This document shows, piece after piece, positions 1 to 40,812 of a DNA stretch of 40,812 nucleotides (positions are counted from its first letter, which is position 1; each line of letters begins with the position of its first letter). Source of the DNA: Pirellula sp. (lineage in GTDB: Bacteria > Planctomycetota > Planctomycetia > Pirellulales > Pirellulaceae); the NCBI GenBank assembly GCA_021300155.1, contig JAJTID010000029.1, positions 1 through 40,812 on the forward strand. The letters are read 5' to 3'. The position numbers were made by a program, and so were the translations under genes. The notes under the pieces are model-generated. The model had not been told where the DNA came from and did no database searches. It worked only from the letters and a program-made list of their open reading frames with translations.

Positions 1-247
1 AGTTGCTTTGAGGGTTTACGCTTAGCCATCCTTGGCTCTCCTTGAATTGGTTTGTGTGAGAACAACCTTCTTCACTGAGAGCCATTTTTATTGCTAGATC
101 AATTTGATTGCTTGCTAAACTTTTTCCCTAAAGTGCCCTTTTTCAACAGTTGATCATTTATTGAAAGCAGAGCGTCGATTAAGATACGGTGTTTTGGCAA
201 AAGTCTTGCCCATGTATCAAAAGTAAAATGGTTCGAGAATTCGAGAC
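1..247. other. Non-coding leader at window edge
   Basis: No convincing coding sequence is seen before the secreted giant protein. The stretch is AT-richer than the genes around it and probably holds the promoter of the gene at 248. No clear Shine-Dalgarno sequence precedes that ATG. A short inverted pair, agccat/ttggct, near 25-37 is too weak to call a terminator. Confidence 0.5.
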
Positions 248-3200
248 ATGACCAATAGAATGCACAGACCTCGACGAATCCTTCGATTTGAGGAGTTGGA
301 ACAGCGTAGGCAGTTAGCAACGTTTGTTGTTTCCAACACCGAGGATTCAGGAGAAGGATCGTTGCGGCAAGCTATCTTGAACTCCAATGCGTCGCCGGAC
401 AGAGACACTATTGATTTTTTTATTGAGGGATTGTCAAGGACGATCGAACTCAAGTCAGCCCTGCCATACGTCACGGACCCCGTCACCATCGACGGAACCA
501 CGCAGCCCGGTTATTCCGGTAAGCCGGTTGTTGAGCTAACCGGAAGATTGCTTTCGAACGATGAGTATGGACTTATTCTGGGATCCGGTTTCTCCGTAGT
601 AAAGGGATTGGTTATCAATCAATTTCCTGGAGCCGGGATACTTGTAGTCGGCCCCGGTCTGAATCGGATCGAGTCAAATTATTTGGGCACGGACTTGTCT
701 GGAAGAATTGCAAAAGGGAATGGACGGCAAGGAGTTGAAGTTCTTGACTCCAGCAACAATCTTATTGGCGGTCCAGGCATGGGCAATCTAACCTCAGGCA
801 ATGGGTGGGAAGGTATTCGCGTTTGGGGATCACTCTCCCATTCCAATCGAATACAAGGAAATCGAATCGGTACCGATGCCGACGGACTGTTGGCGGTTCC
901 CAACTTGTTTACAGGCTTGGTGTTGGGTGGAAATTCTAGAACTACGATTGTAGGCGTTGATGGCACAGGGGCTGATAACGCTACCCAGAGAAACTTGATA
1001 TCAGGAAACGGCAAAGATGGCATTGAGGTCTTCGAATCGGCCCAAAACGTCATCGCCGGCAACTGGGTGGGTTTGGACGCGACAGGAAAAACTGCATTGG
1101 GAAACCAACGCAATGGAATTATCCTTCACTTTTCAAATGAAAACCGAGTGGGAACGAATGCAGATGGAACGAACGATTTTTTCGAACGCAATCACATATC
1201 AGGTAATGTGGAGTATGGCATTCGAGTAGCCGGCTCCTCGGACAGTCGACTCGCAGGAAATTGGGTTGGCATCACCAGTGACGGACTAGGGATGCTGCCG
1301 AATCAAACGGGTGGGGTTCTGGTCGATGGCAATTCATTGAGAACAACCTTAGGTTCTGGCTTGCATACAATGGAAGCCGCTGCGGCACGGAATGTCATTA
1401 GCGGAAACTCCGGGTATGGTATCAGAGTCGATGGGAGCCGTACCACTCGAATCTCCAGCAACTTTATCGGTGTCGCACCGGATGGCAAGACAGCTCTTCC
1501 CAACTCCGTTGACGGACTTCTCGTATCGAACGCACCAGGTAGCAGCGATATCGTGATAGGAACAAATGGCGACGGGATAGCAGATCAATGGGAAGGCAAT
1601 ACGATCGCCGGCAACCTTAGAAACGGAATCTGGCTTTGGAATGCTGATTTCGTTCGAATCGCCGGAAACTGTCTTGGACTTTCTGCAGATGGTACGACAG
1701 CGGTAGCGAACCAACATTCCGGAATCTGGATTTCCAATGGATCTCAGCAGAACCTAATTGGTACCGACAGTAATGGTGTTTCAGATGAATTGGAACGCAA
1801 CCTGATCGCTGGAAATGCCTTTCAAGGCGTAGCGATGGGTGGTTATCAAACGGACGACAACAGAATTGCGGGCAATTTCATCGGCACTGATTCATCTGGA
1901 TTGGTATCGATACCAAATCTTCTCAGTGGCGTTTTGCTTTATGATCAAGCGCAACGCAATACTGTGGGTGGGACTTTGCCAAACGAACGTAACGTAATCA
2001 GCGGCAACGTCGGGTGGGGTGTTGAGATAAGGTCAAATGCGAACAGTAACTCCCTACTCGGAAACTGGATTGGCCTCGTTGGTGCTGGACTGAAAATACT
2101 TGGCAACTCGTTAGGTGGAATTAGCATCTCCCAGTCAAGTAGTAACAAAATTGGTAACGGAATGGAGAGTGGTTCCAATCGTATTGTGGGAAATGGAAGC
2201 TTCGGACTGCAGGTAACGCATCCACTCTCAACAGGAAACTCACTGTTGAGGAATTCAATTGGGAATCATCGTTTTATGGAGATCGATCTTGGAGGAGATG
2301 GGCCGACGCCCAACGATCGAGGTGATCAAGATACTGGCCCCAATGAATTGCTAAATTATCCGATCATCGACTTCGTTGCTAACTCAAGTATTTTTGTTCA
2401 AATTTCTGGCAGTTTTGAAGGAGCAGCGAATACGTTGTTGGAGATAGACTTGTACAGCGAACAAGCCGGTCTATCTGAACGACGATTCATCGGCAGCCGC
2501 TCCTTTCAAACCGACAACGTTGGTTTGTTAACTTGGACGCAAGAATTTTCGTTTGGGCTTCCGGAAGATGCCAAAGTTTATGCGACAGCTAGAACCACTA
2601 ACGGGAGCCAATCCGAGTTTTCCCCTTCGCGTTCTGTCGGACTTCTGCTACCTATGTGGGTTGATGATCACAATATACGGGAAGGTGATTCAGGGGCGAT
2701 CGTCACTATTTGGCGTCCCGGCATGGATGACCGTAGCGACCTAGTCATCGATTTGAAAGCAAGCGTTCCAAACCAAATCGCACTGCCCCCTCAAGTGACC
2801 ATACCTGCAGGACAGCCGTTTGTACAGTTTTCAATTTCAAGCGTGGATGATTTGACTTTTGAATCATCCCTACTGGTGGAGGTCGTTGCTAAAAATCATT
2901 CTGGCGAGCCTGCAATGCGAAGTGTTAGCATTCGATTGCTGGACAACGATTCCCCATGGCGCAACTATGCTTCGCCGATGGATGTTGATAAGGATGGTCA
3001 AATTACAGCACTGGATGTATTGGCGATCGTCAATTATCTCAATTCTGACCTAAGCAAGAATCTATTCACAGCACCAGTTCCGAATCCACCCATTTACCTG
3101 GATACCATCGAAGACCAAAGCGTGTCGGCTCTCGACGCATTGTTTGTGATCAATTTTCTAAACAGTTCGAGCGCATTTTCCAGTGAAGGTGAAGAAGAGA

Positions 3201-3346
3201 GCTTGTTTCCAAAAGACGCGAGCAATGACCGTTTCGCGAACTGGTTCGATATTGGCCTTTATGCTGAATTAGTGACAAACGAAGATTACATTTCTTCGAT
3301 TGCGCGTCGCCATAGACCAGCCAAGCAATTGCAGCAAGGACTTTAG
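248..3346 (+). CDS. Giant secreted beta-helix protein with dockerin-like C-terminus
   Basis: The 1032-residue product is predicted to be exported. Residues 5-24 carry the planctomycete export leader: a basic stretch, then RFEELEQRRQLA. Residues about 30-60 contain the GSLRQAI segment typical of CSLREA-type beta-helix proteins. Residues about 130-690 are roughly eight degenerate repeats of the form NxISGNxxxGIxV...NxIAGNxIGTDxxGxxAxxN, which form a right-handed parallel beta-helix. A Calx-beta-like segment follows (about 815-910, beginning near IREGDSG). The end holds two dockerin-like calcium loops, DVDKDGQITALDVL and a weaker second one with DQSVSALDAL. The ATG at 248 is used; an in-frame ATG at 260 is an alternative. 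The likely role is a cell-surface or secreted carbohydrate-binding or adhesive protein; no catalytic residues can be assigned. It converges on the apbE gene. Confidence 0.85.
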   Translation: MTNRMHRPRRILRFEELEQRRQLATFVVSNTEDSGEGSLRQAILNSNASPDRDTIDFFIEGLSRTIELKSALPYVTDPVTIDGTTQPGYSGKPVVELTGRLLSNDEYGLILGSGFSVVKGLVINQFPGAGILVVGPGLNRIESNYLGTDLSGRIAKGNGRQGVEVLDSSNNLIGGPGMGNLTSGNGWEGIRVWGSLSHSNRIQGNRIGTDADGLLAVPNLFTGLVLGGNSRTTIVGVDGTGADNATQRNLISGNGKDGIEVFESAQNVIAGNWVGLDATGKTALGNQRNGIILHFSNENRVGTNADGTNDFFERNHISGNVEYGIRVAGSSDSRLAGNWVGITSDGLGMLPNQTGGVLVDGNSLRTTLGSGLHTMEAAAARNVISGNSGYGIRVDGSRTTRISSNFIGVAPDGKTALPNSVDGLLVSNAPGSSDIVIGTNGDGIADQWEGNTIAGNLRNGIWLWNADFVRIAGNCLGLSADGTTAVANQHSGIWISNGSQQNLIGTDSNGVSDELERNLIAGNAFQGVAMGGYQTDDNRIAGNFIGTDSSGLVSIPNLLSGVLLYDQAQRNTVGGTLPNERNVISGNVGWGVEIRSNANSNSLLGNWIGLVGAGLKILGNSLGGISISQSSSNKIGNGMESGSNRIVGNGSFGLQVTHPLSTGNSLLRNSIGNHRFMEIDLGGDGPTPNDRGDQDTGPNELLNYPIIDFVANSSIFVQISGSFEGAANTLLEIDLYSEQAGLSERRFIGSRSFQTDNVGLLTWTQEFSFGLPEDAKVYATARTTNGSQSEFSPSRSVGLLLPMWVDDHNIREGDSGAIVTIWRPGMDDRSDLVIDLKASVPNQIALPPQVTIPAGQPFVQFSISSVDDLTFESSLLVEVVAKNHSGEPAMRSVSIRLLDNDSPWRNYASPMDVDKDGQITALDVLAIVNYLNSDLSKNLFTAPVPNPPIYLDTIEDQSVSALDALFVINFLNSSSAFSSEGEEESLFPKDASNDRFANWFDIGLYAELVTNEDYISSIARRHRPAKQLQQGL

Positions 3347-3391
3347 GAGAATGCTTCATTTGTCGATGACCCATTCGCCGGATTTTTCGCC

Positions 3392-4489
3392 TTAGTAGTT
3401 CGTTCGAACAAGTAGGTCGTCGTCCACGTACGATTGAACGATCCATCGGCAACTGGGGTTCCAGTATGAGATCTTGGTTAGCCAGTAACCGATGTCGCGT
3501 GTTTGATGCACGCTGGTGGCAGTTGCTGCGGCATCCGATTCGATTGCAGTTGCAGACACGATAGTCGCACTCTGCTTTAACTTGATTCCGTTGAGAGTGC
3601 GGGGGTCGAGGATATGGCTTGTCTTGTCTTCTTGCCCTAAGCTGGATGAGTCTAGAAACCGTTGCCAGCGGCTTCCAGAGGTCGCAATTCCACAATCGTG
3701 ATAGCGATCTCGTCGCAATAGCGATTCCTCCTCATGGTGATTTGCATAGAGATTATCGATCGCCACAGGCCAACCGGTTGTCCCTGGTGGCGCCGATCCA
3801 ATTCGCATGTTGCCAGAAAAGTTCACGATGCAACAGCCGACACCTTTCGAGAACATCATGGCGTACACTTTGTCTGCGACAAGCCCTTTGCCGATGGCTC
3901 CAAAATCGAACCGGATGCCAGGCCTAGAGAAACGAAACCCACGGCGGCACGGGTCCCATTCAATATTCCCCCAACCACTCGATTGCTTCGCCAGAAGCCA
4001 CATGCTGGAATCGGGCGGAGTTCTTTTTCTGCGCAACGATGTCATCGCTCCCAATGCGATATCCAAAGCTCCTTCGCTGAGTCGATACCATCGATCACCA
4101 ACATCCAATGCATAAGCAAAGTCCTCTGACGGCCAGCAATATCTGCCCGTATCACCGAGACTGGCCAACTGCATCGCTTCGCTTTCCTCATCGTAATCGC
4201 TGAGGACACTCGTCCAGTGATTGCAAACAGACCGTGCCTCCTCGCCAATAGCTTCGTTAAGGCTCTGCTGCGCTGGTTCATTTAGCTTCAAATCCTCCAG
4301 GATCCAGCGTATATTGAGCAAACTTCCCATCGCGGGTATCTGCAGCTCGAATGCTCTGTCTGAGATGCGATTGGCTTCACACTTCTCGCTGCCGTAGATC
4401 CATGCGAGCGATGCGAGACACATGGTCTTCAGCCCGACTCGTCTGTTGATGGATTGGGGGAAGGAAGTTTGACTTTCAAATCTGGCCAT
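3392..4489 (-). CDS. apbE: FAD:protein FMN transferase (ApbE family)
   Basis: The 365-residue product resembles ApbE enzymes, which move FMN from FAD to a threonine on exported redox proteins. Seen: DFGAIGKGLVAD near residues 195-206 (family form DLGGIAKG), VNFSGNMR near 222-229 (family VNLGGN), and a C-terminal SATAIESDAAATATS segment matching the metal-binding (A)DAxATA motif. Residues 16-35 look like an export signal with a twin-arginine-like NRRVGLK, which suits an enzyme acting outside the cytoplasm. Several core glycines are replaced (FGAIG instead of LGGIA, NFSGN instead of NLGGN), so it is a divergent member. Its start overlaps the end of mqnD by 14 bases, so it is probably the last gene of a four-gene minus-strand operon. 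Confidence 0.85.
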   Translation of the reverse strand: MARFESQTSFPQSINRRVGLKTMCLASLAWIYGSEKCEANRISDRAFELQIPAMGSLLNIRWILEDLKLNEPAQQSLNEAIGEEARSVCNHWTSVLSDYDEESEAMQLASLGDTGRYCWPSEDFAYALDVGDRWYRLSEGALDIALGAMTSLRRKRTPPDSSMWLLAKQSSGWGNIEWDPCRRGFRFSRPGIRFDFGAIGKGLVADKVYAMMFSKGVGCCIVNFSGNMRIGSAPPGTTGWPVAIDNLYANHHEEESLLRRDRYHDCGIATSGSRWQRFLDSSSLGQEDKTSHILDPRTLNGIKLKQSATIVSATAIESDAAATATSVHQTRDIGYWLTKISYWNPSCRWIVQSYVDDDLLVRTNY

Positions 4490-5321
4490 CGATGATCCTC
4501 AGTATCTGCGAACCCTCAACCAAGCCAATGGATCGCGCACGGTTGGCTAACTCATGCAAAGCGTCCGCACCGGTTTTTCCGAGCGACGTTGTCCATTCAT
4601 TGACATAGAGTTCCACATGTTGCATGAGGATTCGATCGTCAAATTCTTGCGCGTAATGTCGCATGGTTGGCAATGTGGCATTTGGATTTGCGATGGCGAA
4701 AGCTAATGAATCGGCGATGACCCCCTGGATCTTGGCGAGTGTCTCATCCCCAAGCCGCCATGCTCCTACGATTCCCCCCAGGGGCAATGGGCAACCGGTT
4801 TCTTTTTCCCATCGCGTACCGAGGTCCTCCACTAGCGACAGCCCTTCGGATTGCCAAGTGAATCGCCCCTCGTGAATACAGACCCCGAAGTCGGCCGCAC
4901 CTCGTTTCAGATCGGGCATGATTTGCGAAAAAACAATTTGCTGCACCCGAGTTGTGTTCGGATAGAACAATTGGTAAAGCAATGTCGCTGTCGTATGTTT
5001 GCCAGGGCACAATGTTAATTCCTCGTGCTTGGTTGGAACCGACTCAGGCTTTGCAGCCAAAAGCAGCGGCCCAACGCCGAACCCTAGGGCTGAACCGCTT
5101 GAGAAAACGCCATACTTATCTGCAATGAAAAGGGCTGCATGAAAACTGGTTTTGGCAACATCCAACGCTCCCGCGAGGAGTTTCTCGTTCAATGTTTGAA
5201 TATCAAGAAGTTCGATCTCGAATTCCAGTCCTCTCCAATCTACCAATCGATTCATCATTGCATGAAAGGCAAAGGTGTCGTTGGGGCACGTGGAGATTGC
5301 AAACCGGATGGGGCACGTCAT
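4476..5321 (-). CDS. mqnD: 1,4-dihydroxy-6-naphthoate synthase MqnD
   Basis: The 281-residue product matches MqnD of the futalosine menaquinone pathway, which converts cyclic dehypoxanthinyl futalosine to 1,4-dihydroxy-6-naphthoate. The N-terminus has the hallmark ISTCPNDTFAFHA, followed by DIQTLNEKLLAGALDVAKTS and the GPLLLA segment of this periplasmic-binding-protein-like fold. The start was set at 5321 because it forms an ATGA overlap with the mqnB stop and sits just before the conserved TCPIRFAIS. A longer in-frame ATG at 5399 would add 26 unconserved residues inside mqnB. MqnB, the other pathway enzyme seen here, is directly upstream; MqnA, MqnC and MqnE are not in the window. Confidence 0.92.
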   Translation of the reverse strand: MTCPIRFAISTCPNDTFAFHAMMNRLVDWRGLEFEIELLDIQTLNEKLLAGALDVAKTSFHAALFIADKYGVFSSGSALGFGVGPLLLAAKPESVPTKHEELTLCPGKHTTATLLYQLFYPNTTRVQQIVFSQIMPDLKRGAADFGVCIHEGRFTWQSEGLSLVEDLGTRWEKETGCPLPLGGIVGAWRLGDETLAKIQGVIADSLAFAIANPNATLPTMRHYAQEFDDRILMQHVELYVNEWTTSLGKTGADALHELANRARSIGLVEGSQILRIIDGQI

Positions 5322-5977
5322 TCTGATGCTTCTTGAGGTTGGAGAGCTTTTTGAAGGATCAATAGCATCGCTTGTTTTAGGCTGCCTTCGATATTCCAAT
5401 TGGTATGGTCGCGATCACCTGCACGATTGGATATTCCTCGAACGATCGTGAGCGGAACGTTGGCTAATCGGCAGGAAACAGCGACCCCAAATCCTTCCAT
5501 GTCTTCCGCCTTACCGAGTGGGAATCGCGAACGTCTCCAAGCCGCTTCGGTTGGGGTTGCAGAGGCTGCGAGAACACTCACCAAGCCGGGAAGGGGATGA
5601 TCGGGTGCGTGTGCCGATAGCTGGATTGTGTCATCGATCTTTGGCTCGCGGGGCCATTGGTGCCACCCCATATCCATCGCACTGCGGTGTATGGCTCCTT
5701 GTCCGACGCCGATACCATCGCAATAGACGGTGCCAAATTGCACTGCACAGCCAACTTCAACCTCGTTTTCCAGAGAGCCTGCAATTCCTACCAGCGTCAC
5801 AGAATCGAACGAACCGGTAGCGAGCAATTGCATCGTTCGGGCGGCAGCCACAACCTGGCCGAAGCCGCAGATTTCGATTCGGTGGCCGCGGTCGAGCCAC
5901 TGTTCAACACATGCCTTCGGCAGTTTTTGACGCTCCAGATCTGTTGGGACGAGTAAGAGTCGTGAGTCAGTTTTCAT
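5318..5977 (-). CDS. mqnB: Futalosine hydrolase MqnB
   Basis: The 219-residue product belongs to the nucleoside phosphorylase/hydrolase superfamily and, from its neighbour mqnD, is read as futalosine hydrolase, which removes hypoxanthine (or adenine from the aminodeoxy form). Seen: VTLVGIAGSL in the central beta-sheet, the catalytic-region EDMEGFGVAVSCRLANVP, and GISNRAGDRDHTNW near the end, all typical of MqnB. The ATG at 5977 is preferred over the TTG one codon upstream. Its stop overlaps the mqnD start by the ATGA arrangement, and it begins 6 bases after the stop of the HisN-like gene, so co-transcription and translational coupling are likely. Confidence 0.92.
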   Translation of the reverse strand: MKTDSRLLLVPTDLERQKLPKACVEQWLDRGHRIEICGFGQVVAAARTMQLLATGSFDSVTLVGIAGSLENEVEVGCAVQFGTVYCDGIGVGQGAIHRSAMDMGWHQWPREPKIDDTIQLSAHAPDHPLPGLVSVLAASATPTEAAWRRSRFPLGKAEDMEGFGVAVSCRLANVPLTIVRGISNRAGDRDHTNWNIEGSLKQAMLLILQKALQPQEASE

Positions 5978-5983
5978 CAAGTA

Positions 5984-6856
5984 TTAAGCGAACTCTTTCA
6001 GGTGACTGATAACTTGATCATGAACCAGACCATTGCTACCGAGGCAATGACTCTTTCGGATATCGTACTGACCGTCCCAGGTAGAGAACCGTCCACCTGC
6101 TTCCATGATAACAGGTGCGACTGCCGCAACATCCCAGGGATTCACGATCGGATCTACCATGACCTCCGCGCGGCCGGTGGCGACCAAAAGATAGCCGTAG
6201 CCGTCCCCCCAAGTTCGCGTGATATAGGCTAGCGATTCCAGTGCATGGTAAGCAGTGGTTGCATTTCTGTGTGCAAAGTTATCCGATTGTGACGTGAGCA
6301 GTAGACCATCTTCAAGTTTAGATTGTCGGGAAACGTGAGCCCGGGTCATCTCTAAATTGAAAGAATTGATGTTAGTCGAACCGGTGGATTGGAATGAGTT
6401 CGGGGGTATTGCTCCGTACCACGCGCCTAGCCCCTTGGCGGCAACGATGACTTCTCCCAACGCAGGGATAGCGATAACTCCTACGGTGGGTTCACCATTC
6501 ATGGTCATGCCAACCAAGGTGGAATAGAGGGGCACGCCCGAAATAAAGCTTTTAGTTCCGTCGATGGGATCGATGATCCACTCGTATTGAGAATTGCCAG
6601 CAACGGTACCGAACTCTTCGCCCAAGATTGCGTCCGCGGGAAATCGGTCTGCAATGAGCTTTCGCACGGTTTCTTCGGCGCTCTTGTCCGCTTGTGTGAC
6701 AGGGGATTTATCCCGTTTTCTTTCGACCTGATACTGGTTTGTGCGAAAGTACTGTAGGGTGGTGTTGCCAGCGGCGATCGCTAAATCGAGGGCAAACTGG
6801 ACGCGTGCATCCATTGCACTGGAGACATCAGCCGGTAAACAAAAGCGGTAAGACAT
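5984..6856 (-). CDS. hisN: Inositol-monophosphatase family, histidinol-phosphatase-like
   Basis: The product, about 290 residues, is a magnesium-dependent phosphatase of the inositol monophosphatase family. Seen in order: VTQADKSAEE, the metal ligand GEEFG, the core DPIDGTKSFISGVPLYSTL, and NPWDVAAVAPVIMEAGG. The GTKSF...GVPLYSTL variant is the form found in HisN-type histidinol-phosphatases (last phosphatase step of histidine synthesis), but other sugar or nucleotide phosphates remain possible. Start: ATG at 6856 gives a short extra N-terminus; ATG at 6814 (MDARVQFALDL) begins exactly at the conserved domain and is a strong alternative. It is the first gene of the mqnB-mqnD-apbE operon, although no direct role in menaquinone synthesis is known. 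Confidence 0.82.
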   Translation of the reverse strand: MSYRFCLPADVSSAMDARVQFALDLAIAAGNTTLQYFRTNQYQVERKRDKSPVTQADKSAEETVRKLIADRFPADAILGEEFGTVAGNSQYEWIIDPIDGTKSFISGVPLYSTLVGMTMNGEPTVGVIAIPALGEVIVAAKGLGAWYGAIPPNSFQSTGSTNINSFNLEMTRAHVSRQSKLEDGLLLTSQSDNFAHRNATTAYHALESLAYITRTWGDGYGYLLVATGRAEVMVDPIVNPWDVAAVAPVIMEAGGRFSTWDGQYDIRKSHCLGSNGLVHDQVISHLKEFA

Positions 6857-6969
6857 AGAATTGCTATTCGAGGATACTTCATTGATAAATTGTGTCACTG
6901 CACCGCAAGGCGATAGCCAGGGCTGCTCCACGCTAATGAGCCGATGGGCGCTAGCCCCGATTTCAATCA

Positions 6970-7021
6970 CAACACGAAGAATAAGCGAGGGATTTGGCGC
7001 TCTCGCCTACGCTTCGTGTTG
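6970..7021. repeat. Long imperfect palindrome
   Basis: CAACACGAAG (6970-6979) pairs perfectly with CTTCGTGTTG (7012-7021). Inside, a 5x5 internal loop is followed by a second stem GCGAG (6985-6989)/CTCGC (7002-7006) with a 12-base loop. It lies about 115 bases upstream of the HisN-like ATG. It could be a leader hairpin or a decayed copy of a REP-like genomic element; only one copy is seen in this window. Confidence 0.6.
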
Positions 7022-7043
7022 GGATGAAATCAACGCCCCATCG

Positions 7044-7069
7044 AGCAACTTAAGCTAAGCAACTTAAGC
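7044..7069. repeat. 12-bp tandem direct repeat
   Basis: AGCAACTTAAGC occurs at 7044-7055 and again at 7058-7069, a 14-base period. Each unit has the palindromic core CTTAAG, so this could be a tandem operator, but no regulator can be named. Confidence 0.45.
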
Positions 7070-7253
7070 AACTGGTTATCCACGTACAGTTTAGCATCGC
7101 TGATCCATCTTTTGAATGAGACTTTCGTAGGAACACCCAATCAAGCAGTGTTGTGATAGAAGCAAATAGAAATTTACGGTATTCTATCGAAACCGCCTCC
7201 AACGGTGAAACTGATGATAATGTTGCGACCCACCACTCACTCTACCATTTTGA

Positions 7254-7991
7254 ATGTCTGAACCGACCGCACCTGATTCACCTGAAACGATTGACGAACT
7301 GCGGCGACAGTACAATGAGCTGGCGGAGCTCGCTGGTTCTTTGGCCCACGAGATCAAGAATCCGCTTTCGGTGATTCACATGAACACGGATCTGCTTTGC
7401 GAAGAATTAGAGGAGACACCGTTTCCGGGGCAGCGGCGTGCGATTGCCAAAGTCGATATGATACGTCATCAATGCAATCGTTTGGAAAACCTGCTACGCG
7501 ATTTTCTCCGTTTTGCGAGGATGCGAGATCTCGAAATGACTGTGGGGTCACTCAACGAACAAATTCAACGAGTGATGACCCTCTATCGTGCCCAGGCGGA
7601 TAAATCTGAGATACAGCTCCAAATCATATTGGATGCCAATCTACCAAACATCAAACTGCATAGCGATTCCCTGCAAGCTGCGTTATTGAATCTCGTGAAG
7701 AATGCGCTCGAGGCGATGCCGAACGGCGGTCAACTCCTGGTACGAACTTACTCGGTTCCAGGCGGGGTCGCTATGGAGATGATCGATACAGGTTGTGGAA
7801 TGGACGAAGTGACCGCGATGCGTATGTTCGAGCCTTTCTATTCGACGAAGCACGGAGGTTCAGGCCTCGGGTTGCCAACGGCCAGGAAGATCATCGAAGC
7901 GCACGGCGGGCGCATCACCGTTCAGAGCGAAGTTGGTCGCGGCACCAAGTTCGCAATCGAATTCCCAACTCCCATTCGACTCGCCAGTTGA
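7254..7991 (+). CDS. Orphan sensor histidine kinase, NtrB-like, cytoplasmic
   Basis: The 245-residue product is a minimal soluble histidine kinase. A dimerisation/phosphoacceptor domain (about 20-90) carries the H-box SLAHEIKNPLS with His32. The ATPase domain (about 130-240) shows the N-box NLVKNALEAMPNGG, G1-box DTGCGM, F-box MFEPFYSTK and G2-box GGSGLGL. There is no transmembrane segment and no PAS or other sensor domain, so the signal must come through a partner or the short N-terminus. No response regulator is encoded in the window. The rhomboid gene starts 15 bases after its stop, so the two are probably co-transcribed. Confidence 0.92.
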   Translation: MSEPTAPDSPETIDELRRQYNELAELAGSLAHEIKNPLSVIHMNTDLLCEELEETPFPGQRRAIAKVDMIRHQCNRLENLLRDFLRFARMRDLEMTVGSLNEQIQRVMTLYRAQADKSEIQLQIILDANLPNIKLHSDSLQAALLNLVKNALEAMPNGGQLLVRTYSVPGGVAMEMIDTGCGMDEVTAMRMFEPFYSTKHGGSGLGLPTARKIIEAHGGRITVQSEVGRGTKFAIEFPTPIRLAS

Positions 7992-8006
7992 AGATTTGGT
8001 GCGATC

Positions 8007-8780
8007 ATGTTTTTCCCCATTAGTGATGATGACCGCGAAGTCTCTACCGTTAGCTATGTCACCTACACGTTGCTAGCAGCCAATGTAGTTTTGTTTTTGG
8101 TACAGCTTGCCAATCCTGAATTCACCTATGGTTGGAGTGTGATACCGAGGGAAATTACGACGGGGGTAGATTTGGTCGAACCGGTCGAGATTCGACTTCC
8201 TGGCTCCGAAACGCACGTGGTTCCGCAATCGCCAGGGCCACCTGTGATTTATTTGACGCTGCTAAGTTCCATGTTTATGCACGGCGGATTCGGTCATATC
8301 GGTGGTAACATGCTTTATCTATGGATCTTTGGAGACAATGTCGAGCACCGCTTCGGTCATGTAAAGTTCTTGATTTTCTATCTGTTGGCAGGCTTGGTCG
8401 CCAGTTTTTCACAGATATTGATCAACCCATCGAGTGTGATACCGAACTTAGGTGCATCCGGTGCGATCGCAGGGGTGATGGGGGCGTATCTGGTTTTGTT
8501 TCCGCACAACCGGATCAATGCGATCTTCTTTTATCAAGTGATCACAGTACCCGCGATTGTTGTGTTAGGGATGTGGATCGCCATGCAACTCGTCAGCGGT
8601 TATGGTTCGATCGCTTCGACGTCTGCATCGCTCGGAGGAGTCGCATACTTGGCGCATATCGGCGGATTCGTAGCGGGCGTTGTTGCCGCCGGCATCTGTC
8701 GATTGCAATTGCGAGAAGAACCAGATACCGAGCTTTACCGACAGTATCGTCGAGACCCGAACGACCGAAGATTGTGGTAG
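8007..8780 (+). CDS. Rhomboid-family intramembrane serine protease
   Basis: The 257-residue membrane protein cleaves transmembrane substrates inside the lipid bilayer. Seen: MHGGFGHIGGNMLYLWIFGDNVE (residues about 91-113; the His and Asn of this loop-TM2 region are family signatures), the catalytic GASGAIAGVMGAY with Ser151, and the partner histidine His217 in AHIGGFVAG. About six hydrophobic helices can be counted, with a soluble loop (about 45-80) between TM1 and TM2. The pair with the upstream kinase suggests regulated proteolysis or envelope signalling, but this is inference from position only. Confidence 0.92.
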   Translation: MFFPISDDDREVSTVSYVTYTLLAANVVLFLVQLANPEFTYGWSVIPREITTGVDLVEPVEIRLPGSETHVVPQSPGPPVIYLTLLSSMFMHGGFGHIGGNMLYLWIFGDNVEHRFGHVKFLIFYLLAGLVASFSQILINPSSVIPNLGASGAIAGVMGAYLVLFPHNRINAIFFYQVITVPAIVVLGMWIAMQLVSGYGSIASTSASLGGVAYLAHIGGFVAGVVAAGICRLQLREEPDTELYRQYRRDPNDRRLW

Positions 8781-8870
8781 CATGCATGGCCGTGCAGTAC
8801 AATGCAGGCGGGCCTATTCGATATTCGTGGCTTTCCAAACGGATCCCCCTTTAGAAACAGAAAAGACATC

Positions 8871-9386
8871 ATGAAGCCTCTCCTCTCCATGTTTTGTTTG
8901 TTGTTCGGATGCGGTTCATTCGCTTTCAGTCAAGACGATAGATTGGTCGTTAAGAAAGATCCTTCCGACCCGAAGCGAATGATCTGTGAACTGAAGTATG
9001 CAACGTTCAAAGTGCCCGAAGGTTGGCAACCGAATCGCAGCGATGGCAAAACTCAATGCATCTTGACGAAGAGTTCTGACAAACCAGGTGGTTCGTCGCC
9101 GATGATCATGATCGATGTTGGCAAGCCATCGGATCCGTCTGCCAAGGTACTTGCTAAATCGTTTGCAAAAATGTGGAGCGGTGAAGTTCTCGAAAAGAGC
9201 TTTAACGTCGATGGCGAAGAAGGATTCAAGATAGCAATTCCACCGACGGAAAAGAAAGTCCAACCCACCAACGCCATCTTTGTGATCAAAGACTCTCGAA
9301 TCTTTATGCTGATTGGAGGAGCCAAGTCTGACGAGAAACTTGATAAAGTTCTCGAGCAATTAGCCACCGATTGGCGTTGGAAGTAG
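8871..9386 (+). CDS. Small secreted protein of unknown function
   Basis: The 171-residue product starts with a clear signal peptide, MKPLLSMFCLLFGCGSFAFS, with likely signal-peptidase I cleavage around FAFSQ/DD. The mature part is one small alpha/beta domain with KVPEGWQ near its start and a C-terminal half (FVIKDSRIFMLIGGAKSDEKLDKVLEQLA) that resembles the general shape of lipoprotein LpqN/PsbP-like domains; that likeness is weak. The start at 8871 was chosen because the longer frame to 8802 adds 23 residues before the signal peptide. It ends ahead of a hairpin terminator. Confidence 0.75.
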   Translation: MKPLLSMFCLLFGCGSFAFSQDDRLVVKKDPSDPKRMICELKYATFKVPEGWQPNRSDGKTQCILTKSSDKPGGSSPMIMIDVGKPSDPSAKVLAKSFAKMWSGEVLEKSFNVDGEEGFKIAIPPTEKKVQPTNAIFVIKDSRIFMLIGGAKSDEKLDKVLEQLATDWRWK

Positions 9387-9396
9387 TCGCCAACCG

Positions 9397-9422
9397 AAGC
9401 TTGGGACCATTGACTCAAGCTT
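9397..9422 (+). terminator. Hairpin terminator after the secreted protein gene
   Basis: AAGCTTGGG (9397-9405) pairs with CTCAAGCTT (9414-9422) with one G-U pair and an 8-base loop, and is followed by two short T runs. It starts 10 bases after the stop codon and lies between two converging genes. Its left arm and loop resemble the first half of the palindromic elements at 12642 and 36768. Confidence 0.55.
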
Positions 9423-9507
9423 TTGGATTTTACGATGGAACTACTAACGGCCAGGACATTGGTCGACAATGGTCGTAGCCTACTTCGACTTTTGTCGGGG
9501 TTGCCTC

Positions 9508-10365
9508 CTATGGCTGGTCTGTGGATAGCGCTTGATTGCAATGGTACGGGAGAGTCCAGTCGTTTTGGGCATCGAACTCTGCCTTCATGAAGATTCTTGG
9601 AGCAGGCGATCTAATTGTCCCAAAGATAGTGGCAAACGAAACGTCGGCGGCATCTCGCCCCGTTCCAATTCGGACTAGCCCCATGGGGATCGTTGTACCT
9701 GATGGATCAAATATGTACCAACGGTTTCCTAGATACACTTCCACGTACGCGTGAAAGTCTGGTGGCCCGAGGATTGGATCTGCTCCATAATCAGTTCCAG
9801 TTACGAATCGAGCCGGTATACTCAATGCACGGCACAATGCGATCATAAGATGAGCGAAGTCGCGACACACTCCCACTTGATTGATGATCGTATCAACGGC
9901 AGAAGTATTCGAGTTGGTCGTGTTCGATGCAAAGGAAACGTGGTTGCGTACCCAGTTTTGAATCGCGAGTACACGCGAGTAACCTTGCCATAAACCTCCG
10001 AATTCTCGGATTGCCAATTTGCTTAATCGATCGGACTCGCAATACCGACTCGGATAAATGTAATGAAGAATGGAAACCGGCAATGCAGAGATCGGAGTTT
10101 CCGGGATAGAACCTGGATCGACCAGATTAGGGGCGACGTTGACAGTCGCTCTATAGCTAACGTTGAGTATTCCTGGATTTCCACGAAGCCGAAAGTAGCG
10201 ATTTCCGGAGAGACTGTCGCGAAACATCTCTGGCGTGAGAGATTGGCTTAGCGACAGGTTCTCACTCACTACGTGCTGGCACGACGTCTCTGCCGCGTGC
10301 AAATTAAAGATAAAGTCGCAGCCAGGTTCCGAAACTTGGTAGCTCAGATCGATCTCCAATTGCAT
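9508..10365 (-). CDS. Transglutaminase-like cysteine protease-fold protein
   Basis: The 285-residue product has an N-terminal beta-rich domain (about 1-110, the bacterial transglutaminase N-terminal type) and a C-terminal transglutaminase core. The catalytic triad is visible: Cys167 in GVCRDFAHL, His205 in PPDFHAYVEVYL and Asp220 in WYIFDPSG (numbered from the ATG at 10365). GTG at 10374 is a possible alternative start. No signal peptide is seen. In other bacteria such genes often sit with circularly permuted ATP-grasp and alpha-E genes in amide-forming loci; none of those partners is present here, so the substrate is unknown. Confidence 0.85.
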   Translation of the reverse strand: MQLEIDLSYQVSEPGCDFIFNLHAAETSCQHVVSENLSLSQSLTPEMFRDSLSGNRYFRLRGNPGILNVSYRATVNVAPNLVDPGSIPETPISALPVSILHYIYPSRYCESDRLSKLAIREFGGLWQGYSRVLAIQNWVRNHVSFASNTTNSNTSAVDTIINQVGVCRDFAHLMIALCRALSIPARFVTGTDYGADPILGPPDFHAYVEVYLGNRWYIFDPSGTTIPMGLVRIGTGRDAADVSFATIFGTIRSPAPRIFMKAEFDAQNDWTLPYHCNQALSTDQP

Positions 10366-10694
10366 TCGAATCACAGTTCACCATTTCTACTACAAGTCTC
10401 GTTCAAGGCTGACGTATTGTAGGCATATTGAAAAACTGGCGAGAATAAAAGCCCCAAGAGAACGGAGAATTGCGGTCGCTAGCTCTGTTGTGAAGCTCAG
10501 CATCATCGACGAGCGTGTTGTAATTCCTAAGTGGATAGCAACACGTCTCGATTCAGTTTCTCTTCCAGTTGTGACTGGGCCAGGCCGTGACCTGCAACCT
10601 TGACCGCATCCCTACATTCCCTGTATATTTCTGGAGTTGGCTCACCCTAGAAGTGCTTTTCTAATCGTTCTCCTCCAGCTACTGGTCACATCAA
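10366..10694. other. Intergenic stretch
   Basis: These 329 bases lie between two divergent genes. No RNA gene, repeat or supported small frame is seen. It presumably holds the promoters of the transglutaminase-like gene and of cysH. Confidence 0.5.
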
Positions 10695-11513
10695 TTGACA
10701 GATCGTCCTCGCCTCTTGCATAGCGCCGATGATGGCAGAGATCCCCCGGACGGACTAATTGGCTCTCAGGGAGCGAACCCACCTCTCATTCCGACAGAAG
10801 AATTGCTGGCGGAGTTGCGAGAATGCAGCGAACGATTCGAGACAGCTACTGCGGAAGAAATACTCGAGTGGGCTGTCGGTCGATTCGGAGACAAGTTTAC
10901 GATGGCGACGGCCTTCGGCCCCGAAGGAATGGTCATCCTTGAAATGCTGTCGAGAATTTCTCCGAAGACCTATGTCTTCAATCTCGATACTGGGTACCAG
11001 TTTCCTGAAACGTTGCAATTGCGAGAACTGGTGAAAGAAAAGTATGGAATCGAAGTCGACCTCTTGAAGCCAGAGCTTTCCGTTTTCCAGTACGAGAAAC
11101 TGCACAACGGTCCTCTCTACGAAACCAACTCTAACCAATGCTGCTTTGATCGAAAAATCAAAGTGTTGCAGCAGGCCGCGCTCGGACGACACGCATGGGC
11201 GAGTGCCATTCGCCGCGATCAAAGCCCGGATCGAGCGAAAGCTCCAATCATCGCCTGGGACAAGAAGTTTCATTTGGTCAAAGTCAGTCCACTTGCGAAT
11301 TGGACGAAGTCGCAAGTTTGGAATCGAATCTTATTGAAGGGGAACGAAATCCCTTACAACCCACTACACGACTCTGGATACCCAAGCATCGGATGTTGGC
11401 CATGCACTCGCAAAGTGATGTTGGGAGAGGATGATCGCGCGGGTCGCTGGAGCGGAACGGCAAAGACAGAATGCGGATTGCACACGACAGATGATGGGCC
11501 ATCGAATGCATAA
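10695..11513 (+). CDS. cysH: APS/PAPS reductase CysH (iron-sulfur type)
   Basis: The product of about 272 residues reduces adenylyl sulfate (or PAPS) to sulfite in assimilatory sulfur metabolism. Seen: the nucleotide-binding ATAFGPEGMVILEML (a variant of the SxSxxD loop), FNLDTGYQFPET, and the cluster-binding cysteines as NQCCFDRK and GCWPCTRK. The C-terminal ECGLH holds the catalytic cysteine. The paired cysteines point to the 4Fe-4S APS-reductase type. No ATG or GTG exists between the upstream in-frame stop at 10662 and the conserved domain, so translation must start at a TTG (10695, 10716 or 10803 region); 10695 is the longest choice. No other sulfur gene adjoins it; the DUF1854 gene overlaps its end. 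Confidence 0.9.
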   Translation: MTDRPRLLHSADDGRDPPDGLIGSQGANPPLIPTEELLAELRECSERFETATAEEILEWAVGRFGDKFTMATAFGPEGMVILEMLSRISPKTYVFNLDTGYQFPETLQLRELVKEKYGIEVDLLKPELSVFQYEKLHNGPLYETNSNQCCFDRKIKVLQQAALGRHAWASAIRRDQSPDRAKAPIIAWDKKFHLVKVSPLANWTKSQVWNRILLKGNEIPYNPLHDSGYPSIGCWPCTRKVMLGEDDRAGRWSGTAKTECGLHTTDDGPSNA

Positions 11514-12039
11514 TGCAACAACATCTTCAGGCCTTTCCTATTCCAAGATATCCGACGTACGATCTGCTTCAGGCGAATGGACGTTTCGACTGAGCTTGGA
11601 CGCCTGGGAACATCTCCAACTCACGGATAGTGCAGGAAGGATCTACTCGAATGTCAATGTGATCCCATTGTTTCCTGTGACTTCGCCCCACGAAGGAATC
11701 TCAATTCTCAGCGAAGACCAAGACGAACTGCTTTGTATTGGATCGATTTCGGAATTGTCAGCAGAATATCGAGATTTGCTTCAATCGGAACTCTCGCTTC
11801 GTGAGTTTGTCCCAGTGATTCAACGAGTCTTGAGTGTGTCAGGTAAAACGGAACCGTGCGAGTGGGTCGTCGATACCAACCACGGGCGGACGACGTTCGT
11901 ATTGAAGTCCGAAGAAGATGTACACCGTATCTCCGCTCAAACGGTAAACATACTGGATGCAAACGGAATGCGATATCGTGTCGAAAATCTAAATGCACTC
12001 GATCGTAAATCGAAAGCATTCATCGAGTGGTATGTGTAG
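11506..12039 (+). CDS. DUF1854 family protein
   Basis: The 177-residue product matches DUF1854. Seen: VNVIPLFPVTSPHEGISIL near the start, ELSLREFVPVIQRVLSVSG in the middle, and VNILDANGMRYRVENLNALDRKS at the end, all in the family order. Known members are found with cyanophycin-linked or ABC-transporter genes; their biochemical role is not established. Here it overlaps the cysH stop by 8 bases (ATG at 11506; ATG at 11494 also possible), implying co-translation with cysH. It converges on the DinB-fold gene, whose stop is only 8 bases away. Confidence 0.8.
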   Translation: MHNATTSSGLSYSKISDVRSASGEWTFRLSLDAWEHLQLTDSAGRIYSNVNVIPLFPVTSPHEGISILSEDQDELLCIGSISELSAEYRDLLQSELSLREFVPVIQRVLSVSGKTEPCEWVVDTNHGRTTFVLKSEEDVHRISAQTVNILDANGMRYRVENLNALDRKSKAFIEWYV

Positions 12040-12047
12040 TTAAGGCC

Positions 12048-12581
12048 TCAGGCGTTTGCAATTCGTCTCCGAACGATCTTCATGTGGTACGCGACGTGTC
12101 CAACCAACATGTAGCCGAGTGCTCTTACCGAAACCTTGTGCTCTGACGCGACGCCAATGTTATCCCATGCGGATGGTGTGAGTCTTTGCATAAGAAGCAC
12201 GTTCGCAAGGCGAAGAAATTTCCATTCGTCCACTAGCGAAGCAAGTGACGGGGCTTCGTAGTTGCAATTCTTCACATAAACATCCTGGTCCATACCTGAT
12301 TCTGGTTGGAAATCGCCGCACGCGAATCGATGAAGCCTGTTTGCGAAGATTCGCTCCGTATCGATCATATGACCGACGACCTGTTTGATGGTCCAAGTAT
12401 AAGGGGCATGCAACACAGTCGACTGCTCCTCGGGCAGGGATGCAAAGAACTCTTGAAGCTCTAGCACTTGGGTTGACGCGTTTTCCAGGAGATCCCCCTC
12501 GGGTACATTCTGAACGTATGTGTCGTAGAAATCAAAATACTCTGATTTGTCTGGTCGATGATTGTAAGCTGGGATGTTCAT
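12048..12581 (-). CDS. DinB-like four-helix protein
   Basis: The 177-residue product is a DinB/YfiT-type four-helix bundle. Metal-ligand histidines are seen as VGHMIDTERIFANRLHRFA (about 71-89) and GHVAYHMKIVRRR near the C-terminus, the usual three-His arrangement. Members act as metal-dependent thiol-transfer or detoxification proteins; the substrate here is unknown. ATG at 12581 was chosen because the longer frame to 12722 runs through a palindromic repeat and has no conservation. Confidence 0.82.
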   Translation of the reverse strand: MNIPAYNHRPDKSEYFDFYDTYVQNVPEGDLLENASTQVLELQEFFASLPEEQSTVLHAPYTWTIKQVVGHMIDTERIFANRLHRFACGDFQPESGMDQDVYVKNCNYEAPSLASLVDEWKFLRLANVLLMQRLTPSAWDNIGVASEHKVSVRALGYMLVGHVAYHMKIVRRRIANA

Positions 12582-12641
12582 ATTGATTACGGTGGATGTT
12601 TTTGGGCATTGACTCTCTAACAACTGACAATAGACAACGTA

Positions 12642-12708
12642 GGCTGGGACCATCGTCCCGGCCGTCACTAAACCCCTCATAAAGTTCATCAACTCGGGAC
12701 AACGTCCC
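12642..12708. repeat. Paired GGGAC palindrome element, copy 1
   Basis: First hairpin: GGCTGGGAC (12642-12650)/GTCCCGGCC (12655-12663) around CATC. Second: GGGAC (12696-12700)/GTCCC (12704-12708) around AAC. The same two-hairpin layout, with the shared lead-in AACGTAG and core TGGGACCAT, is seen at 36768-36837. Both copies are intergenic, which suggests a REP/BIME-like genomic repeat. Confidence 0.6.
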
Positions 12709-12763
12709 CAGGCTAAGGTCAAAGCGTGACTGTTGTCAGTTGTGCCTCGAGCATCGAGGCAAG

Positions 12764-15085
12764 CTATCGCATTTCAGGCCATTGTTGAATTGTATTCGCG
12801 GATCGATGGAGCAGAGAGTCTAACTCTTTAGCAAGCTTGTTGTTAGGCCCAGAGGCTCCACTCTCGCGAGTATTGCACAAAGCCACTAGTGTGAGACCAT
12901 CGTTTCGCCGAATGAGAATGCTCGAGGTACCAGGAAGGGAACCCGTGTGCCAGTGGTTGAACTCACCATTGGCCAACTTGACATTCATCCAACCGAGTGA
13001 GTAAGAACGACGATTCTCCGTCTCGGAGGTTGGCGTCGAGCGATTTAGCATCATCGCAATCATGTTCGGCGAAAGAATTGGACAGGACTCTGGTACATCG
13101 AATGCAGACCCGAACTTTGCTAAATCGGTCGCAGAAGCAACCCAACCACCATGTGCATCCATAGACTCGAGATGCCATGACCCATAGGGCGACGGGACAG
13201 ACTCGCCAAGATTCGATTGAAAAACAGATGATCCTGATGCGGCATGATAATAGCGAACCTCTTTGGGCAGCCTCTCTTCCAACAAGGTGTGCCCAACCCG
13301 CATCCCTTGAACTCCGATTGGCTTCAAAACATTCCTCGTAACATAACCTTCGTATGTCTCGCCTGTCACGCTCTCAATGACTCGTCCGAGAAGACAGTAT
13401 CCAAAATTGGAATAGGCGTATTTGCTTCCCGGATTATGGTCCAGTTTCGTCTTCATCATGGCCGTAATCGTTCCCCACGAACCCGGTGGTGAAGGGATGG
13501 ACAACTCTTTTGCAAACCGGGCAGCGGCAAACATTGGGTCGAACGAGTGATCGCGATCCCATCCACCTCGATGCTGAAGCAGATTCTCAATGGTGATCTG
13601 GTTCCAACGATCGTCAACGGGCGCGTCCAGTCGAGTGGCCCACGCAAACGGAACCCGCAATCGATCGACGACTCGATCTTCAAGCTTGAGTTCTCCCCGC
13701 TCTACAAGCTGAAGAATCGCAACTGCTGTAATGGGTTTCGAGATACTCGCGATACGGAAAAGACTTTCTGGCTGCACAAGCTCTTTGGTAGAAACATCGG
13801 CGTAACCGAAAGCGTTCGCGAAAACAACTTTACCAAGGCGAGCGACTGCGAGCGAAGCACCTGGAACTTGGTGTTCCAACATGAGTTTCGACATCTCTGT
13901 ACGAAACGGTTCCATACCGGAGTCTATCCGACCTGAGATAGGCACTAAATCTTGATAGATCACCGATGAGGGAACAGGAGGTTGTTCTTTCGGTTTTTCG
14001 TCCGGAAGAGTCATCGACAATGCTACCACAGCCCATGAGGAAGCTGCGATCGATATAAATTGATCCACACCATGAGGAAAACCGGACTCATAATAGGTTT
14101 GAAAGGGCTTGGCTCGCGTCTTGACGAGCCATGAACCATCCGGTTTCTGAGTAGAGAGCAAGAAGGAAATGCCGCGTTGGATGGCTTCGTGATTGGCGGC
14201 GACTTCGCCATAACGCAGAAGCGAGAAAAGGACCGTACTCGAGGCGTAGGCATCGCTTTCAAGCTCTTTCAATTGGCCCCAACCGCCATCCTCTCGCTGC
14301 AGGTTTATTAAGTTCTTGACAGCGGTCTTCGTTAGTTCCGGAGAACAATCAGCGTAATGCATCGCACCAAGTCGAAATACAAAGTCCTCGGTATCTGTGC
14401 CTGGGTTCTCGTTCAGCCAAACGGCAATCTGTTTCTTGCGGTCTGCAAAAACATCAAGCATCTCTTTGGATGCGAACTGATCTAATGCGCGAAGAGCGAC
14501 ATAGGTTGTGGTAAAGTCGCTGTCAGAGGATGGAGGTCGACCGCTGTGGTGATGCCAACGGACTTCTTCTTTCTGGAATTCACCAAGAAACGCAGCAACT
14601 GTTTGTGTAGTTTCATCCGGCTTCCATTTGGCTTCATCCAATGCCCACAACGCGTAGCCGGCCGTCAATGTCCCGCCACCTTGCCCTTTGCCCTTGCGAT
14701 AGTTCTCAAGCCCTCGCTTAAGATGTTCATACGTATGAAGCGTTTGGCGATGGAGTGATTCTTCGTGGATTTCAAAACCCTTTGCCTTCGCGTGAGCCAT
14801 AGCAAAGATAGGTAACGCTTGGTTGTGACAGGTAAAGCACTCTCGCTTCTCGGCTGAACCATCTGCACCACGTTGAATCAATGGCAATGTCCGAGTGATC
14901 GCAGACCTTACCGAATCTATATCGATCGTTTGCTGGAGGACGGTTTTCTTTGTCGGCACCTCAGTCGATTTGGGTATCACAGAATCCGTTTTCGTCGCTG
15001 ATAGCTCATCTTGTGCCTCAAGTAACAATGCGGACAAGCTGATGAATAGAATGGAAGCTGCAGCAGACAATGTGGCAATTCGCAT
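12764..15085 (-). CDS. Secreted toroid/serine beta-lactamase-fold fusion
   Basis: The 773-residue product has a signal peptide (about 1-24), then CFTCH at 83-87. An alpha-alpha toroid region (about 90-360) has squalene-cyclase/prenyltransferase-type repeats, including LQREDGGWGQ and TQKPDGSWL. The C-terminal half (about 385-773) is a class C beta-lactamase-family serine hydrolase: SISK at 447-450 (catalytic Ser447), the tyrosine motif YAYSNFGYCLLG, and HTGSLPGTSS as the third motif. Such enzymes are peptidases or esterases more often than true lactamases. The single CxxCH could bind haem or just be a structural motif common in planctomycete toroid proteins. ATG at 15085 places the signal peptide at the N-terminus; the longer frame to 15391 adds 102 unlikely residues. 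Confidence 0.85.
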   Translation of the reverse strand: MRIATLSAAASILFISLSALLLEAQDELSATKTDSVIPKSTEVPTKKTVLQQTIDIDSVRSAITRTLPLIQRGADGSAEKRECFTCHNQALPIFAMAHAKAKGFEIHEESLHRQTLHTYEHLKRGLENYRKGKGQGGGTLTAGYALWALDEAKWKPDETTQTVAAFLGEFQKEEVRWHHHSGRPPSSDSDFTTTYVALRALDQFASKEMLDVFADRKKQIAVWLNENPGTDTEDFVFRLGAMHYADCSPELTKTAVKNLINLQREDGGWGQLKELESDAYASSTVLFSLLRYGEVAANHEAIQRGISFLLSTQKPDGSWLVKTRAKPFQTYYESGFPHGVDQFISIAASSWAVVALSMTLPDEKPKEQPPVPSSVIYQDLVPISGRIDSGMEPFRTEMSKLMLEHQVPGASLAVARLGKVVFANAFGYADVSTKELVQPESLFRIASISKPITAVAILQLVERGELKLEDRVVDRLRVPFAWATRLDAPVDDRWNQITIENLLQHRGGWDRDHSFDPMFAAARFAKELSIPSPPGSWGTITAMMKTKLDHNPGSKYAYSNFGYCLLGRVIESVTGETYEGYVTRNVLKPIGVQGMRVGHTLLEERLPKEVRYYHAASGSSVFQSNLGESVPSPYGSWHLESMDAHGGWVASATDLAKFGSAFDVPESCPILSPNMIAMMLNRSTPTSETENRRSYSLGWMNVKLANGEFNHWHTGSLPGTSSILIRRNDGLTLVALCNTRESGASGPNNKLAKELDSLLHRSANTIQQWPEMR

Positions 15086-15373
15086 GATGGTGAAGCGATT
15101 CGAACCTGGGGGAGTGGAAAATGGACGTAACGATTCTACCTGAAATGACCAAGGCATGGTTGGCAACGACAATAAGGTGATCGACACAACAACAAAACAT
15201 TCATAGGGTATCTGTCGATGAAACGTTGACGCAACATTTCCGTTATGGAGTGGTGCAAACCGTGCATTGTTGGTGCTACATGGATGTGGCGTTGAAACAA
15301 TAGAGTTGAACTTCGCGATTTTTAGCGAGGTGGACTTATCGGGGAAAGGAGGGATCCGCCGTTTCTGTCTACT

Positions 15374-15379
15374 GGAGGA
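15374..15379 (+). promoter_or_regulatory. Strong Shine-Dalgarno site
   Basis: GGAGGA lies 4 bases before the ATG at 15384. Such clear sites are uncommon in this window and it fixes the start of the small gene that follows. Confidence 0.7.
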
Positions 15380-15383
15380 TTCC

Positions 15384-15740
15384 ATGACCAAAAAAGATGT
15401 TTTCCGGGTTGTTACACGCGCTGAAGATGGTTCGTTGAAAATTCGCGACTTTCATTCTGCGGAACTGATCTTTCGAACGCATACTCAGATTGGTATCGAT
15501 GACAGCAGTACCGACCTGGATCTTCGCGGCATGCCTGTTTTCCGCGGCCTCATCGGGCCGATTCCCGAGGGCAAGAACATCGTGAGGTACGAGACTCCTG
15601 AAGTTTTCGAGCTGTTGACGAAAGAGTGGGCGACAAACAAACCGCGAAGACGGCGTCGATCCACAAAAGCTGTCAGCGAAGCCGCACCTGTCGTGCAAAA
15701 CGAGTGGGTATCGCCAAATCAGTCCGTAGCCAACAGCTAG
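15384..15740 (+). CDS. Small hypothetical protein, 118 residues
   Basis: The function is not recognised. The protein is soluble with no signal peptide or membrane segment. Residues 1-75 look like one compact domain (FRVVTRAEDGSLKIRDF ... LDLRGMPVFRGLIGPI). A basic patch, KPRRRRRSTK, lies near 84-93, and the tail is low-complexity, so nucleic-acid contact is possible. The start rests on the Shine-Dalgarno site at 15374. It is divergent from the beta-lactamase-fold gene and converges on the vWA gene. Confidence 0.7.
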   Translation: MTKKDVFRVVTRAEDGSLKIRDFHSAELIFRTHTQIGIDDSSTDLDLRGMPVFRGLIGPIPEGKNIVRYETPEVFELLTKEWATNKPRRRRRSTKAVSEAAPVVQNEWVSPNQSVANS

Positions 15741-15787
15741 TGCGAATGGCAGTGGTAGTTTCCATGTCCTCAACGGACTGTCGCATG

Positions 15788-17365
15788 CTACTTTTGGGTT
15801 GATTTGTTGCGTTCTGGTCGTGCAACAAATCGATAGGTTCCCGCGTTCTCGTTTGCTACTTTTCGCATCGCGGAAGCGAACTCTTCTTGGAAAAAATGAA
15901 CCACGTGAACAGGTACCTTGGGACCGGGATCCGACAAAATATCGGCTGTTCTGTTCACCTTGGAAAGATGCTTCGCAACATCGGACCGCGTGTCACCATC
16001 GAATAGCATGAAGATGCCGTCTGGTTGCATATCGATTGCTTTGTCCAATGAATCATTCGGAGGCCAACCTTCCTTTTGGATGGACGAACGTCCCAGCCAC
16101 TCGATTGCCTTCTGAACATTGGCTGGCGTTGCGTAAATCGGATACTCTTCCACTTTGCCAGGTTCTATACAAAGGCTTTCGATCTCCTTGCCAAAAAACA
16201 TCAAATGAAATCTCTGTGTTGGCTTCATGCTCATCAAGGAGCGAGCGATTTCTTGCTTTGCGGCCTCGAAGGCTCCGTCCTTTTTCATGCTAGGTGAACA
16301 GTCAACGATGTAGACAAACGTATTGCCCGTAGCTTTGACCCCGAAGAACTCTGCTCCCATGACTAGCTTATTCGATGGTGGTGTACCTTTGCCTGACTCT
16401 AACGCTTGGGCAAGGGATTTCGAGGATGATGCGACAGCCCCCGGGGACGGTCCAATCGGCTCCAATGTTGGTAAAGAAAGATCAGACGGGAGTGTCGGCT
16501 CGATGGGATCGGCAGCAGGTGGACTCAAATCTTCTGCTTCCATCATGCTAGGCATTTCTAAAGCCGTCTCCGTCAATACTTCATTAGACTCGACTGTCGC
16601 AGAGACTATCGCAAGTTTTTTCTCACGGACCACTTGACTGACCACAATGTAGCCTAGAATCGGCACCGCGAGGACGTGCACCAACAGGCTAATCCAAACA
16701 TGAGGTGCAGCGAATCTTCGCCAAGCGGACTGTTCTCGATTTCCTTTGGCTTCAAGCGTAGATGTGTCCACTCGATATTCTTCTTCGACGGACTCTTCAG
16801 CGTCTGATCGTGGAACTGCGATCATCGGGGATGTCCTCTGCTCGATTTGTCGAGCCTCCATCCGCCGAATCGCAGATTTCTCCATCGAGTGCCACGGGCT
16901 AATGCCGACTTCATCCATATGCGGCTTAACCGCAGAAGGCGTTTCTGTGGATATCTTTTCTGTGGAGGCTTCATTAGCGAAGGGCGCAGCGACCAATCTC
17001 GACTCATCAATGCGAGTTGTCTCAACATCCGCTATCGACTCGTTCTCGGTCATCGGCAAGTTGATTCGAATGTTCTGATCAACAAGAGCCTCAAGAGTCT
17101 GTTTACTGATCGCACCCAAGGAGCGATTCTCGAGTTCGACACCTTCTTTTCCACTGAGTGAAAACTCACTTGATCCGACGAGAAGATGGTCGTGGTTTTC
17201 CAACCATTCTTGAAGCATTGTGGAGTCCCCGGTCCTGGCTTCCGCTATGGCCATTTGCAATGCGTTGGCGGCAGCATGAAATAGCGCAGCCTTTTCCTGG
17301 TATTGCAACGATGAAAGCGCATGTTCTGCGCGTTTGAGCAGGGATCGATCGGCAGGAGTTTTCAT
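15788..17365 (-). CDS. Membrane-anchored von Willebrand factor A protein
   Basis: The product of about 525 residues has a soluble N-terminal part of about 240 residues and one transmembrane helix (WISLLVHVLAVPILGYIVVSQ). After a Pro/Ser-rich linker comes a C-terminal vWA domain (about the last 190 residues). The metal-ion site reads VDCSPSM (DxSxS pattern intact), with a later LFDGDTRSD that can supply the aspartate. Early residues (RAEHALSSLQYQEKAALFHAAANAL) are helical and alanine-rich. Possible roles are protein-protein scaffolding or a chaperone-linked complex; no MoxR ATPase adjoins. The start is uncertain: ATG 17365 or 17383; the longer frame to 17665 would run into the divergent gene region. 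Confidence 0.75.
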   Translation of the reverse strand: MKTPADRSLLKRAEHALSSLQYQEKAALFHAAANALQMAIAEARTGDSTMLQEWLENHDHLLVGSSEFSLSGKEGVELENRSLGAISKQTLEALVDQNIRINLPMTENESIADVETTRIDESRLVAAPFANEASTEKISTETPSAVKPHMDEVGISPWHSMEKSAIRRMEARQIEQRTSPMIAVPRSDAEESVEEEYRVDTSTLEAKGNREQSAWRRFAAPHVWISLLVHVLAVPILGYIVVSQVVREKKLAIVSATVESNEVLTETALEMPSMMEAEDLSPPAADPIEPTLPSDLSLPTLEPIGPSPGAVASSSKSLAQALESGKGTPPSNKLVMGAEFFGVKATGNTFVYIVDCSPSMKKDGAFEAAKQEIARSLMSMKPTQRFHLMFFGKEIESLCIEPGKVEEYPIYATPANVQKAIEWLGRSSIQKEGWPPNDSLDKAIDMQPDGIFMLFDGDTRSDVAKHLSKVNRTADILSDPGPKVPVHVVHFFQEEFASAMRKVANENAGTYRFVARPERNKSTQK

Positions 17366-17674
17366 GATGGGCGGGACTCGCATGAATAACAGGCTGGCTA
17401 TTTTCGACCCGCGATTATCGGACAAGCGAAATGGGTGGTCAAGCGAATGCCATCCTCTGCTTTCACCAAAATGGAGGGATTTTTTCGGTTCCTCGCTCGC
17501 CTCGTCCGGGGCATTGGCCGGAACATTTCCGCGTACCTGCAAATCTGAGTATTTAGGCTGAATTGCCTTTAGCAACTTTGTCGAAATCACCATTACTCGG
17601 AAGACTCTCGGCATAGTAGTGGCGCTATGGCGAAATTGGAGAAACCTCTCATCACTGTCAACCACGGATTCGGT
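17366..17674. other. Divergent intergenic region
   Basis: About 300 bases between the vWA gene and the secreted-protein gene. Reading frames from both genes extend into it but show no recognisable domain, so it is taken as promoter region. No repeat is seen. Confidence 0.4.
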
Positions 17675-18760
17675 ATGCCAGCTATTCGTCTAGCGAATAC
17701 GGTCGTAAAGCTGATTGCGTGCATTCTACTTTTCTGCAGTGATGCTAATTCCCAGCAAGCTCGTACCCGCAATGCAGAGTCGCATTCCGACGTACGCGAA
17801 GCGCCAATGGGCAATTCCACGAGGGAGGCTCGTGACAGCGCTCTGCGGGGCATTCCCTTTCATGCTTTGAATGCCCAGTCGGCGGCCAAGATTCGAGGGA
17901 TCACCGAACATAGCACCTACTTCCGTCGCATGCCAAGCCAAGCCATGGAGTGTGAGCCTGAGATGTTTACATTCATGGCCCGCAATCCAGAAGTTATCGT
18001 GGGCATCTGGGACGTCATGGGCATAACGCGAGTAAGTTTACAGCGTGTTTCCCAGTATCAACACGTTGGAGACGATGGAGCAGGGACGAAATGCAAAATG
18101 GATCTCGTCTTCGGAAACGACTCCACTCATATCTACGTGGTAGATGGAGTTTACGATGGCAACATGTGGCCAAAAGAACTCACTGGCCAAAGCGTCATCG
18201 TCTTGAACCACCAGAACTCCAAATCAGCCAACGGCACAAATCATGTTTCAGTAACCATGGATATCTTCTTAAAGCTGAACAATCTTGGAGCAGATCTCGT
18301 TGTTCGAACCTTAGGACCATTGGTAAGCAAGAGCGCTGACTATAACTTCACTGAGTGCCTCGCATTCGTGTCACAGGTATCCCAGGTAGCAGTTGCCAAT
18401 CCAACCGGTATTCAAGGGTTAGCAGCGAGGCTTACCAACGTAGATCCAAAGATTCGGGAGCAGTTTGTTGCGACGGCAAATTCGGTCGGCGGACGATCGG
18501 GGCGAATCGCAAAGAATCCCTCGACAACCTTGACACCCAGCGGCTATAGTGTGGAAGATGCGTTGCTGGTGGATTCCCCAAGTGCTCAGAGTCGAGTTCC
18601 TCCACCAGCCGCGATACTACCGTCTAGCAATTCCTCGACGCCCGTTTCTACACGTAAAGGGCAGCCAAGCCAGCCAGTTGAGGATTCAGCCAGCGATTCC
18701 CCGACGATTCAAAAGCTGAATCGCACCAAGCCTAGCACTGATGCCGTACCGAATAAATGA
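17675..18760 (+). CDS. Secreted protein of unknown function
   Basis: The 361-residue product has a signal peptide (MPAIRLANTVVKLIACILLFC, cleavage near ANSQ/QA). The mature part has a globular domain of about residues 60-260 (FHALNAQSAAKIRGITEHSTYFRRMP ... EVIVGIWDVMGITRV) and a Pro/Ser/Thr-rich C-terminal tail. This looks like a lineage-conserved planctomycete envelope protein, but no named family can be assigned. ATG at 17675 was picked for the signal peptide over ATG at 17627. Its last 20 bases overlap the start of rdgB, implying coupled expression. Confidence 0.7.
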   Translation: MPAIRLANTVVKLIACILLFCSDANSQQARTRNAESHSDVREAPMGNSTREARDSALRGIPFHALNAQSAAKIRGITEHSTYFRRMPSQAMECEPEMFTFMARNPEVIVGIWDVMGITRVSLQRVSQYQHVGDDGAGTKCKMDLVFGNDSTHIYVVDGVYDGNMWPKELTGQSVIVLNHQNSKSANGTNHVSVTMDIFLKLNNLGADLVVRTLGPLVSKSADYNFTECLAFVSQVSQVAVANPTGIQGLAARLTNVDPKIREQFVATANSVGGRSGRIAKNPSTTLTPSGYSVEDALLVDSPSAQSRVPPPAAILPSSNSSTPVSTRKGQPSQPVEDSASDSPTIQKLNRTKPSTDAVPNK

Positions 18761-19391
18761 TCTGACACAACACCGCTCGCTGTTTCTCGGCACCAACAAC
18801 AAAAAGAAGATTCTGGAGCTCGAGCAACTTCTTCATCCGCGAGGCTTTGCCTTAAAGACCCCAAAAGATTTCTCCGACACGTTCGATGTCGACGAAACGG
18901 GAACAACATTTATCGAGAACGCTCGCTTGAAAGCGATTGCACAAGCGAGGCACCGTGGCATGTGGACCATCGGTGAAGACAGTGGACTATGCGTCGTCGC
19001 ATTGAAGGGAGCTCCCGGTGTAATCTCTGCGCGTTTCTCGGGTCCAGGTGCAACGGATGAATCCAATAACCAATTGTTGTTGGAACGCATGAATGACATT
19101 CCGATGGATCGACGGCAGGCTTACTACATTTCGACGATAGCCCTAGCTGACCCAGCCGGAGAGATTCATATCGAAACGTCCGGGGAATGTTGGGGTAAGG
19201 TTCTCCGCGAGTATCGTGGGCACGGGGGATTCGGATACGATCCTCTGTTCGAGATCGGCGAGTATCATCAGACTTTTGCCGAAATGGGTGCAGCCGTCAA
19301 ACGAGCCATCAGCCACCGCGCCAGGTCGTTGAGAGCGTTTCTTCGCAAACTCGATGATGCCATCTCGGTGTCCGACCGCGAGATTGCGTAA
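18741..19391 (+). CDS. rdgB: Non-canonical purine NTP pyrophosphatase (RdgB/HAM1)
   Basis: The 216-residue enzyme hydrolyses dITP, ITP and XTP to monophosphates, keeping them out of DNA and RNA. Seen in family order: LGTNNKKKILELEQLL (the TxNxxK nucleotide site), DETGTTFIENARLKA, GEDSGLCVVALKGAPGVISARFSG (the catalytic aspartate lies in EDSG), GGFGYDPLF and SHRARSLRAF. All key segments are intact and the length is normal. Its ATG lies 20 bases inside the end of the secreted-protein gene. The permease gene begins 5 bases after its stop. Confidence 0.95.
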   Translation: MPYRINDLTQHRSLFLGTNNKKKILELEQLLHPRGFALKTPKDFSDTFDVDETGTTFIENARLKAIAQARHRGMWTIGEDSGLCVVALKGAPGVISARFSGPGATDESNNQLLLERMNDIPMDRRQAYYISTIALADPAGEIHIETSGECWGKVLREYRGHGGFGYDPLFEIGEYHQTFAEMGAAVKRAISHRARSLRAFLRKLDDAISVSDREIA

Positions 19392-19396
19392 GCATC

Positions 19397-20155
19397 GTGT
19401 TGTCATCGAGTCCATTCCCACAAGACATTTGGCAATGGGGCCTGCTTGCGATCGCAGCCATGGGGATTGGAATCACCAAAAGTGGATTCTCAGGCATGGG
19501 CATGGTCCATGTCTTGATCTTCGCGCATGTGTTAGGAGCCCGTGAGTCAACAGGCATCGTATTGCCAATGCTTATCGCGGGCGATGTATTCGCCATTCTC
19601 TTCTACGGCAAGCATGCGAACTGGAGCTACATCTATCGAATGATCCCGCCCGCATTGATCGGGATCTGTATTGGCGCCTGGGCCATGACCTGGCTGAATG
19701 GAACGGTTTACAAACCGCTGATTGGCGGGATCATCTTGATTCTGGTGGTTCTCCAAATCATGAGAATTTGGAAGCCACAATGGTTCGAGAATGTTCCTCA
19801 GTCCAATGGGTTTGCATGGAGCATGGGGACATTGGCAGGTACTACCACGATGATGGCGAATGCCGCTGGTCCTGTTTTCGGATTGTATCTACTGGCCATC
19901 GGCCTTCCTAAGTTGGAATTCGTTGGAACGGCCGCTTGGTTTTTCTTGCTCATCAATGTAACCAAGATTCCGTTTAGCTGGGGGCTAGGATTAATTCGTG
20001 TGGACACTTTGTGGATGAATGTTCTATTACTCCCATTGGTTGCGTTCGGGCTATGGGCAGGCCGCAAGCTGGTCGAGCGGTTGTCGCAGAAAGTATTCGA
20101 TAGCTTGGTTCTTTCGGTCACCGCCGTTGCCGCAGTTCGGATGGTTCTCGGATAA
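19397..20155 (+). CDS. TSUP-family permease (TauE/SafE)
   Basis: The 252-residue integral membrane protein has about eight hydrophobic helices. Two glycine-rich half-repeats are seen: GIGITKSGFSGMGMVHVLIF in the first half and GTLAGTTTMMANAAGPVFGLYLLA in the second. This is the duplicated 4-TM pattern of TSUP transporters, which export sulfite, sulfoacetate or other small anions. The substrate cannot be told; no sulfonate genes adjoin it. It uses a GTG start at 19397 (TTG next codon is an alternative), 5 bases after rdgB. Confidence 0.88.
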   Translation: MLSSSPFPQDIWQWGLLAIAAMGIGITKSGFSGMGMVHVLIFAHVLGARESTGIVLPMLIAGDVFAILFYGKHANWSYIYRMIPPALIGICIGAWAMTWLNGTVYKPLIGGIILILVVLQIMRIWKPQWFENVPQSNGFAWSMGTLAGTTTMMANAAGPVFGLYLLAIGLPKLEFVGTAAWFFLLINVTKIPFSWGLGLIRVDTLWMNVLLLPLVAFGLWAGRKLVERLSQKVFDSLVLSVTAVAAVRMVLG

Positions 20156-20542
20156 CGCATTCTGTGGCAAGGAACAACCGACGGATCAAATCGACTCAAC
20201 AGTTAGAAACGTAAGAAACTGAACGAGGAGACTCCGGTCACTTCATTCTCGGAGCTATGAGAACGCTTCGACGGTCGCATGGCGATTCAAAAGATTGGCC
20301 TTGGAGATCAGTACAAAGCGCAGAATCAGCTTAACAGCGTTATCTGCTCCAAAGCTCACCGTTCGGTAGAAATACTCTTGGTCAAACGGATTACCAATGC
20401 CGAGATCTAAATTCCAAAACTAAACTGGTTTACAAGCAAACGGAGTCGGGAACAGTGAATCCAGCGGGTTGACCATTCTTTCTCACGACTGAATCCGGAT
20501 TGCTAACGCAAGTAGTTTATTCCCGTGCCAGCACGAGTCATA
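20156..20542. other. Intergenic stretch with an open minus-strand frame
   Basis: These 387 bases have no supported gene. On the minus strand 20258-20419 is open for 54 codons and reads like protein (...IGNPFDQEYFYRTVSFGADN...), but it has no start codon and both ends are closed by stops. It may be a gene relic. Confidence 0.4.
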
Positions 20543-21019
20543 ATGTATCCCGAATCTTACGGACACAACCCACACTTCCCTAAGGCATCCGACTTTAGAG
20601 TGATAAAGAATGACGCAACCTTGGGGTTCGGCGTCATCACTTATCGAGCTTTCAAACCGGGTGAATTGATTGCAGCACTTGCTGGCGAGGTAATTACACA
20701 AGTCACGCAACATAGCTTGCAGATTGAAACCGGATTGCATTTACTCGATTTGTATTTTTGCGGCTACTTCTTGCATTCATGCGATCCGAATGTCCATTTA
20801 GATCTGAATAACCGAACGGTTCATGCGATTCGTTGCATACGGCCTGGCGACTATTTATTGATGGACTATGCTCAAACCGAGGAAGTGTTGTTCAAGCAGT
20901 TTCGATGTCAGTGCGATTCCTCCAATTGTCGCGGTTGGATTACCGGGTACAAGGAACGACCGGATGAACAGTCGATCGATTATCAAAAGTATTTGATGGG
21001 GTGCGACATTGTCGAGTAG
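20543..21019 (+). CDS. Small SET-domain protein (putative lysine methyltransferase)
   Basis: The 158-residue product is a stand-alone SET domain, a SAM-dependent protein lysine methyltransferase fold. Seen: GFGVITYRAFKPGELI (about 28-43, the GxG-type SAM strand), FLHSCDPNVHLD (76-87, family NHSCxPN), AIRCIRPGDYLLMDYAQ (95-111, with the catalytic-type Tyr109), and a post-SET zinc motif CQCDSSNC (122-129). The first asparagine of NHSC is leucine here. ATG at 20543 is used; GTG at 20525 is in frame. It sits alone, about 290 bases upstream of the phosphonate genes, in the same direction. Target protein unknown. Confidence 0.8.
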   Translation: MYPESYGHNPHFPKASDFRVIKNDATLGFGVITYRAFKPGELIAALAGEVITQVTQHSLQIETGLHLLDLYFCGYFLHSCDPNVHLDLNNRTVHAIRCIRPGDYLLMDYAQTEEVLFKQFRCQCDSSNCRGWITGYKERPDEQSIDYQKYLMGCDIVE

Positions 21020-21309
21020 CTATTTATTTCTTCGTCCGGAAGTGTTCCGATCGAATGTAACCAGGAGTGTTCGAATGATCCATACAAAGAGTACAACCTA
21101 TCCAATTGTGATAGGCGTAACAATCCTCGCATTTTCAAAGGCCGATTCCGGATAAACTCATTGCGACTTGTGCGACTACAACTATCCTACGCTAACCCTT
21201 CGTCTCGAAGTGGAAACAGCATGAATTTCAAATGCTCTTGACCTGATGGCTACCATTTCCAAGTTTTGAATCACACTTTGCACTGACCGTTCCATTTTGC
21301 TGTTGGCCC

Positions 21310-22971
21310 ATGCTCGATCGACCTGTAAATTCACAACCATGTAGCTTGTTCACTAAATCGGCAAAGCTGCGCGAGATAGTCGAATCGTCGGAATTATGTT
21401 TCTTGATGGAAGCCCACAATGGACTAAGCGCGCGCATCGTCGAAGAGGCGGGGTTCGAAGCGATTTGGGCGAGCGGACTATCGATCTCGGCTTCATTGGG
21501 TTTGCGTGATTCCAACGAAGCGACTTGGACTCAAGTGCTTGAAGTTTTGGAATTCATGTCCGACGCCAGTACGATTCCAATTCTTGTTGATGGCGATACT
21601 GGCTATGGCGACTTTAACACGATGCGGCGATTGGTTAGAAAACTAGAGTCTCGAGACATTGCTGGCGTCTGCATCGAAGACAAGTGCTTCCCAAAAACGA
21701 ATAGTTTCATTCGTGGAACGAGCCAACCGCTTGCGAAGATTGATGAGTTCTGTGGAAAGATAAAGGCGGGACGCGATGCGCAACAGAACGAAAACTTTGT
21801 GATCGTTGCACGCGTAGAAGCGTTCATCGCTGGATGGGGATTGGGAGAAGCTGTCAAACGTGCCGAGGCGTATATGGAAGCGGGAGCTGACGCTATCTTG
21901 ATGCATAGTGCACTTCGTAATCCTAGTGAAATCTTTGCGTTTTTGAATGAGTGGCAAAATAGATTGCCAGTCGTACTCGTGCCAACGAAGTACTTCACGA
22001 CTCCAACCGATGAGTTTCGCAAACGCGATGTCTCTTGCGTAATATGGGCAAACCATAATCTTCGTTCTTCAATTTCTGCAATGCAGGCGACCTGCGAAAA
22101 GATCTTTCGGGAACAAAATCTCGAAAGTATAGAAGAAGTTGTTGTACCCGTATCGGAGGTGTTTCGACTTCAAGGTGAAGATGAATTAGCCGATGCCGAG
22201 AAAAAGTTTCTGCCCGCAGCTGCGTCAAATACGAGAGCATTGATTCTGGCCTATACGCGAGGCGAGGAGATGGGTGAACTTACCGTGGATCGGCCGAAAG
22301 CGATGGTTGAAATCAACGGCAAACCATTATTGAATCATATCATCGAAGCCTATCGATCTGCAGGTGTTCGTGACTTGAATGTGATTCGCGGTTATCGCGG
22401 TGAGTGCTTGGAGAACATCGGGTGTACACTTTTTAACTCAAAAACAATTGACCGTCGAAGCGAAGTTTTTGCTGTTTCCTCTGCCCTCGAAGTGCTTGAG
22501 GGCAACATGTTGATTTCCTATGGGGACGTCCTCTTCAAGAAATTCATCGTGACGCAACTTTTGGACTGCGAAGCTGATTTCGCAGTGATGATCGATACCG
22601 CATGGAGGAATAGTCGCAATAGGAATCGTTTTGCAGACTATGTCGTTTGCTCACGCGAAAGCTCACAAGTCGGGTTCTATGAAGAGGTTTTTTTGAAAAG
22701 AGTAATCAGTGACCTGGCGAATGGATCGCCCATTCATGGCGAATGGATGGGATTTCTGAAGATGTCAGCTACCGGAGCGGAGATATTGCGGAAACTGATT
22801 GTCGAAATGATCGACGAGAACAACTTCAACATGGAAGGATTCGACATGGCAGCATTGCTGAATTTGCTTGTCGAACGCGGCAACGAGATTCGCGTGATTT
22901 ACACGACAGGCAATTGGCTCGATTGCGATAGTGTCGCTGATGCGGTCGAAGGGAGCACGTTCGGACGATGA
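21310..22971 (+). CDS. aepX: PEP mutase fused to a nucleotidyltransferase
   Basis: The 553-residue fusion starts with phosphoenolpyruvate mutase (about 15-295), which makes the C-P bond of phosphonopyruvate. Signatures: [28 protein letters not shown] (52-60), DGDTGYG (94-100) and the diagnostic [10 protein letters not shown] (123-132). Residues about 309-553 are a nucleotidyltransferase of the sugar-nucleotide/LicC type: [22 protein letters not shown] (311-332), then [12 protein letters not shown]. Fused PEP mutase-PntC proteins in other bacteria make CMP-AEP, so a CTP:AEP cytidylyltransferase role is inferred. The nucleotide loop departs from the usual LAAGxGxR (Gly to Thr, Arg to Glu), so activity is not certain. 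It is the first gene of the operon and overlaps the next by ATGA. Confidence 0.93.
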
Positions 22972-24110
22972 ACGCAGATGTCTTGCTTGACGCCCTTCGC
23001 AATCATGGATTCGGTTTGATTAGCGGGGTCCCTTGTTCGTACTTGACACCATTGATCAATGCAACGATCGATTCTCCAACGACTCGTTACATCAACGCGG
23101 CAAACGAAGGGGAAGCAGTTGCCATTTGCAGCGGAGCTGAGCTCGGCGGTGTTCGTTCGGTGGCGATGTTTCAAAACTCAGGACTGGGAAATGCTGTCAG
23201 TCCGCTTACCAGTTTGAATGCGATTTTTCGTATTCCGGTGCTCTTGATTACCACGTGGCGAGGCCAACCTGGCAAGAAGCAAGACGAGCCCCAGCATTCA
23301 TTGGTCGGTCGTGTGATGCCTAAGTTGGTCGATACGATGGAGATTCCCTACGCGATGTTTCCTGCCGATCAAGCGGAGTTGGACCATGTATTGGCAAGAG
23401 CAATCAAGTCGATGGATGCGACCGGATTGCCATTTGCTTTGTTCATGGAAGACGGAACAATTGACAAACGAGAACTGCAAACGAAACCTCCAACGCGCGA
23501 CTTAAAACGCCTCGCACCACCCGAGATTCCGACGAGTACTTTGGATGTCGACGAATGTTTGGCTAGTATCGCGACGATTGCCTCGCAAGCAGAAGCGGCT
23601 GTATTGGCCACCACCGGCTTTACCGGGAGAGCCTTGTACAATGTTGGAGATCGAGCGAACCAACTTTATATGGTTGGCTCCATGGGATGTATCAGCAGTT
23701 TAGCTTTAGGTGTCGCGCTGGCCTGTCCACAACGCCATGTGATCGCGATCGACGGCGATGGTGCGTTTCTGATGCGAATGAGTGCATTGTGCGCCGTCGC
23801 GGACGCCGCCCCAAGGAATCTGACACATATTGTGCTGGACAATGGTGTTCACGATTCTACCGGCGCGCAAGCGACGCTTGCGCACAGGGTCGACATCCCG
23901 GCAGTGGCAGCGGCTTGCGGATATCCAAACGTTGAAGTTGCTGACACCGTCAAGTCATTGGAGATACTTCTACGATCAGACGCTCAATCGTTGCGACTGA
24001 TTTATGTTCGCACGCGACCGCGCGAGAATCGAGATTTGCCGCGACCGAGTATCACCCCCGAACAAGTAGCACATCGATTACGAAAATGGCTTCACGGAGA
24101 ATCAGTGTGA
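22968..24110 (+). CDS. aepY: Phosphonopyruvate decarboxylase
   Basis: The 380-residue thiamine diphosphate enzyme decarboxylates phosphonopyruvate to phosphonoacetaldehyde, pulling the unfavourable mutase reaction forward. Seen: [11 protein letters not shown] (20-30), the cofactor-activating glutamate in NEGEAVA (47-53), a pyrimidine-binding N-terminal domain, and the diphosphate/Mg motif [14 protein letters not shown] ... [10 protein letters not shown] (261-299) with Asp262 and Asn292. The length is normal. Translation is coupled to aepX by the 4-base ATGA overlap and it overlaps the transaminase gene at its end. Confidence 0.95.
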
Positions 24111-25204
24111 GTGTCCCAAATGAGCGATTTGTTTTGTTGAATCCAGGACCGGTGACATTGACCGATACCGTTCGTGATTCATTAACACAGCGAGACATGT
24201 GCCATCGTGAATCCGCATTCTCCGATTTGATGCGTGATGTTCGCGGTCAATTATGCCATATCTATGACTCGGAACAGGCCTGGACATCGGTATTACTGAC
24301 GGGTTCGGGAACGGCCGCCGTAGAGTCGATGGTCAGTTCCTTGGTTTCTGGAGAACGAACTGCGTTGGTAGCTGCAAACGGTGTGTACGGCGAACGTATT
24401 GAATCGATGTTAAAGCATGCTGGTAAATGTCCAGTGATGGTCCGTAGCGAGTGGGCCGACCCGATCGATTTTGATGCGGTGGAAGCGAAGCTCCAACAAG
24501 AGAGTTCGATTAAGCATGTGATTGCTGTGCACCATGAGACGACGACAGGACGGTTGAACGATCTGGGGCGACTAGCCGAACTATGTACTCGCTATGGCAA
24601 ACGAATGCTGATCGATGGCGTTAGCAGTTTCGGTGGCGAGAAACTGGATTTAGACCATTGGCCAATTGACGGGATCGCCGCGACCGCCAACAAGTGTCTA
24701 CACGGTATCCCCGGCATTGCATTCGTGTTGGTACCGAGAACGGTTTCAGAGAAGATGCGACCAAGCGCGTCGAGTCTCTATCTCGACTTGGCGACTAATC
24801 ATTCTGCCCAGGAAAAAGGCTACCCCGCTTTCACGCCCGCGATTCAGTCACTTTATGCGTTGAAACAAGCTCTGATTGAGCTCGAAGCGGCAGGAGGATG
24901 GCAGCAACGTCACCAGTTGTATTGCCAACGTTCAACGAAAGTCGCTGCGGCGTTAGAAGAGATCGAGATCCAACCGCTGCTAGTTAACGCAACGGATCGA
25001 TCGTCCGTACTCACTGCATATCGTTTGCCAAGGGATTGTGACTACGATTCGTTGAGCCAGCCTCTGATAGAAAACAGAATCGTGATTTACGCAGGACAGA
25101 AAGAGCTCGAGAGAATCATCTTCCGGGTTGCAGTCATGGGTGACTTGCGCGAGGACGATTTTGAGAGGTTTTTTCAAACGATCGGGGAGGCACGTAGATC
25201 ATGA
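24086..25204 (+). CDS. aepZ: 2-aminoethylphosphonate:pyruvate transaminase
   Basis: The product of about 372 residues is a PLP-dependent fold-I aminotransferase that interconverts phosphonoacetaldehyde and AEP; in this operon the direction is synthesis. Seen: LLNPGPVTLTDTVRDSL, the family RDMCHRE (37-42), TGSGTAAVESM (72-82), the PLP-binding Asp in LIDGVSSFGGEKLD, and the Schiff-base lysine in ATANKCLHGIPG (Lys203). The ATG at 24086 overlaps aepY by 25 bases; the in-frame GTG at 24107 forms a GTGA overlap and gives the N-terminal length typical for PhnW-like proteins, so it may be the real start. Confidence 0.93.
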   Translation: MASRRISVSVPNERFVLLNPGPVTLTDTVRDSLTQRDMCHRESAFSDLMRDVRGQLCHIYDSEQAWTSVLLTGSGTAAVESMVSSLVSGERTALVAANGVYGERIESMLKHAGKCPVMVRSEWADPIDFDAVEAKLQQESSIKHVIAVHHETTTGRLNDLGRLAELCTRYGKRMLIDGVSSFGGEKLDLDHWPIDGIAATANKCLHGIPGIAFVLVPRTVSEKMRPSASSLYLDLATNHSAQEKGYPAFTPAIQSLYALKQALIELEAAGGWQQRHQLYCQRSTKVAAALEEIEIQPLLVNATDRSSVLTAYRLPRDCDYDSLSQPLIENRIVIYAGQKELERIIFRVAVMGDLREDDFERFFQTIGEARRS

Positions 25205-25322
25205 ACGTGTCCAGATCCATTTTGAATATATATTTATCGTTTGTTCACGCATGTTGTCCAAGTCAGCGACGACTCCCCACTGCGTTGCATCTTTCGAGTC
25301 GCTGTCGGATGATACCCTTTCC

Positions 25323-26636
25323 ATGAGTTTGCTTAAGCACCTGCCACGTTTCAAAGCAGCGCGACGATCACAGGCGGAATTGGAAGTTCGCGAAAATTGG
25401 TCACGGGAACAGATTGCGGCATTTCAACTGCAACGTCTCAACCAACTTTGGGGAAATGCGATCGCACATACTTCCTTTTTTCGTGAGTGTGCGCGAACAC
25501 GGGGGCTGCCTGGAGAATTTTCCTCACTCAGCCACTTTCAGGCGGTTTGTCCAATTCTGAACAAGGATTTGGTTCGAACGCGTCAGAACGATTTTTTCTC
25601 TGATGTTGCGGAGAAAGGTGCATGGTACCGCTCGGGAGGTTCAACTGGTTTTCCTGCTTCGTATTTCAGATCGCACGAGGCACATCGCGAGATCCTTCGT
25701 GGACGTTATCGAGGCCATGCAAAGTGGGGTGTAGACCTCTTCGATAAGTGGGCGTTTTTGTGGGGGCATGCCGCTTCGTTCTCACCAGGGTTTGCTGGGC
25801 GAATTGAGCGAGTGAAACGACATTTAGCAGACTGGCTTCGAAATCGACTAAGGGTCTCGGCATACGACTTGTCTTCCGAGGCTTTACGTGAGTATCTAAG
25901 GCGAATCGGCGAGTTTCGCCCTGCTGCAATTTATGCTTATAGCACTGCTGCGTTTCTGCTTGCGAAAGAAGCCAAGGCCATCGGATTTCATTGTCCTTCA
26001 CTGAAAATGCTTGTCTTGACGGCCGAACCTGTTCTGCCACGCGTTGTGAAAGAGTGCGAAGAAGCCTTTGGCGTTCCAGCCCTTATCGAGTACGGTTCTG
26101 CAGAAACAAACGTTTTAGCGTTTGAGTGGCCAGATCGAACGCTCCGGGTGCGGGACGATATCTTTTTTGTCGAAACGCCACAACGAGAAGATGGTCGTTA
26201 CGATATTCTGATCACCGTACTTAATAGCCATTCGTTTCCTTTGATACGCTATGCAATTGGAGATGTTTGCGACGGACCTATCCAACGACCTGATTTTGGC
26301 TTTGCATACCTGAGCAATATCTCCGGCCGACAGCACGACGTGCTTTACGATAAGTCGGGCGGGGCAATCGTCGCTTGGTTCGAGGATCTTTTGGAACGTA
26401 ATGAAGAGATCCGTCGGTATCAGATCCACCAAATTGAAACAGGAGAACTTACTGTTTCTCTTGAGTTAACAAATGCCTTGGCCACTGCAGATCTAGATCG
26501 TATTAAAGAGGCAATGTCGAATCGGATTGGGTTCGATGTTAAGGTTCAAGTTCTCGACAAACTTCCGCTATCGCGTGCAGGTAAACATCGCGGAATCACT
26601 TCAGACTTTGTTACATCGACGAGCATACATAACTGA
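25323..26636 (+). CDS. CapK-type adenylate-forming protein, copy 1
   Basis: The 437-residue product belongs to the CapK / phenylacetate-CoA-ligase-like family found in capsule and exopolysaccharide loci. The ATP-loop SGGSTG is at 104-109, the second core motif EYGSAET at 256-262 and the hinge-region SGRQHD near 334-339; these match adenylating enzymes, though the acyl substrate of CapK proteins is not known. The start at 25323 aligns residue for residue with the paralog at 28010, so the longer frame to 25128 (inside aepZ) is rejected. The two paralogs align without gaps for about 340 residues. A gap of 118 bases separates it from aepZ. Confidence 0.85.
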   Translation: MSLLKHLPRFKAARRSQAELEVRENWSREQIAAFQLQRLNQLWGNAIAHTSFFRECARTRGLPGEFSSLSHFQAVCPILNKDLVRTRQNDFFSDVAEKGAWYRSGGSTGFPASYFRSHEAHREILRGRYRGHAKWGVDLFDKWAFLWGHAASFSPGFAGRIERVKRHLADWLRNRLRVSAYDLSSEALREYLRRIGEFRPAAIYAYSTAAFLLAKEAKAIGFHCPSLKMLVLTAEPVLPRVVKECEEAFGVPALIEYGSAETNVLAFEWPDRTLRVRDDIFFVETPQREDGRYDILITVLNSHSFPLIRYAIGDVCDGPIQRPDFGFAYLSNISGRQHDVLYDKSGGAIVAWFEDLLERNEEIRRYQIHQIETGELTVSLELTNALATADLDRIKEAMSNRIGFDVKVQVLDKLPLSRAGKHRGITSDFVTSTSIHN

Positions 26637-26704
26637 TCGGATAATTTCGACTTCGCCCCGATCAATCCACTTGATTGGTTAAAAGAATTAGAGAATCAAC
26701 AACT

Positions 26705-27838
26705 ATGCCAACCATCATTCGCAGAGCTTTTTCAACCTATCCGTTTTATGAAAGGTGGAGATACTCACGAAAAATCAATCAACTCAAGAAAGAATATCCT
26801 GCGGCCTTCAAAACGAAATTGTCTCCAGAGTTAGAACGGGAGATAACCTCCTACTGGCGTTCGTTTGGCGTAAAAGTGAATCTTGATTGGCATCGAGGTT
26901 ACATCGGCATCTGTGGTGGAGAGAATGTTCATCGATACATTCCTGAGGACATCTATTATGCGTACATTGAGCGCGCCCTGAGTCGATTGGAACTGGCAGA
27001 TGCCTACGGTGATAAAAATGAGTACGATCGAATTTTTCCTGGTGTTCGAGGGCCGATTACTCTGATCCGAAGTATTAACGGTCGATTCTACGATCGCGAA
27101 TATCGGTATCTTACGCGCAAGCGCGCGGAAGATACCATCGTCGGTTTCGAGGGTGATTTAATAGTCAAGCCATCGCTGGATAGCGGAGATGGTAAGAATG
27201 TTCGCAAACTAACCGTGGCTAAAGGGAAACTCTCGTTTGGAAACGAATCGACCAACTTTGATGAGTTAGTCAAAAACTATGGACTCGATTATCTAGTCCA
27301 ATTCGTTTTTCAGCAGCACCCATCGATGGCCGAGTTTCATCCCTCATCCGTCAACACCATTCGTTTTTACACACTGCGTTTCGATGACGAGATCAAAATC
27401 ATCTCGGCCGTTTTTCGGTCTGGGAACATGGGCCGATGTTTCGACAATCGCGGGATCCCTTGTGGTATCAGGCACGATGGAAGCCTGAATGATCATGCGG
27501 CGACAAAGTATTTCACCAAGTTTGAATCACATCCAGTGACTGGAAAAAAGTTCAAAGGTTTTGTTATTCCTGGCTGGAAAGATGCTTGCGAATTCGTCAA
27601 GCTGCTTCACCAGAACCTGCGGTATTTTGAGAGTGTCTCTTGGGACGTCACGATCAACCCGGAGTCGGAACCATGCTTGATGGAGATCAATCTCAATTTT
27701 CAAGAGATCAATTTTCATCAGGTTAACAATGGCCCGCTTTACGGCGATTTAACAGACGAAGTATTGAGCCGTGTTTTCCAACGCATTAGCCCGAAACCGT
27801 TCTGTCGCTTCTCGAATCGGCGGACCTCGGAAAAGTAA
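26705..27838 (+). CDS. Sugar-transfer-associated ATP-grasp enzyme
   Basis: The 377-residue product matches the ATP-grasp family linked to sugar-transfer loci. Seen: DLIVKPSLDSGDGKNV (nucleotide-lid lysine and glycine-rich loop), LVQFVFQQHPSMAEFHPSSVNTIRFYTL (the SVNTIR signature), and the Mg-binding PCLMEINLNFQEINFHQ near the end. ATP-grasp enzymes join a carboxylate, through an acyl phosphate, to an amine, thiol or imine. ATG at 26705 is preferred over the TTG at 26675. It lies between the two CapK copies, 68 bases after the first and 171 before the second. A role in linking an amine such as AEP to a uronic acid is inference. Confidence 0.88.
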   Translation: MPTIIRRAFSTYPFYERWRYSRKINQLKKEYPAAFKTKLSPELEREITSYWRSFGVKVNLDWHRGYIGICGGENVHRYIPEDIYYAYIERALSRLELADAYGDKNEYDRIFPGVRGPITLIRSINGRFYDREYRYLTRKRAEDTIVGFEGDLIVKPSLDSGDGKNVRKLTVAKGKLSFGNESTNFDELVKNYGLDYLVQFVFQQHPSMAEFHPSSVNTIRFYTLRFDDEIKIISAVFRSGNMGRCFDNRGIPCGIRHDGSLNDHAATKYFTKFESHPVTGKKFKGFVIPGWKDACEFVKLLHQNLRYFESVSWDVTINPESEPCLMEINLNFQEINFHQVNNGPLYGDLTDEVLSRVFQRISPKPFCRFSNRRTSEK

Positions 27839-28009
27839 ATTCGTGATGAACATGCTGATTTATTGGGCCGGTCTATAACGATCTTGTATGATCCAACTCG
27901 CAACGCCTCTACCTACAACTTTTGTTCCGAATGCTCCGACGCAAGCGAACACTGACATGAGCTGCGTTCTGGCGATGTTCGTAAACAAGCGAAACTGGGA
28001 GACTTTGGC

Positions 28010-29347
28010 ATGAACATGCTTGAGTCGTTTTCAAGATTTAGGAAGGCAAGGGCGTCGATTGGCGAACTACAAACTCGCGAAACTTGGTCTCGCGGGCAGA
28101 TCGAATCTTTTCAACTGGAGAGACTCAATAGACTTTGGTTGAATGCTTCGAAAAACACGGCCTTTCATCGCGAACTGTCGCGAACGTTTCATCTCCCTCG
28201 CGAGTTCGAATCGCTAGAGCACTTCCAAGCGGTTTATCCGATTCTTCACAAGCGAGAGGTTCGAAATCGAAAACTCGACTTCTTGTCGGATGTTGCCCGC
28301 AAGGGAGAATGGTCTCGGTCCGGCGGTTCCACTGGTACACCTACGTCATACTTTCGCTCCCATGAGTCCCATCAAGAACTGCTCCGAGGTCGCTACTGCG
28401 CACATGCGGCGTGGGGACTGGATATCTTTGATCGTTGGGGGTTTCTCTGGGGGCATGCAGCTTCGTTCCCGCCGAATTTAGGCGGATTCATTAAAAGGTG
28501 GAAGCGACCGATTCACGATCTTTTACGAAATCGTTTTCGGCTTTCCGCATATGATTTATCGTCAAAGAACATGCGTAGGAATCTCGATCTGATAGCCAAG
28601 TATCGTCCAGCCGCTATCTATGCTTACAGCACGGCCGGCTACATGCTCGCGCGGGAAGCGAAAGCGATCGGATTTCACTGTCCTTCACTCAAGTTGATGG
28701 TTCTTACGGCTGAACCGGTTCTCCCCCAGATTGTCAGTGAGTGCGAAGCAGCGTTCGGTGTCCCAGCGGTTGCGGAATATGGCTCGACAGAGACCAGCAC
28801 TCTTGCGTTTGAGCTTCCTGATCGCAAACTACGAGTGCGAGAAGACAACTTCTTCGTCGAAACTCCGTGTCGCCAAGATGGCAGATATGATATCGTCGTT
28901 ACGGTGCTCAACAGCGAAGACTTTCCCTTTATTCGTTATGCGATTGGTGATGTGACTGACTTTCCGCTTCGACGGCCCGAATTCGGGTTTGCTTATCTTG
29001 GTAATGTCGCTGGACGCCTAGACGACATCATCGTAACGCGATCAGGTAAACCCCTTTTTGCAGGTTGGTTCGAATCGGTATTGGAGCAGGATGAGTCAAT
29101 TCGTAGGTTTCGAGTCCACCAGTCGCAAGACGGAGATATAGAAGTCATGCTTGAATTAGATGACCCGAGTGTTCTTCCCTCCACCTCGCGATTCACGAAG
29201 ATTTTTTCAAAGGCAATCGGCTTTAAGGTTAGCATTTCTTTTTTTGAGGAATTACCGACGACATTGTCGGGAAAGCATTGTCGGGTTTCCTCGGACTTGG
29301 CGAAGGAAAAGGAGATGATACTTCCAACGTACCAACCATCCAAATGA
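28010..29347 (+). CDS. CapK-type adenylate-forming protein, copy 2
   Basis: The 445-residue paralog of the 25323 gene has the same motifs at the same positions: SGGSTG at 104-109, EYGSTET at 256-262, and AGRLDD near 334-339. EYGSTET is closer to the usual core motif than copy 1 (EYGSAET), and the GR-D hinge is more canonical, so copy 2 may be the more active and copy 1 the diverged one, or they act on different substrates. Its stop overlaps the flippase ATG as ATGA, which ties it to export of the product. Confidence 0.86.
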   Translation: MNMLESFSRFRKARASIGELQTRETWSRGQIESFQLERLNRLWLNASKNTAFHRELSRTFHLPREFESLEHFQAVYPILHKREVRNRKLDFLSDVARKGEWSRSGGSTGTPTSYFRSHESHQELLRGRYCAHAAWGLDIFDRWGFLWGHAASFPPNLGGFIKRWKRPIHDLLRNRFRLSAYDLSSKNMRRNLDLIAKYRPAAIYAYSTAGYMLAREAKAIGFHCPSLKLMVLTAEPVLPQIVSECEAAFGVPAVAEYGSTETSTLAFELPDRKLRVREDNFFVETPCRQDGRYDIVVTVLNSEDFPFIRYAIGDVTDFPLRRPEFGFAYLGNVAGRLDDIIVTRSGKPLFAGWFESVLEQDESIRRFRVHQSQDGDIEVMLELDDPSVLPSTSRFTKIFSKAIGFKVSISFFEELPTTLSGKHCRVSSDLAKEKEMILPTYQPSK

Positions 29348-30642
29348 AGCCATCTATCTCACAAACCAACGATTCGCGCTCTCCCCTAATTCCGAGAAAA
29401 GAATCCCTCGTCTCTAAAAGTGTTTTGTCGCTTTTGGATCAATCCATCGTGAGCGGGACGAGTTTTCTGACAACCATTATCATTGGTCGTTTCTGTGGTG
29501 CAGATGAACTTGGGAAATATGCCCTTGCGATGACCATAGTTGTTTTGGCAAGCAATCTCCAGACGGCGGTTTTCACAAGTCCTTACACGATTTATTCAAC
29601 CCGATTGACCGACTGTGAGCGTCGCGAATATGCGTGGGCCGTACTGGTACACTGTATAGGACATATGTTCATTTGGTCCTCGCTGCTGTTAGTCTTTGGA
29701 ATCGTCTCGATATGGCTGCCTGAAAATTTTCGATCTATACCCGTCGTTGGTGTGCTGGTTGTTGGGATGCCATTCTTTCTACTACGAGAAGCATTGCGAA
29801 GGTTCGCGTTCGCGCATCTCCAAGTCATGTCGGTTTTGGTTTTGGATTTTGTCATCAGTGTTGCGCAACTGAGTGGAATGATTGCTTTGATGTCGTACAA
29901 ACGACTTTCAGCAGCCAATGTCCTTTTGCTCATTGGGTTTGTTTGCATGATGACCGGCTGCCTAATGCTTGCCTCCTTTCGTATAAACTTCGCGGTAAAC
30001 TTTCGTAATGTCGTCCCCGAACTAATTCGTAGTTGGCGACTAGGAAGATGGCTTGCAGCCGTTCGATTGACTGCCATGCTACAAACCTATTCCGTACAAT
30101 GGTTGCTTGTATTTATTGTGAGTACATCGGCCTCCGGAGTCTTTTCCGCATCGACAATTGTAGTGCTATTGGCGAATCCATTTGTAATCGGGATCAGCAA
30201 TTTGCTTGAGACGAGGGCTTCGCATGCTTTCTCAACCGGTGGCATCCGCGAACTCGATTCCGTTCTATGGCAGTCGACAAAACTTCTGGGTACGTGCATG
30301 ACTTTGTTTTGCTTATTTGCGACGTTGTTTGGGGGCATGATCGTCGAGACCACGTTCCAAGGAATCGAGTACGCCCACCAAGGTACCACAGTGACCGTTT
30401 TGGCAATCGCCGCGATGATCAACGCCTGGGAGACTGGAGCGATCTTTGGATTGCGAATCCTGGAACGCCCCGACTTGAGCTTTCGTGCGAGCATTCTTTC
30501 GCTCTGTTCGACTGTAGCGATTGGCTTCGCGTTGATTCCCTGTTTGGGCACGGTGGGGGGAGCATTGGCAATACTTACAGGAGATTCCGCCGCTGCATCG
30601 ATGAGATGGTACTGTTATACGACTTTGAAAAGAGTAGCATGA
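29344..30642 (+). CDS. Polysaccharide flippase (Wzx/MATE-like)
   Basis: The 432-residue membrane protein has about twelve hydrophobic helices in the pattern of the polysaccharide-transporter superfamily. It starts after a short polar tail with SVLSLLDQSIVSGTSFLTTIIIGR, typical of the first Wzx helix, followed by CGADELGKYALAMT. Its role is to flip lipid-linked glycan units across the membrane. The ATG at 29344 overlaps the CapK copy 2 stop by 4 bases; the longer frame from a TTG at 29278 is rejected. It is the last gene of the plus-strand operon. Confidence 0.85.
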   Translation: MKPSISQTNDSRSPLIPRKESLVSKSVLSLLDQSIVSGTSFLTTIIIGRFCGADELGKYALAMTIVVLASNLQTAVFTSPYTIYSTRLTDCERREYAWAVLVHCIGHMFIWSSLLLVFGIVSIWLPENFRSIPVVGVLVVGMPFFLLREALRRFAFAHLQVMSVLVLDFVISVAQLSGMIALMSYKRLSAANVLLLIGFVCMMTGCLMLASFRINFAVNFRNVVPELIRSWRLGRWLAAVRLTAMLQTYSVQWLLVFIVSTSASGVFSASTIVVLLANPFVIGISNLLETRASHAFSTGGIRELDSVLWQSTKLLGTCMTLFCLFATLFGGMIVETTFQGIEYAHQGTTVTVLAIAAMINAWETGAIFGLRILERPDLSFRASILSLCSTVAIGFALIPCLGTVGGALAILTGDSAAASMRWYCYTTLKRVA

Positions 30643-30723
30643 GCCAGCTATAGTCACGAAAGCGTTCGCGGTATTTGGTCTTCAAGCTTCCGGTGACTTT
30701 GTTCCTTTCACCGATACAATCAA

Positions 30724-30754
30724 CTCGCAATGCTGATGCGAGCGAGAATTGCGA
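30724..30754. terminator. Possible bidirectional terminator region
   Basis: Between two convergent operons, CTCGCA (30724-30729)/TGCGAG (30737-30742) and the alternative TCGCAAT (30725-30731)/ATTGCGA (30748-30754) can form competing hairpins. No T run follows, so this is only a weak terminator candidate. Confidence 0.3.
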
Positions 30755-30791
30755 TTCGTTCATAGCATTTTGTGCCATCCTCGATTGCTAC

Positions 30792-31967
30792 TCAGCATGA
30801 ACCTGCGTTCTTGATCGCATGCTCATAAATAGCCATTAGCTGTTGGTAGCTAACTTTCGCGTTGAATCGCTTCTCGAACGCGGACCTAGCCGAATTTCTC
30901 ATTTGCGTCTCTGCAACGTGATCCAAGCCAACTACTCGCGCAGTCGCATCCGCGAGACTGTCCGAATTACCTGTTTCGAACAGGAATCCATTCTCACCGT
31001 TGTGGACTAATTCTACCATGGCGCCCAGACGACTGGCGACGACTGGTACACCGCGTGAGAAGGCCTCCGCGACGGTTCTGCCAAACGTTTCGTACCACAG
31101 GGAAGGCATAATCAGAAGTTTTGCACCGGCAATTTGTTCTTGCACTTTATCGATGCTCAATGAACCTAGAAACTCAATTGGACCGATTCCTTCGGCCAAT
31201 TTCCTTAACGACTCTTCCTCCGGTCCTTCACCAACGATTCTAAGAGGAAGATCGATCGGCCGCTCTTTCCAGGCTCGAATCACTGTTTCGACCCCTTTTT
31301 CCCTCGAAAGACGTCCGACGAACAGGGCATAGCGACCGGGCTGCGTCGATAAACCGAGGTCTGGCAACAAGAAATTGCTCCGAACAAACACCTTATCTGG
31401 CTCAAAGCCACCCTCAATATGAATCTGCCTAGAGAATTCGGTTGGGGTGAAGTAAGCATCAACGTAGCGCTTTTGTATCCTCAACAAGCGATGAGTGAAT
31501 TGCATTCCCGCAACGACGGCGGATGCAGCAATACTTCCTCGGTAACAACGATGAAGAATCCCATGCCAAGCTGCAACCGATTTCAAGCAACTGAGGCAAA
31601 CTTTATCGTCTCGGAAAAGGAATGAATTCGCACAGAAAGCACGGTAATTGCGAAGAGCCTGAACAATTGGAATCCCTCTTTGTTTGGCCGCCTTGTAGAT
31701 CGAAACGGAAATCTGCGGAAACAAATTGTTGCAGTGCAGGACATCCGGCGATACTTCATCGATTAACTTGCTGATGTCTCGACCGGTCTCGCGATTCCAA
31801 ATAGTTCGAGCGGCAATTTGAATTTGGTTACCCGTTAGCTCTGCATTACTTTTGGTGTACGTAATCACCGAATGCCCCGCTCCTCGAAGCATTTCCACGT
31901 CGGTTTCAAACGAAATGTCCTCGCCGCCACGATGGCGATAATAGTTGTGGCAATAGAGAATTCTCAT
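30792..31967 (-). CDS. GT4-family glycosyltransferase
   Basis: The 391-residue product is a GT-B fold retaining glycosyltransferase. The acceptor domain opens with RILYCHNYYRHRGGEDISFE (glycine-rich loop). The donor domain shows YALFVGRLSREKGVETVIRA, LRIVGEGPEEESLRKLA and the EX7E motif in TFGRTVAEAFSRGVPVVASRLG. It presumably adds one sugar to the lipid-linked repeat unit. The ATG at 31967 overlaps the stop of the ligase gene by ATGA (read on the minus strand), so the longer frame to 32009 is rejected. It is the only glycosyltransferase in the locus. Confidence 0.93.
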   Translation of the reverse strand: MRILYCHNYYRHRGGEDISFETDVEMLRGAGHSVITYTKSNAELTGNQIQIAARTIWNRETGRDISKLIDEVSPDVLHCNNLFPQISVSIYKAAKQRGIPIVQALRNYRAFCANSFLFRDDKVCLSCLKSVAAWHGILHRCYRGSIAASAVVAGMQFTHRLLRIQKRYVDAYFTPTEFSRQIHIEGGFEPDKVFVRSNFLLPDLGLSTQPGRYALFVGRLSREKGVETVIRAWKERPIDLPLRIVGEGPEEESLRKLAEGIGPIEFLGSLSIDKVQEQIAGAKLLIMPSLWYETFGRTVAEAFSRGVPVVASRLGAMVELVHNGENGFLFETGNSDSLADATARVVGLDHVAETQMRNSARSAFEKRFNAKVSYQQLMAIYEHAIKNAGSC

Positions 31968-33544
31968 TTCAGCCCACTTTTGTAGGTTGATGATCTCGTC
32001 GCCACCCATTTTGCGTGAGCTGAAACGAGCCCCAGAATCGCAAAAAACGCGACGACCTCAGGTCGAATAGGCCCAAGGAAGGAGACGCAACTCTGTGACC
32101 AGCCAAGAAACCAAATCACAACGACAAGGGTGAATGAGACAAAGTCGCCAATGACTTCTGGATAAAATGCTGTTTCATCGCCGCGAAAGAGCGTTGAATT
32201 CCTCAAGCTCCTGTTATCCAATTGTGAGATCTGAATTAGTGCCATTGAGACTAATGAACGAACGAGATGACTGAAACTGACAAGCAATGCCCATACGAAA
32301 ATTATGCCGCCTACTACTCCTGTGCTCACCAAAACCTGCAAACCGACATTATGCGCATCCTCCGATGTTGTTGCACCCCAAACGTTCAGCTTGCCTGTAG
32401 ATGATGTCGTAAAGTAGCCATGCCCAATCACTGGAGAGGTCTTGAACTCTTCCCAAATTAACTCCCATAATTCAGCCCGGCCAGAGACCTCGCGAAGTTG
32501 ATCGGCGGTTTGACCGCGCTGCACGTACTCAGATACATCGTTGATTCGAGAGCTAGCTAACTGGAATCCTGGATCCAGAACGACAAGCCCCATCAGCCCT
32601 ATCCCGCCTAGCAACAGAAAGGACGCTCGCATCGCTCTAGACATCAAGAAAATCAAGCAGATTATGCCCACGACACTTGCCATAGCCAGAGCTGCGCGAC
32701 TCTCTGAATAATACAGAGCCACCATGTGGATTGTCATCATGCCCAAAGCGACAGGAATATTCTCTACGACCCGCTTCAAGAACAGAACGCCGACAAATGT
32801 CAATCCTAAAGAAGACGTTGCCCCAACGGCGGTCGGGTGAAACAAACCACTACTCCCGACATCAAAGGAAATGCTGCGATTCAACCCAGACACGCTGGGA
32901 GCAAGCGTATGAGCGGTCAAGACCATGGAGCTGTAAATTGCAAACACAATATTCAATTGTTTGGCCAAGTTTTGCCAAGGAAATGATCGTGTTTGGGAAT
33001 AGCGATCAGAAATGACTTGTGCAAACGATAGAACGCCTACTAAACCAAGCCACTGACCCAACGAAACTGTAAATCGAGGCGACCATAACACTGTCACCAA
33101 CGACCATGCAGCAAAACACCACCATGGCGCGAGTATGCGGTCAGTCCATCGACCTCGCCATGCAAAGTCTCCCACGATGTCCGCGATAGGCCGATTCAGC
33201 CGCTTTGCTCGGGTGGATAACGAGGAGAAACAAGTCAAAAGTAATATGGAGCCGAACCAAGCGATGACTAAAAAACGGATGGAGAGTTTAATGAGTGCAA
33301 TCAAATCAAGACCGCTAGAACCGTCTGGACTTTGGCGTTCAGGCAATGAGAAGCTAATCAGCGACATTAAAGCGGCTGCGACAAGGACATCCCAACGGCG
33401 GGCAACCTCCATCGCATACACGACTGCGCCACCGAACCGAAATGAAAGTAGCCATTCGACGGTCGAAGAGAATTTCTCCCGCGACAGAATCTCCTCACGC
33501 GTGCGTCTCAACGGCCCACTCCACGTCAGATCCGCCGACGTCAA
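31964..33544 (-). CDS. O-antigen ligase/polymerase-family membrane protein
   Basis: The product of about 526 residues has roughly eleven to twelve hydrophobic helices and a long periplasmic loop. This loop region carries GLFHPTAVGATSSLGL and, further on, RAELWELIWEEFKTSPVIGHGYFT with the conserved DAHN (EDAHNVGLQVLVSTG), the signature of the WaaL/Wzy family. It either polymerises repeat units or ligates the glycan to its acceptor. The start is uncertain: TTG at 33544 is the first usable codon after an upstream stop at 33554; ATG at 33412 would remove 44 residues but keep the first helix. Confidence 0.85.
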   Translation of the reverse strand: MTSADLTWSGPLRRTREEILSREKFSSTVEWLLSFRFGGAVVYAMEVARRWDVLVAAALMSLISFSLPERQSPDGSSGLDLIALIKLSIRFLVIAWFGSILLLTCFSSLSTRAKRLNRPIADIVGDFAWRGRWTDRILAPWWCFAAWSLVTVLWSPRFTVSLGQWLGLVGVLSFAQVISDRYSQTRSFPWQNLAKQLNIVFAIYSSMVLTAHTLAPSVSGLNRSISFDVGSSGLFHPTAVGATSSLGLTFVGVLFLKRVVENIPVALGMMTIHMVALYYSESRAALAMASVVGIICLIFLMSRAMRASFLLLGGIGLMGLVVLDPGFQLASSRINDVSEYVQRGQTADQLREVSGRAELWELIWEEFKTSPVIGHGYFTTSSTGKLNVWGATTSEDAHNVGLQVLVSTGVVGGIIFVWALLVSFSHLVRSLVSMALIQISQLDNRSLRNSTLFRGDETAFYPEVIGDFVSFTLVVVIWFLGWSQSCVSFLGPIRPEVVAFFAILGLVSAHAKWVATRSSTYKSGLK

Positions 33545-33666
33545 ATCCAGAGATCAAACGGGACGTCAAAACTTTACCTGCACAAAACAAACACTTATTC
33601 ATCACCGCAAAAACACTTGACTGCAATGACTGTCTCCGCGCGGAAACTCTGCTTTTCGTAGTAGTT

Positions 33667-35202
33667 CTAAGCGTGCTCGTGCTCGTCATCCCACTCTCCC
33701 GAATCAAACGGCCAATGGAACAAACCCGCTCCCGATCCATCGTCTTCTTCTTGATCTTCGCCGGAGACGAGCGCGGAAAATCTCCTCGCTTCCCGCCAAA
33801 CTGCAACACCGACCGACGACATCAACGCCCCCATCAGTCCAATCATAGCGCACAACATTTTGTTTGGAGACACAGGACGATGCTCGAGACTTGCTGCCTG
33901 AAACACGTTGACGTTACTGATGTTGCGAGACTCTAGTTCGCTGGCGAGTCGAGCTTGCTCGCGATTCTGCACATGCAGTCGGTATTGCGATTCAAGAATA
34001 TCGACCGATCGCTGCAGCTTGGCAATTTCATTCTCGTGTTGGTTGAGAAGTTTTGATCGTTCAAGCAATTGATCTAGTTCTGCTTTGGTCGCGGTCAACT
34101 TTGCCTTCATCGAATCGAAATTGGCTTTTTCTAATGCAATCTGCTGTTCCAGGGCCGCGTAAGTGGAACTAATTCCTTCCGTCACTTTCTCACTTTGTGT
34201 CTTTTGCAGACCAAACAACTCTCTTGCCTCCTCGAGTTGCCTGCTAGCTGTAACACGCCTGGGGTGGTTTTCCGTGTAGGTTGTCGCGATATGCTTATGA
34301 TCGATTTCAAGTTGGTACAGACGATCCCTCATGCGATCCTGTGCCTCATTGCTATCCACTTTGTCTTTGCCGACAGTCATGGTTGGATTTGTTGAATTCA
34401 ATTGCTCTTTAAGCGAGAAAAGCCTAGCCTCCGAGGACTTCAGCAAAGTCTCCGATTCTGTCAAGCTATTTCGAACCCAGCGAACCTGGGACTCCAATGT
34501 TTCTTGCTCTCCGCTAACCGTAACAATCCCAAACTTTGACTTCGCGTCTTGAAGTAGCGTTCGAGATCTGTCCAACGCTTCCGCTAGTTCAGACTCTAAT
34601 TCCACAAAAAACTTCAACGAGCCTTGGGTCGCATTGATATTGGCATGATGGGACCTATACAAGTCAACCCAAGCCTGAGTAACACGTTGAGCCATCTCGG
34701 GTGTCTTGGTCGTGTATGAGACGTCTACAACGCTGGAGTCCTTGCCCGCTTTGATAACCAAGTCCTTTTTCAAAGCAAGAATAGCGCGTTCCCGATCATC
34801 GATAGGATCCAACTGTTCAATCCATGCATTTGGAATACTCTTTAATCGACTAAATAGCCCAGCCGGTTTGTCACTGGATGTTATGGAACCTCGAAGAATT
34901 GCAGCCAAACCAACTTCATCAACCACTTTCTCCAAAATTTCCCGGCTCGACATCGTATTGAGTGCGGTATTGATTTCGCCTTCATATGTGCGATGGAGCG
35001 AAATCAGATCGCCTGTGGTTGTCACCGTCGGATCGACCGAGACATTTTCCCGCCCAAGCTTTAGTAGCAGTTTCGCATGCGATCCATACTTTCGCGGCGC
35101 AAAGATGATCACAAGAACGGTTAAAGCGACCCCAAGGGTAAAGACAGCCCCGATGACAATTGCTTGTCGCCGAAGTACCTGGAATATCGTTAAGTCAAAC
35201 AT
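33667..35202 (-). CDS. Wzz/GumC-type polysaccharide copolymerase
   Basis: The 511-residue product sets glycan chain length. It has an N-terminal helix (about 10-35, IVIGAVFTLGVALTVLVIIF), a large coiled-coil periplasmic region (about 150-430), and a C-terminal helix with the proline motif RPVSPNK just before it. There is no C-terminal Walker-A tyrosine-kinase domain, so any kinase is encoded elsewhere. ATG at 35202 is preferred to GTG at 35223. It is the first gene of the minus-strand operon; a 122-base gap precedes the ligase gene. Confidence 0.9.
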   Translation of the reverse strand: MFDLTIFQVLRRQAIVIGAVFTLGVALTVLVIIFAPRKYGSHAKLLLKLGRENVSVDPTVTTTGDLISLHRTYEGEINTALNTMSSREILEKVVDEVGLAAILRGSITSSDKPAGLFSRLKSIPNAWIEQLDPIDDRERAILALKKDLVIKAGKDSSVVDVSYTTKTPEMAQRVTQAWVDLYRSHHANINATQGSLKFFVELESELAEALDRSRTLLQDAKSKFGIVTVSGEQETLESQVRWVRNSLTESETLLKSSEARLFSLKEQLNSTNPTMTVGKDKVDSNEAQDRMRDRLYQLEIDHKHIATTYTENHPRRVTASRQLEEARELFGLQKTQSEKVTEGISSTYAALEQQIALEKANFDSMKAKLTATKAELDQLLERSKLLNQHENEIAKLQRSVDILESQYRLHVQNREQARLASELESRNISNVNVFQAASLEHRPVSPNKMLCAMIGLMGALMSSVGVAVWREARRFSALVSGEDQEEDDGSGAGLFHWPFDSGEWDDEHEHA

Positions 35203-35769
35203 TTCGTCAACCAAATAGGTCACGGAGTCGCCATAAGGAACTCAGTCTACTCGCATGCTCTGCCATATCAAGCATTTGGCTAATGTCGAGTTCTTGTCAA
35301 CGAAAAGCGAGTCCTACGGCCCCTACAATCGTCATTTGGCACTCGACACCCAACCGGAAGAGGAAACCAAGCAATCCCCTTGATTTCTACAGCCCCTACA
35401 ATCGTCCTTTGGCACTCGACACCTACCTGATGCTATTCCAACTTCCATTCGGTTCTGTGGGGAAAAAACGTTTCATTAATATTGACAGTGAGTCGAAACC
35501 GCAATTCAACGATCTGCAGGCGCTAAAACTGAATGACTCCAACCGAGCTTGATCAAAGAAGCCAAAGACTGGCCGATGCCATGGGCTTCAATGAAGTGCC
35601 GAGAGTAAAGCTTGGCCTCTAGATCGGGGAAACGGGTAAGCTGGCCCTTAACTCTCACGATAGGCTTCGGGTTCATCCACTATTTGAAGCAAGACTTTTT
35701 ACCTGAACGTCTGCGATAGCGACAATGGGCTTTCGGTTTGCCACAAACAGTTTTCGATTCCGAACCAAC
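35203..35769. other. Long intergenic region upstream of the Wzz operon
   Basis: About 570 bases with no supported gene. It holds a two-copy 36-bp direct repeat and presumably the promoter of the minus-strand polysaccharide operon. The part at 35530-35769 shows nothing clear. Confidence 0.5.
35315..35423. repeat. Two-copy 36-bp direct repeat
   Basis: Copy 1 at 35315-35350 and copy 2 at 35388-35423 share 34 of 36 bases (core CCCCTACAATCGTC then TTTGGCACTCGACACC); weaker likeness continues a few bases beyond each end. The 37-base spacing is CRISPR-like, but there are only two copies and no cas genes. The site lies 110-220 bases upstream of the copolymerase ATG, so a paired operator is possible. 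Confidence 0.6.
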
Positions 35770-36075
35770 CTACTTAGTACTCTTGAGTCGTTCTATTTCA
35801 GAGATCAGTGCGTCAATACTGATTCCATACCCGCCAAGTACCGTTGCAAGTGCACTGCCAACATGCTCGCAGCCTACACGCCGTTGTCTTACGTTCTCTG
35901 TCGTTGGATGGGCGTTAGCCTGAGAGTTCTTTTTGGCGGTGGATTTCGATGAAAGCTGTTTCGGGACCGTAATGTCGGCGACCAACGTATCGTCTTGGGT
36001 TAAAGCATCCCAATGGAAAAACGTTTGGACATAAGCGTTCGTCGTTTCCGGTGTCGCGTGAATCAGTGTGCTCAT
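35770..36075 (-). CDS. Small hypothetical protein, 101 residues
   Basis: The product is not recognised. It is soluble, with a basic Lys/Ser/Thr-rich middle (KQLSSKSTAKKNSQ) and a helical C-terminus (SIDALISEIERLKSTK). ATG at 36075 is chosen as the shortest sensible start; the longer frame to 36264 reads like non-coding DNA. It is divergent from the alpha-CTD gene. Being short and unrecognised, it could be spurious. Confidence 0.4.
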   Translation of the reverse strand: MSTLIHATPETTNAYVQTFFHWDALTQDDTLVADITVPKQLSSKSTAKKNSQANAHPTTENVRQRRVGCEHVGSALATVLGGYGISIDALISEIERLKSTK

Positions 36076-36261
36076 GAGTCTCGTCCGTTCTTGGAAAGGT
36101 CGCCAAAGGCCATCTGAAGTTCCAACGATCAGCCGATGGGCTGACCGACTGCGTTCATCATCAGCAGGTCGTTGACACGTTCGGTCCATCGAAAAACAAA
36201 AGTCAAAAATCTTGCCTGAACACCGATCGCCGAATCGCTTCAAGAAAGGCAAACGCACTCG

Positions 36262-36277
36262 CAAATGCTTGCATTTG
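36262..36277. repeat. Inverted repeat at the promoter
   Basis: CAAATGC (36262-36268) and GCATTTG (36271-36277) form a perfect palindrome with a 2-base gap. It overlaps the first bases of the sigma-54-like promoter, as an operator might. Confidence 0.45.
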
Positions 36278-36291
36278 GCAGGGGTTTTGCA
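36276..36291 (+). promoter_or_regulatory. Possible sigma-54 (-24/-12) promoter
   Basis: TGGCAGG, 4 bases, then TTGCA matches the RpoN pattern TGGCACG-N4-TTGCA with one change (C to G), and keeps the key GG-N10-GC spacing. It would start transcription near 36302, about 145 bases before the alpha-CTD start codon. Confidence 0.45.
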
Positions 36292-36431
36292 AAAAAATAT
36301 TATGAAATGGGTGCAACATTCTTCTGATTCGCTATATTGCTTCTCACACTACTTCGGGGTCGCATTTCATGCGATCTTCGATGGCGAATGAATTGCATCT
36401 CAACAAACGGACATGATTGTCCAATGATTAC

Positions 36432-36438
36432 GGAGGAG
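36432..36438 (+). promoter_or_regulatory. Strong Shine-Dalgarno site
   Basis: GGAGGAG lies 8 bases before the ATG at 36447 and fixes that start against upstream GTG and TTG codons in the same frame. Confidence 0.75.
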
Positions 36439-36446
36439 TGAATCGA

Positions 36447-36710
36447 ATGACACGAGTACCTATCAGTCAAGCTGACGAACAGGCCCGATTGCTCAAGGAA
36501 AGACTGGACTTGAGTACGGCAGAGATCGGACTGCAAGTTCGAACGACCAACTGTCTCGAAGAAAAAGGCATCTTCACCGTTCGGGACCTGCTGAAAAGCA
36601 CACCAGAGACTCTTCTGAGTATTGCGAACTTTGGCGAGAAGACCCTAGAAGAAGTCTATGTGGCTCTCGAAAAGATCGGCTACCACCGACCGTGGCGGAA
36701 ACCTCGCTGA
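36447..36710 (+). CDS. Stand-alone RNA polymerase alpha C-terminal domain protein
   Basis: The 87-residue product is almost only an alpha-CTD fold. Residues 20-80 match it: IGLQVRTTNCLEEKGIFTVRDLLK and LLSIANFGEKTLEEVYVALEKIG. The residues that touch UP-element DNA in E. coli alpha are mostly kept: Arg265 (R32), Asn268 (N35), Cys269 (C36), Gly296 (G63), Lys298 (K65), with Ser299 as Thr66. The alpha N-terminal domain that assembles polymerase is absent, so it could bind UP-like DNA or activators without joining the core. It stands alone, with an unusually strong Shine-Dalgarno site and a sigma-54-like promoter upstream. Confidence 0.9.
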   Translation: MTRVPISQADEQARLLKERLDLSTAEIGLQVRTTNCLEEKGIFTVRDLLKSTPETLLSIANFGEKTLEEVYVALEKIGYHRPWRKPR

Positions 36711-36767
36711 AACGTTTGTTTTGGCGACATGTATTAGACACTGCCAACAATAGAGCAGCTTGAACGT

Positions 36768-36837
36768 AGCTTGGGACCATTCGTCCCGAGCTGATGGATA
36801 TGAAAAAGAGTTGTTGATGGTTGGGACGATTTTCCCA
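36768..36837. repeat. Paired GGGAC palindrome element, copy 2
   Basis: First hairpin: AGCTTGGGAC (36768-36777)/GTCCCGAGCT (36783-36792) around CATTC. Second: TGGGA (36822-36826)/TCCCA (36833-36837). It shares the layout and the lead-in GAACGTAG or AACGTAG with the element at 12642. It lies 57 bases after the alpha-CTD stop and may also act as its terminator. Confidence 0.6.
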
Positions 36838-36902
36838 GTCTGCGTTAACTTTTATTGGCCAAGTCGAGAAGAAAAAGACGCTGTCAACAAAACGATCGGC
36901 GA

Positions 36903-38339
36903 TCAAAGCGTCTTCAGATACTCCAGCACATCCACGCGATCTTCGGCACTGAGCGCAGCGGGGTAGTCATGTCCGCTAGAAGACTTCCCCTTTCCTCGCG
37001 TGTCGAAGTAACGCCGACGTTCCTCGGCGGATAGCCTACTTGGAACGCGATCGAATTCTTCGATTTGGAATCCGACTCGCTGGGTGTCAGGAGAGATATA
37101 CATGCGCCGCCATACCTTGGGGCGAGACTCTGGGTGAAGCAAATGCCAAAGCGTCGGTACGCTGCCATTGTGCAGATACGGAGCCGAGGCCCATATTCCA
37201 TCGAGGGGAGGGGCGACGTAGCCATCGACCTCTTCCAGTGTCGTCTGCTTTCCCATGTTGGCAAACCAACTCACCCCATAGCTTCGTCGATGTTGTGGAG
37301 ATAACGCATCGAATCGCACGCGATCCGTTTTGACATCGTCGATATCGACATGGATCTCAGGATACTCCTGTTCTTTGCCGTAAGTTCCGTGACAGGAGGC
37401 ACAGTTTGCGTTGAAGACGACTTTGCCTCGCTCTGCTTTCATTCCGTCGATAGGTAACGGATACTTCGGGGGACGCAGCTCTTGCAGAAATGCGTAAACG
37501 TCTTTGAAATCGCCCTCCCAAGCTCGGAATTGCTCGGGCCCATTTTGTCTCACAAGCATGAATTGCATCAGTCCGCGATGCCCTTTCTCCGCAAAGCCAT
37601 CGATGTAGATGTGGTGTTTTCTGTGAAAGTGCCACCACGGTGGCGCGTCCATATCATGGTGAGTCATGTCGGCGGGCGCGCGATTGGGGTAGACGTTCAA
37701 TTCTGCGTCTCGGTAGTTCATCAAGGCAACCCCGAACATGACCGCGTTGCTTGTGCCCACCGTTTTCCCGAGGGGCATGAACATGGATCCCACATCCATG
37801 TGAGCAAGGGGCTTACCAATCTTCAGTTTGGTCCGACGAACACTCTCGGTCAGGGACTCTAACGCATACATGGTGTTGGGAGCGCCTGGAAATGTTGTCC
37901 CGAACAAATTCCCACCATGGCACGCAAAGCAGTTCATTGCATACGAGCCATCCTTGGCCGAGACGTATTGCAGCGGTTTCGTATTGTCCTCTGGCCTTGG
38001 AGCCAATCCAAACCTGGCAAACGTTTGCAGTCGCCTCGAAAACACCTCTGGTGAATCCTGGTAAGCATTGGGCACCAATTCTTTGTCTAGCTCTTGGAGC
38101 ACCGACTCGTCAAAATCATGTGGGAGATAGATGTTGGATACCAGGTGGTTGTAGCCCCGTTTTGCAGCAGGCGACATGCCGTCCCAAAGAGTTGCCCACT
38201 GTTCCCGGACACTCTCTTCGACGATCTTCGATTCGTCCAAGTTTCCGGGAACGGCGGCAGGTGGTTCCGCCGTTGCGAAGGAAAAATCGCAAACGCAGGC
38301 AATCACCGCAATCCACCAATGCCATCGTCTACAATGCAT
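36903..38339 (-). CDS. Secreted diheme cytochrome c (MauG/CCP-like)
   Basis: The product of about 478 residues has a signal peptide (MHCRRWHWWIAVIACVC, cleavage near ATA/EPP). Two CxxCH haem sites are seen: CFACHGGN in the first half and CASCHGTY in the second. The later APYLHNGSVPTLWHLL is the hallmark of the MauG/cytochrome c peroxidase-like superfamily. It is an exported electron carrier or oxidoreductase; the partner is unknown. Start 38339 fits the signal peptide best; ATG 38366 adds nine residues. It is divergent from the beta-helix gene with a 60-base gap. Confidence 0.88.
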   Translation of the reverse strand: MHCRRWHWWIAVIACVCDFSFATAEPPAAVPGNLDESKIVEESVREQWATLWDGMSPAAKRGYNHLVSNIYLPHDFDESVLQELDKELVPNAYQDSPEVFSRRLQTFARFGLAPRPEDNTKPLQYVSAKDGSYAMNCFACHGGNLFGTTFPGAPNTMYALESLTESVRRTKLKIGKPLAHMDVGSMFMPLGKTVGTSNAVMFGVALMNYRDAELNVYPNRAPADMTHHDMDAPPWWHFHRKHHIYIDGFAEKGHRGLMQFMLVRQNGPEQFRAWEGDFKDVYAFLQELRPPKYPLPIDGMKAERGKVVFNANCASCHGTYGKEQEYPEIHVDIDDVKTDRVRFDALSPQHRRSYGVSWFANMGKQTTLEEVDGYVAPPLDGIWASAPYLHNGSVPTLWHLLHPESRPKVWRRMYISPDTQRVGFQIEEFDRVPSRLSAEERRRYFDTRGKGKSSSGHDYPAALSAEDRVDVLEYLKTL

Positions 38340-38399
38340 AAAATTCTCGGGACAATAACGAGTCATAACTCTCCGTTTGGAAAGCGTTCAAATCTGAAA

Positions 38400-39491
38400 A
38401 TGGTAACCAGTGCCCTGATCCACCTCATTGTACCGCTAATGACACCCCTTGGATCACTTTTTGTTCTAGGGATCTGCCTGACGGGCAATTCCGTCATCGT
38501 TCACGATAATGAGGAATTGCGAAAGGCCGTTCGCGATCTGAAACCAGGGGACGCGATCAAAATCGCACCGGGAGAGTACGCCGGTGGCCTCCATATCGAA
38601 GGATTAAAGGACGTCACCATCGAGGGGCTCGATCCGAAGAACCCGCCTCATCTCCAAGGGGGAGCCAACGCTTTGCACGCATCGCGTTGTGAAAATCTAA
38701 CGCTACGCCATCTCCGTATTTCCGGTCAAACCGGCAACGGCCTGAATCTTGATGACGGTGGAAATTTTGATAAACCGGTCACCGGCCTCTTGATTGAGGA
38801 TGTAGCCATCAGCGATGTTGGCCCAAAAGGTAATCATGATGGGATAAAGTGCTCGGGACTTGATCGTCTGACGATTCGCGATTGCAAACTCAAGGGCTGG
38901 GGAGGTCAGGGAATCGACATGGTCGGCTGCCACGATTCGAGAGTAACGGGTTGTCGCTTCGAAGGCAAAAATGGCTTCAGTGCCAGCGCCGCTGTTCAAA
39001 CCAAAGGTGGTTCTTCTCGCATCACTATTGAACGCTGCATATTCCTACGGGCTGGTGAACGGCCGCTCAACATTGGCGGTTCTACTGGCCTTACGTTGTT
39101 TCGACCAAGTGGTGCTAAATACGAAGCCAAGGATATTGTCGTGAAGAACTGCACTATCGAAGGAAGCTCGTGCGCCGCAGCCTTTGTAGGCGTGGATGGA
39201 GCAGAGTTCGTTGACAATACGATTCTCTACCCGGAGAAGTGGATCTTCCGGATACTTCAAGAGACCAATGCTGACGGCTTTCCTCCTTGCCGGAATGTTC
39301 TCATTCAAAGCAACAAAATTGTTTTTCGACGCTCTCAGGTCAACGTAGAGATCAATGTCGGCGGAGGAACAGAGCCGAAGAGTTTTCGATTCGTACAGAA
39401 CCGGTGGTTTGCCGAAGACAAACCAGCAGCCTCGAAGCCCAATCTTACCTCAGTGGAACAGAACGGAGTCTACGGCCAAAATCCTCGCTGA
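38400..39491 (+). CDS. Secreted right-handed beta-helix protein
   Basis: The 363-residue product starts with a signal-type hydrophobic stretch (residues 3-30, ALIHLIVPLMTPLGSLFVLG). The mature part is a parallel beta-helix of pectate-lyase shape: LRKAVRDLKPGDAIKIAPGEYAG, then turns such as VTIEGL, LTLRHLRISG, LLIEDVAIS, LTIRDCKLKG, IVVKNCTIEG. It probably binds or cleaves polysaccharide. The region DGIKC-GLDRL and the later HDSRVTGC could hold active-site residues, but none can be assigned. ATG 38400 is used because the longer frame runs back through the divergent cytochrome gene. Confidence 0.85.
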   Translation: MVTSALIHLIVPLMTPLGSLFVLGICLTGNSVIVHDNEELRKAVRDLKPGDAIKIAPGEYAGGLHIEGLKDVTIEGLDPKNPPHLQGGANALHASRCENLTLRHLRISGQTGNGLNLDDGGNFDKPVTGLLIEDVAISDVGPKGNHDGIKCSGLDRLTIRDCKLKGWGGQGIDMVGCHDSRVTGCRFEGKNGFSASAAVQTKGGSSRITIERCIFLRAGERPLNIGGSTGLTLFRPSGAKYEAKDIVVKNCTIEGSSCAAAFVGVDGAEFVDNTILYPEKWIFRILQETNADGFPPCRNVLIQSNKIVFRRSQVNVEINVGGGTEPKSFRFVQNRWFAEDKPAASKPNLTSVEQNGVYGQNPR

Positions 39492-39505
39492 CGAGTTTTC
39501 CATAG

Positions 39506-39763
39506 GGCCATGAAAATTTCTTCGGACGCGCGCAAGAACTCGCGTTAGAGTACGAACGCCAAGTTTTCCTCTGGGCCGCCGAACAAGTTCGCGAGTCGGT
39601 AGCCGTGAAAACTTAGCAAGCGTTTTGGCTTACCCATGTCGAAGGACTATCGATCGATGATGCCGCTCAACAATTGGGGGTACGCCCGGGACACATCTAC
39701 TTTGGCAGATGCCGTGTCATGAATCGACTGAAACAGACCATTCAGCTTTTTGGGGAACAATAA
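39506..39763 (+). pseudogene. Remnant of an ECF sigma factor
   Basis: Read in the frame ending at TAA 39761-39763, the sequence gives EYERQVFLWAAEQVRESV, then TAG at 39614-39616, then QAFWLTHVEGLSIDDAAQQLG. This matches the C-terminal, region-4 half of planctomycete ECF sigma factors, in which the stop position is normally a tryptophan (TGG to TAG). The N-terminal sigma-2 half is missing; another in-frame stop lies at 39503. The TAATG junction with the next gene is kept, showing the original operon. Confidence 0.7.
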
Positions 39764-40693
39764 TGCCCAACCAGCAACACGAGTGTAGCGACGAAGCATT
39801 GTTATCCATCTTAACGAGCGATGATTCGAACTCGGACGCAGACGACTTATTGGAACGAGTAGAAAACTGCGCAACTTGCCGTCAACGTTTTGAAGAACTG
39901 ACGGCAAATCCGAAAGAATGGCATCGAGCCCGTCAAATGCTGATCGGATTGGATAGCACAGGTGCACTTCGTTCTCGCCACAACTCAACTTCGCATTCGA
40001 CCGAGTCGAGATCCGACATGGAGTCTCACACTCGCAATCAAAGCGGCTGCGGCCGTCGTTCATGAACATGTCGTTCCTATTTACAACGTTGAATCCGATG
40101 GAGAATCCCCCTTTCTCGTCATGCATTATGTCTCCGGCGAGTCTCTGCAGTCGAGAATCGATCGCGAAGGGGCGTTGGAGCTTTGCGAAATCTTGCGGAT
40201 TGGAACGCAAATCGCAGCGGGGCTGGAAGCTGCTCATGCGCAAGGGTTAGTCCATCGTGACATCAATCCATCGAACATCTTGCTCGAACAAGGAGTGGAA
40301 CGTTCGTTGATCACGGATTTTGGATTAGCCCGTGCCGCCGATGATGCAAGCCTTACCAATACAGGCTTTCATACAGGAACTCCACCCTACATGTCACCAG
40401 AGCAGGCACGAGGAGATTCCGTCGATTGGCGCAGCGACTTGTTCAGCCTCGGAAGCTTGATGTATGCGATCTGTACTGGACGACCACCTTTCCGAGCTGA
40501 GACGGCATACGGAGTGCTTCGAAAGATCACAGACACCGAGCCTCGATCCATTCGAGAAATCAACCCGCAAATTCCGGAATGGCTTGAAGATATTGTCAAG
40601 AAATTGATGAGCAAAGATGCATCAGGTCGGTTGGATTCAGCCAATCAGGTTTCGAAGCTTCTAGAAGAGTGCTTAGGAATAGTCTGGGAATAA
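39763..40693 (+). pseudogene. Decayed zinc-finger/serine-threonine kinase gene
   Basis: Reading from ATG 39763, an anti-sigma-like zinc finger (CATCRQRFEEL, with AEL-type context) is seen, then the frame closes at 40065. The kinase C-lobe continues in another frame (about 39962-40693): AAAVVHEHVVPIYNVESDGE, HRDINPSNILL, DFGLARAADD, YMSPEQARGD. The N-lobe with the glycine loop and VAIK lysine has been deleted, and HRDxKPxN has become HRDINPSN. The usual downstream membrane segment is absent. An intact STPK cannot be made from it. Confidence 0.75.
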
Positions 40694-40748
40694 AATCCGT
40701 ATTTGAGAATTGACCGGAATCGTTCATGATAGCTTCAGCCGTAAGGCA

Positions 40749-40754
40749 GGAGGA
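40749..40754 (+). promoter_or_regulatory. Shine-Dalgarno site
   Basis: GGAGGA lies 4 bases before the ATG at 40759 and supports a real gene starting at the window edge. Confidence 0.65.
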
Positions 40755-40758
40755 AATC

Positions 40759-40812
40759 ATGGATGGATATTCTACGGCCTTGGAAGGCCAAATGCTGCGA
40801 TTCTATCGTTCA
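40759..40812 (+). CDS. N-terminal fragment of a gene cut by the window edge
   Basis: The 18 codons visible read MDGYSTALEGQMLRFYRS and are open to the last base. The GQMLRFYRS stretch resembles the start of some ISAzo13-like transposases, but this is too short to identify. Confidence 0.45.
   Translation, partial: MDGYSTALEGQMLRFYRS

What the first reader, a model, noticed from the sequence alone, without database searches (positions are those of the whole stretch)
20543..35202. Phosphonate-linked exopolysaccharide locus in a planctomycete
Seen: PEP mutase/nucleotidyltransferase, phosphonopyruvate decarboxylase and AEP transaminase in one operon with CapK, ATP-grasp and flippase genes, facing a Wzz-ligase-GT4 operon. 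Known: these three enzymes turn PEP into 2-aminoethylphosphonate. Inferred: the strain decorates an exported glycan with AEP. Only one glycosyltransferase, no initiating transferase, no Wza export pore and no LicD are present, so the locus needs partners elsewhere.
Basis: partly seen in the sequence, partly recalled or inferred. Interest (0 to 1): 0.85.

Follow-up and report, generated by a model that had tools for sequence, protein, structure and literature searches.

The report
Phosphonate genes joined to polysaccharide genes
A probable planctomycete carries genes for making 2-aminoethylphosphonate in line with genes for a surface sugar polymer, but the usual tools for activating and attaching that phosphonate look damaged or missing, so it probably coats a glycan by a route still to be found.

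Summary
The genes are as described: PEP mutase with a fused nucleotidyltransferase (NTase) domain, phosphonopyruvate decarboxylase, AEP transaminase, two CapK-like enzymes (not one), an ATP-grasp enzyme and a flippase-like protein, facing Wzz-Wzy-GT4. Elsewhere in the genome: two initiating transferases and Wza-type domains in two places; LicD has no match.

Phosphonate-glycan loci are a known kind. Two results go further. (1) The fused NTase domain lacks the GXGXR signature (window: TRGEE) in 12 of 12 fusions examined. All 11 relatives have a separate NTase with the signature, adjacent or two genes away; the window has none, and the genome's only free LicC-type enzyme found lies in a phosphoramidate-type cluster. 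(2) G064, of the same family, has CapK and flippase facing Wzy-Wzz, with GT4 nearby, and no AEP genes: the AEP module looks added to an older cassette.

Most likely AEP decorates an exported glycan; its activation and attachment are open (weak fused domain, borrowed NTase, or amide bond through its amine). New variant of a known kind.

The parts
21310..22971 (+). aepX/pepM: PEP mutase (residues about 15-302) fused to a degenerate LicC/PntC-type NTase domain (about 306-553; TRGEE in place of GXG(T/S)R, PK and GD kept)
22968..24110 (+). aepY/ppd: phosphonopyruvate decarboxylase; 4-nt overlap with pepM
   Evidence: TIGR03297 over cut-off
24086..25204 (+). aepZ/phnW-like AEP transaminase
   Evidence: TIGR03301 347.9 bits, cut-off 360.8
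25323..26636 (+). CapK1: PaaK-like adenylate-forming enzyme (ORF open from TTG 25128; ATG 25323 chosen by alignment with CapK2)
26675..27838 (+). PF14397 'sugar-transfer associated' ATP-grasp enzyme (alternative ATG 26705)
28010..29347 (+). CapK2: PaaK-like adenylate-forming enzyme, about 60% identical to CapK1
29344..30642 (+). flippase-like membrane protein (no family hit; 8 hydrophobic stretches; 32% homologue in the same place in G064); its ATG overlaps the capK2 stop
30792..32009 (-). GT4 glycosyltransferase (probable ATG at 31967)
31964..33544 (-). Wzy_C / O-antigen-ligase-type polymerase
33667..35223 (-). Wzz/GNVR chain-length protein (alternative ATG 35202)

Best explanation
The locus makes 2-aminoethylphosphonate (AEP) from PEP (PEP mutase, phosphonopyruvate decarboxylase, transaminase: by family and motif) and supplies it to a Wzx/Wzy-type surface polysaccharide whose modifying enzymes, flippase-like protein, polymerase, chain-length protein and one glycosyltransferase lie in the same 14 kb (shown by sequence); initiation and outer-membrane export are supplied from other contigs (genes shown, link inferred). 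AEP is attached to a sugar before export (inferred). The module was probably added to a cassette that exists without it in a family member. The activation step is not the textbook one: the PepM-fused NTase belongs to a clade that has lost the GXGXR signature and normally has a separate NTase with the signature beside it, which is missing here.
For: AEP trio by family models and motif. Same-strand order with overlaps or short gaps and no terminator-like site on the + strand between those genes (that scan finds fewer sites than shuffled sequence, so it says little). Wzz, Wzy and GT4 convergent. G064 has CapK 43%, flippase 32%, facing Wzy 35% and Wzz 34%, with GT4 43% further on, an initiating transferase and WecG, and no PepM match. 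PF02397 and Wza-type genes in the genome. In 10 family genomes a stand-alone PepM sits in polysaccharide-type loci (by eye), so the linkage recurs. Lipid route disfavoured: one CDP-alcohol phosphotransferase in the genome; no HpnL-like or CDP-alcohol gene matched in the window.
Against: Adjacency is not attachment. No LicD in the genome, no dedicated canonical PntC found. The AEP-CapK-ATP-grasp order was not seen in any other neighbourhood read. In Prochlorococcus, phosphonate was found in the protein, not the polysaccharide fraction despite capsule-like neighbours (PMC8931226, passages). The closest relatives of the fused enzyme outside the family sit with a CDP-alcohol phosphotransferase and, in the two annotated loci with long flanks, hopanoid genes, which suggests lipids.
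Confidence: 0.6

Rival explanations
1. Ordinary Pnt logic (a sub-case of the glycan reading): the fused NTase domain, though degenerate, or the LicC-type NTase on contig C252, still makes CMP-AEP, and an unrecognised transferase moves phosphono-AEP onto a sugar hydroxyl.
For: The window's fused domain keeps PK, GD and the C-terminal W motif and passes the Pfam NTP_transf_3 cut-off (29.3 against 27 bits). C252 has an intact GQGTR enzyme. [quoted passage not shown] abstract, sections 6, 7 and 9 read).
Against: Arg15Ala of Tde-PntC leaves under 10% activity; the window has Glu at the aligned position. C252 lies in a phosphoramidate-type cluster. No LicD.
Confidence: 0.35
2. AEP goes to a membrane lipid, as the proteobacterial relatives of the fused enzyme suggest.
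For: In Roseomonas, Mycetohabitans rhizoxinica, Burkholderia cenocepacia and Cupriavidus the fused pepM lies near a CDP-alcohol phosphotransferase and an HpnL-like protein, and in the two annotated loci with long flanks near hopanoid genes.
Against: No such gene matched in the window; one CDP-alcohol phosphotransferase in the genome, PgsA-like by eye. The neighbours are polysaccharide genes.
Confidence: 0.12
3. The glycan ends on a protein: the Wzy_C protein acts as a PglL-type oligosaccharyltransferase and the product is a phosphonoglycoprotein, as proposed for Prochlorococcus and SAR11.
For: Wzy_C domain in the locus; precedent in PMC8931226 (passages).
Against: A Wzz/GNVR gene lies directly upstream in the same direction, which fits a polymerase.
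Confidence: 0.1
4. AEP is a free pool or a small-molecule building block and the polysaccharide genes are chance neighbours.
For: The cassette exists without AEP genes in G064, and a 118-nt gap separates AepZ from CapK1.
Against: Same-strand run; PepM recurs in polysaccharide-type loci of the family.
Confidence: 0.08

Closest known systems
Pnt (phosphonyl tailoring) loci of T. denticola, O. uli and A. rimae (Rice et al. 2019, PMC6697681; abstract, sections 6, 7, 9 and passages read)
   Same: AEP synthesis beside surface-glycan genes; the three clusters shown there carry a Ppm-fused NTase and another one or two genes away.
   Different: Here no second NTase lies in the locus, the fused one lacks GXGXR, and no LicD was found in the genome. 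Whether the fused domains of those three keep the signature was not examined.
AEP clusters of Burkholderia, Mycetohabitans, Roseomonas that look phosphonolipid/hopanoid-linked
   Same: Closest relatives of the fused enzyme in the plasmid records (about 48-49% identical); pepM-ppd in line, with the transaminase close by in those read with annotation.
   Different: They hold a separate NTase with GXGXR; a CDP-alcohol phosphotransferase was matched in the long-flank loci and hopanoid genes in two; the window has polysaccharide genes instead.
G064 CapK cassette (same family)
   Same: CapK and flippase facing Wzy-Wzz; a GT4 homologue nearby.
   Different: No AEP genes; a CPSase-type ATP-grasp in place of PF14397; single CapK; GT4 in another place and direction; own initiating transferase, epimerase and WecG.
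Prochlorococcus SB/SAR11 phosphonate clusters (PMC8931226, passages read)
   Same: pepM near flippase and PglL-type genes.
   Different: Phosphonate was recovered in the protein fraction of Prochlorococcus SB.

Membership tests
AEP biosynthesis pathway | PEP mutase with EDKX5NS | tested here: met
   [14 protein letters not shown]02320 over cut-off
AEP biosynthesis pathway | Phosphonopyruvate decarboxylase | tested here: met
   TIGR03297 375 bits, cut-off 312.5
AEP biosynthesis pathway | AEP transaminase | tested here: inconclusive
   TIGR03301 347.9 bits, cut-off 360.8; best solved matches are AEP transaminases
PntC (active AEP cytidylyltransferase) | GXG(T/S)R pyrophosphate site with Arg | tested here: not met
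   Window TRGEE; 0 of 12 fused domains have GXGXR, 13 of 13 separate NTases compared do
PntC (active AEP cytidylyltransferase) | Lys of the PK motif | tested here: met
   12 of 12 fused domains keep PK
PntC (active AEP cytidylyltransferase) | NTP_transf_3 (PF12804) family score | tested here: met
   29.3 bits, cut-off 27
Pnt/Lic pathway with LicD transferase | LicD (PF04991) in the genome | tested here: not met
   0 matches at E 0.001; the same search rings in 2 of 14 controls
Wzx/Wzy-type polysaccharide locus | Wzy and Wzz | tested here: met
   PF04932 66.4 bits (cut-off 31.7), PF02706 27.8 bits (cut-off 25.5)
Wzx/Wzy-type polysaccharide locus | Wzx flippase | tested here: inconclusive
   No family hit; 8 hydrophobic stretches and a syntenic homologue
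Wzx/Wzy-type polysaccharide locus | Initiating transferase and Wza | tested here: inconclusive
   Not in the window; PF02397 at 2 places and PF02563 in 2 places elsewhere in the genome; their link to this locus not tested
AEP-lipid cluster | Dedicated CDP-alcohol phosphotransferase | tested here: not met
   None matched in the window; 1 in the genome, PgsA-like by eye
Phosphonoglycan producer | C-P bond in surface glycan by 31P NMR | not testable with these tools
   needs culture

The most novel reading that the evidence does not exclude
AEP is never CMP-activated here: it is joined through its amine, as an amide, to a carboxylate (for example a uronic acid) of the growing glycan by the locus's ATP-grasp or CapK enzymes, giving a glycan with a free, phosphatase-proof phosphonate. 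The PepM-fused NTase is then a pseudo-enzyme kept for another task. Precedent for the chemistry: Campylobacter Cj1438C uses ATP to amidate glucuronate with ethanolamine phosphate, the phosphate analogue of AEP (PMC12096443 and PMC12409886, passages; the passages do not say which fold Cj1438C has).
Probability: 0.15. Interest if true: 0.75.

Novelty: new variant of a known kind. Interest (0 to 1): 0.55.

Why it matters
Phosphonates on surface glycans are thought to protect cells from enzymes, grazers and phages (PMC8931226, passages). Rice 2019 counts PepM-fused NTase domains as evidence for CMP activation (33% of 1485 PEP mutases carry PF12804). Here 12 of 12 fusions examined, all of one clade, lack the pattern that a characterised PntC needs, and the window is the only one of them without a signature-bearing neighbour. 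That makes a simple test possible: does this fused domain work at all, and if not, how is AEP attached? An amide link would be a new way to build a phosphonoglycan.

Tried and rejected
Considered and rejected: that the CapK pair is AEP-specific (CapK-like proteins match in 178 of 248 class genomes, own included; G064 has CapK without AEP genes). That the C252 NTase is simply the missing PntC: it sits with PRK05849, gamma-glutamyl-CDP-amidate-hydrolase-like, APS-kinase-like and methyltransferase genes, so a phosphoramidate role is likelier, though sharing is not excluded. That base composition marks an island: G+C of the locus in 2-kb steps (0.46-0.51) is like the rest of the contig (0.48-0.52).

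Led nowhere: folding the ATP-grasp alone gave mean pLDDT 33, so no fold search was run. PDB search of the ATP-grasp gave one chance-like hit. The flippase query found 5 weak plasmid matches. The PepM-domain tree does not resolve the window's place. Paper searches for CapK with ATP-grasp and for the PF14397 name found 0 papers each; one search listed 10 of 187 papers, none of which holds the word aminoethylphosphonate. Rfam and tandem-repeat scans of the window: 0 hits.
Full report
What is there. The window is one whole contig, C43, of a 6.46 Mb genome in 260 contigs. On the + strand: PEP mutase with a fused NTase domain (21310-22971), phosphonopyruvate decarboxylase (22968-24110), AEP transaminase (24086-25204), CapK1 (about 25323-26636), PF14397 ATP-grasp (26675-27838), CapK2 (28010-29347) and a flippase-like membrane protein (29344-30642). 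On the - strand: Wzz/GNVR (35223-33667), Wzy_C (33544-31964) and GT4 (32009-30792). PEP mutase and decarboxylase pass their curated cut-offs; the transaminase falls just short (347.9 against 360.8 bits), but its best solved matches are AEP transaminases. The PEP mutase motif is [10 protein letters not shown]. Gaps on the + strand are -4, -25, 118, 68, 171 and -4 nt. No terminator-like site on that strand lies between these genes, but the scan found 12 sites where shuffled sequence gives 17.7, so it says little. A single transcript is possible, not shown.

Partners. The 35 window ORFs scanned with Pfam hold one glycosyltransferase and no initiating transferase, Wza or LicD. In the genome, PF02397 matches at two places (C71, C69), Poly_export at two (C171, where two stretches match, and C33), and LicD at none (2 of 14 control genomes ring). 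PEP mutase (PF13714) matches only here. One CDP-alcohol phosphotransferase was found, PgsA-like by eye.

The cassette is probably older than the AEP genes. A genome of the same family, G064, has CapK (43%), a CPSase-type ATP-grasp and a flippase-like protein (32%), facing Wzy (35%) and Wzz (34%); behind Wzz lie an initiating transferase and an epimerase on the same strand, and beyond them, on the other strand, GT4 (43%) and WecG. It has no PEP mutase at E 1e-40, and none of the AEP trio matches in the 38 kb read. So CapK, flippase, Wzy, Wzz and GT4 do not depend on AEP. The window adds the AEP trio, a second CapK (about 60% identical to the first) and a different ATP-grasp family. A PF14397 relative (41%) was found in 1 of the other 59 relatives searched (G033), on a 10 kb contig among polysaccharide-type genes by eye. 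None of the 26 same-genus genomes matched the ATP-grasp. For Wzy, 24 same-genus genomes were searched and three gave weak partial matches (25-27%). All PEP-mutase matches of the family search other than the window's own lie outside the genus.

Other AEP trios in the class. Of 397 class genomes, own included, 6 match TIGR02320 at E 1e-40 and 4 pass the cut-off. The three others over the cut-off (G363, G375, G165) hold PEP mutase (33-34%), decarboxylase (33-34%) and transaminase (30-31%) together, with no CapK, ATP-grasp, Wzy, Wzz or flippase match in the stretches read. So the AEP-glycan arrangement of the window is not the rule for AEP genes in the class.

The fused NTase domain. Rice et al. 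2019 (PMC6697681; abstract, sections 6, 7 and 9, and passages read) give the signature GXG(T/S)RX4-8PK and report that Ala at Arg15, Lys25 or Lys153 of Tde-PntC leaves under 10% activity. The window's domain passes the Pfam NTP_transf_3 cut-off (29.3 against 27 bits) but reads [18 protein letters not shown] compared it with 11 fused relatives: 9 of the 15 fused plasmid records (4 Burkholderia, 3 of 9 Mycetohabitans, Roseomonas, Cupriavidus), the one genome-contig hit that covers both domains (a Caulobacteraceae MAG), and G474 of the same family. None of the 12 has GXGXR; all keep PK and a GD motif. The remaining 6 plasmid records, all Mycetohabitans, were not examined. All 11 relatives have a separate NTase with GXGXR and PK: next to pepM in ten, two genes away in G474, where it is fused to a transaminase. 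With one of Rhizobium and the genome's own C252 enzyme, 13 of 13 separate NTases compared have both. In a tree of the 25 NTase domains the fused ones form one clade (99/97) with the window inside it; the program warns of long branches, among them the window and C252, and of odd composition in those two rows. The loss is therefore probably ancestral, with an active partner kept elsewhere and missing here. The samples are related, so 12 of 12 is not twelve independent events. Two loci in the set were too GC-rich for clean ORF calls; their separate NTases were placed by tblastn.

No replacement found. A separate partner (that of Mycetohabitans) used as query found in the own genome only the C252 NTase and the fused domain itself. 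The nine NTP_transf_3 places read by eye as MobA, GlmU, C252, mannose-1-phosphate guanylyltransferase, RmlA, the fused domain, two GlgC-like proteins and a degenerate one (names recalled). NTases outside that family were not searched. The C252 enzyme sits in a cluster with PRK05849 (941.5 bits, cut-off 501), an APS-kinase-like protein (NF004041 159.4 bits, cut-off 127), a gamma-glutamyl-CDP-amidate-hydrolase-like protein (109.5 bits, below its 250 cut-off) and a methyltransferase, which looks like the O-methyl phosphoramidate pathway of Campylobacter (gene correspondence recalled).

Where AEP goes. For a glycan: the neighbours, and the recurrence of PEP mutase in polysaccharide-type loci of the family. 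Of 241 family genomes, 18, own included, have a PEP-mutase-like match at E 1e-30. One other, G474, has the fusion; its contig is 5.3 kb and shows no polysaccharide gene. Ten have a stand-alone enzyme 55-60% identical to the window's, with EDKLFPKTNS, next to a 2-hydroxyacid dehydrogenase in 10 of 10 loci and, in the longer stretches, among glycosyltransferase-like and flippase-like genes by eye. The neighbourhoods of five weaker matches (G453, G476, G480, G513, G566) were not read. For a lipid: the proteobacterial relatives' neighbourhoods, whose CDP-alcohol and HpnL genes have no match in the window. For a protein: the Prochlorococcus case (PMC8931226, passages), but Wzz here suggests polymerisation.

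Mechanism. Shown by sequence: the enzymes for PEP to AEP. Inferred: attachment to a glycan before export. Open: the attachment chemistry. Either the fused domain or the C252 NTase makes CMP-AEP and an unknown transferase uses it, or AEP is joined by its amine. The second has a chemical precedent: Cj1438C of Campylobacter uses ATP to amidate glucuronate with ethanolamine phosphate (PMC12096443, PMC12409886; passages). Both CapK proteins keep the phosphate-binding SGGSTG.P, RYAIGD and GR motifs of adenylate-forming enzymes (motif roles recalled); CapK1 lacks the strict YG.TE form found in CapK2. Against the amide: CapK-type enzymes are common without AEP (178 of 248 genomes), G033's ATP-grasp is not beside AEP genes on its contig, and nothing here shows the substrates of either enzyme.

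Literature limits. Ten searches showed me no paper on an AEP-glycan locus in planctomycetes or on loss of the signature in PepM-fused NTases. The library holds open-licence papers only, and for two searches I saw a part of the list (20 of 70 papers, 10 of 187). PMC9381506 (passages) names planctomycetes for phosphonate catabolism genes; its tables of pepM carriers were not seen.

Noticed in passing
L070 (G000:C252:10000-29999), 7790-15882, minus strand: Same genome: a cluster that looks like an O-methyl phosphoramidate pathway (PRK05849 PEP-synthase-like, gamma-glutamyl-CDP-amidate-hydrolase-like, LicC-type NTase, APS-kinase-like, methyltransferase, GT4, sulfotransferase-like). Two rare phosphorus decorations in one organism.
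   Followed up: partly
L115-L124 (G475, G507, G488, G489, G481, G490, G492, G493, G487, G482): Ten family genomes have a stand-alone PEP mutase beside a D-2-hydroxyacid dehydrogenase (10 of 10 loci), with a FemAB-like match in 7 of 10, in polysaccharide-type loci, and no decarboxylase or AEP transaminase match in the stretches read (3 to 20 kb): perhaps a phosphonolactate-type decoration.
   Followed up: partly
L114 (G474:C366, 5.3 kb): Same-family fused PEP mutase, decarboxylase, methyltransferase and an NTase-transaminase fusion (signature intact) in one run, cut by the contig end.
   Followed up: partly
window 20525-21019: A SET-domain protein (PF00856, 28.7 bits, cut-off 22.4) lies 290 nt upstream of pepM on the same strand.
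   Followed up: no
window 12764-15391: One protein joins a squalene-hopene-cyclase-type region to a beta-lactamase-family domain.
   Followed up: no
window 248-3346: NosD/beta-helix protein with a dockerin type I domain.
   Followed up: no
L074 (G000:C33:31000-50999) 11619-14453: A 944-residue Wzy_C protein about 1.1 kb from a Poly_export (Wza-type) gene and divergent from it, with one ORF between: a second polysaccharide locus that could share export with this one.
   Followed up: no
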